From a virus, in the IMG/VR virus record IMGVR_UViG_3300008120_000277, positions 1-44,625 of that record: DNA of 44,625 bases; one strand, given 5' to 3'. Numbering within the stretch: position 1 is the first letter of the stretch; every line of letters starts with the position of its first letter. Positions 1 through 44,625 of the stretch are shown here, one piece after another. A program made the translations under genes and the position numbers. A model generated the notes under the pieces. It had not been told where the DNA came from. It did no database searches and worked only from the letters and a program-made list of their open reading frames with translations.

Positions 1-1
1 G

Positions 2-976
2 CACCCATTGCAAGACATAACAAGTGCATCCATAAGCGGGGTTGGTAAATCGCCAACTGGACTTGTGGCTGGTTCTCATGTCTTTGGTTTTTTCAGAGAT
101 GGTTCAAATGCACAGCAGCCAGTTGTTATGTTTTCTGTTGGCGGTATTCCTGATGAAGTTGCAAACAAGAAGTTTGGCTTCAATGATCCATCGGAAACTT
201 ATCCCACAAAGGAATATGTTGACAAGAAACACTCTGATGTTAACTTTCTAGCCACTGGTGAAAACACAGATAAGACTGTGATAGAGGATAGAAAGAAAGA
301 CAAGAAGAAAGATGTTCCAGTAGCACTCGACAGTAATGATGTCGAAAAGTGGACTGAGCCAGAGTCACCATACAAACCGAAATATCCCAAGAACAAGGTC
401 TTTGCGACAGAGAGTGGGATGGTCGAGGAGTGGGATGATACCAAAGACAAGGAGCGTCACCACACCTATCATCCAGGTGGAAGTTTTGAGGAAGTTGCAA
501 ATGGTTGGGAAAAAGACCCAAAAGGAACTCGGGTTCACAAGGTCAAAGGAAACAACTATGAGATATTGGCTGGTGATGACTTTGTCCATATCAAGGGTAG
601 TGCCAAGATCACAGTAGACGGCTCGGCAAAGATATACATTGGGGCTGGAGAAGATAGTGGAGATCTAAACATACAAGTGGATAGAGATGTCAATCTGTAT
701 GTAACGGGAAATGTCCGTGGCACAGTTGAGAAGAATGTAGATCTTACGGTAAAGAAGAAGTATAGAGAAACAGTTGAAGACAGCCGCTATTTCAAAGTCA
801 ATGGCGACTTTGTAGTTGAGGCAGAAGGAAACATCGTTCTTAAATCTGGTAAGAATGCAGTTGTCAAGACGGCCAAGAACTCGGATGTCTTCCTATCGGG
901 AGAAGCCCCATCGATCAAACTAAACTCTCCGCGAGGGGGGTCTGATCCAACCGTTCCAGTCGGAGACTTGACATGA
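2..976 (+). CDS. gp5: gp5-like baseplate hub/central spike protein, 5'-truncated
   Basis: Trimeric membrane-piercing spike under the baseplate hub. The reading frame is open to the first base of the window (H-P-L-Q-D-I...), so the true start is upstream and the TTG at base 8 is only an internal Leu codon. The N-terminal part (QDITSASISGVGKSPTG, then GFFRDG) matches the gp5 OB-fold as I remember it. After a charged Lys/Asp linker (about residues 80-130), a segment with FATESGMVEEWDDT leads into a C-terminal beta-prism of V-x-G type short repeats (about residues 175-300). The lysozyme domain that T4 gp5 carries between OB-fold and prism is absent; there is no room for it. The stop overlaps the next start (ATGA). 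PAAR and gp25 genes downstream fit a hub block. Confidence 0.88.
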   Translation, partial: HPLQDITSASISGVGKSPTGLVAGSHVFGFFRDGSNAQQPVVMFSVGGIPDEVANKKFGFNDPSETYPTKEYVDKKHSDVNFLATGENTDKTVIEDRKKDKKKDVPVALDSNDVEKWTEPESPYKPKYPKNKVFATESGMVEEWDDTKDKERHHTYHPGGSFEEVANGWEKDPKGTRVHKVKGNNYEILAGDDFVHIKGSAKITVDGSAKIYIGAGEDSGDLNIQVDRDVNLYVTGNVRGTVEKNVDLTVKKKYRETVEDSRYFKVNGDFVVEAEGNIVLKSGKNAVVKTAKNSDVFLSGEAPSIKLNSPRGGSDPTVPVGDLT

Positions 977-1170
977 TCCCACTAAACTGGCGTGGGGTTT
1001 TTAGCCTATCAGTAAGGTATAAAGTTGGTGATGTTGTGTATTTTAGCGATGATGGTTTCACCTATGTCTGCAAGCGCGAAACATACGGCATACCGCCTTA
1101 CATTTATGACTCTGGATTTGAGTTGTTGGCTGGATTCAACATAACCGAAATTGACGGGGGTTCTTTCTAA
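973..1170 (+). CDS. Small carbohydrate-binding-module-like protein (65 aa)
   Basis: A 65-residue protein that is almost a single small domain: W-R-G near the start, then Y-K-V-G-D-V-V-Y, G-F-T-Y-V-C, P-P and a terminal F-E-L-L. This resembles the W-x-G...Y-x-x-GDVV...Y-x-C...P...W-x-L-L pattern of small CBM5/12-like chitin-binding modules often found in phage adhesins; I infer this by eye. It has no signal peptide or membrane segment. It is translationally coupled to gp5 (ATGA) and to the PAAR gene (TAATG), so it is probably made with the spike and may decorate it or bind cell-surface sugar. The function is not established. Confidence 0.55.
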   Translation: MIPLNWRGVFSLSVRYKVGDVVYFSDDGFTYVCKRETYGIPPYIYDSGFELLAGFNITEIDGGSF

Positions 1171-1430
1171 TGCCTAGCGTTGGTCGAGTTGGCGCAGATA
1201 GTGCTGGCGGATTGATTACCTCTGGAAATTTATCAGTTGAGATAAATGGTCTTCCCGTTGCCATAATTGGCAGCAAGGTCAAGGGACACGGGGATTCACC
1301 CCATAGTTCCCCCACTATGACTGTGGGATCTCAGAGCGTGGTTGTTGGAGGCATAGGTATCTGTAGGATGGGAGATTCCGCCAGTTGCGGAGATACTCTT
1401 ATATCAAGTAGTAATGTGGAGGCTGGCTAA
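1170..1430 (+). CDS. PAAR-motif spike tip protein (gp5.4-like)
   Basis: An 86-residue PAAR-repeat protein, the sharp cone that caps the gp5 beta-prism and binds a metal ion at its tip. Visible features are the Gly-rich start (VGRVGADSAGG), G-H-G-D-S-P-H-S about residues 39-46, a run of short beta repeats (VGSQSVVVGGIGICRMGD), and late Cys residues. Length and composition fit gp5.4 and type VI secretion PAAR proteins. It sits between spike-associated genes with one-base TAATG overlaps on both sides, as expected for a co-translated spike complex. Confidence 0.85.
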   Translation: MPSVGRVGADSAGGLITSGNLSVEINGLPVAIIGSKVKGHGDSPHSSPTMTVGSQSVVVGGIGICRMGDSASCGDTLISSSNVEAG

Positions 1431-2314
1431 TGGTGTGGCCGCAGAATCAACCTGGTTATCCAAATATCTTTGATGCTGCAAATTGCAGCCTCATATCTCA
1501 ACTTTTACCAGCAAATGCAAAGAAGTTTCTTGCAGATTTCATGGATGGAAACGCATTCAGAAATCCAGTTCAGCAAGTAACGGAAGCACTTGGCAAAAAA
1601 CTTGGGGGCAACCAAAACAAGTTGAATGAACTTCTTGGCGCAGATAGTCCATTTAACAATTCTTTGGAAGAACTCAATGGTGCTTTGAGTGGACTAAACA
1701 CAGAACTAAGTGCTTTCAATGCCCATACAGCGCGGCTGAGTGGTGTTCAACTCGGAGGAGACAACGGAGTTCTTCCTAGATTGGATCAAATCATAGGAGT
1801 AATGTCTGCCTACAACAGTATAAAGGATCTACTGAAGGATCCTGGTGAGTTGCTTGAGGACAACTTCTCCAATGCATTCTCGTCTCTAAATCCACAGATA
1901 TCTGGTCCATTCTTTGAGAACTTTGGGCAGAATATGAATCAGATAGGAACCGTACTGTCCAACATCGAGACTCAGTTGGCACTTGGTGGAGCCTCTGGTT
2001 TAGCCGATACGGTGGGTCAGTTGAGGCAGTTGACGCAGAATGCTCTATCGCTACAGAGTAATATTCAGACGCTCATAAACAATGACAACAACACATTTGC
2101 CTTGGCGTTAGCCTTTGTGGAGCGTTATGCCTTGGGAAATACAATCATATCATCTGCTCTGACCGACCCATGCTTCGGCGCAAAGTTGGCTAAGAATCTA
2201 ATTCTACAGCCTGACTTTAGCAAGGGGCTTGATGATATAGCAGCAGAAACGGGTACTAAGATAGAAGGTGCGCCCGTAAACTTTCTGGATTTTGTTCCAA
2301 GTCTGAAGAGTTAA
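1430..2314 (+). CDS. Predicted virion structural protein, helical (294 aa)
   Basis: I do not recognise the family. The protein is predominantly helical and polar, rich in Asn, Leu and Gln. The middle (about residues 75-130) reads like an amphipathic coiled coil, and a second Leu/Gln-rich helical region (about residues 175-225) follows. There is no signal peptide and no clear membrane segment. It is coupled to the PAAR gene by TAATG, and its stop is followed by the first late-promoter-like site in the window. Position directly after the spike and tip genes suggests a baseplate hub or tail-tip component, but this is inference from context only. Confidence 0.6.
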   Translation: MVWPQNQPGYPNIFDAANCSLISQLLPANAKKFLADFMDGNAFRNPVQQVTEALGKKLGGNQNKLNELLGADSPFNNSLEELNGALSGLNTELSAFNAHTARLSGVQLGGDNGVLPRLDQIIGVMSAYNSIKDLLKDPGELLEDNFSNAFSSLNPQISGPFFENFGQNMNQIGTVLSNIETQLALGGASGLADTVGQLRQLTQNALSLQSNIQTLINNDNNTFALALAFVERYALGNTIISSALTDPCFGAKLAKNLILQPDFSKGLDDIAAETGTKIEGAPVNFLDFVPSLKS

Positions 2315-2334
2315 TATTCGTCATATTTGTATCT

Positions 2335-2342
2335 GATAAATA
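2335..2342 (+). promoter_or_regulatory. Late promoter-like octamer GATAAATA
   Basis: It differs from the T4 late promoter consensus TATAAATA at one base and lies in one of the few real intergenic gaps. With T4 geometry (octamer at -13 to -6) transcription would start near 2348, leaving a leader of about 16 nt with a GGAG ribosome site before the ATG at 2364. It would drive the membrane-GAF gene, gp25, gp6 and downstream wedge genes. Confidence 0.6.
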
Positions 2343-2363
2343 TTTGCTACTTTGGAGAAACTA

Positions 2364-3002
2364 ATGATTACGGATTCATTGCAGGGTTGGTTAGAGGTTG
2401 TTGGTGCCGCTCTGGGTGCTATTACTGCGGCTATAGGTGCTTTCATTGCGTCTAAACCAATAATAAGGTATTTCAAAAAGCGTGGAGCAGTAAAACGCGA
2501 GGAAACTTTTAATACAGTCAATATGCGTATATCTGATCTTCTTGGAGAACTTCGAATGAAGTCCAAGGGTTCTCGCGTTTCACTTACTCAGTTTCATAAT
2601 GGTGGAAAGTTTGCTGATGGGTCTTCGATGCGAAGGATGAGCATATCGCATCAATCTTGTGATCCAAAAATATCATCTACCATGCAGTTTAGGCAAGATG
2701 TTCTTGTTAGTAGATTCGTGGAAATCATACAGCAGTTGCGAGAAAACAATCCGCATATAAGAAATGTCTCTTCTTTGTTTGAGTCAAACACCAAGAAGTT
2801 CTATGAACTCCATGATACCACAGGCTTCTCGATTTTGCCGCTGTTTTGCAGCGATAGCCTCGTAGTTTATGGATACATAACAATTGAATGGTGTGATTTG
2901 CAAACTATAGACAATGTTGATGAAACGGATGTCAAGTCCCACATGGAATACACCCGAGATCAGGTGTCATTCCTTCTCAATTCAGCGAAAGACTATAGAT
3001 GA
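2364..3002 (+). CDS. Membrane-anchored protein with GAF-like domain (212 aa)
   Basis: Start chosen at the ATG because GGAG lies 7 nt upstream; a TTG four codons earlier would put that site inside the gene. Residues about 9-30 (VVGAALGAITAAIGAFIAS) form one transmembrane helix followed by a basic stretch (YFKKRGAVKR), predicting a short N-terminal segment outside and a cytoplasmic body. The soluble part has a GAF/PAS-like look: RVSLTQFHNGG at residues 71-81, a central helix, then a strand pair near FSILPLF and VVYGYITIEW. No catalytic residues are evident. It overlaps gp25 by ATGA, so it belongs to the wedge operon although a membrane protein is unexpected there. It could act in lysis timing, superinfection control or sensing; I cannot choose among them. 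Confidence 0.6.
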   Translation: MITDSLQGWLEVVGAALGAITAAIGAFIASKPIIRYFKKRGAVKREETFNTVNMRISDLLGELRMKSKGSRVSLTQFHNGGKFADGSSMRRMSISHQSCDPKISSTMQFRQDVLVSRFVEIIQQLRENNPHIRNVSSLFESNTKKFYELHDTTGFSILPLFCSDSLVVYGYITIEWCDLQTIDNVDETDVKSHMEYTRDQVSFLLNSAKDYR

Positions 3003-3394
3003 GCATCATAAGGAAAAACTTTTTCAAAGATTTGGATTTGGATTTTACTCCTCATCCAGTTACTGCTGATGTCTCTCAAAAGACGGATGCGGAGGCTGTT
3101 AAAAGAGCCATAAGAAATTTGGTTTTGATGAATCGTCATGACAAGCCTTTTCAACCATACATCGATGCACGGATAACAAGACTCCTATTTGAGCCAGCAA
3201 CCCCGATCATAGCCATGCAACTAAGGTCAAATTTGATAGACATGATCAATCGACATGAGCCAAGGGCAAAGGTTAATGATGTGATTGTTTCCTTCAACGA
3301 AAAGAAAAACTCGTTCGAAACACAGATTTCGTTCATGCTATTGAACAACAGACAGGTGTCTAGTGTGTTTGTTAGCATAGAGAGGCTAAGATAA
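2999..3394 (+). CDS. gp25: gp25 baseplate wedge protein
   Basis: gp25 is the small wedge component that joins the wedge to the hub and starts sheath assembly. This 131-aa protein matches the T4 length closely and has the typical pattern: an N-terminal DLDLDFTPHPVTAD segment, then AVKRAIRNLVLMNRHDKPFQP, then a helix with LLFEPATPIIA and a C-terminal beta hairpin region. The family is shared with type VI secretion TssE. It is coupled to the upstream membrane gene (ATGA) and lies one base before gp6, the usual order. Confidence 0.93.
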   Translation: MSIIRKNFFKDLDLDFTPHPVTADVSQKTDAEAVKRAIRNLVLMNRHDKPFQPYIDARITRLLFEPATPIIAMQLRSNLIDMINRHEPRAKVNDVIVSFNEKKNSFETQISFMLLNNRQVSSVFVSIERLR

Positions 3395-3395
3395 A

Positions 3396-5240
3396 ATGCC
3401 AAATCGTGTAGTAACAACACCAGTGACAGAATTAGACTTTTTTGCAATAAAGGAAAATCTAAAGACTTATCTCTCTGGTACATCTGAATTTTCAGATTTT
3501 GACTATGAGGGATCGGGAATAAATATTCTTCTTGATCTACTTGCCTATAATACACACTACACGGCTGTGTATGCAAATATGTTGGCAGCAGAGTCTTTCA
3601 TTGACTCAGCAGTAATGAGGCGATCACTTGTCTCACTTGGTAAAAATCTAGGATATGTCCCAAATTCAAGCACTGCTGCAACGGCTGTACTGAATCTTAC
3701 AATGGGAACTACCTCTGGAGTTCCAAATTACATCCCGATTGGAACAAAGTTTTTTTCTTCTAAGGATGGAGATAATTACACCTTTAGCACTGTTGATTCA
3801 TTCAAGGTCAACAAAGATGCTGTCCCATACAAAGTTTCCAATCTTGAGGTGAGGCAAGGTATCTATAAGACTGCATCGTATATTTACGATTCAACAATAA
3901 ACGCAATACGATTTGAGATCCCCTCTGCCAAGATAGACAAAAGTCTGATCAAGATATATGTCATGAATAGTCCAACCGATCTATCCAATATGGATGAATC
4001 GTGGAAAGTTAATGACGACTATCTTCAGTTGGACTCGACCTCTAAGGTATTTTTCATCAATGAAAACTTTAGAGGAAACTATGAGATTTCTTTCGGAGAT
4101 GGAATACTTGGTAGCAAGCCAGCGGATAAGAGTTACATAATGATAGTCTACTTTCAGACAGAGGGATCTGCTGGAAATGCAATAGGAAATTCTGATACCG
4201 ATGCTGCTTCATCATTTACTTTCAATGGTATTGGTGGAAATGATTTTGATGCAAGTGTGGACACGGTAACAGCATCATATGGTGGTGCCGAAAGAGATAC
4301 GGAAGAACAAATAAGATACACCGCTCCAAAGTACTATCAGTCTCAAGATAGGGCAGTCACCATTTCAGATTATGAAAGCATAATACTAAAGGAATACTCT
4401 GCTGCCAGTGCGGTTAGAGTTTGGGGTGGCGAGGAAAATGATCCTCCAGTTTACGGTAAGGTATTCGTATCAATACTTCCCAAGAGTGGGGAAATATTGA
4501 GCGATGCTGCCAAGGAATCAATAAAGACCAATATTCTGTCAAAGAAGAAGGTAATAGCCGTAACTCCAGAGTTGGTTGACCCAGACTACACATACATCAA
4601 AGTGAATTGTTTTGTAACATATGATTCATCCAGAACAACTCAAAGCGATATCAGAGTTGGTAGTTCTGCATCAGCAACTATAGTCAACTATTCAAATACT
4701 AGTCTTGAAAAATTCAATGGATCATTCAGATATTCTGTTCTCACAAGATTGGTTGACCTTTCTAATACGGCAATGGTGAGTAACAGGATATCAACAAAAC
4801 TTGCCAAAAAACTAATACCGCGCGAGACTCCAACATCTTTCATATTAGATTTTGGAGCAAAACTGAACCATCCATTTGATGGCAATAACACCATACTGAA
4901 CTCATCCGTGTTCAAATATAAAGACACATCAACAAATCTCTTGGTCGATTGCTTCTTAGAGGACGATGGATATGGATCTATTTCAATATACACCATAAAG
5001 GACGGATCTAAAGTAGTTTTGAAGAGTGGTATCGGATCGGTGGATTATCAAACAGGAAAAGTGAATTTGGTTAATTTCAATCCCTACAGCAGCAACAAAC
5101 TATCTTATATCGAAATATCTGTCGAGCCAGATCAAAGATTTGACATTGTACCAAAGAGAAATCAGATACTAAAAATAGACGAAAATATTTCTGGATCTAT
5201 TGTTGTTGACACGGTCGATGTGTCTCGCGGTAATATCTAA
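3396..5240 (+). CDS. gp6: gp6 baseplate wedge protein
   Basis: gp6 dimers form the inner ring of the baseplate; the family is related to P2 gpJ. The 614-aa product is slightly shorter than T4 gp6 (about 660). The N-terminal segment (DFDYEGSGINILLDLLAYNT, then AAESFIDSAVMRRSL) and the central region near residues 310-335 (KYYQSQDRAVTISDYES) are the characteristic conserved blocks. The C-terminal part is beta-rich. It directly follows gp25 and overlaps the next wedge gene by TAATG. Confidence 0.92.
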   Translation: MPNRVVTTPVTELDFFAIKENLKTYLSGTSEFSDFDYEGSGINILLDLLAYNTHYTAVYANMLAAESFIDSAVMRRSLVSLGKNLGYVPNSSTAATAVLNLTMGTTSGVPNYIPIGTKFFSSKDGDNYTFSTVDSFKVNKDAVPYKVSNLEVRQGIYKTASYIYDSTINAIRFEIPSAKIDKSLIKIYVMNSPTDLSNMDESWKVNDDYLQLDSTSKVFFINENFRGNYEISFGDGILGSKPADKSYIMIVYFQTEGSAGNAIGNSDTDAASSFTFNGIGGNDFDASVDTVTASYGGAERDTEEQIRYTAPKYYQSQDRAVTISDYESIILKEYSAASAVRVWGGEENDPPVYGKVFVSILPKSGEILSDAAKESIKTNILSKKKVIAVTPELVDPDYTYIKVNCFVTYDSSRTTQSDIRVGSSASATIVNYSNTSLEKFNGSFRYSVLTRLVDLSNTAMVSNRISTKLAKKLIPRETPTSFILDFGAKLNHPFDGNNTILNSSVFKYKDTSTNLLVDCFLEDDGYGSISIYTIKDGSKVVLKSGIGSVDYQTGKVNLVNFNPYSSNKLSYIEISVEPDQRFDIVPKRNQILKIDENISGSIVVDTVDVSRGNI

Positions 5241-7252
5241 TGGCAAATATACCCCTACTTCTCAATACTGGAACAGGAGCAGCCGCACCAGCGGCAACTC
5301 TTGCTCTTTCAGAGGAGTCTCCCCGAACTATAAAAAGATTTGGACCGAGCAATCTGATTGTTGATCAGGTTCCAGACTTTATAAACAGAGATCATGAGGG
5401 TTTCAGAAGTTTTGTTGAAGCATATTACGAGTGGATGGAAAGGAATCTAAATCCATTTGGTATCATCGATAGTTTTATGGATATGACCGATGTAGACACA
5501 ACCATCGGTTTATTTGTCCTTGATTTCAGAGAAATGTATCTAAAGAACTTTCCATTGCAGTTGGCTACAGATTCAACTGGAAATATCGTTAGTGAGGCCA
5601 ATTTTCTCAAGAATGCAAGAAACTTTTATGGAGCAAAAGGAACAGAAAAGTCTTTCAAGTTTCTTTTCAGACTGATCTACAACGCGGCATCCGAGGTTTA
5701 TTATCCTGGTAATGATGTTCTGAAGGCATCTGATGGAAGATGGATAGAAAAGTTTTCTCTGAAGACAACCAACACTGGAGGAACTGCCAATTTTCAGATG
5801 GCTGGTCATCAAGTTGTTCAGATCAATCCATTGAATGGTGATGTCATTGCATACGCAGAAGTTGCCGATGTCATTCAGTATCGCAAAGAATACTATGATA
5901 TCAACGAAATATTCATCAAGAATAAGTTTGGCACATTCTTACCGAATCTGGATGTCTATGTTGATACATCAAGTGGAAGGCTGCTGGAGCGTGTCTATCC
6001 TGTAATAAGTGGATATGAAATAGTTGATGGTGGCCTTAGATATTCCAGAAGCGATGTTGTTACAAGTTCTACATCTTACAATGGATTTGGGCTTGAGTTG
6101 GCAATAGACTCGGTGAAGGAAAACGGTAAGATCACGGGAGTACAGATAATCGATTCTGGAATTGGTTACGATCAGACACCAACAATATCAATAGCATCGA
6201 ATACAGGAAACGGACTTGCTAGAGTAAATGTCACGATTGGAGCCGTGACATCCTATCCAGGATACTTCGCCACCAACAGCGGAAAACTTAGTTCAAACAA
6301 GAAACTGTATGATGCCGACTACTATCAGGAGTTTGCATATGCTCTACGCAGCGAAGTACCATTTCTTACCTATAAAGAAATATACAAGAAGTTGGTGCAT
6401 CCTGCGGGATTCAAGATGTTCGGTGATGTTCTCATCAAGCGTGACATAGTAGATTCTCTTCCATTTCATTCCGAGATGCAGAGATATGAACTTCCTTTCA
6501 TTGGTCACTATACACCATATAGAATTGGCACAACCGCCGATCTATACAACAAGTATGTCAATGGATTCAACCCCCGAGGAAATTCATTCAGTTCATACCA
6601 AGCATACGGCCAAAGTGGTGGAAAACTACTCGTCACTCCAGTTGGTTTTACATTCAATGGCGGCGTAACATGGTCAACTATTGCGGCAAGTGGATCTAAT
6701 GGAAATCTGATATCAGCCAGTGTCTTTGAGTTTCAGCGAGTCGGTGCTACACAAGGTGCTTTCTATCTAAAGCAGATAGATTTTGACACTACATCAGCAA
6801 GCATAACTGGCGGTGGATTTGTTGAGGGTATAACATTCACCCTCATAGACAGCAATGCCACTGGTTACACGGCAACGATACAAAGAGTTCTATATGGCAT
6901 TGGCATTGTCCCCGAAACATCAGCGGGACAAACCCATGACCCGCAAGGACTTCCTCTTGGATCAAGCGGTAGTATAGAGGGATACATACAAGCACAGGGA
7001 TTCAGTTATGCTTATTGGAGAGTTTATCACCACCCGAATATCAGAGGAATAAAGGGTCTAACAGGACCATTGGGTGGTGGTACTGGACTAGGAGCATCAT
7101 TTGGATCCGTTGCATTGAACCCATTCTTCAGAATGCCGATAGGATACCACTTCCATTCAAATCCAAACAGTGGTCCATACGAAGGAACCACTGGCGATGA
7201 CAATCAGTATGGTCTGATCGAAAGCACAACTCTAACCTCACCGAACTTCTAA
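5240..7252 (+). CDS. gp7-like baseplate wedge protein, short form
   Basis: The N-terminal 150 residues contain FRSFVEAYYEWME, a helix pair, and NARNFYGAKGTEKSFKFLF followed by IYNAASEVYYP. These resemble the C-terminal part of T4 gp7 (FYSTKGIEASYKFLF, from memory), and LVHPAGFKMFG near residue 380 resembles a second gp7 block. The protein is 670 aa against about 1030 in T4, so the T4 N-terminal part is missing. The C-terminal third (about residues 440-670) is Gly/Ser/Thr-rich and looks like a beta-structured add-on. Position between gp6 and gp8 is exactly that of gp7. The assignment is by motif and synteny; another wedge-family protein is possible. Confidence 0.68.
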   Translation: MANIPLLLNTGTGAAAPAATLALSEESPRTIKRFGPSNLIVDQVPDFINRDHEGFRSFVEAYYEWMERNLNPFGIIDSFMDMTDVDTTIGLFVLDFREMYLKNFPLQLATDSTGNIVSEANFLKNARNFYGAKGTEKSFKFLFRLIYNAASEVYYPGNDVLKASDGRWIEKFSLKTTNTGGTANFQMAGHQVVQINPLNGDVIAYAEVADVIQYRKEYYDINEIFIKNKFGTFLPNLDVYVDTSSGRLLERVYPVISGYEIVDGGLRYSRSDVVTSSTSYNGFGLELAIDSVKENGKITGVQIIDSGIGYDQTPTISIASNTGNGLARVNVTIGAVTSYPGYFATNSGKLSSNKKLYDADYYQEFAYALRSEVPFLTYKEIYKKLVHPAGFKMFGDVLIKRDIVDSLPFHSEMQRYELPFIGHYTPYRIGTTADLYNKYVNGFNPRGNSFSSYQAYGQSGGKLLVTPVGFTFNGGVTWSTIAASGSNGNLISASVFEFQRVGATQGAFYLKQIDFDTTSASITGGGFVEGITFTLIDSNATGYTATIQRVLYGIGIVPETSAGQTHDPQGLPLGSSGSIEGYIQAQGFSYAYWRVYHHPNIRGIKGLTGPLGGGTGLGASFGSVALNPFFRMPIGYHFHSNPNSGPYEGTTGDDNQYGLIESTTLTSPNF

Positions 7253-7253
7253 T

Positions 7254-9614
7254 ATGGCAAACAACGCTCTCAAAACCCTACTGAAGACAGATCTTGTTCA
7301 GATGATCAAGAGTGGTCTTACAACACAAGAAAACTATTATCTTTTTGTAAGCAGAGCCACTCCATATACGGACAATGCAGAAACCACGACTGTTGTAGAG
7401 AGTGATACAGTTCCGCCATCAGTGGGTGAATCATCAAGAAATGTATACGACACATTCAGGAACATTTTGTTCATCAAGAGGATTCAACCAGACAACATGC
7501 GGATAGTGATTCCGCGTGTCAATTGGACTGCTGGTGAAGTATATGATGCGTATACCGAAACAAAAGACATGGCTGGAAAAACATACTATGTGATGACCAG
7601 TGAATACAATGTCTACAAGTGCATGTATGCCGATGGGACATCGGATATAATGCCAACGGGTAAATCGTCCGACATCATAACAACTGGTGACGGATATAAG
7701 TGGAAGTACATCTATTCTGTACCCGAAGATTATTTGGGTTTTATAACAGAAGAGTATATTCCCGTGTATCTTGCATCGGTTACAGATAAAGATCGGGTGG
7801 AGCAAAAGTTAGTTCAACAGAGGGCAAGACCAGGTTCAATAGATTCCGTTTCGATTACCGCTTCTCTAAGCCCCACATTTTCAAAGATATCTTCAGCAAA
7901 AAGATATGTGACGGAAGCATACAACTCATTCTTATCAACACAGGGAATAACTCCGAATGTGGCGGGATCGTCTTATATCGCATTTGATGCTTCACAAGAG
8001 AGCGCAACAATCGGTAGTTCTTATTGGGATGGATATGGTCTTTATGTCTCCGAAGGTGCTGGAGTGGGTCAATATTTCAGAATATTGAATTTTTATAAGA
8101 ATGGGAATGCTGGTGCGAGTTACTACTATGCGAATGTCTATCCATCTCTAACCCGCAGTCTTGAAATAGCAGAATCAGAAAACAAGTCACAATTCAAGAT
8201 AGTTCCATATGTTGTAGTCGATGGTGATGGTCAGGATGCAGTTGTTGTTCCCAATACCACCAATGCAAAGAAAGTGGTCACTATGTCTGTGATTAATCCA
8301 GGCAAGAACTACACATATGCAAGACCAAGAATAACCACAGAAAGTTCAAGTGTAACTATTGGATCTGGTGTTCAGGCTCTCAATAATTCCATTTCAACGG
8401 AACTATCAACCCCCCAAGGCCATGGTGCTGATGCCATAAAGGAATTTGGTGGATCCGATCTCATGATCATCATGGAAGTTGATGGGACAGAGGGCGGCAA
8501 GATATCAACAAGAAATGACTATAGGCAGTTTGGAATAATCAAGAATCCGTATCTTTATGGCGGTCTTACCCTTGCTGGCGTAGAAGAAGATGTGGTACTC
8601 AAGTTGCTGATAAAGAAAGAGCCTAACAAGACTTCAATATACAGAACCAGAGATGAATACAATGCTGGTACTTTTGTAGTTGGTAATTACCTTATCGGCA
8701 AAGAATCATTGGCAAATGGTCGTATTGTTGGATCAGAGAGGATTCCAGGTTCAGAATTCCATCAGGTAAATCTTGTTGATGTTGTTGGTAACTTCAGATT
8801 CTCAGATGAAGCATCGTTGAGAAGTCGCGTTTATTTTGGTCTAACATTCTCTGGGTCTTTTGTCACGGGAGACAGTGCATTCCAATATTCGGGAATCACT
8901 GGGTTGACCTTGTCTGCTTCTGGAACGGTGGTTTCGTTTGACATGAGTGAAGGAAGTGTATTGTTGAACTGTACCAATGGAGCCTTTGTAGAGGGCAAGT
9001 CAATATTCTTCACAACAGGTTCTACTCTTCCAAGTTCGTACATAATTGATGTTGATGAGGAGTTTGGAGAAAAGGTTGGGCAATTCTCGCTCGGACTGAC
9101 AAGTGGAAGTGCGTTCCTTGTGTTTGGGTCTACGGGAGGATTGAGAGATGAAAACTACGGAAGAATAGCATCTACTCAGTTGGACAGAGTGGAAATAACA
9201 GATGTAGGAGAATACAACCTGACCACACGATTGACACTCGTTACTACATCTTCGCCATTTACAGATAAAATACTTGTTTCTGGTGACGCTATAGATGGCA
9301 TTGTTTCACAGACCAATTCCACAACTTTGAAAAAGGTGACGGGAACGGTTGTTGATTTTGCCGTAACTGGTGGACTTGGCAACACTGGAACATTAAGCCT
9401 TACTGATGTAAAAGGTTCTTTCAACAGTAGTGATCCATTGTTCTATTCGGCCTACGGATCGACCGCAGAAGCCAGCATAGCCGCCAATATAAACTCTATT
9501 ACCAATTCGGATATCGAAATAGGTTCTGGAGATTTGTTATACATAGAAAATGTAAGACCAATCGTTAGAAATTACGAACAAGCCGAAGAGTTCAAGATCG
9601 TGATTGGTTTCTAG
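7254..9614 (+). CDS. gp8: gp8 baseplate wedge protein, enlarged
   Basis: gp8 is a dimeric wedge protein. The N-terminal 190 residues carry the family pattern: NYYLFVSRATPY, then MRIVIPRVNW, then TGDGYKWKYIYSVPEDY. The extreme C-terminus (LYIENVRPIVRNYEQAEEFK) closely resembles the T4 gp8 end (MENRPPI...TEEINILFTF, from memory). Between them sit several hundred extra beta-rich residues (about 370-720), making it 786 aa against 334 in T4. The extra region probably projects from the wedge. It starts two bases after the gp7-like gene. Confidence 0.85.
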   Translation: MANNALKTLLKTDLVQMIKSGLTTQENYYLFVSRATPYTDNAETTTVVESDTVPPSVGESSRNVYDTFRNILFIKRIQPDNMRIVIPRVNWTAGEVYDAYTETKDMAGKTYYVMTSEYNVYKCMYADGTSDIMPTGKSSDIITTGDGYKWKYIYSVPEDYLGFITEEYIPVYLASVTDKDRVEQKLVQQRARPGSIDSVSITASLSPTFSKISSAKRYVTEAYNSFLSTQGITPNVAGSSYIAFDASQESATIGSSYWDGYGLYVSEGAGVGQYFRILNFYKNGNAGASYYYANVYPSLTRSLEIAESENKSQFKIVPYVVVDGDGQDAVVVPNTTNAKKVVTMSVINPGKNYTYARPRITTESSSVTIGSGVQALNNSISTELSTPQGHGADAIKEFGGSDLMIIMEVDGTEGGKISTRNDYRQFGIIKNPYLYGGLTLAGVEEDVVLKLLIKKEPNKTSIYRTRDEYNAGTFVVGNYLIGKESLANGRIVGSERIPGSEFHQVNLVDVVGNFRFSDEASLRSRVYFGLTFSGSFVTGDSAFQYSGITGLTLSASGTVVSFDMSEGSVLLNCTNGAFVEGKSIFFTTGSTLPSSYIIDVDEEFGEKVGQFSLGLTSGSAFLVFGSTGGLRDENYGRIASTQLDRVEITDVGEYNLTTRLTLVTTSSPFTDKILVSGDAIDGIVSQTNSTTLKKVTGTVVDFAVTGGLGNTGTLSLTDVKGSFNSSDPLFYSAYGSTAEASIAANINSITNSDIEIGSGDLLYIENVRPIVRNYEQAEEFKIVIGF

Positions 9615-9626
9615 GAGCAAGAGTAG

Positions 9627-12600
9627 ATGCCTTCTTACGACCCCTCGCTGTTCAATATCAATCCATATTACGATGACTTTAATGAGGACAAAAAGTTCCT
9701 CAGAATGCTGTTTAGACCTGGCTACTCCGTTCAGTCCAGAGAACTGACGCAGTTGCAGACCATCCTACAGAATCAGATTGAGCGATTTGGAAATCATATT
9801 TTCAAGGATGGAAGCAAAATACTTGGGGGTGAAATATCCACTCAGACCTTGAACTTTGTCCGAATCAAACCATCTACTTATTCGGCACCAATATTTACCA
9901 TTTCCCCGTCTGATATTGTTGGTTATAGTCTAATACAAAGGAATGGAAATGGTGATATTCAGGTAAAGGCAAAGGTAATTGACTACAAGGAGTCTTATGG
10001 AGAAACAGATCCATATGGAATTGCTGTAGTAAGTTACCTTTCTGGCTCACAGTTTGCGGCTGGAGTAACCCTTGAATGCACCAACCCAGACAAGACTGTT
10101 GCCATAAGCATACCAACAAATACCGAAACAGAAGCCTCTGCAACACATACGGGAGTCTGCAAGGTTGTTGGAGTTAACGATGGTATCTACTATATCAATG
10201 GATTCTTTGTCAAGTCTACTGCACAGTTTGAGGCAGCATACACCGTAAGCAACGGTATAAGACAATTCACAAACCCGACAGGTTTTATGGGTTTTGATGT
10301 TGTTTCAACAATAGTCACTGACAAAGAAGACTATACCATAAAGGATCCAGCAAGTGGAAGTTACAACTACAACGCTCCTGGAGCGCATCGCTATAAGATA
10401 GATCTTGTATTGAAATTCATTGAGACTCTGTCTGGTGAGGACTTTATAGATCTTGTTAGATATCAGAATGGATTGATTGTCGGAAAAAATGAAGAAACAC
10501 AGTACTCCGAACTAGTTAAATTGTTTGCAGAAAGAACATATGATGAAAGTGGCAATTATGTCGTAAGACCATTCGATATAACATTTAGAGATGCAGGCGG
10601 AAATACCCTTTATGCAGATGTTGGGACGGGAAAAGCCTATGTGTTTGGTTACGAATATGAAAGCAAGTCCAAGGATTTTATTGAAATACCCAAGGCAAGA
10701 TCAACCTTCGATTATGATGATCAAAGCATAGCGAACTACTTTGGAAACTATGTTAAGTTCCGATACACCCCATCTACTAGTTCGTCTCTTGTGCCTTTGT
10801 TTACTACGCTTAACTCAAATATAAATCAGTCAAGTAGGGGTCATAGGGTCTATTTGTACAAGGAAGCCATTACTGGCACTACCCTCAATCCACCAGATCT
10901 AACCAAGGCTTATTTCACTGGCTATGTTGGCAAAGTAGAACCAGAGCAGTCAAATACTCAGATAAGCACACAATCAAATGGAACAATAGACTTCAAGGTT
11001 CATTTCTTAGAAATAGACAACTTGAGTTCATCGATAACGGGAGATAGCAATAATGCTGTTCTTGCCGCCATTGCACAATCAAGTTTATATCTGTATAACG
11101 AAGATACGAGAGTTTCCACCCCACTATTTACGGTCACGCCAGATACACTTGCAGTAGGAATCACTTTTAACACCAATACTCTAGTTGCTACTATTAACAA
11201 AGTCAATAGTTTTGATTCTGATAGCAGATCATTGATTTACAGAGCAAATGGGTCAGCAGCATCTACCGTAATAAAGAACATAGATGAACTAGCATATACA
11301 CATCCTGTGTTTGTTGGATTTCAGGTAAACGCAAATACAACGGCGCAGCCTGAAGTTCTTTTGAACAAGGGCGTGGATTTCAACTGGTGTCTTGCTAATG
11401 GCACGACTCCAAATGGAGTCAATATTCCACTAGACATAACTGATGGATATTACATTGTTGCTTCTTCGGGAAATCAAAGTCTTCCCGCAAATAGTATGGT
11501 TAAGATTGTTGGAGATAATACAGCGGTACCTGTGGGTGCATTGAAAGTCACGGCAATATTGAGTGCAGACGGCGACAAGGTAAAATTCACATCAAATCTA
11601 CCAAATGGTGGATACTACCTTGTAGGAAAGGCAAAGCATCGTAGCATTGGCATCATAACAACCCAAGACCAAGAGATGATTGGAAAGATGCGTGTAAAGA
11701 CTTCCACCGATACATCTGAAGTCATAAACAACAATACTGCAAATCTAAGCACATTTAGGCGAGTGATAAAGACAAATTCTGCTGGAACTCCATATGAGAT
11801 TTACTTCAACTTGAATAAATCTGATGTGTGGAAGATAAACAGCATAACAGATGGTTCGGGAGTAGACATTTCCGATAGATTCATATTCGATAATGGTCAG
11901 ACTGATCAGAAGTATGAACTATCAAAACTTTATATTAAGCCAGAGTATCTGTCAACATACAAAGCCAATACGACATTTACAATAAATGTAAACTACAGTT
12001 ACTTTGAACACACTGGATATGGTCCACTCACAGTCGAATCGTATCGTGGAATATCGTATGAAAATATTCCAGTATACACAAGTCCGACATCGGGACAATC
12101 AATACAACTATCATCTGCCATCGATTTTAGGTTTGTGGCATCTGTTGCAGGAACTAATTCTCCTTATGTGACCTATTCAAACGGAATAATTCCCGACAAG
12201 TTTACTGTATCTTCTTCATATACAGCATATGTGCCGAGAATAGACAAGTTGGTTATTGGAAGAAATCTTTCTGCTGATGATGAAACACCTATTCCTTCTA
12301 TATTGCGCGGGGTTCCTAGCGAAATCCCTATTGTACCAGAAGACATTTCAGATTCGATGACATTGTTTGTTCTAAGTGTTCCTGCATACACATTTAGCCC
12401 AACAGATGTTAAGGCCGAGCGTATAGGAAACTCACGATTTACTATGAAGGATATTGGAGAAATATCCAACAGAGTTAATGATCTTGAGCAATATGCGGTT
12501 CTCAATGAACTTGAATTGGGAATAATCTCTGCAAATCTAAAGTTAAATACGGGCGAAGATGCTATAGTGAAGGCTATTATCACTGATACATTTGATGGAC

Positions 12601-14882
12601 ATTCAATTGCCGATGTATCTGATCGAAATCACCAATGTTCTATTGACATTGAACGAGGAGAACTAAGATCTTCTTTCCGCTCTGAAGCATACGAGTATAG
12701 GCATAATACAGCAGAGGCTGGTCTTACTTTAACCACAGATAACATACTATGTCATAATTTCTCCAAGTTTGCAACACCTGTTATATCCCAAACGAAAGTC
12801 AGCACGACTCTAAAAGCAAATCCTTTTGATCTTCCAAATTGGGTAGGAAATATCAAAATAACTCCACATGGAGACTACTGGTATGACAATACTACACGCC
12901 CATTCGTCAAAAATAATGATGATAATGCAAATGATGCTTGGCTGTCTGGAAACATTCTTGGATCTTATGGACACGGTTCACAGTGGAATGATTGGGAGAG
13001 TATTTGGTCTGGAATTTCAGTTGAACTTGATGATGCAGAGAATAGAAAGAACTCATCCTTCTTTTCCAAACCAAGAGGTGTGAATTCTGGACTTAATATT
13101 GATAAAAAGAATATTATTGTTGATGGATATGATAGGTTCATAACAGCACTCGAAACACAGAAATATGATTACATAACTCGTCTTAGAAAGAAGAAGTTCT
13201 ACGAGCAAGTAGCCACAAACACAATACTCAACAAGAGTGTTGTTCCTCTGATGCGAGGGGAAAAAACACTCACATTCAATGTCTACAACATGAAGCCAAA
13301 CACAACGGTTCATGTATTCTTCGACAACATCAATGTGAATCAGTATTGCACTGTAAACGGTTCTTCTGGACCATTTATCACAGATTCTTCAAACGGATCT
13401 CTACTCAATGTGGTATTTGATATTCCAGCAAATATGTTTGAAGTTGGAAATAAGATACTTCGTGTAATTGACAATGCTAACAATGTTGTTGAGAATGCAA
13501 CCACAATTGCTGAAACCACATATAGAGCGTCTGGCCTCAAGGAAGATGAATATTATGGCGTTTCATCGATCAGACAACCAGATATTAGGAAACAGACTCC
13601 AAACAGCAACAAAGTTGTCAGTAATCCCCTCTATCGCGATAAGAGCATAAACACAGCCAAATACAATCAGTGGATCGATCCTCTTGCACAGACATTTGAG
13701 ATCAGTCAGAATTTCTATCCAAATGGTCTTTACCTTGAGAGTGTTGATCTGTTCTTTGCAACCAAGGATTCTTCTCTACCCGTTACAGTTGAGATACATC
13801 CAGTTGTGAATGGATTGCCTCATCCGTCTGTGGTTCTTCCATTTAGTACTGTTGTTAAGAATCCTTCGTCTGTTACTGCAAACAGTAGCACTCCGACAGC
13901 AACAAACTTCAAATTTTCAACTCCAGTTTATCTTGCACCTGGTAGGTATGCAATACTTGTTCGATGCAATACATCAGACTACTCCTTGTTTGCTGCAAAT
14001 ATTGGAGACTTTGACATACTTACCAATGAAAGAATAGCATCCACTTTCATTGGAGGGGTATTGTTCAAACCACAGAATAACACTGAGCCAACTGGAGACA
14101 ACAATATTGACTTGATGTTTAACTTGAACAGATGTGAATTCTCATCACCATCTGGCGACATAGTGCTTCAAAACTACTATGGTGGTGCTGAAGATAATGC
14201 CACTGTCAATCTGATACAACCAAATCCAGTTGTGTTTGCTCCATCGGGAGTATCAGTTACAACAAAGATAATGGCTCCAACCGAGATGTCGGTGGTTCCA
14301 AATAGAAATATGACTCTGTCCACGCCATATCAGGTTTACTCAACGGGATCGCTAAACATAAAGTTGGCAACCAGCATTGTCACACCAACTCTTCTATCTC
14401 CGATGATAGACATGGATATGACAAATACTGTGGTTGTTGAGAATGTGATTGACAGTAGCAACAGCACTACAGAGGAATTGACACCGACATCTGGTGCCGC
14501 TAATTCTTCTGTAGCAAGATATATCTCCAAGAAAGTGACATTGCCTATTGGGGAATCTGCAACAGAACTTAAGGTAATACTTGATCTCAATAAGCCAGCA
14601 GGAACATTCATTGCTGTCTATGGAAAGGTTTCAGACTCACGAATAAACGCTGGATTCAACTCCACAGACAAGTATGTACTTATGAGCGTTGATGGAACAG
14701 ATGCTTTCCAAACAGGAAATCAAAGCACGAATTCACAATCCGAGTTCGACTTCAGAGAAATAATGTACAAGATGGCCTCAACCAAGGAATTTGATACATT
14801 CTCAGTCAAGATTTGCATGTACTCAACATCAAGCGGTTCAATCCCCAAGGTTAAGAATCTTCGGGTGGTGGCTGTTGAATGA
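9627..14882 (+). CDS. Giant DUF4815-type baseplate/tail fibre protein (1751 aa)
   Basis: The longest gene in the window. Its N-terminus (YDDFNEDKKFLRMLFRPGYS, then QSRELTQLQTILQNQ) is the signature of DUF4815 proteins of cyanophage-type T4-like phages, which are structural and lie where T4 has gp9-gp12. Further family-like blocks are a coiled coil around residue 940 (FTMKDIGEISNRVNDLEQY) and WIDPLAQTFEIS near residue 1345, followed by a beta-sandwich with LPVTVEIHPVVNG. The ribosome site is TAGGAG. It probably forms the outer baseplate and anchors the fibres encoded next. Its stop overlaps a 56-codon ORF (ATGA). Confidence 0.85.
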   Translation: MPSYDPSLFNINPYYDDFNEDKKFLRMLFRPGYSVQSRELTQLQTILQNQIERFGNHIFKDGSKILGGEISTQTLNFVRIKPSTYSAPIFTISPSDIVGYSLIQRNGNGDIQVKAKVIDYKESYGETDPYGIAVVSYLSGSQFAAGVTLECTNPDKTVAISIPTNTETEASATHTGVCKVVGVNDGIYYINGFFVKSTAQFEAAYTVSNGIRQFTNPTGFMGFDVVSTIVTDKEDYTIKDPASGSYNYNAPGAHRYKIDLVLKFIETLSGEDFIDLVRYQNGLIVGKNEETQYSELVKLFAERTYDESGNYVVRPFDITFRDAGGNTLYADVGTGKAYVFGYEYESKSKDFIEIPKARSTFDYDDQSIANYFGNYVKFRYTPSTSSSLVPLFTTLNSNINQSSRGHRVYLYKEAITGTTLNPPDLTKAYFTGYVGKVEPEQSNTQISTQSNGTIDFKVHFLEIDNLSSSITGDSNNAVLAAIAQSSLYLYNEDTRVSTPLFTVTPDTLAVGITFNTNTLVATINKVNSFDSDSRSLIYRANGSAASTVIKNIDELAYTHPVFVGFQVNANTTAQPEVLLNKGVDFNWCLANGTTPNGVNIPLDITDGYYIVASSGNQSLPANSMVKIVGDNTAVPVGALKVTAILSADGDKVKFTSNLPNGGYYLVGKAKHRSIGIITTQDQEMIGKMRVKTSTDTSEVINNNTANLSTFRRVIKTNSAGTPYEIYFNLNKSDVWKINSITDGSGVDISDRFIFDNGQTDQKYELSKLYIKPEYLSTYKANTTFTINVNYSYFEHTGYGPLTVESYRGISYENIPVYTSPTSGQSIQLSSAIDFRFVASVAGTNSPYVTYSNGIIPDKFTVSSSYTAYVPRIDKLVIGRNLSADDETPIPSILRGVPSEIPIVPEDISDSMTLFVLSVPAYTFSPTDVKAERIGNSRFTMKDIGEISNRVNDLEQYAVLNELELGIISANLKLNTGEDAIVKAIITDTFDGHSIADVSDRNHQCSIDIERGELRSSFRSEAYEYRHNTAEAGLTLTTDNILCHNFSKFATPVISQTKVSTTLKANPFDLPNWVGNIKITPHGDYWYDNTTRPFVKNNDDNANDAWLSGNILGSYGHGSQWNDWESIWSGISVELDDAENRKNSSFFSKPRGVNSGLNIDKKNIIVDGYDRFITALETQKYDYITRLRKKKFYEQVATNTILNKSVVPLMRGEKTLTFNVYNMKPNTTVHVFFDNINVNQYCTVNGSSGPFITDSSNGSLLNVVFDIPANMFEVGNKILRVIDNANNVVENATTIAETTYRASGLKEDEYYGVSSIRQPDIRKQTPNSNKVVSNPLYRDKSINTAKYNQWIDPLAQTFEISQNFYPNGLYLESVDLFFATKDSSLPVTVEIHPVVNGLPHPSVVLPFSTVVKNPSSVTANSSTPTATNFKFSTPVYLAPGRYAILVRCNTSDYSLFAANIGDFDILTNERIASTFIGGVLFKPQNNTEPTGDNNIDLMFNLNRCEFSSPSGDIVLQNYYGGAEDNATVNLIQPNPVVFAPSGVSVTTKIMAPTEMSVVPNRNMTLSTPYQVYSTGSLNIKLATSIVTPTLLSPMIDMDMTNTVVVENVIDSSNSTTEELTPTSGAANSSVARYISKKVTLPIGESATELKVILDLNKPAGTFIAVYGKVSDSRINAGFNSTDKYVLMSVDGTDAFQTGNQSTNSQSEFDFREIMYKMASTKEFDTFSVKICMYSTSSGSIPKVKNLRVVAVE

Positions 14883-15049
14883 AAGACTATATCCGAGATG
14901 ATCGAACAAAAGCAGTGTTTCTTTGCAATAAAGCAAAGGCACATGATCTTTTGGAAAAAAGAATGATGAGACGAGAAATAGAGGCTCTCAAAGAAGAGAT
15001 AAATAGACTAAAGAGCCTAGTAGAAGAAATCATAGCAAAGAGAACTTGA
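14879..15049 (+). CDS. Small coiled-coil protein (56 aa)
   Basis: A short ORF that fills the gap between the giant structural gene and the tail fibre. It starts in an ATGA overlap with the upstream stop. The product begins MKDYIRDDRTKAVFLCNKAK and ends in a charged heptad-type helix (about residues 30-53, REIEALKEEINRLKSLVEEI), a likely coiled coil of two or three strands. The tight coupling and the exact fit between two genes argue that it is translated. It could be a fibre chaperone or a trimerisation helper, as small coiled-coil proteins often are near phage fibre genes; this is inference. Confidence 0.6.
   Translation: MKDYIRDDRTKAVFLCNKAKAHDLLEKRMMRREIEALKEEINRLKSLVEEIIAKRT
14998..15005 (+). 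promoter_or_regulatory. Late promoter-like octamer GATAAATA
   Basis: One mismatch to TATAAATA. It lies inside the 3' end of the 56-aa ORF and 45 nt before the tail fibre ATG. Transcription would start near 15011, giving a leader of about 40 nt. It could supply separate late transcription of the fibre cassette. Position within a coding sequence lowers confidence. Confidence 0.45.
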
Positions 15050-15050
15050 A

Positions 15051-17660
15051 ATGCCGACAGGTCCATCAAGCATCAGTTACATAATCCCTCCCCTGACTTT
15101 GTCGGATACATTCTATGAATGGTATAATCTGACAAACACAGATATCATTGACAAGTTAAATCGTGTCAAGGTTTATGAACTAGACGGAGACACTGGTATC
15201 GCAGTAAGTGTCGATGACTCTGGTATTGGGACGATATACATCGATACAGTCATTCCTGGTGATCATACTTTTACGGGTAATATCACATTCAATGGGGCTG
15301 TTACCACAGTTAACACAAACCTCATCACCATTGATGATTACAATCTTGTTCTTGGTGCTGTAGGTTCTGATGGAGGAACAGGCGGAACATCAGATGCCAT
15401 AATCACCAATGCTGGTGGTGGCGGTATTGTCATTGCTGGTGCATGTGGCGACAAATATTTCTTATGGAAAGCATTTGATGGCGGAAAGACCTATACAGCA
15501 TGGCGCATCAGCGACAGTCTTGCTTTTGCTGGTGATGCAAAACTTTATTCGGGAAACAACAAGTTCATACTCAGCGAGGGTGATGACAATACACCCGCAT
15601 CTCGCGTTACGATAACCACTCACAGCGGTGGAGTAACTGTAGATACTGAAACATATTTTGACTCTGTAGGAACCACATATGGAAACTTTGCTTTCCTAAG
15701 TGATGGTTCAACTCGCGTCATCAACGGATCGCTACTAAAAAGATTTACAATGCCAGTTGGTGGAATAACTGGCATTGGCCTCACCTTTGGTATGGTTGTT
15801 CGTCACGATACAACCACAAATGGAGTAACTCTTGCTCTAGCGAATACACCAGCAAATGCTGAATCTTTTGGTGTAGCAGTCAATCTAAATACGACATCAA
15901 ATTTTGTCGATGTGAATCTTCTTGGATATGTCTCTGGCAACTTTGCAGATTGCATTGCAAGCCAAGATTCAATGACATCTCTTGGAACTGGTGAGTTCTA
16001 CTTCTTGTCCGATACAGAGGCAGGAAAGATAACCAAGACTCCACCATATATCACAGGTAGAGTCAGGAAGCCGATACTTTACGCACTAGGTAGCACTGCT
16101 GCTATGGTGATGAACTATGTTGGTGCAAAGAATGTTGACTACGATGCACTCTACTCAAAGTTGAATGCATCCACAATCGTAATCAGTCATGATCCCAATG
16201 AGTTCAGCATTGGTGATGTTGTTAGATTTGAAGAAGGAATCACCTCTGGTACTCGACTCTATGGTTCATATGTCAAGGCTCAATGCACAAGTCCAGAGGA
16301 AGCAGAAGCCATTGGAATAATCTCAAAGGTAAATTACGGTGGGTCATCGGCATCATCTTTGATCACCATTTCTGGATTTATTGACCTTTCAGCAACTGGA
16401 TTGACATATTCACCTGGTCAGGTCTACTTCCTCGGTGAGGAACCAGGCGAGTTGACGCTTGAAAGCCCAAGCACAGTCAACACAGTACGCAAGCCAATGA
16501 TGGTTGCAGTCTCGCCAACTACAGCAGTTGTGCAGAACTATGTTGGTCTTGTGATAGACAGCAATTCAAGCACGGGTACGAGCATAGGACTATCAAGTTC
16601 ATCTGGTCAGCGAAATAAGTTGATAAATGGAAACTTTGATATCTGGCAAAGAGGAACAACATTCTCCTACAGAAATCCAAGCACAGAACCAGACAGGTAT
16701 TCTGCTGATAGATGGAAACTTGTCAACACTGGTGGTTCGACCGCGGATAGATTAGGCATCAGTGTAAACAGAACTCCACTTGGTCTTGGTGATCTTCCAA
16801 GTTCAACTGCATATTCCAACTATGGATTGCAGTTCTCAATAGGTACAGGAGGATATACAGCGGGATCAAGCACCTATCTTTATCAGCGTATTGAGGGTAT
16901 TGAGAATCTGCCAAAGGGATATGCGACCGTTTCTTTCTACGCAAGATCTACAGTAACAAACTCAAGACTTGGTGTGTCATTTAGAAGAGACTTTGGTGGT
17001 GGTACTGCACCAGACTTTGCATCAACTGGCATTGAGCAGAACTCGCAAAAAGTTGCAGGATTCGTCACCATTGTTCCAACTGAGTGGACTAAGTTTACAC
17101 ATACATTCAGCCTACCAGATTGCTCTAATGGATTAATAGGCGCATCTGGTACAGATGGTCCCGAACTACGATTCTTCTTGAGGGCTGGCTCGGATCTTGT
17201 CACTGGCAAGGATGTATCTGAAGCAATCAATCCAAATCTTATCAATTCTAACAGTTATAGCATTGAGATTGCACAGGTTCAACTTGAATCTGGTAGAGAG
17301 GCAACTGAGTTTGATCTAAGGGATCAGACTTCTGAAATGCAGAAGTGCATGAGATACTATCAGACGAATGCAAATGGAACTACTTATGAGCGACCATATA
17401 GATTCTTCACTGATGGCTCAATAAGTTATAGCACAACTACAAACATGGATGCTATCTATGTTGCGACTGGCATTTATCCTCAGATAACATTCCCAGTTAA
17501 GATGAGAACTCCAACTTATACACTGAACACAAAGGCAAGTTCACCTGGTGGAGCATCAAGTGTAATAACGGGATATTATAAACACAATGGGGGATTCCTT
17601 GCCCCCCATAATTCAACATCATGGTTTGTAATGTATTACGAAGCAGAGGCAGAACTCTAA
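15051..17660 (+). CDS. Tail fibre protein with repeated module and C-terminal jelly-roll-like domain
   Basis: The N-terminus (about residues 15-60, DTFYEWYNLTNTDIIDKLN then V-D-D-S-G-I-G-T-I-Y-I-D) looks like a fibre attachment domain. Residues about 75-165 contain a T4 long-fibre-like pattern (TIDDYNLVLGAVG, then a Gly-rich turn, then GDKYFLWKAFDGG). Two copies of a roughly 125-residue module follow (about 230-360 and 375-503). Residues about 520-760 begin KLINGNFDIWQRGTTF and end with QVQLESGREATEFDLR, a common phage fibre beta-sandwich that is probably carbohydrate-binding. The last 100 residues should be the receptor tip. The ribosome site is weak (GAGAA). It lies in a cassette with other adhesin-like genes. 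Confidence 0.82.
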   Translation: MPTGPSSISYIIPPLTLSDTFYEWYNLTNTDIIDKLNRVKVYELDGDTGIAVSVDDSGIGTIYIDTVIPGDHTFTGNITFNGAVTTVNTNLITIDDYNLVLGAVGSDGGTGGTSDAIITNAGGGGIVIAGACGDKYFLWKAFDGGKTYTAWRISDSLAFAGDAKLYSGNNKFILSEGDDNTPASRVTITTHSGGVTVDTETYFDSVGTTYGNFAFLSDGSTRVINGSLLKRFTMPVGGITGIGLTFGMVVRHDTTTNGVTLALANTPANAESFGVAVNLNTTSNFVDVNLLGYVSGNFADCIASQDSMTSLGTGEFYFLSDTEAGKITKTPPYITGRVRKPILYALGSTAAMVMNYVGAKNVDYDALYSKLNASTIVISHDPNEFSIGDVVRFEEGITSGTRLYGSYVKAQCTSPEEAEAIGIISKVNYGGSSASSLITISGFIDLSATGLTYSPGQVYFLGEEPGELTLESPSTVNTVRKPMMVAVSPTTAVVQNYVGLVIDSNSSTGTSIGLSSSSGQRNKLINGNFDIWQRGTTFSYRNPSTEPDRYSADRWKLVNTGGSTADRLGISVNRTPLGLGDLPSSTAYSNYGLQFSIGTGGYTAGSSTYLYQRIEGIENLPKGYATVSFYARSTVTNSRLGVSFRRDFGGGTAPDFASTGIEQNSQKVAGFVTIVPTEWTKFTHTFSLPDCSNGLIGASGTDGPELRFFLRAGSDLVTGKDVSEAINPNLINSNSYSIEIAQVQLESGREATEFDLRDQTSEMQKCMRYYQTNANGTTYERPYRFFTDGSISYSTTTNMDAIYVATGIYPQITFPVKMRTPTYTLNTKASSPGGASSVITGYYKHNGGFLAPHNSTSWFVMYYEAEAEL
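15744..16134 (+). repeat. Fibre module, copy A (protein-level repeat)
   Basis: Protein repeat with the pattern G-x-V-V-R-H ... F-G-V-A-V ... G-Y-V-S-G ... G-x-F-Y-F-L-S-D-T-E-A-G-K-I-T-x-T-P-P ... V-R-K-P ... Y-V-G. It is the first of three copies; the third is in the next gene. Boundaries are approximate. Confidence 0.65.
16172..16560 (+). repeat. Fibre module, copy B (protein-level repeat)
   Basis: Second copy, with I-G-D-V-V-R-F, A-E-A-I-G-I-I-S, I-S-G-F-I-D-L, G-Q-V-Y-F-L-G-E-E-P-G-E-L-T and V-R-K-P-M-M-V in the same order as copy A. It is diverged at the nucleotide level. Boundaries are approximate. Confidence 0.65.
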
Positions 17661-17672
17661 AAGAGGATTACG

Positions 17673-19553
17673 ATGGGAACAAGTGCATTTGATCCAGTTA
17701 TATTAGCAGATGTCCGCTCGGTGCGGCACAAGATAGACATTTCTGGTGCCTGTGGTGGCGTTCTAACTGTTGGTGATGTTGTCAGATATGATCCAACAAA
17801 CGACTACTACATCCCTGCAAGGGCAAACAACACGACAAATGCAAACTTTGTTGGAGTTGTCGAGAGCATAAGCGGAACAGAAATAGTTCTTGTCTACTCA
17901 GGTGAAATCAATCTACCAAGCGCATTGTTCTCTGCAATAGGTGCTGGATATACAGCAGCACAAGTATTCTATCTTTCAGACACAAATGCTGGAAAGATGT
18001 CAATCACTCCACCATCAACTCCTGGTAGCGTTATCAAGCCAGTGATGATGGTAAATAGCGATTTGATGGGGACAGACTTTGACGGAATCATCATCAATAC
18101 GGCTGGAGATGTCATCCAAGGTGATTCAAGTGTAGATATCAGCGAGATACAACCAGTTGGATCTGTTTTGGCTTTTGCTGGACAGACAGCAGATATTCCA
18201 GCGGGTTGGGAACTTTGTGATGGTGGACTTCTCTCTATCGCCACATATCCAGATCTATATGCTGCACTTGATGACGGCAAAATCTATGGATTCAGCCAAG
18301 TCGCATCATTTTCTAAACTGGCGGGTGCTGGTCTTGTCAATATTTCAAGTTCGGAACTCATAGGAAAAAAGTTCTCGTATTCTCCGACGATTGGTGGAGC
18401 AGCAACCATTGAAGCAACCTTTCTAAGTGGCACCATATCATCTAGCAGCGGTCTTGGAATAATAACAAATGCAGAGATACTAGTATCACCCACCTATGTG
18501 AGCGGAACTCAGATAGGACAGTACCATGGAATAACTCTTGGTGCTGGTGGATTCATCAGGATAACACTAAACGATGGAACCGTCGAAGAATTTTTGATAA
18601 CATCGGTTGCATCACCAGCAAAATTCAAGAAACCAGATCTGAGATCGCGGTTTATCGTCGGTGAATCTAGAGGAATAACTGGTGCTGAAGACAGTGCATT
18701 TGGCACCTATTTCATAGGAAGAAATGGTGGAGAAGAGTATCACACTCTTCTTTCTAGTGAAATGCCAATCCACACGCACTTGCATGGATTGACTGGATCA
18801 CTTTCTGGAACTGTTGCTGCATCACACAATCTAGCAACAAGCACAGACGGAGCGCACACCCATCTTGGAAGGCCATTCAGTACTGGTAGAAATGGTGACG
18901 ATAATTCAAATGCTAAAGGAATAATCGCAAATCTTGCTCCAGGCACTCCAAATCCTTCAAATACTGTCCCACAGCAAAACATAACCACTGTTTCTGGAGC
19001 GCACAGTCACACAATAACTGGATCTATTAATGTATCTGCCGCAGGTTTGACTCCAATAATATCGGGTCAAATCAACAATGCTGGTGGGGGACTTGAACAC
19101 AACAATGTTCCACAGCATGTCGTGATGTATTGGATCATTAAGACTCGCAAGGATTCTGTGGCGAAACTATATCGACTTGGTCCAAATGGTGGCGGGGCAA
19201 TCATTGCCAAGAACACGGCAAAGAGATGGGCAAGAGCATCATCTGGTGCTGGCTGCACAGTGGATATTTCTTATGGAAGCGGAACATGGACAGTAGCAAG
19301 ACTCGGAACTGGCGACTATCGGTTTACGCATGATATGATCACGGAATTGGGAACAGCCGATCAGGACAAATACATAGTCGAGGCAACTGTTGTAAAGAAT
19401 GGATCTGGTGCTACACAGATGTTCATTGCCAATCCATACACACTAGAAGGGCTTACTTTTGGTGTTAAGGTCTACGATATAATGGGTTCTACATTCAGTG
19501 ATAACTTTCAGTATCTAAATCTTACTATTTACGGCGGCGGAACCGCACTTTGA
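17673..19553 (+). CDS. Short tail fibre with phage collar domain (gp12-like)
   Basis: Residues about 10-135 carry a third copy of the module found twice in the preceding fibre. Residues about 157-490 are a phage tail collar domain: PVGSVLAFAGQTADIPAGW then LCDGG, later FKKPDLRSRFIVG, and a His-rich receptor-binding part with THLHG, AHTHLG, AHSHT and QHVVMYWIIK. Such HxH motifs bind metal in the T4 gp12 trimer. A separate domain of about 130 residues follows (from KLYRLGPNGGG), ending beta-rich. The ribosome site is AGAGGA. This is probably the short fibre that locks the baseplate on the cell, or a side-fibre tip. Confidence 0.83.
   Translation: MGTSAFDPVILADVRSVRHKIDISGACGGVLTVGDVVRYDPTNDYYIPARANNTTNANFVGVVESISGTEIVLVYSGEINLPSALFSAIGAGYTAAQVFYLSDTNAGKMSITPPSTPGSVIKPVMMVNSDLMGTDFDGIIINTAGDVIQGDSSVDISEIQPVGSVLAFAGQTADIPAGWELCDGGLLSIATYPDLYAALDDGKIYGFSQVASFSKLAGAGLVNISSSELIGKKFSYSPTIGGAATIEATFLSGTISSSSGLGIITNAEILVSPTYVSGTQIGQYHGITLGAGGFIRITLNDGTVEEFLITSVASPAKFKKPDLRSRFIVGESRGITGAEDSAFGTYFIGRNGGEEYHTLLSSEMPIHTHLHGLTGSLSGTVAASHNLATSTDGAHTHLGRPFSTGRNGDDNSNAKGIIANLAPGTPNPSNTVPQQNITTVSGAHSHTITGSINVSAAGLTPIISGQINNAGGGLEHNNVPQHVVMYWIIKTRKDSVAKLYRLGPNGGGAIIAKNTAKRWARASSGAGCTVDISYGSGTWTVARLGTGDYRFTHDMITELGTADQDKYIVEATVVKNGSGATQMFIANPYTLEGLTFGVKVYDIMGSTFSDNFQYLNLTIYGGGTAL
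17713..18066 (+). repeat. Fibre module, copy C (protein-level repeat)
   Basis: Third copy, at the N-terminus of the collar-domain fibre: V-G-D-V-V-R-Y, N-F-V-G-V-V-E-S, A-Q-V-F-Y-L-S-D-T-N-A-G-K-M-S-I-T-P-P and V-I-K-P-V-M-M-V. The match to copy A is closest around Y-L-S-D-T. Boundaries are approximate. Confidence 0.6.
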
Positions 19554-19563
19554 GGTCAACTAA

Positions 19564-21210
19564 ATGAGCGAATTTTCAGCACATAGAGTAAATGCCAGTG
19601 GAATCTATGACATAGAAGACACAATTCTGTTCGACCACCCTCAAGGCGAGAGAGTCGCGATGATTGGTGCTGATCCAGAGATTCTTGTATTGCAATATGT
19701 TCAATACTATCGATCATATGGACTAACAGCAGCGGGTTATTCAGGATACTACAGCGGAGTCACACACGAAATTCAGATGTCTTGTGTGCGACCAAACGAC
19801 AGCACTGGATTCACAGTACTAGATGATTCTGCTGGAACTGGTGTTTCAGAAAGAATCTCTGGATATGGTGTGATCATAGAGGACTATGGATTGGTCTTTG
19901 ATACAGATTACAATCCAATCTACTATTACGGTGCTTATCCAAAGAATCCACGAAATAACATATCCCGACAATCATCAATATTAGGTTGTCATAAGTTAAC
20001 TGGTGTTACGAATGGTATATTGACTGTTCAGTCTTCTATCCGAGATGATTGGTTTGCTGTTCCTATCCCACCAGGCAATACCGCATGGGCAAGAATGTAT
20101 GGCAATGCCTACTATGGTGCCCAGTTTGGTGGAACAACCGCTGACTCAAGCGAGGCAACATCAAATGCATGGCTTCTTACTGCATCTCAAAACGGTAGAG
20201 GACACTACATCAGTAGTGTTCCCGTTGGATACTACGGAACTACAGCAAGCAGTGGAATACCCATTGGGGCAACTAGCAACTTCGCTGGACTTACATTTCC
20301 GATAGGAGCATTGAGTGCTTCTGGTCCAAACAATCAGGGACACACTGCTTCGTTTCAGTATACAAATATTTTGGGTGGTCTGAGCGGAAGCAACTATAGT
20401 TGGACTGGTCCCGCTGGCTCCATGATGAATGACTTCATTCGCTTTGGTCCAAACTATCACGAACACAGAGTTAATATTGCTGGTACTGGTGGCATTGGAC
20501 TTTCTGCCAACTGGAAATCGATTAATACAAACATAGTCACTGTAAAGTTGTTGCCGACTGTTTTCCGAAAACAAGGCACAATACTTTCCATTCGCTCTGG
20601 TGGACTCAGGAAAGTACAAAACATTTTCTTTGATGGCATGGCAATGCCCATGTACTACTCATTGCTTGGTGGTTCAAGTAGAATAACAAGTGGCTATAGC
20701 AATAAGACTGCAATACATGCAGTTGGATCCAAGTTAGGAGAGCCTGTAGACAACGAGCCTTCTGATCTTGGAGCGGGACTGTTATACAACATCGGTATAA
20801 AAGATTTCCATGTTGGTGTTTATTGTGATAGAAGCACTGCGGGTAATCTTGGCCGCGTAACCGTCAGCAATTGCTCATATGGAGTGTTGGCTAACAATGG
20901 TTCTGCGGTAAAGACCTACGGAAGCATTTGCACTGGCTCTGTATATGGATTCTGTGCATTCAACTCATCAGCACTTGAAACAAATAGATGTTTCTCAGCA
21001 TTCAGCGGTCAATCGACTATTGAAATACGAATGAAAGATGCTGTCGGTTCGACACTCGATTTTTCTGAAAATTCATTTATTCCTGGTCAAACATATGAAA
21101 CTAGAGACGGAAAAGTCAAAGGTACTGTGTTTGCATGGGATGCTGTAGATAAGTTACTTACTGTTGCCGTGAGAACAGGTGTCCTTGAAGGAAAGAGAAG
21201 AATACTCTGA
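19564..21210 (+). CDS. Tail fibre-like protein with C-terminal beta-solenoid
   Basis: I do not recognise a named family. The 548-aa protein has a beta-rich, Tyr/Gly/Ser-rich N-terminal two thirds. The segment about residues 350-490 looks like a right-handed parallel beta-helix: repeating units such as NCSYGVLANNGSAVKTYGSI and VYGFCAFNSSALETNRCFSA recur with a period near 22 residues, with G-S/S-S-A turns stacking. The end (KGTVFAWDAVDKLLTVAVRT) may be a capping strand set. The ribosome site is GAGGT, the same type as the next gene. It belongs to the fibre cassette and is probably a surface-exposed adhesin or depolymerase-like fibre; no catalytic acid cluster is obvious. Confidence 0.65.
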   Translation: MSEFSAHRVNASGIYDIEDTILFDHPQGERVAMIGADPEILVLQYVQYYRSYGLTAAGYSGYYSGVTHEIQMSCVRPNDSTGFTVLDDSAGTGVSERISGYGVIIEDYGLVFDTDYNPIYYYGAYPKNPRNNISRQSSILGCHKLTGVTNGILTVQSSIRDDWFAVPIPPGNTAWARMYGNAYYGAQFGGTTADSSEATSNAWLLTASQNGRGHYISSVPVGYYGTTASSGIPIGATSNFAGLTFPIGALSASGPNNQGHTASFQYTNILGGLSGSNYSWTGPAGSMMNDFIRFGPNYHEHRVNIAGTGGIGLSANWKSINTNIVTVKLLPTVFRKQGTILSIRSGGLRKVQNIFFDGMAMPMYYSLLGGSSRITSGYSNKTAIHAVGSKLGEPVDNEPSDLGAGLLYNIGIKDFHVGVYCDRSTAGNLGRVTVSNCSYGVLANNGSAVKTYGSICTGSVYGFCAFNSSALETNRCFSAFSGQSTIEIRMKDAVGSTLDFSENSFIPGQTYETRDGKVKGTVFAWDAVDKLLTVAVRTGVLEGKRRIL

Positions 21211-21219
21211 GGTAAACAC

Positions 21220-22239
21220 ATGCCAGGACGAGAAATATTTCAGGGTAGCGGCGGGGGTTCTAGTAGCGGAGGAGGATCAGATGATCCTGGTCAAAGCACT
21301 GGTGATCCAGGTTCAGAAGGAAACTTCGGCGGAAACAACGATGGAGTTGTTTCGTCTGGTGTTGCGCCAACCACATACGACTACGATATAGTTTCAGAAG
21401 CAAGCGGAATAGGCTCGTCTTACATCTGTTCGGATAGTTCATCCATGCAGAATACGGCAAGCGTTGCTGTATATTCAAGACTTTGTGCTTTTACATGCCA
21501 GAAGACATCGAGTTCTGATCTCAATTCATGCGTCTCGTATGTTGGAAACTTTGGATTCTGTTCTTACAGAACATCATCAATGCAACTACAGAGTTGTATA
21601 TCATCCATACACAAATACAACTACACCGCATCTTCATCTTCTAGCATCAACACACAATATTGCTGCTCGGTGTTCCCAGTTGACTATGGAATCTATATTA
21701 CTGGTACCTCAACCTATCAGGGCGTGGAGTTTGAATCCATGACTGTGTTCTGGGCATCTGGAGATCCAGCATTCTCAACAACACCAGTACACTTTGGAAG
21801 TTGGGGCAATTCTAATATGAACAATAGTTCAACTTCATTGTCCTCAAGAACAGCACCAAGTCCATCTGGTTTGTCTGGTGGATTGATTTCCCTAAACTCT
21901 CTTAGATTCATGTGGTCTGAAAAAAGCACATCAATACCATCCACAGCAGCCAATGCAACTACAATTGGAAATGCAAATGTACTGGCAAGTTATAGATATG
22001 TACCACTTCAACACTCGGTTGATTATGGAAATATTGTTAGTGGTGATTCTGTTTCTAATTCAACCAATTTTTCCAACGATTTGCCAGCACTATTTGCTGT
22101 GATTGCATATCGGGACAACTATGTTTCCGTTAAACCTCCCACAATCTTCTCAAGACCAGAAGACAATACAGGTGCATATACAACCGCAGGACTCACGGGC
22201 GGATACAGCCTATCGGCACTATTGGTAAGCGGAGCATAA
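21220..22239 (+). CDS. Gly/Ser-rich protein with cysteine-ladder repeat region (339 aa)
   Basis: Unrecognised. Residues about 8-50 are a low-complexity Gly/Ser/Asp linker. Residues about 66-157 contain four units of 22-24 residues with an S-S-S or T-S-S turn and eight Cys (residues 70, 89, 93, 104, 114, 126, 148, 149), unusually many for a phage structural protein. This fits rungs of a beta-solenoid like the one at the end of the preceding gene. Residues about 157-339 are beta-rich and Ser/Asn-rich, without a recognisable motif. GAGGT ribosome site; it is followed closely by another adhesin-like gene. Probably a surface fibre or decoration protein. Confidence 0.6.
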   Translation: MPGREIFQGSGGGSSSGGGSDDPGQSTGDPGSEGNFGGNNDGVVSSGVAPTTYDYDIVSEASGIGSSYICSDSSSMQNTASVAVYSRLCAFTCQKTSSSDLNSCVSYVGNFGFCSYRTSSMQLQSCISSIHKYNYTASSSSSINTQYCCSVFPVDYGIYITGTSTYQGVEFESMTVFWASGDPAFSTTPVHFGSWGNSNMNNSSTSLSSRTAPSPSGLSGGLISLNSLRFMWSEKSTSIPSTAANATTIGNANVLASYRYVPLQHSVDYGNIVSGDSVSNSTNFSNDLPALFAVIAYRDNYVSVKPPTIFSRPEDNTGAYTTAGLTGGYSLSALLVSGA

Positions 22240-22252
22240 AAAGGAAGAGTAA

Positions 22253-24193
22253 ATGCCATATAGACTAGTAACATTTGATTCGCTAGGTAAAATGATTGCG
22301 GTGAACCCAAAGTCCTTTCAGGACAATGAGGTTCCGACTTTTACTTATGTTGCCAACAACCCAGCCGTTTATTCTTTCATTTCTGAAGATTTGTTGCCAA
22401 AGGGAGAATACCTTGCCAATCTTGAATTGGGTGTGAATGCCTTCAGTGATTTTGAGTTGAATGGCTCATATATCAGGCCGCTCAACAGGGGCAGTGATCA
22501 AAACGCATTGTATGATCCTCGTTCAGAAATAATACTGAAGACTGACAATCCATCTCCATATGTCAGTTTTGCCACCGCAGTTAAGCAAGACATCACCAAG
22601 ACACAGGTGACATACAATCAACTTGACGAAACAACCAAGCCCGTGCATTCGTCAATACAAAAGAAGTTTGGTCCAACATCAGGTAAGTTTACACGAAGTC
22701 TTTCTGGACTTACAGGTGGCAGCATTTATGTGACCAACATCGTCAAGCGTTCCGATCTGATAAACACTGCTCCGCACAACAGGATAGGAAAAGGAAACAC
22801 GGGAACCGCATACTCAAGTTATGGGTTTGAAATGTTCTTCTATCCAACATCCCTATCAAACAATTTTACATTGATGCAGAAAGGGCTTACTGGTGCATCT
22901 GCAAGTTGGAAACTGGGATATGACAGCGGTGCTGGATTCCTACAGTTTGCATGGATGGGAAAAAGCACAACTGGTGGATATAATCTATCACAGAATATCG
23001 TAAATACTGCTGGTATAAGCCTGAACAACTGGAACCATGTTGCAGTTTCCTTGATTAGAGAAGGAACAACTGGTATAACTTATACTATAAAGGGATATTT
23101 CAACTCAACTCAGAGGTTCAGCACGACAGGAACCGCAAGCACAATACCAGAAGACACGGATACTGGCGGAATTTACATCGGAAATAATCATCTAGGTTCA
23201 GACTCATATACGGGATACATCGACTCGTTAAGAGTATTTGACACCGATGTTACTGGTGGACTACTAACTGCATATGGATTCTATGGAAATACTCTAGGTG
23301 TTCCGACTCTTACTGGATTCACCACAAGTTCAGAAATATGTTTTGTGATGAACTTCAATGGTCTTGAAGATGTTGATTCGTTCTATGCAGAGAGTCAGGA
23401 CAGAATGATCGGGGTGGTCACTAGAATATCTGATCTAGTGCTTGGGCCTTCTGGTGCGCCAGTCACAGCAACAGTTGCTGATGTCGGCATTCGCGACATC
23501 TACAGGTATCAATATGGAATAAGCGGTGCTACTGGATATACAGATGACACTGGTTTCTCTATGGGATATGGTCCTCTTGTTTTCCCTTATGCAACAACAC
23601 CAGGATCAACTGTACATGGTTATGATTATGTGTTTGATATTTACTCAGTTACTGATCTCGGTGTTACTCTAGAAACATTCAGATCCAACTACCGCTACAA
23701 TGCCATGTATGAAGCAATGATCGAATCATTCTACTTCATTGAAGGAGCATCTGGAAACAAAGGATCCTCTGGTAATGTGTCCAAGTCATCACTAGGAACC
23801 AATCCATTTGGACGCTTGTTTGGTTCATGCGGTGGAAACTACTATGGAATATCGTTCAATCATAGTGCATTGTTCTTGAATCCTCTCGACACCGAAACTT
23901 TGTCTTTCATTTTGAGGAATGGTGAACTTGCTGGACTTGGTATATGCCGTTCATCATATTCTTTTACTGATGGTCTTAACTTCAATAGAACATTGAATGC
24001 ACAACAGATATACAATCTTAGACTTGATCTGTTGGATTACTTCAACAAACTTGTTCAGAGTAAACTTGATTCTGTTTCTTCTATAAATTCAGCAACAACC
24101 AAGAAGAGTGTTTCTACAGGCAAGGGAGCCAAGGCAACAGGCAGTCCATATGAATCGCGTGGAAATGAGGATGCCATTCTTTCGGAAATATAA
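22253..24193 (+). CDS. Structural/adhesin protein with LamG-like (concanavalin A-like) domain
   Basis: Residues about 185-335 match the LamG/Laminin_G_3 layout: GFEMFFYPTS, FTLMQKG, NNWNHVAVSLIREG, GIYIGNNHLGSDSYTGYIDS then LRVFD. This fold typically binds carbohydrate or surface proteins. The N-terminal 150 residues (LVTFDSLGKMIAVNPKSF...) look like a virion attachment part. The C-terminal region includes a helical stretch (AQQIYNLRLDLLDYFNKLVQ) and a polar Lys/Ser-rich end. The ribosome site is AAGGAAGAG. It closes the fibre cassette before the neck genes, so it may be a whisker or side adhesin. Confidence 0.7.
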   Translation: MPYRLVTFDSLGKMIAVNPKSFQDNEVPTFTYVANNPAVYSFISEDLLPKGEYLANLELGVNAFSDFELNGSYIRPLNRGSDQNALYDPRSEIILKTDNPSPYVSFATAVKQDITKTQVTYNQLDETTKPVHSSIQKKFGPTSGKFTRSLSGLTGGSIYVTNIVKRSDLINTAPHNRIGKGNTGTAYSSYGFEMFFYPTSLSNNFTLMQKGLTGASASWKLGYDSGAGFLQFAWMGKSTTGGYNLSQNIVNTAGISLNNWNHVAVSLIREGTTGITYTIKGYFNSTQRFSTTGTASTIPEDTDTGGIYIGNNHLGSDSYTGYIDSLRVFDTDVTGGLLTAYGFYGNTLGVPTLTGFTTSSEICFVMNFNGLEDVDSFYAESQDRMIGVVTRISDLVLGPSGAPVTATVADVGIRDIYRYQYGISGATGYTDDTGFSMGYGPLVFPYATTPGSTVHGYDYVFDIYSVTDLGVTLETFRSNYRYNAMYEAMIESFYFIEGASGNKGSSGNVSKSSLGTNPFGRLFGSCGGNYYGISFNHSALFLNPLDTETLSFILRNGELAGLGICRSSYSFTDGLNFNRTLNAQQIYNLRLDLLDYFNKLVQSKLDSVSSINSATTKKSVSTGKGAKATGSPYESRGNEDAILSEI

Positions 24194-24202
24194 GTTTAAA
24201 CT

Positions 24203-24487
24203 ATGACTACATTTAGACGATGTGAAAATACAGCAACTATAGACGGTGAAGTTTTCTTGATTCAAGACATACGATCCGTGGTACCAGAGTATGTCCCCGA
24301 CAGTCTGATTCATTATTATGATGGCAGAAGACATTTCAAATCCGATGGACGAAATCAGTGGGCAGTTGAATCACTAGATCAAACCATGAAAAAGATAGTA
24401 TCCAATGTTGTTGGAATTAGAATGGCTAAGGCACAAAGAGAAATAGACGAAAGACACCTTGAGAATCTTCGTAACAAAGGGAGATAG
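24203..24487 (+). CDS. Hypothetical protein (94 aa) upstream of gp13
   Basis: Not recognised. The first half is mixed alpha/beta with TFRRCENTATIDGEVFLIQD and a conserved-looking PDSLIHYYDGRRHF; the C-terminal third is a charged helix (KAQREIDERHLENLRNKGR). No membrane segment or signal peptide. Codon use and spacing are like its neighbours; the gap to gp13 is two bases. No Shine-Dalgarno is evident before the ATG, so translation may depend on the upstream gene. Context suggests a neck-associated or assembly protein. Confidence 0.6.
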   Translation: MTTFRRCENTATIDGEVFLIQDIRSVVPEYVPDSLIHYYDGRRHFKSDGRNQWAVESLDQTMKKIVSNVVGIRMAKAQREIDERHLENLRNKGR

Positions 24488-24489
24488 AC

Positions 24490-25260
24490 ATGGCAGTAAC
24501 CACAAGAGAAGAACTCAAGGACTATGCTCTAAGAAGGCTCGGATTTCCCGTTATTGAGATCAATGTCGATGATGCTCAAGTAGAGGATCGTATAGACGAT
24601 GCATTGCAGTTTTTCTCTGAGTACCATTTTGATGGTGTCGAAGAGGCATATCTCCCATATGTCATAACACAAACAGATATTGATAACAAGTACATCAACA
24701 CCAACAATATCTCGGCTGGTTCATCTGGTGGAAACATCATAAGCATCACTAAAGTATTCATCGTAGATCAAGCCGTACAAAGCGGCATGTTCAGTGTTCA
24801 GTATCAACTGATGTTGAATGACTATTTCAACGGCTTTCTAACGGGTACATCCAATCTATCTTATTACGATACAACCAAGCAATATCTTTCTCTTTTACAG
24901 CAGTTCCTAAGTCCAGAGAAGAGTGTTGGATTCAGCCGTGTTACCAACAAGTTGAAGATCAATACAGATTGGTCAGAGACTTTTGGAGTTGGTGATAAGT
25001 TGATGGTGCAAGCCTATGTGGCATTGAATCCAGAGACTTATCCAGAGATATACAACGACATACTCCTCAAGAAGTATGTCACGGCACTCATCAAGAGACA
25101 ATGGGCTTCCAACCTAAGCAAATTCTCCAACATCGCTCTACCAGGCGGAATGCAGTTTGATTCTCGTAGCATGTACAATGATTCCATGACAGAGTTGACT
25201 CAGATTGAAGACACGGTCCAAAGCAAGTACGAACTTCCAACAGATTTCATGGTGGGATAA
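24490..25260 (+). CDS. gp13: gp13 neck protein
   Basis: gp13 with gp14 forms the neck that closes the filled head and receives the tail. The 256-aa protein begins TTREELKDYALRRLGFPVIE, followed by DDAQVEDRIDDALQFFSEYH, the typical N-terminal helices of the family. Later blocks include the helical SVGFSRVTNKLKINTDW and KKYVTALIKRQWASNLSKF, and a C-terminal FMVG. It is shorter than T4 gp13 (about 309). It has a GGGAGA ribosome site, and its stop abuts the ATG of gp14. Confidence 0.9.
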   Translation: MAVTTREELKDYALRRLGFPVIEINVDDAQVEDRIDDALQFFSEYHFDGVEEAYLPYVITQTDIDNKYINTNNISAGSSGGNIISITKVFIVDQAVQSGMFSVQYQLMLNDYFNGFLTGTSNLSYYDTTKQYLSLLQQFLSPEKSVGFSRVTNKLKINTDWSETFGVGDKLMVQAYVALNPETYPEIYNDILLKKYVTALIKRQWASNLSKFSNIALPGGMQFDSRSMYNDSMTELTQIEDTVQSKYELPTDFMVG

Positions 25261-26115
25261 ATGGCTCGCAACAACTACTTTAAGGTATCATCACGCGAGT
25301 CAGATTTGTTCGAACAACTTGTGGTCGAGCAGATAAAGATCTATGGCTTCGATGTCCATTATATCTTTCGCAAGTTTCAGAATCTAGACAATCTGTTTGG
25401 TGAAGATACCATATCAAAGTTTGATCGTAGTTTTCAGATAGAGATGTTTGTTTCAAACTACGAGTTCTTTGAAACGCAGAATAAGATCATGGATAAATTC
25501 GGAATCAATCTTCAGGATTCCGTGACTCTAATGGTTTCCAAAAAGAGATTTAGCGAAGAAGCCGCCAAGTATGGCACCGATACCAAGCCACAGGAAGGCG
25601 ATCTAATCTACTTTCCTGAGTATGGCGGAATCTATGAAGTTAAGTATGTTGGATCAAGAAATTCATTCTTTGCCTACGAGATTTCCTGCGAACTCTTCCG
25701 CTACTCTGGTGAGCAGATTGATACTGAGATCAAGGAAGTTGATGACATTGAACAGAACATTCTCACAGATGTCAGAGAATTCACAATCAGTGGAGTGTGT
25801 GGTGCCTTCTTTGAGGGTGAGAAGATATATCAAGGAATCTGTCTCGGAAGTTCTTCTTGGTCTGCAACGATATTGAACTTCAACGCTCTCACTAATGCAA
25901 TTCAAGTTCACACGGAAACAGGAACTCCATCTTCTCTTGTATTCATACGCGGAGAAAAATCAAACGCATTTGCTTCATATGATTCTCTTGTTACTACTGA
26001 AAAGAAGTTTGTGAATGCTAACAATGATGATGGGGATGAACTAGAGAAAGAAAGAGCAACTCTAGACATCATTGATTTCACCGATAAGGATCCATTCTCA
26101 GAGGGCAACTACTGA
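25261..26115 (+). CDS. gp14: gp14 neck protein
   Basis: Neck partner of gp13. The 284-aa protein has recognisable blocks: ESDLFEQLVVEQIKIYGFDV near the start, NLFGEDTISKFD, ETQNKIMDKFGINLQDSVTL, and PQEGDLIYFPEYGGIYEVKY followed by FFAYEISCELFRYSGE. The C-terminal part is acidic (DDGDELEKERATLDIID). It starts immediately after the gp13 stop and overlaps gp15 by TGATG, so gp13-gp14-gp15 are translated as a block. Confidence 0.9.
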   Translation: MARNNYFKVSSRESDLFEQLVVEQIKIYGFDVHYIFRKFQNLDNLFGEDTISKFDRSFQIEMFVSNYEFFETQNKIMDKFGINLQDSVTLMVSKKRFSEEAAKYGTDTKPQEGDLIYFPEYGGIYEVKYVGSRNSFFAYEISCELFRYSGEQIDTEIKEVDDIEQNILTDVREFTISGVCGAFFEGEKIYQGICLGSSSWSATILNFNALTNAIQVHTETGTPSSLVFIRGEKSNAFASYDSLVTTEKKFVNANNDDGDELEKERATLDIIDFTDKDPFSEGNY

Positions 26116-26777
26116 TGTTTCGATACTTCTACCATGGTAGTATAAGAAAACTTGTAGTGGCTTTTGGCTCGCTATTCAACGAGATATACATCTCCCGCAA
26201 AGACTCTGCTGGAACTGAACTGAAGAAAATCAAAGTCCCGATATCATATGGACCAAAAGAAAAGTTTGTCCGAAAGATTAAGGAACTTGATGAGGCTGAT
26301 CCAGCCAGAAGCAGTTTTGAAAATATATTGCCACGAATGTCGTTTGAGATATCATCGATGGTATACGACACAAATAGAAAATTGAATAGTCTTAACAAGG
26401 TTTATTCTGCCAGAGACGAAACAGACGGAACAATCTCATATGCTTATAGCGAGGTTCCATACAACATTGAGTTTACTCTCAATATAATGAATCGTAACAT
26501 AGATGATGGATATCAGATCATAGAACAGATACTGCCATACTTCACACCAGACTTCACTATCAGCATGAATTTCACAGAACTAGATAGAAGAGTTGATGTG
26601 CCAGTTATACTGTCATCAGTCAATACAGTTGAGGATTATGAGGGTGATCTAAATGATAGAAGACTCATAACGCATTCTTTGATTTTTCAAACCAAGTCAT
26701 ACATCTTCGGACCAATCAGACAGTCTGGACTCATTAGAGAAATCGACCTTACATTCAGAGAACTAACGGACGAATAA
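26115..26777 (+). CDS. gp15: gp15 tail completion and sheath stabiliser
   Basis: gp15 forms a ring at the top of the tail that stabilises the sheath and joins the head. The start MFRYFYHGSIRKL resembles T4 MFGYFYNSSFRRY (from memory), followed by LFNEIYISRK, KVPISYGPKEKFV, ILPRMSFEI, and GYQIIEQILPYFTPDF, all in the family order. It is 220 aa against 272 in T4; the Pro-rich T4 C-terminus is missing. It overlaps the next gene at TAATG. Confidence 0.9.
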   Translation: MFRYFYHGSIRKLVVAFGSLFNEIYISRKDSAGTELKKIKVPISYGPKEKFVRKIKELDEADPARSSFENILPRMSFEISSMVYDTNRKLNSLNKVYSARDETDGTISYAYSEVPYNIEFTLNIMNRNIDDGYQIIEQILPYFTPDFTISMNFTELDRRVDVPVILSSVNTVEDYEGDLNDRRLITHSLIFQTKSYIFGPIRQSGLIREIDLTFRELTDE

Positions 26778-29236
26778 TGCCATCAACAGCAGAGAGAAAC
26801 CTAGACGGATTCCTTGATCAGTACCGCATCATAACTGTGGCTACTGAGTCTGCTGATTTGACAACGGCTAATACAATCAAAAAAATTCGCATCACGGTCG
26901 AGCAGAAAGAAATAACTCCAGTAATATTCTTTAGTAGAGATGTTATTCCATATCTTGCACCAACTGAAGATGTAACAATCTTTGCTCAAGGAATATCGGC
27001 AGCGGATGACGGATTGACATATGAGTACGCCAGATTTACCGCTGGTGTAACGCAGATGCTATCATTGAAACACAAGATGGTCTATGACATGGATCAACTT
27101 GAGAGTTCGGAGTATGGAATTATCACAGGAACCAACTCCTATGGCGCATTCAACTCTCTGCAAGATAACACGAACATACTTCTACAATATCCTCAGTTCT
27201 ATAGCATAACTGGTGCAAATCAGCCCTATGGTGTCACAGCATTTACTGGAGTTACTCTTAAAGGTGCATCGGCAGGAACCTATACACTTGTGAACTTCGG
27301 CGGTGTAATAACACCATTTCAGTTAATGTTCAGTCCCTCTATTCTTGGATTGACCCACACAAATAACCTACCAACAGGAACATTAGACTCACCTCTATAT
27401 TTTGGATTGTCTGCAAGCAATGGTATAACACAATCAGTGAAATCCATGTATTTCACGCCTGATATTTTCTTCTCAACAAGAAGAAATCTTGCAATACTGT
27501 TGGATAGAGGAATTACATTCTCTGGCATATTGACTTCATTTGAGCCTCACTATCAGTTCATCAAATATTCTGACAATGACTATACGGATACAGCAACTAA
27601 TATTATTTCTCAGTATGCAGGAAACTCTGCAAATCCTGGGTGGAATGTTGAATTAGTTCGTTCCTCTGGTAAAACTGGTTCGTACATCAATCTTGATGGC
27701 TTCAATCTTGCCAAGAGTTTCAATGAAAGATTCTTCTCTGAAGTGAAGACTTATCCGAGAAGATATAGAACAACGGCAACTGATCTTAATACTGGTCAGT
27801 ACAACTATCCATACACTACATCCGTGTTTGGCTGGTCGGCAAAAATACCAACGCCAGGAACAGCGACCGATGCCACGGGACCATATGCAAGCGTTGGTGC
27901 ATCGTTTTATCTCAACAGGATAGCGGGTGTTACTTTCTACCCACCACCATCAACATACAACTATCTTGGATCAACTGGTGCGACATCATTCGGTGGTTCT
28001 GGTGGTTCTTCGGGCTGGAACTCTTACCACAAGTCTCTCACAGGAAACTCATCTTTCTATCCCGAATATTTTATGCTTGGTGGTTCTACAACTGCTGCCT
28101 CAAACACATATGAAGCATCAAAACTTGTTCCAGCAAATATTCTAAAGTTGTTTACAGACAACAATGGTCCTAGAGGTCCACTTGGAACAACGATGAATTT
28201 CCTTGATTCATACTACTATGACATCTATGCAGAACAGTTGCAATATGGTGGTTATAAGGATATGAATTTCTTTGCCATGGATTTTAATCCCCGCTTCAAT
28301 CCATATATTCCAATGCAGTTGAAGGGTTCTTATCAGAATAGCATAACAAGAAATCACACTTCAAGAAGAGATTGCACCATTCACCAAGACTTTGGTGGTA
28401 ATACCGCTGAAAGACTGTATAACCTTAAGGAGTCGATGAAGGCAAGTATTCATTCAGCATTGAAGATGTGGAAACTCCTCCTTGATGAGCGCGGCAAGTT
28501 CAACTACAGAATCATGCCCGTTCTCTCTGGTAGAAATGAAGATTATGATCTTACTCGCGGCGGGTCAGTCCCCTATAGACCAGAAGATTTTGTTGAATAC
28601 TTAGTAAAACCACTGTTCAATAGTGTTGTTCCAGCAAATGGATTCATCATGAAGAACGATGTTGATAATTTACTATATCAAGGTTTCTATCTTGGAAATA
28701 TTGCAAGAGGGAGCGATGAGTATACAAAAGTTGTGACTAATCGCGGTATATCTGGTTCTGATCCGATCACAGCATTCATTCGTGGATTGGAGACATATTT
28801 CTTTAATCTACAGCAACTGCAATTTCAGATGACATTTTCAGAACAACTTTTTGATTTTGGGCTTACTGCTGCTGAAGCAGATCACTCTAACTATCTAAAC
28901 ACATTTAGATCTGGTAGATTTAGTGATTATAGAGTATTTGAATCAAACACTGGTCTGACGGGTGGTAATACAAAGATACCCTATGGTTTCAATGGTGAAT
29001 TTCTGTGGTATGCGGTTCCTCTAAATGAAGAATCAATACTTTATAAAAACACAAATCTACGAGATAGATGGCAGACAACAACAAACAACAATATAAATGT
29101 TGCATATTCAATAATGAGAGATGCATATTTCGAACTAACAAAGGAGCAGTTAGTCGCTGCGTCTGAATATTTCTCAGATAATAAGATAACTACTCTAGCG
29201 GAGTATAGATCTACGGATCAGTTCGTAGGAAGGTGA
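26777..29236 (+). CDS. Unknown large virion protein (819 aa) between gp15 and gp16
   Basis: Not recognised. The first 110 residues are mixed alpha/beta (YRIITVATESADLTT, KIRITVEQKEITPVIFFSRD). Residues about 130-470 are Gly/Thr/Ser/Tyr-rich and beta-type, similar in composition to the fibre proteins. Residues about 480-800 are more helical and charged (RLYNLKESMKASIHSALKMW, TYFFNLQQLQFQMTFSEQLF). It overlaps gp15 at TAATG and ends seven bases before gp16. In T4 gp15 and gp16 are adjacent. A neck, collar or whisker protein is a reasonable guess from position; no motif proves it. Confidence 0.6.
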   Translation: MPSTAERNLDGFLDQYRIITVATESADLTTANTIKKIRITVEQKEITPVIFFSRDVIPYLAPTEDVTIFAQGISAADDGLTYEYARFTAGVTQMLSLKHKMVYDMDQLESSEYGIITGTNSYGAFNSLQDNTNILLQYPQFYSITGANQPYGVTAFTGVTLKGASAGTYTLVNFGGVITPFQLMFSPSILGLTHTNNLPTGTLDSPLYFGLSASNGITQSVKSMYFTPDIFFSTRRNLAILLDRGITFSGILTSFEPHYQFIKYSDNDYTDTATNIISQYAGNSANPGWNVELVRSSGKTGSYINLDGFNLAKSFNERFFSEVKTYPRRYRTTATDLNTGQYNYPYTTSVFGWSAKIPTPGTATDATGPYASVGASFYLNRIAGVTFYPPPSTYNYLGSTGATSFGGSGGSSGWNSYHKSLTGNSSFYPEYFMLGGSTTAASNTYEASKLVPANILKLFTDNNGPRGPLGTTMNFLDSYYYDIYAEQLQYGGYKDMNFFAMDFNPRFNPYIPMQLKGSYQNSITRNHTSRRDCTIHQDFGGNTAERLYNLKESMKASIHSALKMWKLLLDERGKFNYRIMPVLSGRNEDYDLTRGGSVPYRPEDFVEYLVKPLFNSVVPANGFIMKNDVDNLLYQGFYLGNIARGSDEYTKVVTNRGISGSDPITAFIRGLETYFFNLQQLQFQMTFSEQLFDFGLTAAEADHSNYLNTFRSGRFSDYRVFESNTGLTGGNTKIPYGFNGEFLWYAVPLNEESILYKNTNLRDRWQTTTNNNINVAYSIMRDAYFELTKEQLVAASEYFSDNKITTLAEYRSTDQFVGR

Positions 29237-29243
29237 TTTTATC

Positions 29244-29729
29244 ATGAGCAAGATGGATGAAAATCTATCGGAGATCCTCAATATGGATCCCGAACCAAAA
29301 GCCATTGTGGCAAAACCACCACAAGCAATAGAAGCAATCGTTGACATGGACGATGCTGAAAAAGACTTTCAAAAGGCGCGACAGAACCTCAAGGAACTTG
29401 TTGGTCTTGGGTTTCAAGCCATCGATGGTGTGTTGAAGGTGGCAAGCGAGGGTGATTCTCCCCGCGCTTACGAGGTAGTCGCACAGATGATCAAAGCCGT
29501 GGCAGAGACAAACAAGGATCTTGTTGAACTGCATCAGCGCATGAAGACCATCAAGGAAGACAAGTACGAGCAGAAGACGGTCAACAATACCACAAATGCC
29601 ATATTCCTTGGTTCTACGAAAGAACTACAAGAACTCATAAATCCAAAGAGAAGTTTCGCAAAGGCACTCAAAGAGACAGATGTGATTCTGGATTCTTCAA
29701 AGAAAATCATAGAAGATGGCGGAAACTAA
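29244..29729 (+). CDS. gp16: gp16 terminase small subunit
   Basis: Small terminase that regulates gp17 packaging. At 161 aa it is about T4 size (164). The central coiled region (AEKDFQKARQNLKELVGLGF then AIDGVLKVASEGDSPRAYEV) and the following helix (IKAVAETNKDLVELHQRMK) match the family pattern. The C-terminal segment with FLGSTKELQELI is also typical. The ribosome site is GGAAGGTGA. It overlaps gp17 by 14 bases in another frame, consistent with coupled expression of the two subunits. Confidence 0.9.
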   Translation: MSKMDENLSEILNMDPEPKAIVAKPPQAIEAIVDMDDAEKDFQKARQNLKELVGLGFQAIDGVLKVASEGDSPRAYEVVAQMIKAVAETNKDLVELHQRMKTIKEDKYEQKTVNNTTNAIFLGSTKELQELINPKRSFAKALKETDVILDSSKKIIEDGGN

Positions 29730-31371
29730 GAATACAAAGAACTATCTTGGCAATCCGAACCTAAAGGCATCGGATGTCAGACACGAATGGACTCAGCAGC
29801 AACTTGAGGAGTATGCCAAGTGCGCTAGAGATCCAATCTATTTCATACAGAACTATGTCAAGATCATCAGTCTCGACAAGGGTCTTGTTCCATTTGAACT
29901 ATACGACTTTCAGGAAGAGATGGTAAGAACCGTTCATAGCAATAGGTTCGTCATTGCCAAACTTCCGAGACAGAGTGGAAAGTCTACCACTGTTACGGCA
30001 TATATCTTGCACTATGTTCTCTTCAACCAAAGCGTCAATGTGGCGATCCTTGCCAACAAGTTGAGTACTGCACGGGAACTCCTATCCCGCCTCAAACTGG
30101 CGTATGAGTATCTACCGAAGTGGTTGCAGCAGGGTGTATTGGAATGGAATAAGGGTTCCATACAACTTGAGAATGGCTCAAAGGTTCTAGCATCGGCAAC
30201 TTCCTCAAGCGCGGTTCGTGGTGGATCGTTCAACATGATCTTCCTTGACGAGTTTGCATATGTTCCTCAGAATGTGGCGGAAGAGTTCTTCTCGTCGGTA
30301 TATCCCACCATCTCATCGGGTCAGGAAACCAAAGTATTCATAGTTTCAACTCCCCACGGAATGAATCTATACTACAAGTTGTGGACGGATGCTACGAACA
30401 ATAGAAACTCTTACATTCCAATCGATGTTCACTGGTCGGATGTACCTGGCCGAGACGAGAAGTGGAAGGAAGAGACGATTGCCAATACTTCAGAGGAGCA
30501 GTTTAGGACAGAATTTGATTGCGACTTTGTAGGCTCCATCCATACACTTATTTCTCCATCCAAGTTGAAGACCCTGGCTTATGTCGATCCAGTATTCAAG
30601 AATGGGGAAGGATTTAAGGTTTATAGCAAACCAGAGGAGAAGCACATCTATGTCATGTGCGTCGATGTCTCTCGCGGAACAGGAAATGACTACTCAGCAT
30701 TCACCGTAGTGGACATAACTACAGCACCTTATAAGTTGGTGGCTACCTTCAGGAACAATACCATGTCACCCATGGTCTTTCCAAATGCCATCCATGTTGC
30801 AGCCAAGCAGTACAACAACTGCCATGTGCTTGTGGAGATCAACGACATGGGTGGTCAAGTGGCAGACATCCTCCATGGCGAGATGGAATATGAGAATCTA
30901 TTGTCCTCGACCATGCGTGGCCGAAAGGGTCAGGTTCTCGACGGTGGCTTTGGATCGGGTACAAGTCAGTTTGGAGTCAGGACAACTGAGGTGGTAAAGC
31001 GCACGGGGTGTTCCATCCTCAAGTCTCTGATTGAATCTGATAGGCTACAGATACAGGATTTCGATGTCATCAAGGAACTATTTGCCTTCATCTCCAAGAA
31101 GAACTCTTTTGAGGCAGAGGTTGGTTACAATGACGATCTTGTGATGACCTTGGTTCTATTTGGGTGGCTATCCACCCAACCATACTTCAAGGATCTTTCC
31201 TCCATGGATATCAGGAAAGACATATATCAGGACACGATCACGAAACTTGAGGAGGAGATGACGCCTTTTGGCTTCATCGATGATGGAGTTGACGATTCTA
31301 CCCCTGAGCGAAGCGAAGATGGTTCTGTGTGGTTCAAGGACAGAGATTCTCGAATGAATTCTTGGTACTGA
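29716..31371 (+). CDS. gp17: gp17 terminase large subunit
   Basis: DNA-packaging ATPase and headful nuclease that docks on the portal. Visible motifs: Walker A LPRQSGKST (residues 83-91), Walker B MIFLDE (174-179), coupling motif STPHG (211-215). The C-terminal nuclease domain has the acidic triad candidates D317 (in VDVSRGTGNDYS), E374 (in VEIND) and D474 (in YNDDLV). It is 551 aa, slightly shorter than T4 (610). The start overlaps gp16, as usual. After the stop there is a 50-base gap before the first sheath gene. Confidence 0.96.
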   Translation: MAETKNTKNYLGNPNLKASDVRHEWTQQQLEEYAKCARDPIYFIQNYVKIISLDKGLVPFELYDFQEEMVRTVHSNRFVIAKLPRQSGKSTTVTAYILHYVLFNQSVNVAILANKLSTARELLSRLKLAYEYLPKWLQQGVLEWNKGSIQLENGSKVLASATSSSAVRGGSFNMIFLDEFAYVPQNVAEEFFSSVYPTISSGQETKVFIVSTPHGMNLYYKLWTDATNNRNSYIPIDVHWSDVPGRDEKWKEETIANTSEEQFRTEFDCDFVGSIHTLISPSKLKTLAYVDPVFKNGEGFKVYSKPEEKHIYVMCVDVSRGTGNDYSAFTVVDITTAPYKLVATFRNNTMSPMVFPNAIHVAAKQYNNCHVLVEINDMGGQVADILHGEMEYENLLSSTMRGRKGQVLDGGFGSGTSQFGVRTTEVVKRTGCSILKSLIESDRLQIQDFDVIKELFAFISKKNSFEAEVGYNDDLVMTLVLFGWLSTQPYFKDLSSMDIRKDIYQDTITKLEEEMTPFGFIDDGVDDSTPERSEDGSVWFKDRDSRMNSWY

Positions 31372-31421
31372 TTCAAATACCAAAAATCCTACATACATTG
31401 TAGAATCATCGGGAGAACCAA

Positions 31422-33329
31422 ATGAGCAGAATACCTGTACAACTTAGCCCTGGTGTGAATTATTCGGAAATTGATCTTACGACGATTGTTCCAAATGTGG
31501 CAACTGCCACTGGTGCCATCGCGGGAGTCTTTCAATGGGGTCCAGCAGAAAAAATAGTAACCGTAACTTCAGAAGACGATCTAGTCCGTATCTTTGGAAA
31601 GCCCTTAAGGGATGAAAACGGAATAGATTTTCACTGTGCAGCAAACTTCCTTCAGTATGGTCGTGACCTTCGGATTGTTCGTGCTGTTGGATCTGATGAA
31701 ACAAATGCAAACTCCTCTGGCTTTACGGGCTTGCAGTATGTAAATGAGGATGTTCTTGGTGGTGAGGCCGCATCTGGTCTAACTGCTTCCTTCTATGCTC
31801 GTTATCCTGGTGTTTTGGGAAATTCACTCAAAGTCGTGGTTCTAGACGGCAATGGTGAGGCTTCTGTTGTGGTTGGAGCAACAGCAACAATCGGAACAAA
31901 TACCATCAGATTCTCAACAGTTCTTGGCGGAACTCTTGAAGAAAATGACAAGTTGATCTATCAGACAAATCAGTTCTCTCAGACATTCCTTGTCGATTCG
32001 GCAGCGGGAAACACGGTCACAACAAAGACATATGTTGCAAGCGTCATCGGTCTAAGTGCGGATGTCAAGTTCCGCAGTAAGTATGCCGATCTATTCCAAC
32101 TCACAGCCGAAACAAGCACACAAGCCTCCGCAAAGGGTGGCTCTAATGACGAACTCAATGTCGTAGTCATTGACGAAGATGGTCTATTCACGGGAACCAA
32201 GGGTACGATTCTTGAGACATTCCAAAATGTCTCCAAGGCATATGATGCTCGGGACAATGACGGCGCACCAAACTATGTTTCGTCGGTGATCAACTCACAG
32301 TCGAACTACATTTGGGCTGGTAATCTTGAGACACTTTGGGGAGCATCTGTTCCACAAGATCTTACAACCACATTCTCTGATATCAGCGGTGGATATGCTG
32401 CTGCCAAGGTTTCTCGCTATAGCCTTAGCGGAGGCACTGGTGCTGCTTCATCGACAGCAAATATCTACACTAAGGGATACAGCAAGTTCATCGACCGAGA
32501 CAATGTTGATATTTCTCTTCTTATCTCTGGTCGATCTGATGCAACCACAGTAAAGTTGCTATCTGATCTTGTAAATGAACGCAAGGATTGCGTGTTGTTT
32601 GTGTCTCCACTTCTTACAGATGTTCTAAACAAGACACAATCAGTCGCAACAAATAACATTCTTACCACAAGAAACACAACATACGGAATCAATTCCTCCT
32701 ATGTCGTGATGGATAGCGGTTGGAAATATATCTACGACAAGTACAATGACATGTTCCGCTATGTTCCGCTCAATGCTGACATTGCTGGTATTTGCGCCCG
32801 TGCAGAGTTTGCAACACAATCTTGGTTTTCTCCAGCGGGTCTAAACAGAGGAACAGTCAAGAATGTCATCAAGTTGGCATTCAATCCAGACCAAGCAGCA
32901 AGAGATCTTCTCTATGTCGCAAATGTAAATCCAGTTGCTACATTCAGCGGAGAGGGAACCATCCTCTTTGGCGACAAGACCATGTTGAAGAAGCCAAGTG
33001 CATTTGACCGCATCAATGTCAGGCGGCTTTTCATCACCCTTGAAAAAGCAATCTCCACAGCCGCTAAATACTCATTGTTCGAATTCAATGATGAGTTTAC
33101 TCGCTCACAGTTCAGGAACCTTACCATTCCATATCTCCGTAATGTTCAGGCACAAAGAGGTATCACCGACTTCAGAGTGATTTGTGATGAAACCAATAAC
33201 ACTGGAGAAGTCATCGACCGCAATCAGTTCGTGGCAGACATTTACATTAAGCCAGCGCGGTCTATCAACTTCATTCAGTTGAACTTCATTGCAACAAGAA
33301 CAGATAGCACCTTTACTGAGATCATCTAA
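31422..33329 (+). CDS. gp18: gp18 tail sheath protein, copy 1
   Basis: Contractile sheath subunit, 635 aa, close to T4 (659). N-terminal QLSPGVNYSEIDLTTIVP and FQWGPAE, a middle domain, then the conserved C-terminal domain: FDRINVRRLFITLEKAI, FEFNDEFTRSQFRNLTIPYL, GEVIDRNQFVADIYIKPA and INFIQLNFIATRT. The last block is the arm that links neighbouring subunits. The segment between SLKVVVLDG (135-143) and GGSNDE (239-244) is only 95 residues. The ribosome site is GGGAG. A paralogous sheath gene follows 11 bases later. Confidence 0.95.
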   Translation: MSRIPVQLSPGVNYSEIDLTTIVPNVATATGAIAGVFQWGPAEKIVTVTSEDDLVRIFGKPLRDENGIDFHCAANFLQYGRDLRIVRAVGSDETNANSSGFTGLQYVNEDVLGGEAASGLTASFYARYPGVLGNSLKVVVLDGNGEASVVVGATATIGTNTIRFSTVLGGTLEENDKLIYQTNQFSQTFLVDSAAGNTVTTKTYVASVIGLSADVKFRSKYADLFQLTAETSTQASAKGGSNDELNVVVIDEDGLFTGTKGTILETFQNVSKAYDARDNDGAPNYVSSVINSQSNYIWAGNLETLWGASVPQDLTTTFSDISGGYAAAKVSRYSLSGGTGAASSTANIYTKGYSKFIDRDNVDISLLISGRSDATTVKLLSDLVNERKDCVLFVSPLLTDVLNKTQSVATNNILTTRNTTYGINSSYVVMDSGWKYIYDKYNDMFRYVPLNADIAGICARAEFATQSWFSPAGLNRGTVKNVIKLAFNPDQAARDLLYVANVNPVATFSGEGTILFGDKTMLKKPSAFDRINVRRLFITLEKAISTAAKYSLFEFNDEFTRSQFRNLTIPYLRNVQAQRGITDFRVICDETNNTGEVIDRNQFVADIYIKPARSINFIQLNFIATRTDSTFTEII

Positions 33330-33340
33330 CAGGAGAGAAA

Positions 33341-36091
33341 ATGGCTAGTCCAATCCCAACACAACTAAGCCCAGGCGTTAAAGTTTCGGAGATCGATCTT
33401 TCTCAGTTCATTCAGCCAGAGTCTCTCAACAGTGCTGGTATGGTGGGAACATTCAATTGGGGTCCATGTTTGATTGCAAATCGAGTCACATCGGAAAGCA
33501 ATCTTGCTGCCCTTTATGGAAAGCCAACCCTTGATCCTTCTGATGTTGACAGTGAGGCAGATTTCTTTGCGGGTGCAAATTTCCTTCGTTATTCAAATAA
33601 TCTAAAGGCCATTAGAATCCTTCAGAGTGGGGATAAGAACTCTACCTCTAAGGAAGCGGGAATAACAAGTATTGCAAACTGTACTCATGGTAGCATCAAG
33701 AATGAGGCAGAGTTTGCACTATTGGGAGGATTTTCTGGACAAGATGGCATCGAATCCATTGCACACTTCCGCGGTAGATATCCAGGAAACTTTGGAGACT
33801 CACTTAAGGTCATTGTTTGGGATGGTGCTACAAGTGAAAATGGTATAATAAACACAACAACCACGGCATACACAGATTATACATTGTTTGGCGGATACGC
33901 ACTAGCAACAATGGCTGGTATAAGCACGGGTACTATCGGATATACATTTGAGGTAAAAAGAAATCCTTTTACTATTGGGCTTGATATGCCTGATGTTGAT
34001 GGTCTTGTTTCTTTGGGATTTACAAGTGGATCGCATCAATACACTCTTGTCACGGTTGTCCCGCCAACGAGTCAAACTACAGCACAGTTTATAGATTCTC
34101 TATCAAACGCAGAAGGAATCAAGTTCTTCTATGCAACAGGAACAACTTCAAGCAATCTTTCTTTGACTAGTTCTGGTAGCATTCCCGATGGAAATAATGG
34201 AAATTATTATGTTCTTGAGGATGCAACAGCAACCATAGGCAAAGCGTTCAATCCATTCAATACATTCAACCCATCAACGAATCCTTCGAAAAATATATTC
34301 GCAAAAGTAAATTCTGTAAATAGTGCGGCTGTTGATCTGTTATTCTTGAATGCAGATTCAACAAATATGAACTCTGGATTTGCAAATCCATCAGCAACCG
34401 CAAAAGCACCAAATCCAGCCGCGTTCAAGAACTTCCAAACATCTGGTATTCCATCAAACTTTGGTTCTTTGATCTATACAGGAACAGATAGCACAAATCT
34501 ATTTGTTACCTACAGATCCACATGGTCAACTATAGCCTCCAAGATATTCAACACAGTATCGGGGACTCCATCTACTTCTATAAAGGGTTGGAATCTTCTT
34601 GTTGGGTTGACTGGTGGAATCACATTTGTTCAGACAGTCAGTGGAACTCAACAAGCAATAGGTCTTACCTTTGATACAGTTGGTGGTCTTACTGGTATCC
34701 AAAGAGACTTTGCATTCGGTATGAAGCAGTTTGGAAAGACATCAGTTGTAAACTCACAGACAACATCAACTGTTGCAGATTTTACATCATCAACCGCGAT
34801 CTTTGATAAGATACCAAATACATCAGAATTCGCTCTTAGTGTTGGTGGTTCAAATGATGAAGTAAGTTTTGCAGTTATTGATACGGGTGGAAAGTTTGGT
34901 CCAAAGAATGGACTTCTTGAAAGATTCCAACTTCTATCAAAGGCAAAGGATGCAAAGAATCTTGATGGTGAGTCAATCTACTATAAAGACTACATCAATA
35001 ATAACTCTAAATTTGTTTACTGTACCAAGCCGTTTGGTTTGAGTGGTGGTGGCAATGCATCATCGGATGCAACCACCGCATTCGGTGAAATCTTCTATTC
35101 TTATGTTGATGTACCTGGTGGCACAACCTACACAAGGAAGGGATTCTATGAATCCCAACTTTATTTTGGTGAATCAAGCGCATCAACTCCAACAATCGCT
35201 GAGTATAGCAATGCATATTCAATCTTTGCTGATGATGATTCGGCAGTTGATATTATCTTTGTACCAGAATCATCAGTTGCAACTGATACATCAAGCGCAG
35301 CAACAACAGTAGAATCTATCGTCTATGATACGGTGATTGAACCACGCAAGGATACCATCCTTGTCATTCCAACACCAAAGCCAGCAAGCACAACTCAACA
35401 TTCTGCACAAGCAACAGCAAATGCCATTGGATTCAGGAAGACCAATCTAACAGTTCCTTCCAACTCGTACACAATGCTTGTTGCTGGTAGAAAGATCTAC
35501 TTTGATACATTCAATAATCAGTTGCGTAGAATGTCTCTATCATCAGATCTTGCTGGAATACTCTCCGCACAAGAGATTCCTTGGGAATCGCCAGCGGGAT
35601 TTGCAAGAGGAATCATCCGCAATGCCATCAAGTTGGAGACAAACTTCTCCAAGCCTGATCGCGACGAACTTTATAAGAACGGAATTAACTTCTTCGTTCA
35701 GTTCAATGATGGATCTGGTACAGCATTGTTCGGTGACAAGACTCTTCTAACCAAACCAAGTGCCTTTGATCGCATCAATGTCCGCAGAGTGTTCATCTCT
35801 CTTGAGAAGGCCATTTCTAAGGCGGCTAAGTTCTCATTGTTCGAATTCAATGACGAGTTCACCCGTTCTCAGTTCCGCAATCTAGTAATCCCATTCCTCT
35901 CAAGTGTACAATCACAAAGGGGTATTGCAGATTTCAAGGTTGTTTGCGACAACACAAACAATACTGCTGAAGTGATTGATAAGAATCAGTTCGTTGCAGA
36001 CATCTATATCAAGCCATTGAAGTCCATCAACTTCATTCAGTTGAACTTCATTGCAGTGAGAAGCGACTTTAACCTCACCACCATCGAATAA
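33341..36091 (+). CDS. gp18: gp18 tail sheath protein, copy 2 (large insertion)
   Basis: A second sheath paralogue of 916 aa. Its N-terminal QLSPGVKVSEIDLSQFIQP and C-terminal domain (FDRINVRRVFISLEKAI, FEFNDEFTRSQFRNLVIPFL, AEVIDKNQFVADIYIKPL, INFIQLNFIAVRS) align with copy 1 almost residue for residue. Between SLKVIVWDG (154-162) and GGSNDE (502-507) there are 339 residues instead of 95, an extra 244 or so, rich in Gly, Ser, Thr and Asn and probably displayed on the outside of the sheath. The ribosome site is CAGGAGAG, stronger than that of copy 1. Both copies look intact. They may be mixed in one sheath or used as alternatives. Confidence 0.93.
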   Translation: MASPIPTQLSPGVKVSEIDLSQFIQPESLNSAGMVGTFNWGPCLIANRVTSESNLAALYGKPTLDPSDVDSEADFFAGANFLRYSNNLKAIRILQSGDKNSTSKEAGITSIANCTHGSIKNEAEFALLGGFSGQDGIESIAHFRGRYPGNFGDSLKVIVWDGATSENGIINTTTTAYTDYTLFGGYALATMAGISTGTIGYTFEVKRNPFTIGLDMPDVDGLVSLGFTSGSHQYTLVTVVPPTSQTTAQFIDSLSNAEGIKFFYATGTTSSNLSLTSSGSIPDGNNGNYYVLEDATATIGKAFNPFNTFNPSTNPSKNIFAKVNSVNSAAVDLLFLNADSTNMNSGFANPSATAKAPNPAAFKNFQTSGIPSNFGSLIYTGTDSTNLFVTYRSTWSTIASKIFNTVSGTPSTSIKGWNLLVGLTGGITFVQTVSGTQQAIGLTFDTVGGLTGIQRDFAFGMKQFGKTSVVNSQTTSTVADFTSSTAIFDKIPNTSEFALSVGGSNDEVSFAVIDTGGKFGPKNGLLERFQLLSKAKDAKNLDGESIYYKDYINNNSKFVYCTKPFGLSGGGNASSDATTAFGEIFYSYVDVPGGTTYTRKGFYESQLYFGESSASTPTIAEYSNAYSIFADDDSAVDIIFVPESSVATDTSSAATTVESIVYDTVIEPRKDTILVIPTPKPASTTQHSAQATANAIGFRKTNLTVPSNSYTMLVAGRKIYFDTFNNQLRRMSLSSDLAGILSAQEIPWESPAGFARGIIRNAIKLETNFSKPDRDELYKNGINFFVQFNDGSGTALFGDKTLLTKPSAFDRINVRRVFISLEKAISKAAKFSLFEFNDEFTRSQFRNLVIPFLSSVQSQRGIADFKVVCDNTNNTAEVIDKNQFVADIYIKPLKSINFIQLNFIAVRSDFNLTTIE

Positions 36092-36094
36092 ATA
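36087..36094 (+). promoter_or_regulatory. Late promoter-like octamer AATAAATA
   Basis: One mismatch to TATAAATA; it overlaps the stop of the second sheath gene. Predicted start near 36100 and a leader of about 16 nt with GGGAG before the tail tube ATG. It would allow separate strong late expression of tail tube, portal and prohead genes. Confidence 0.6.
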
Positions 36095-36115
36095 AGCCTA
36101 TAGGGAGCATCAAGA

Positions 36116-36685
36116 ATGAACATCAAGAACTTTGCCAATGCAATGCAGGGAGCGGGAGTCAAGCCTTCTCTCTTCGAAGTTCAGGGTAGAATCGGTGGAA
36201 CGGAAAGCCCACTCACTCCGTTCCTTGTCAAGTCCGCATCATTGCCAGGTACTGCGTTAGGAACCATCGAAATTCCATTCCGTGGAAGAAGAATCAAGGT
36301 ACCTGGCGACCGCGTCTTCGGTGATTGGACAATCACACTCATCAATGATAATAAGTTCCAACTTCGTAATCTTTTTGAACTTTGGGTCAACAGCATTCAG
36401 TCGATGCAGACAAATGTTGCTACCAACGAGTTCATCAACTTCGCTGGTCCAGTCTTCACAGATTGGACTGTAAATCAGTTGGATCGTGCAGGAAAGCCAA
36501 TCAAGGCATATACTTTGGTTGGATGCTTCCCAACTGACATCTCTCCAATCGATCTTTCATATGAAGCAACAGATCAGATTGAAGAGTTCAGCGTCACTCT
36601 TGCATACTCTTACTTCACATCTAATGTCGGAACGCCAGACGCACAACCGCTACCTGGCTTGAACAACTTCACCCCAGGTGGTTAA
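36116..36685 (+). CDS. gp19: gp19 tail tube protein
   Basis: Inner tube subunit inside the sheath. 189 aa against 163 in T4. Family blocks: IKNFANAMQGAGVKPSLFEV, LVKSASLPGTALGTIEIPF followed by RGRRIKVPGDR, then DWTITLINDN and a C-terminal beta region with GCFPTDISPIDLSYEATDQI and EFSVTLAYSYF. It lies between sheath and portal as in T4, behind its own late-promoter-like site and a GGGAG ribosome site. Confidence 0.95.
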   Translation: MNIKNFANAMQGAGVKPSLFEVQGRIGGTESPLTPFLVKSASLPGTALGTIEIPFRGRRIKVPGDRVFGDWTITLINDNKFQLRNLFELWVNSIQSMQTNVATNEFINFAGPVFTDWTVNQLDRAGKPIKAYTLVGCFPTDISPIDLSYEATDQIEEFSVTLAYSYFTSNVGTPDAQPLPGLNNFTPGG

Positions 36686-36708
36686 TCTTTAGTATTTGGA
36701 GATCGTGA

Positions 36709-38385
36709 ATGGCTTTTGAACTTTTTGGATGGAGCCTGGGTAGATCAGGCGATAGGACAGCCCCGAAACTTGAGCAGGAAGAGATTAAGGCAAATGCATC
36801 ATTTGCCCCTCCTGATCTTGAGGACGGGGCTATGCCTATTTCGTCTGGTGTATACTTTAGTTCCTACATGGATTTCGATGGGGGAATCAAGTCAACAGCC
36901 GACATGATTCGCAAGTACAGGGAAATGGCCCTGTATCCTGAAGTTGAAATGGCAATCGATGACATCTGCAACGAAGCAATCGTCTACGATGACACAAAGA
37001 GGCCAGTCGAGATCGTTGTTGATGACAGGAAACTTTCTCCAAAGATTAAGGCAAAGATCCAAGAAGAGTTTGATGAGATCCTTCGTCTGCTGAAGTTTCA
37101 AGATAAAGGATACGAAATCTTTCGAAAGTGGTACATTGACGGAAGACTCTATTATCACAAGATCATAGACAAGGAAAACCCAAAGAAGGGTCTTGTCGAA
37201 CTTCGTCCAATCGAATCAACCCACATCAGGAAGGTTCGAAATGTTCAGAAGAAGAAGGACAAGGCAACCAATGCTGATCTTGTCACAAAGGTTGACGAGT
37301 TCTTTGTCTACAGCGAGCGCGAGGAAACATCCACAACCACTGCGGCATTCACTCCCGCCACACCAACCAAGGGTGTGAAGATTGCCACAGATTCGATCTG
37401 TTACACACACAGCGGTTTGTTTGATTCAGGTAAGAAGCGCGTCCTATCCTATGTTCACAAGGCACTCAAGCCACTCAATCAGTTGAAGATGGTCGAGGAT
37501 GCCGTTGTGATCTATCGGTTGTCTCGCGCTCCAGAGCGAAGAGTTTTCTACATCGATGTCGGCAATCTTCCAAAGAACAAGGCCGAGCAGTATCTCAAGG
37601 ACATCATGAACCGCTATCGCAATAAGTTGGTTTATGATGCATCGACTGGAGAACTCAAGGACGAGCGTAGGCACATGACAATGCTTGAGGACTTTTGGAT
37701 GCCTCGCCGCGAAGGTGGCAAGGGAACCGAAGTCTCAACGCTACCAGGTGGACAGAATCTTGGACAGATGGACGATGTCCTGTACTTTCAGAAGAAACTA
37801 TACAAGTCATTGAATGTTCCCACATCAAGACTTGAGACTGATCAGAACGGCTTCAATATGGGCCGTCAGGCAGAAATCACCCGCGACGAACTCAAGTTCT
37901 TCAGATTCATCGAAAGACTTCGCAAGAAGTTCGGTGAACTATTCATGGACATCATGAAGACTCAGTTGCTTCTCAAAGGAGTCATCACGAAGGAAGATTG
38001 GGAATACATTCAGCCCATGATTCGCTTCGACTTCCGCAAGGATTCATACTTCACGGAAGCAAAGGAGAACGAGATCCTAACAAACAGACTGAATCTCGTC
38101 AATAGTGCAGATCCATATCTCGGCAAGTACTTCTCTAAGGCTTATGTTCAGAAGCATATTCTGCGTCTTTCTGAGGAAGAAATCGCGGATATCACGCAGG
38201 AAGTCGAGCAAGAGAAGCAAGAGAATCCCGATACTGCCATTCCAACGCAGATAGCGACCCAAGTCACCACTCAGCAGATGACTGGTGATATACAGATGCA
38301 GCAGCAGTTGCAACAGCAACAGGCTCAAATGCAGATGCAAGCACAAATGCCACAGCCCCAAGAACAACCAAACTCCAAGAAATAA
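36709..38385 (+). CDS. gp20: gp20 portal protein
   Basis: Dodecameric head vertex portal. The 558-aa protein has the family's order: SSYMDFDGGIKSTADMIRKY, MALYPEVEMAIDDICNEAIV, FRKWYIDGRLYYHKI, a long alpha stretch with RRVFYIDVGNLPKNKAEQYL, EDFWMPRREGGKGTEVSTLP, and NVPTSRLETDQNGFN. The last 45 residues or so are an extreme Gln/Met-rich tail (MQQQLQQQQAQMQMQAQMPQ), not part of the T4 protein as I know it. The ribosome site is TTGGAG. Confidence 0.95.
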   Translation: MAFELFGWSLGRSGDRTAPKLEQEEIKANASFAPPDLEDGAMPISSGVYFSSYMDFDGGIKSTADMIRKYREMALYPEVEMAIDDICNEAIVYDDTKRPVEIVVDDRKLSPKIKAKIQEEFDEILRLLKFQDKGYEIFRKWYIDGRLYYHKIIDKENPKKGLVELRPIESTHIRKVRNVQKKKDKATNADLVTKVDEFFVYSEREETSTTTAAFTPATPTKGVKIATDSICYTHSGLFDSGKKRVLSYVHKALKPLNQLKMVEDAVVIYRLSRAPERRVFYIDVGNLPKNKAEQYLKDIMNRYRNKLVYDASTGELKDERRHMTMLEDFWMPRREGGKGTEVSTLPGGQNLGQMDDVLYFQKKLYKSLNVPTSRLETDQNGFNMGRQAEITRDELKFFRFIERLRKKFGELFMDIMKTQLLLKGVITKEDWEYIQPMIRFDFRKDSYFTEAKENEILTNRLNLVNSADPYLGKYFSKAYVQKHILRLSEEEIADITQEVEQEKQENPDTAIPTQIATQVTTQQMTGDIQMQQQLQQQQAQMQMQAQMPQPQEQPNSKK

Positions 38386-38412
38386 TAGATAATCAAATCA
38401 GGAGATAATAAA

Positions 38413-38709
38413 ATGTCCGATTCAAGAGAACTCATCAGGGCAATCATGGACGAAGATTTCGTCTCTGCCAAAGAAATCACAAATGGCCTTCTTTTCTCCA
38501 CCGTTGCCGATCACATTGATGATGTAAAGGCTGAAGTTGGAATGAACCTTTTCGATGAACTTGAGGAAGGTAAGGATTATGATAAGGACGGCACGATTGA
38601 ATCTCCAAAGGATGAAGTCCTTGGTTCACGCATCAATGCCGCAGTCAAGTCTGGTAAACTCTCACCACAACAGGCAGCAAAGACCAAGAACAAGGGCATG
38701 TACCGCTAA
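38413..38709 (+). CDS. gp67-like prohead core protein (98 aa)
   Basis: The first 45 residues (LIRAIMDEDFVSAKEITNGL, then VADHIDDVKAEVGMNLF) resemble the helical N-terminus of T4 gp67 (LIEAIKSNDLVAARKLF, from memory), and the position between portal and protease is that of gp67/gp68. The T4 protein ends in a long acidic tail; here the C-terminal half is basic to neutral (INAAVKSGKLSPQQAAKTKN). No gp68 is present. The ribosome site is CAGGAGAT. Likely an internal core protein degraded during maturation; the assignment depends on synteny and weak similarity. Confidence 0.65.
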   Translation: MSDSRELIRAIMDEDFVSAKEITNGLLFSTVADHIDDVKAEVGMNLFDELEEGKDYDKDGTIESPKDEVLGSRINAAVKSGKLSPQQAAKTKNKGMYR

Positions 38710-38718
38710 GGATTTTCT

Positions 38719-39366
38719 ATGCTACTAATCACAGAACACAACGAAACAAACATTCAGACCATTGCTGAAGATGCTGGCAACGGAAAGAAGAACTACTACA
38801 TTCGTGGTGTGTTCATGGAATCCGAGCAGATTAACAAGAATGGTCGAATCTACCCACAATCCATCATGGAGCGTGAGGTTGGTAAGTACAACGACAACTA
38901 CATCAAGAGCAGCCGTTCGCTTGGCGAACTAGGCCACCCACAGGGACCAAGCCTAAACCTCGACAGAGTTTCCCATATCATCAAGGAGATGAATATGGAT
39001 GGAACTGTCGTTTATGGAAAGGCAAAGATTCTTGATACACCATTCGGAAACATTGTTAAGAACCTCATTGATGAGGGTGTGCGCCTTGGCGTTTCATCCC
39101 GTGGAATGGGTTCTTTAAAGCAAGTAAACGGCGTGAACGAGGTTCAGGACGATTTTAGTCTTGCAACAGTAGACATCGTTGCAGATCCATCAGCCCCAAA
39201 TGCCTTTGTCAATGGCATCATGGAAGGCAAGGAGTGGGTCTGGAACAATGGTATTCTTCAGGAGAAGGCTATTGCCTCATACAAGAAGACCATCACAAAA
39301 GCCAGTTCACGCGAACTAGAAGAAGCAAAGTTGGAAGTCTTCAAGGACTTCTTATCAAAACTCTGA
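38719..39366 (+). CDS. gp21: gp21 prohead protease
   Basis: Serine protease that degrades the scaffold and trims the capsid proteins. 215 aa against 212 in T4. The catalytic His is in SLGELGHPQ (His73) and the Ser in GVRLGVSSRGMGS (Ser126/127), with TVDIVADPSAPNAF after it, all typical of the T4 prohead protease family. The ribosome site is AAGGA. It sits directly before scaffold gp22 and capsid gp23, its substrates. Confidence 0.94.
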   Translation: MLLITEHNETNIQTIAEDAGNGKKNYYIRGVFMESEQINKNGRIYPQSIMEREVGKYNDNYIKSSRSLGELGHPQGPSLNLDRVSHIIKEMNMDGTVVYGKAKILDTPFGNIVKNLIDEGVRLGVSSRGMGSLKQVNGVNEVQDDFSLATVDIVADPSAPNAFVNGIMEGKEWVWNNGILQEKAIASYKKTITKASSRELEEAKLEVFKDFLSKL

Positions 39367-39370
39367 TTTT

Positions 39371-39378
39371 TATACATA
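39371..39378 (+). promoter_or_regulatory. Late promoter-like octamer TATACATA
   Basis: One mismatch to TATAAATA; it lies in the 35-base gap before the scaffold gene. Predicted start near 39384 and a leader of about 18 nt that contains an AAAGGAGA ribosome site. This spacing is the same as at the other candidate sites before gp19 and the membrane gene. Confidence 0.5.
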
Positions 39379-39401
39379 AGGGAAGATAAAGGAGATTTCT
39401 A

Positions 39402-40526
39402 ATGCCTCAGCCAGAAGAGTTCTACGAAGAAGAAGAGATCCTTGAAGACATTGACAACGATGTTGATGAGGACGATACCATCGATGATGAAGAGCCAACC
39501 GACGATGAACTCGTTGAAGATGGCGAAGAAGAATTTGATGAAGACGACTTCATCGATGAAGACGAAGAAGACGAGGACGAGGAAGATGTCTCTGAGGAGT
39601 ACGAGGTGGTTGCAACAAGCGACACCAATACTGACTTCGGCGGTGGCAAGACCAAGAGGTTCCCCGAGCCAGAAGACAAGTCTGCTCAGAACAAGGCAAC
39701 CATTGCCTCCAAGGTTCCATTCAAGGGCAAGGCAAAGATTCCAGATCGTTCGGACTTCACCATGCAGGAGCATATCGGTGCAATGTTCGAAGGCGAGGAT
39801 CTCTCCGAAGACTTCAAGAACAAGGCGATTGCAGTATTTGAGGCAGCAATCAACGAGCGTTACGACGCAATCGTTACTCGCCTTGAAGAGGCATATGAGC
39901 AGACTATCGCTGAGAACACCGAGAAGATTCTTGATGAACTCTCAAGCCGCGTCAATGACTATATCTCCTACATCGCTGAAGAATGGGTCGAAGAAAATCG
40001 TCTCGTTCTTGAAAGCGGTATCAAGGTAGAGATCGCAGAGAACTTCCTCAACGGCATGAAGGGTATCTTCGAAGAGAACTTCATTCAGGTTCCTGAAGAG
40101 AAGGTTGATCTCATGGATGAACTCTCCGATGAGAACGAAGAACTCCGCGACGAAGTAAACAATCAAGTCAACGAGAACATGGAACTCCGTAAGGAAATCC
40201 TTGCTCTCCGCTGCGACGATATCTTTGAATCATATTGCGACGGTCTTGCAGACACCCAAGTTGAGAAACTCCGCACTCTCGCAGAGGGTATTGAGTTCGA
40301 CTCAGAGGATATGTTTGAAGACAAGTTGGCAGTCCTCAAGGAATCATACTTCGGCAATGCTCGTCGCGTAAAGGCACCAGCACCTGTCACCGAGAATCTT
40401 ATTGAGGAAGTAGTCCTCGACTCAGGCGACGAGGAGCAGGAACTCGCAGAAGAAACAGCACCAATCAATCCAATCATGCAGCACTACACATCTGCATTGT
40501 CACGCAAAGGTCTAAAGAACAGGTAA
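39402..40526 (+). CDS. gp22: gp22 prohead scaffold core protein
   Basis: Main internal scaffold of the prohead, later digested by gp21. The body is helical and charged (ERYDAIVTRLEEAYEQTIAE, AENFLNGMKGIFEENFIQVP, then DELSDENEELRDEVN and LRKEILALRCDDIFESYCDG), typical of the family. The N-terminal 66 residues are about two thirds Asp/Glu (43 of 66), a highly acidic extension that T4 gp22 does not have in this form. 374 aa against about 269 in T4. The C-terminus (INPIMQHYTSALSR) is conserved-looking. Strong AAGGAGA ribosome site. Ser-rich ORFs on the opposite strand are shadows of the acidic run. Confidence 0.9.
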   Translation: MPQPEEFYEEEEILEDIDNDVDEDDTIDDEEPTDDELVEDGEEEFDEDDFIDEDEEDEDEEDVSEEYEVVATSDTNTDFGGGKTKRFPEPEDKSAQNKATIASKVPFKGKAKIPDRSDFTMQEHIGAMFEGEDLSEDFKNKAIAVFEAAINERYDAIVTRLEEAYEQTIAENTEKILDELSSRVNDYISYIAEEWVEENRLVLESGIKVEIAENFLNGMKGIFEENFIQVPEEKVDLMDELSDENEELRDEVNNQVNENMELRKEILALRCDDIFESYCDGLADTQVEKLRTLAEGIEFDSEDMFEDKLAVLKESYFGNARRVKAPAPVTENLIEEVVLDSGDEEQELAEETAPINPIMQHYTSALSRKGLKNR

Positions 40527-40552
40527 TCCCTGTCAAATCAAGGAGAATAGAA

Positions 40553-42025
40553 ATGGGTACTTTCACACTAGTCGAACAACTTGAGCGCAAGTGGGAGCCA
40601 GTTATGGAACATAACAGCCTCTCGCCAATCAAGGACAACTACCGCCGTGCAGTCACGGCAATCCTCTTGGAGAACCAAGAGCAAGCACTTCGCGAAGCAG
40701 CAGCACCAGCAAGTGCAATCGGAGCAGCGGGTCTTGATTATGCAACTGGATCTGGTCTTGCAGGATATGATCCAATCCTCATCTCGCTCGTTCGCCGCGC
40801 AATGCCAAACCTCATGGCATACGATGTTGCATCAGTTCAGCCAATGACCTCGCCAACTGGACTCATCTTCGCAATGAAGTCCACTTATGTCAACCGCAGT
40901 GGATCAGAAGCCCTCTTCAATGAAGCATTCACTAAGTTCTCGGGTGTTTCGGGATCTGCTTCGTCTGCTGGTGGCGGCACTGCCGAATCAACATTTGTTG
41001 GTGATCCACTTTATGGTATTCTCGGAACCACTGGTTCTGCCATTTCGGGTGCCTCTGGTTGGGAACCATCTAGCGGAATGTCCCGCGAACTCGGTGAAGG
41101 TCTTGGTGAAGGTGGAGCAAATGGCGACTTCAACACCATGGCATTCACGATTGATCGTGCATCAGTCACTGCAAAGACTCGCGCACTCAAGGCAGAGTAT
41201 ACAATCGAACTCGCTCAAGACCTCAAGGCTATCCATGGCCTCGACGCTGAGACAGAACTCGCCAACATTCTCAGCACCGAAATCCTTGCTGAAATCAACC
41301 GCGAAGTCGTTCGTTCGATCTACACCACAGCCAAACTCGGCGCACAGCACAGCGATCTTTTCTACAAGACCTCTGGAAGCACTTACTCGTTCGTTCCAGG
41401 CGCATCAAATCCATCTCAAAGCACTGGTCTTGCTGCTCCAGGTGGTGTCTATGACCTAATCCGCGACTCAGACGGTCGTTGGTCTGCTGAGAAGTTCCGC
41501 GGCCTCATGTTCCAAATTGAGCGCGAAGCCAATGTGATCGCTAAGGATACCCGCCGTGGTAAGGGCAACTTCATCATCTGCTCTGCGGATGTTGCATCAG
41601 CCCTCGCAATGGGTGGATTCCTTAACATCAGCCCAGCACTCAATGTTAACCTTGATGTTGATGACACGGGCAACACCTTCGTCGGTGTTCTCAATGGTAA
41701 GATCAAGGTCTATGTTGATCCTTACTCCTCAGTTGGTATCAGCGCAAACGCTCGCGACTTCGTCTGCGTCGGATACAAGGGAACCTCGCCATATGATGCA
41801 GGACTCTTCTACTGCCCATACATCCCACTACAGATGGTTCGTGCAATCAACGATGCGACCTTCCAGCCAAAGATTGGTTTCAAGACCCGTTACGGCATGG
41901 CAGTCAATCCATTCGTCAACACAACCAATGTTGCAGTTTCTAGCAACTATCGCGCAAATCAGTACTACCGCATCTTCCGCGTGGACAACCTCCATGGCGT
42001 TCAGGGTGTAGTTTCACAGTCCTGA
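40553..42025 (+). CDS. gp23: gp23 major capsid protein
   Basis: Hexamer-forming head protein, 490 aa (T4 521). Conserved segments: MPNLMAYDVASVQPMTSPTG, FTIDRASVTAKTRALKAEYT, EIAQ-type ELAQDLKAIHGLDAETEL, then GKIKVYVDPYS and YGMAVNPFV near the end. The N-terminal 48-65 residues are probably removed by gp21; L-R-E at residues 46-48, followed by Ala-rich sequence, is a candidate cleavage site. Codons end in C much more often than in the fibre genes, fitting high expression. The ribosome site is AAGGAGA. A strong terminator follows. Confidence 0.96.
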   Translation: MGTFTLVEQLERKWEPVMEHNSLSPIKDNYRRAVTAILLENQEQALREAAAPASAIGAAGLDYATGSGLAGYDPILISLVRRAMPNLMAYDVASVQPMTSPTGLIFAMKSTYVNRSGSEALFNEAFTKFSGVSGSASSAGGGTAESTFVGDPLYGILGTTGSAISGASGWEPSSGMSRELGEGLGEGGANGDFNTMAFTIDRASVTAKTRALKAEYTIELAQDLKAIHGLDAETELANILSTEILAEINREVVRSIYTTAKLGAQHSDLFYKTSGSTYSFVPGASNPSQSTGLAAPGGVYDLIRDSDGRWSAEKFRGLMFQIEREANVIAKDTRRGKGNFIICSADVASALAMGGFLNISPALNVNLDVDDTGNTFVGVLNGKIKVYVDPYSSVGISANARDFVCVGYKGTSPYDAGLFYCPYIPLQMVRAINDATFQPKIGFKTRYGMAVNPFVNTTNVAVSSNYRANQYYRIFRVDNLHGVQGVVSQS

Positions 42026-42052
42026 TAGTTGACTGAAAATAATCAGTAGAGG

Positions 42053-42084
42053 TCGGGGGGAGAAATCCCCCCGATTTCTTTTTT
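42053..42084 (+). terminator. Rho-independent terminator after gp23
   Basis: Perfect 8-bp stem TCGGGGGG (42053-42060) and CCCCCCGA (42067-42074) with a 6-nt AGAAAT loop, followed by a T-rich tract (TTTCTTTTTT). It lies between gp23 and gp3 and should end most capsid-operon transcripts. Confidence 0.93.
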
Positions 42085-42100
42085 AAGGATACATATAGGC

Positions 42101-42667
42101 ATGAGCGACGAATACGATTCATCATTGATAAATGCCGCTGCCATAAACGAAGAAGGCACTAGTTACAATGCACTTCTTCGTCAGCCGACAAATGTAAATG
42201 CATATCAGAATACAAACTTTAAGTTGTCTTTCACAAGACTCCCAAATGTCACCTTCTGGTGTACATCGGTAAATATACCATCAATTTCGGTTGGTGAGAT
42301 AAGCATACCGAATAGACTGCTAACACATCATGTGCCTGGGTCATCTGTTCAGTTTGATCAGTTGCGAGTCACATTTGAAGTTGATGAAGATTTTGCGAAC
42401 TGGTATGAGGTATATCGATGGATGAAAGGCATTGTCCCTTTCGAAGATTTTGAATCTATTCTTGCAAATGAGAACAACTATTATTCAGATGCCACAGTAC
42501 ACATGCTGAATAGTGCAAAGAATCCTAATAAGAGATTTGTTTTCAAGCAAGTATTTCCTGTCAGTATAGATGGATTTGATCTAAATGTTGCCCTAAACGA
42601 ACCAGAGCCAGTACAAGTCAGCGCAACATTCACATTCCATTCATTTGAACTTGAAGATGTGACTTGA
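42101..42667 (+). CDS. gp3-like tail completion / tube terminator protein
   Basis: 188-aa protein with a tail-tube-like fold signature: NTNFKLSFTRLPNVTFWCTS, IPSISVGEISIPNRLL, then VQFDQLRVTFEVDEDFANWY and RWMKG, and a C-terminal SATFTFHSFELE. The alternation of strands and the V-D-E-D-F-x-N-W block are shared by gp19 and gp3-type proteins; T4 gp3 is 176 aa. In cyanophage-type T4-like genomes gp3 is commonly found between gp23 and uvsY, as here. An AAGGA ribosome site lies 11 nt upstream of the ATG, just after the terminator's T-tract. No clear promoter fits in the 16 bases between terminator and start. Confidence 0.7.
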   Translation: MSDEYDSSLINAAAINEEGTSYNALLRQPTNVNAYQNTNFKLSFTRLPNVTFWCTSVNIPSISVGEISIPNRLLTHHVPGSSVQFDQLRVTFEVDEDFANWYEVYRWMKGIVPFEDFESILANENNYYSDATVHMLNSAKNPNKRFVFKQVFPVSIDGFDLNVALNEPEPVQVSATFTFHSFELEDVT

Positions 42668-42691
42668 CTTGATTTGATTTTGTGATATTCT
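42664..42691 (+). promoter_or_regulatory. Sigma70-type extended -10 promoter of uvsY
   Basis: TTGACT (-35, 42664-42669), a 16-bp spacer and TATTCT (-10, 42686-42691) preceded by TG plus one base (extended -10). The -35 overlaps the gp3 stop. The predicted start, seven bases after the -10, is base 42698, the A of the uvsY ATG. Confidence 0.55.
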
Positions 42692-42697
42692 TTAACC

Positions 42698-43132
42698 ATG
42701 GATATAGAAACAATCAAGAAGATGGTCGCAGAGGACATGGAGATTGATGACCTCAATCTCGACCTTGAATCTCTCAAGACACCACAACTACACAGCAAGT
42801 ATCTGAACATACTGCACGATGAGTCTCTTGTTCTACACAAGGCCACGATTGAGCAGAAGGAACTTCGTAGACTCAAGTGGGAATATTACCTTGGCAAGTT
42901 GGATCAAGAGACGCTTGATGAAAAGGGATGGCAACCTTTTGGCCTGAAGATCCTCAGAACAGACATCGATGTTTACCTTGAATCTGACAAGGATCTACTA
43001 AGGTTGGAAGCCCGTGTATACTACCTCAAGGAAAAGGTGAAGTACATCGAATCCGTATTACAATCCATTGGTCGCCGTGGTTGGGACATCAAGTCTGCAA
43101 TAGAATGGAAGAAGTTCATGAGTGGATCATGA
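42698..43132 (+). CDS. uvsY: UvsY recombination mediator
   Basis: UvsY loads UvsX recombinase onto gp32-coated single-stranded DNA and is needed for recombination-dependent replication. 144 aa against 137 in T4. The sequence is helical and charged; blocks such as QLHSKYLNILHDESLVLHKA, RLKWEYYLGKLDQETL and the C-terminal SIGRRGWDIKSAIEWKKF resemble T4 UvsY (RGFAIKHIQDMRAF near its end, from memory). No Shine-Dalgarno is seen before the ATG, and the predicted transcript begins at the ATG. It overlaps the deaminase gene by ATGA and has uvsW nearby, a typical recombination cluster. Confidence 0.88.
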   Translation: MDIETIKKMVAEDMEIDDLNLDLESLKTPQLHSKYLNILHDESLVLHKATIEQKELRRLKWEYYLGKLDQETLDEKGWQPFGLKILRTDIDVYLESDKDLLRLEARVYYLKEKVKYIESVLQSIGRRGWDIKSAIEWKKFMSGS

Positions 43133-43629
43133 AGATAGTAACCGAAGGCATTCACAGAGTCTATCTCAGACAAGCCTACATTCATGCTCAGGCTCGTAGC
43201 GAAGACACAAACACACAGGTTGGTGCCTTGATTGTATTTCCTTCATCGGGAATCATAGCAGCAGATGTAAACCGCTACCCATCCATACGACAACCAAACG
43301 AACAACCGAAATACGATTACATCGAACACGCTGAGAGATCTGTGATATACAGGTGTGTTTCCAAGGGTCTTACAACCCTCAATACGCACATGTATTGCCC
43401 ATTCATCAGTTGTCCCGATTGTGCGAGGGCAATCGTTCTATCTGGCATAAAGAGGGTGGTTGGACACAAGACTCTATGGGACATCATCCCCGACAGGTGG
43501 AAAACAAAGTGCGATATCGGAGTGTCAATCCTTGAGTCTGCGGGGGTAGAAGTCCTGCTCTATGAGGGAAAAGTCCTAAACGAAGGAGAGTTTAAGATTC
43601 ATTTTGATGGGAGAGATATAGAACCATAA
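43129..43629 (+). CDS. cd: dCMP/cytidine-type deaminase (Cd)
   Basis: Converts dCMP to dUMP, feeding dTMP synthesis. The start was set at the ATG overlapping the uvsY stop (ATGA), giving 166 aa; an in-frame ATG 48 bases earlier lies well inside uvsY and adds unrelated residues. The zinc site is visible: H67-A-E69 (H and the catalytic Glu) and C95-P-D-C98. The N-terminal helix and ARSEDTNTQVGALIV are typical of the family. It is shorter than T4 Cd (193 aa) and lacks the extra T4 zinc segment as far as I can see. Placement between uvsY and uvsW links nucleotide supply with replication and recombination. Confidence 0.85.
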   Translation: MKIVTEGIHRVYLRQAYIHAQARSEDTNTQVGALIVFPSSGIIAADVNRYPSIRQPNEQPKYDYIEHAERSVIYRCVSKGLTTLNTHMYCPFISCPDCARAIVLSGIKRVVGHKTLWDIIPDRWKTKCDIGVSILESAGVEVLLYEGKVLNEGEFKIHFDGRDIEP

Positions 43630-43632
43630 ATA
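43625..43632 (+). promoter_or_regulatory. Late promoter-like octamer CATAAATA before uvsW
   Basis: One mismatch to TATAAATA; it overlaps the deaminase stop. With T4 geometry the start is base 43638, the A of the uvsW ATG. T4 uvsW is also transcribed late, which supports the assignment. Confidence 0.5.
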
Positions 43633-43637
43633 TCTGC

Positions 43638-44625
43638 ATGGATACATTGGTTCTGGAAGATGTTGATTCAGTATTCATCCGTGTGCGTTGTGAACGCGGC
43701 ACCGCAAAGGAGTTGAGCGATTGCTTCTCCTTCAAGGTTCCAAACCACAAGTACATGTCGCGTTTCCGCAAGTCGCGGTGGAGTGGCGACATCAAACTCT
43801 ACAACATAGGCAAGGCAACGATCTACAGAGGTCTGAAGAACTATGTCACAAAGTTCGCCTGTGATCGTGGTTATCATGTGGAGAGCAGTCTTTCACAGAA
43901 TCAATCCATTCCTCTAGACAACGAGGGCTTGGATGATCTCTTCAACAGATGCGTAGGCAAGGCATCTGGAATACCTTCATTACACGACCATCAGCGGGAA
44001 GCCATCATCAAGGCTACCGAGGCATCAAGGCTTCTGCTCGTCTCTCCGACAGGCAGTGGCAAATCCATGATCATCTACCTTCTGCTCAGGCATTTACTTG
44101 AAAATGTCGATGGCAAGATTCTCATAGTTGTTCCAACCATAGGTCTTGTTACACAGATGGCAAGTGATTTCGAAGCCTATGCCAAGGGAACGGATTGGAA
44201 AGTTTCAAAGAACTGCCACCCGATTTATGCGGGACAAGACAAAGAAACAAACAAACGAGTTGTCATCACCACATGGCAATCAGTGTTCAAGCAACCACGC
44301 GCTTACTTCGACCAGTTCAAGGTTGTTTTCGGTGATGAATGCCATATGTTCAAGGCAAAGTCTCTCACTGGCATCATGGAAAAATTGACTGATTGCAACT
44401 ATAGGATTGGCACCACGGGAACACTTGATGGAATGCAATGCCACAAGTTGATCATCGAAGGTCTGTTCGGACCTTCCTATCATGTCACAACCACGAAGAA
44501 ACTCATCGACAAGAACATACTTTCGCATCTGAAAATCGACACAATACTACTTCAATACAGAGAAGACGAAAGACGCGCTGTCAGCAAGTATAACTATAGT
44601 GACGAGATGTTGTGGCTTATCCACA
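43638..44625 (+). CDS. uvsW: UvsW DNA/RNA helicase, 3'-truncated by window end
   Basis: SF2 helicase that unwinds R-loops and branched DNA and switches the phage from origin- to recombination-dependent replication. 329 codons are visible, open to the end. The N-terminal domain of about 110 residues (FKVPNHKYMSRFRKSRW, WSGDIKLYNI) matches the UvsW DNA-binding part. Motif I SPTGSGKS (136-143), motif II DECH (233-236) and motif III-like TTGTL (259-263) follow. No Shine-Dalgarno precedes the ATG. T4 UvsW has about 500 residues, so roughly a third (helicase motifs IV-VI) is beyond the window. Confidence 0.93.
   Translation, partial: MDTLVLEDVDSVFIRVRCERGTAKELSDCFSFKVPNHKYMSRFRKSRWSGDIKLYNIGKATIYRGLKNYVTKFACDRGYHVESSLSQNQSIPLDNEGLDDLFNRCVGKASGIPSLHDHQREAIIKATEASRLLLVSPTGSGKSMIIYLLLRHLLENVDGKILIVVPTIGLVTQMASDFEAYAKGTDWKVSKNCHPIYAGQDKETNKRVVITTWQSVFKQPRAYFDQFKVVFGDECHMFKAKSLTGIMEKLTDCNYRIGTTGTLDGMQCHKLIIEGLFGPSYHVTTTKKLIDKNILSHLKIDTILLQYREDERRAVSKYNYSDEMLWLIH

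Follow-up and report, generated by a model that had tools for sequence, protein, structure and literature searches.

Two intact gp18-type tail sheath genes, referred to here as S1 and S2, lie 11 nt apart in an uncultured T4-like phage, and the pair recurs across the whole of its clade, beyond chance. Tandem or multiple sheath genes are already known, and the new element is the inequality of the pair: one sheath is constant, and the other carries an exchangeable outer domain. With confidence that is about even, we favor a two-component contractile sheath in which S1, the conserved subunit, would act as the motor, and S2 would co-assemble with it to provide a variable display.

Gene organization

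The stretch of DNA analyzed (the window) is an IMG/VR sequence of 44,625 bases and corresponds to the structural region of a T4-like phage. It holds baseplate and fibre-like genes, neck genes, gp15, the small and large terminase genes, S1, S2, the tail tube and portal genes, prohead genes, the major capsid gene, a gp19-like gene in the gp3 place, and uvsY. Listed in Table 1 are the features of the sheath region. S1 and S2 are positioned between the large terminase and tail tube genes, and the same order is observed in HTVC008M, DLP6, and T4.

Table 1. Features of the sheath region, numbered by position in the window.
Feature	Coordinates	Strand	Evidence
S1, conventional gp18-type tail sheath, 635 aa	31422..33329	+	Pfam, PHROG, model, dN/dS
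S1-S2 spacer, 11 nt, likely S2 ribosome-binding site	33330..33340	+	
S2, second gp18-type sheath, 916 aa, enlarged domain I	33341..36091	+	PF17482, PHROG 23, model
S2 SLKV-GGSNDE interval, 344 residues, mostly expanded domain I	33812..34843	+	
S2 C-terminal domain, well kept across S2 alleles	35747..36091	+	
30-nt S1 run common to S2 at 36026-36055	33264..33293	+	
Tail tube gp19, directly downstream of S2	36116..36685	+	

No doubling of the tube alongside the sheath was seen, the three PHROG 45 matches in the two-sheath relative G001 having counterparts in the single-sheath contigs G002 and G003. An extra tube to go with the second sheath was considered and rejected on this ground. The gp19-like gene at position 42101 occupies the position of the HTVC008M tail completion protein. 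The gene at 22253-24193 (+ strand), which lies between the fibre-like and neck genes, encodes a concanavalin A-like lectin domain (PF13385). A psbA-type gene was found in none of the five records searched, some of which are fragments.

Positioned between gp15 and the small terminase gene, at 26777-29236 (+ strand), is an orphan gene of 819 amino acids with no match in Pfam, PHROG, the PDB, or phage records. It is found in nine of the ten sequences of the two-sheath clade that hold this stretch (several are near-duplicates, and the exception is L022) and in G004, and is missing from all 42 single-sheath sequences. It may go with the second sheath.

S1 and S2 as sheath proteins

The original prediction was of two full-length gp18 paralogues 11 bases apart, and indeed both open reading frames lie on the same strand and match sheath families. 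S1 matches PF04984 with 49.1 bits (cut-off 31.4), PF17482 with 67.2 bits (cut-off 26.9), PF22671, and PHROG 23 at 1e-121. S2 matches PF17482 with 60.1 bits (cut-off 26.9) and PHROG 23 at 9.5e-84, and its score against PF04984, 31.2 bits, falls narrowly below the cut-off of 31.4. By profile search, both proteins contain the sheath core and the C-terminal sheath domain. The two are 44% identical over S1 residues 150-634, with a further N-terminal match at 37%.

The AlphaFold2 model of S1 (pLDDT 80.0, pTM 0.72) aligns with the T4-type sheath 9f4a_SA with a Z score of 37.0 and an rmsd of 3.3 over 479 residues. That of S2 (pLDDT 77.6, pTM 0.56) displays the gp18 fold, aligning with 9ev2_S1 (VIA-align) with a Z score of 29.4 and an rmsd of 3.6 over 480 residues. 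The best structure matches of both models are T4-type sheaths, and the alignment of the S2 model with the PVC and AFP sheaths spans about 300-320 residues.

The C-terminal domains had been described as aligning almost residue by residue. Their likeness is real (75%), but it is family-wide: S1 is 72% identical there to the sheaths of single-sheath phages, and the closeness of S1 and S2 in this region is thus ordinary and does not point to a duplication in the recent past. The DNA run that ends in gaattcaatga is shared between 33071 and 35833 and measures 21 nt rather than the reported 20; a longer shared run of 30 nt begins at 33264 and 36026.

Distribution of the pair

A scan of IMG/VR contigs with S2 provided 42 loci, 34 of them with an S2 orthologue. 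The corresponding scan with S1 gave at least 600 candidates, of which the best 80 were kept, and it added one S2 contig (L051) as well as L053, which is cut inside S1. Among the total of 35 S2 contigs, all 29 that reach far enough upstream have S1, or the end of S1, before S2, and six of these (L004-L007, L012, and L035) are near-identical to the window. The other six (L010, L017, L030, L032, L033, and L034) start within S2 or too near it for a preceding open reading frame of 100 amino acids. G001, a relative of 156.6 kb, has two sheath genes. S1 and S2 are two full-length sheath paralogues in one genome, as in phage PaBG.

Outside the clade, a single sheath reading frame is present in all 79 loci examined among the best 80 of at least 600 S1 candidates; these are four phage isolates and 75 contigs, with L053 left out, and both terminase and tube are visible in 70. 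The eight distant loci from the S2 scan likewise have one sheath reading frame each, as do the 157- and 164-kb contigs G002 and G003, searched whole. In two of the single-sheath relatives (L040 at 6474-7520 and L042 at 2900-3979), two adjoining tail-tube-like genes follow the sheath. S1 matched one place each in the first 60 listed of 2,604 phage records, and in a spread of 60 of the 2,606 records matching S2, two places were found in three, namely CPt10 and two Erwinia jumbo phages. The comparison of related genomes for one versus two gp18 copies thus reveals a pair that is clade-wide and one reading frame in more distant loci. The premise that phages of this type normally have one sheath gene holds for the relatives outside the clade, over the stretches fetched and the whole of G002 and G003, but is too broad, given that T4-like Campylobacter phages carry several gp18 genes, two of them adjacent.

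Origin of the second copy

In trees of 72 and 53 sequences, S1 forms one clade and S2 forms one clade (support 100), so the pair is older than the divergence of the members seen. The first tree included 35 of the 80 single-sheath sequences (28 taken at random) and six named outgroups; for the second, seven long or distant sequences were dropped, and S1 and S2 were thinned from 16 to 9 and from 15 to 10, respectively. L012 and L007, in which S2 is broken, were left out of the trees and the pair comparisons. In the first tree, the S2 stem measures 1.19 changes per column versus 0.51 for S1, and the two join with L052 at a support of 91. A test of S1 and S2 as one clade was neutral (p-AU 0.46), and the second copy may have come from duplication within the lineage or from acquisition.

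It was also proposed that the shared 3' DNA permits recombination between the copies. As a recent, wholesale process this is not borne out, since the synonymous sites of the S1 and S2 C-termini are saturated (pS 0.81). The identity of S1 to S2 in the 10 within-genome pairs, minus that in the 262 between-genome pairs, lies between -1.3 and +0.2 points in each of four regions and is +1.9 points at the C-terminus (77.1 versus 75.2), in a table that includes L012 and L007 and whose S2 C-terminal figures are slightly lowered thereby. The 30-nt run of the window is longer than any in 300 synonymous shuffles (largest, 27), and the longest run common to S1 and S2 has a mean length of 24.9 nt within genomes versus 18.1 nt between them. 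Shared codons are slightly more common within genomes at the C-terminus (55.6% versus 53.3%, p 0.048), with an excess also in residues 522-560 (p 0.004) and at the N-terminus (p 0.009), and not significantly so in the other four of the seven blocks tested. These are weak signs of a possible short, local exchange between S1 and S2, for which a common codon usage is an alternative cause. Recent wholesale conversion finds no support in shared-run length, codon identity within and between genomes, or synonymous divergence, which allow for slight and local exchange at most.

The enlarged domain I

The segment between the SLKV and GGSNDE motifs is 100 residues long in S1 and 344 in S2. The lengths first reported, 95 and 339, were each too short, and the difference of 244 residues stands. 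Domain I of T4 gp18 (residues 98-188) aligns to residues 109-202 of S1 and 122-448 of S2. As had been supposed, the extra residues would face outward: the alignment places them in domain I, which is the outward domain in T4 (PMC3004832). In the description of the T4 protein available there, domain I protrudes, takes no part in gp18-gp18 contacts, and serves as a binding site for the baseplate and for the long fibres when retracted (PMC3004832). Added domains are proposed to help stability or adsorption in a review of sheath proteins, which also notes that some phages encode two copies (PMC9230969).

By one alignment count, domain I comprises 101 residues in S1, 345 in S2, and 311 in the single sheath of Synechococcus phage S-8S55; the smallest and largest values among the single sheaths aligned are 25 and 311 residues. 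On this count, S2 is not alone in having a large domain I. The insert regions gave no Pfam match at E values up to 1 in any of the four tested, including window positions 33803-34831, and a tblastn search of 50,697 phage records with this same stretch gave no match at the same E-value limit. The fold searches were run with the whole model, and the insert by itself may have a known fold.

Selection and conservation of lattice positions

The median dN/dS values are 0.071 for S1 and 0.207 for S2, both of them rough given that most pairs are saturated at synonymous sites; they derive from 11 genomes (three of 14 pairs having been left out as near-duplicates), with 19 of 55 comparisons usable for S1 and 16 of 55 for S2. 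Within S2, the values are 0.134 for the N-terminus, 0.15 for the residues aligned to S1 240-521, and 0.066 for the C-terminus, and the fastest part, with a median of 0.445, is the insert region (aligned to S1 143-239). The C-terminal domain of S1 has a value of 0.055. These ratios indicate purifying selection on both genes, so that S2 is no relic, and relaxed selection on one copy, named in the original prediction as a possible outcome, was not found.

The same values bear on the reading of S2 as an artefact of assembly or as a recent duplicate in decay. L007 and L012, two contigs that otherwise differ little from the window, are without 100 and 103 bases of S2, and in L034 S2 is split into two reading frames. 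The gaps in L007 and L012 lie at different places and are probably an effect of assembly, or possibly real variants. L004, L005, L006, and L035, however, match the window without difference over the stretch that they hold, the pair recurs in diverged contigs, S2 is under purifying selection, and the identity of S1 to S2 is only 44%. As a general explanation, artefact or decay is already contradicted by this recurrence and selection, and we regard it as exceedingly improbable.

The conserved sheath columns kept by S2 are 69 of 77 in domain IV-C, 17 of 17 in domain II-C, and 15 of 15 in domain III-N. By a like-for-like count of domain III-C columns conserved in single-sheath sequences, 13 of 37 are altered in S2 versus one of 37 in S1, and many of those altered in S2 fall within T4 residues 451-471. 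In domain IV-C, 13 of 80 columns are altered in S2 versus eight of 80 in S1, and three of the 11 conserved positions of the N-terminal arm are altered in S2. Given the changes in domain III-C, S2 may not be interchangeable with S1, and together with those in domain IV-C they suggest that S2 may occupy a special position in the lattice.

Two rivals to the mixed sheath draw on these columns. S2 might re-use the sheath fold outside the lattice as a virion or non-virion protein, for example as a detached decoration or a decoy, in keeping with its long stem and its altered domain III-C columns. The C-terminal domain of S2 is constrained about as strongly as that of S1, though, as expected of a lattice subunit, and such a re-use seems quite improbable. 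The main rival holds that S2 forms only a terminal layer, as a baseplate or neck adaptor, with S1 forming the rest of the sheath. The changed domain III-C and N-terminal arm positions would fit contact with different neighbours, the baseplate is a binding partner of domain I in T4 (PMC3004832), and PVC and AFP offer an analogy, each with more than one sheath protein (PMC8894135). This terminal role we consider rather unlikely in view of the codon usage and the allele exchange described below.

Expression signals

The spacers between S1 and S2 are 9-11 nt long in all 14 pairs, and all contain GGAGA. Relative to gp23, the codon usage values are 0.528 for S1 and 0.513 for S2, those of three baseplate wedge genes are 0.406-0.413, and that of gp15 is 0.372. 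Given the single gene run, the short spacer, and the similar codon usage, both proteins are likely made in quantity. The S1-like codon usage of S2, unlike that of a few-copy protein, stands as a weak point against a terminal-ring role.

A search of the window for a separate late promoter with TATAAATA, the T4 late promoter motif, gave zero matches. The shorter ATAAATA gave five matches versus 6.86 expected, and the only one in S1, S2, or the spacer is that at 36088, at the S2 stop and before the tube gene. These signals also bear on alternative sheaths, whereby each virion would be built mainly from one subunit and one genome would yield two kinds of particle. Each gene does have its own ribosome-binding-site-like sequence, but with the tight 9-11 nt spacer and no T4 late-promoter match between the genes, separate control has left no sign, and we consider this arrangement improbable.

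Variation and exchange of S2 alleles

Across the tube and portal genes, the DNA of contigs L013 and L029 is 99-100% identical, and in S2 it is 97-100% identical from codon 779 on; over S2 codons ~29-695 the identity is 46-66%, and in mid-S1 it is 80-91%. At the protein level, S1 is 94.5% and S2 59.8% identical, with S2 C-termini at 99%. For L014 and L029, synonymous difference rises and falls likewise at the codon level. This rise and fall suggests that the S2 segment was exchanged by recombination and did not only diverge.

Among the 59 two-sheath pairs with portals at least 96% identical, S2 falls below 65% in 24 (lowest, 59.5%) with C-termini at 96% or more, the last 110 S2 columns are 96-100% identical across all 59, and S1 is at least 91.5% identical in the 29 pairs with both copies complete. 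These pairs are not independent: three allele types account for most of the contrasts, and contig ends truncate some of the portals. Single-sheath phages likewise vary in domain I: in 38 of their pairs with tubes at least 88% identical, sheath identity is 75.9-100%. The control for close pairs is thin, in that only three single-sheath pairs reach a portal identity of 96%, with sheaths at least 90.5% identical. In a comparison of the window with G005, the ten of ten genes at 3396-24487 (baseplate, fibre-like, and unknown) are 41-67% identical and S2 73%; the values for S1, gp15, and the large terminase are 88, 92, and 94%.

Exchange of S2 alleles between phages appears, from these patterns, to be more strongly supported than exchange between S1 and S2. 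An adaptor confined to a terminal ring would not be expected to swap highly divergent alleles beside neighbours that are 99-100% alike in DNA, and the mixed sheath is favored over it.

Comparison with known multi-sheath systems

The T4-like Campylobacter phages CP220, CPt10, and IBB_35 (Firehammervirus) carry several gp18 genes, two of them adjacent, as are S1 and S2, and protein sequencing or mass spectrometry detected several gp18 types in their mature virions. In CP220, which has multiple gp18 genes, at least two types occur in the mature virion, and the sequenced virion bands include both CPT_0052 and CPT_0053, consecutive by number (PMC2853527). IBB_35 has three gp18 and three gp19 genes whose products were detected in virions (PMC3322345). 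In CPt10, the counterparts of CPT_0052 and CPT_0053 are adjacent by annotation. The adjoining genes at L134 5391-8747 are both annotated as tail sheath there, and the first carries notes of Ig-like repeats. In this first gene (538 amino acids, PHROG 20545), Pfam shows no sheath domain at E values up to 0.1, and BLASTP detects no similarity to the neighbouring gene, whereas S1 and S2 are both complete sheath genes with clear similarity; PHROG 20545 does, however, match S1 and S2 over their first ~100 residues. The Campylobacter phages also have a third gp18 elsewhere and multiplied tube genes, whereas the tube of the two-sheath clade is not multiplied and S2, unlike a partner lacking the C-terminal sheath domain, has PF17482.

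Two sheath paralogues are also found in jumbo phage PaBG and the 'Lupandier' group. Those of PaBG are 38% identical, both appear in the table of virion protein bands, and were ascribed to gene duplication (PMC7412058). Judged by their numbering, PaBG gp76 and gp213 are widely separated; they are similar in size (57.9 and 58.5 kDa), and belong to another phage lineage, and the available text describes no enlarged, variable copy such as S2 (PMC7412058).

More than one sheath protein per machine is further reported for PVC and AFP (PMC8894135) and for BIS architecture 1 (PMC7394362). These have several sheath proteins, in parallel to the two sheath genes of the S1/S2 clade, but are not phages. 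Pvc2, Pvc3, Afp2, and Afp3 are separate sequences in the PDB. The sheath paralogues of PVC and AFP have layer roles.

T4 gp18 and the single, large sheaths of S-8S55, S-WAM1, and phiM9 share the T4-type fold and domain order; for S-WAM1 and phiM9, the comparison consists of structure matches. In T4 and S-8S55, one gene does both jobs, and the stretches seen hold no second copy. Among the open-licence PMC papers listed, none dealt with this clade or with a second sheath that is variable.

Implications

In the favored mixed sheath, a second gp18 would have become fixed beside the first before the radiation of an uncultured T4-like clade. S1 would have stayed the conserved sheath subunit, and S2 would have kept the core and C-terminal arm for joining the same six-start helix, with an outward domain I about 240 residues larger and variable. 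We infer that S2 is present in virions: produced from the same gene run, S1 and S2 would co-assemble, and some or all rings of the tail would thus display variable outer domains. Such domains would most likely contact sugars of the host surface, or the fibres or baseplate touched by domain I in T4.

More tentatively, and as a possibility we hold with less than even confidence, the sheath may have been split into a conserved motor, S1, and a display, S2. Phages would exchange the outward domain of the latter much as they do a receptor-binding gene, and the whole tail would offer along its length a surface for adhesion or shielding that can be changed. Should S2 be in the sheath, the pair would be a natural case of the separation of motor and display in a contractile machine, and it would offer a direct test of the role of outer sheath domains, which is hard where one protein must also contract.
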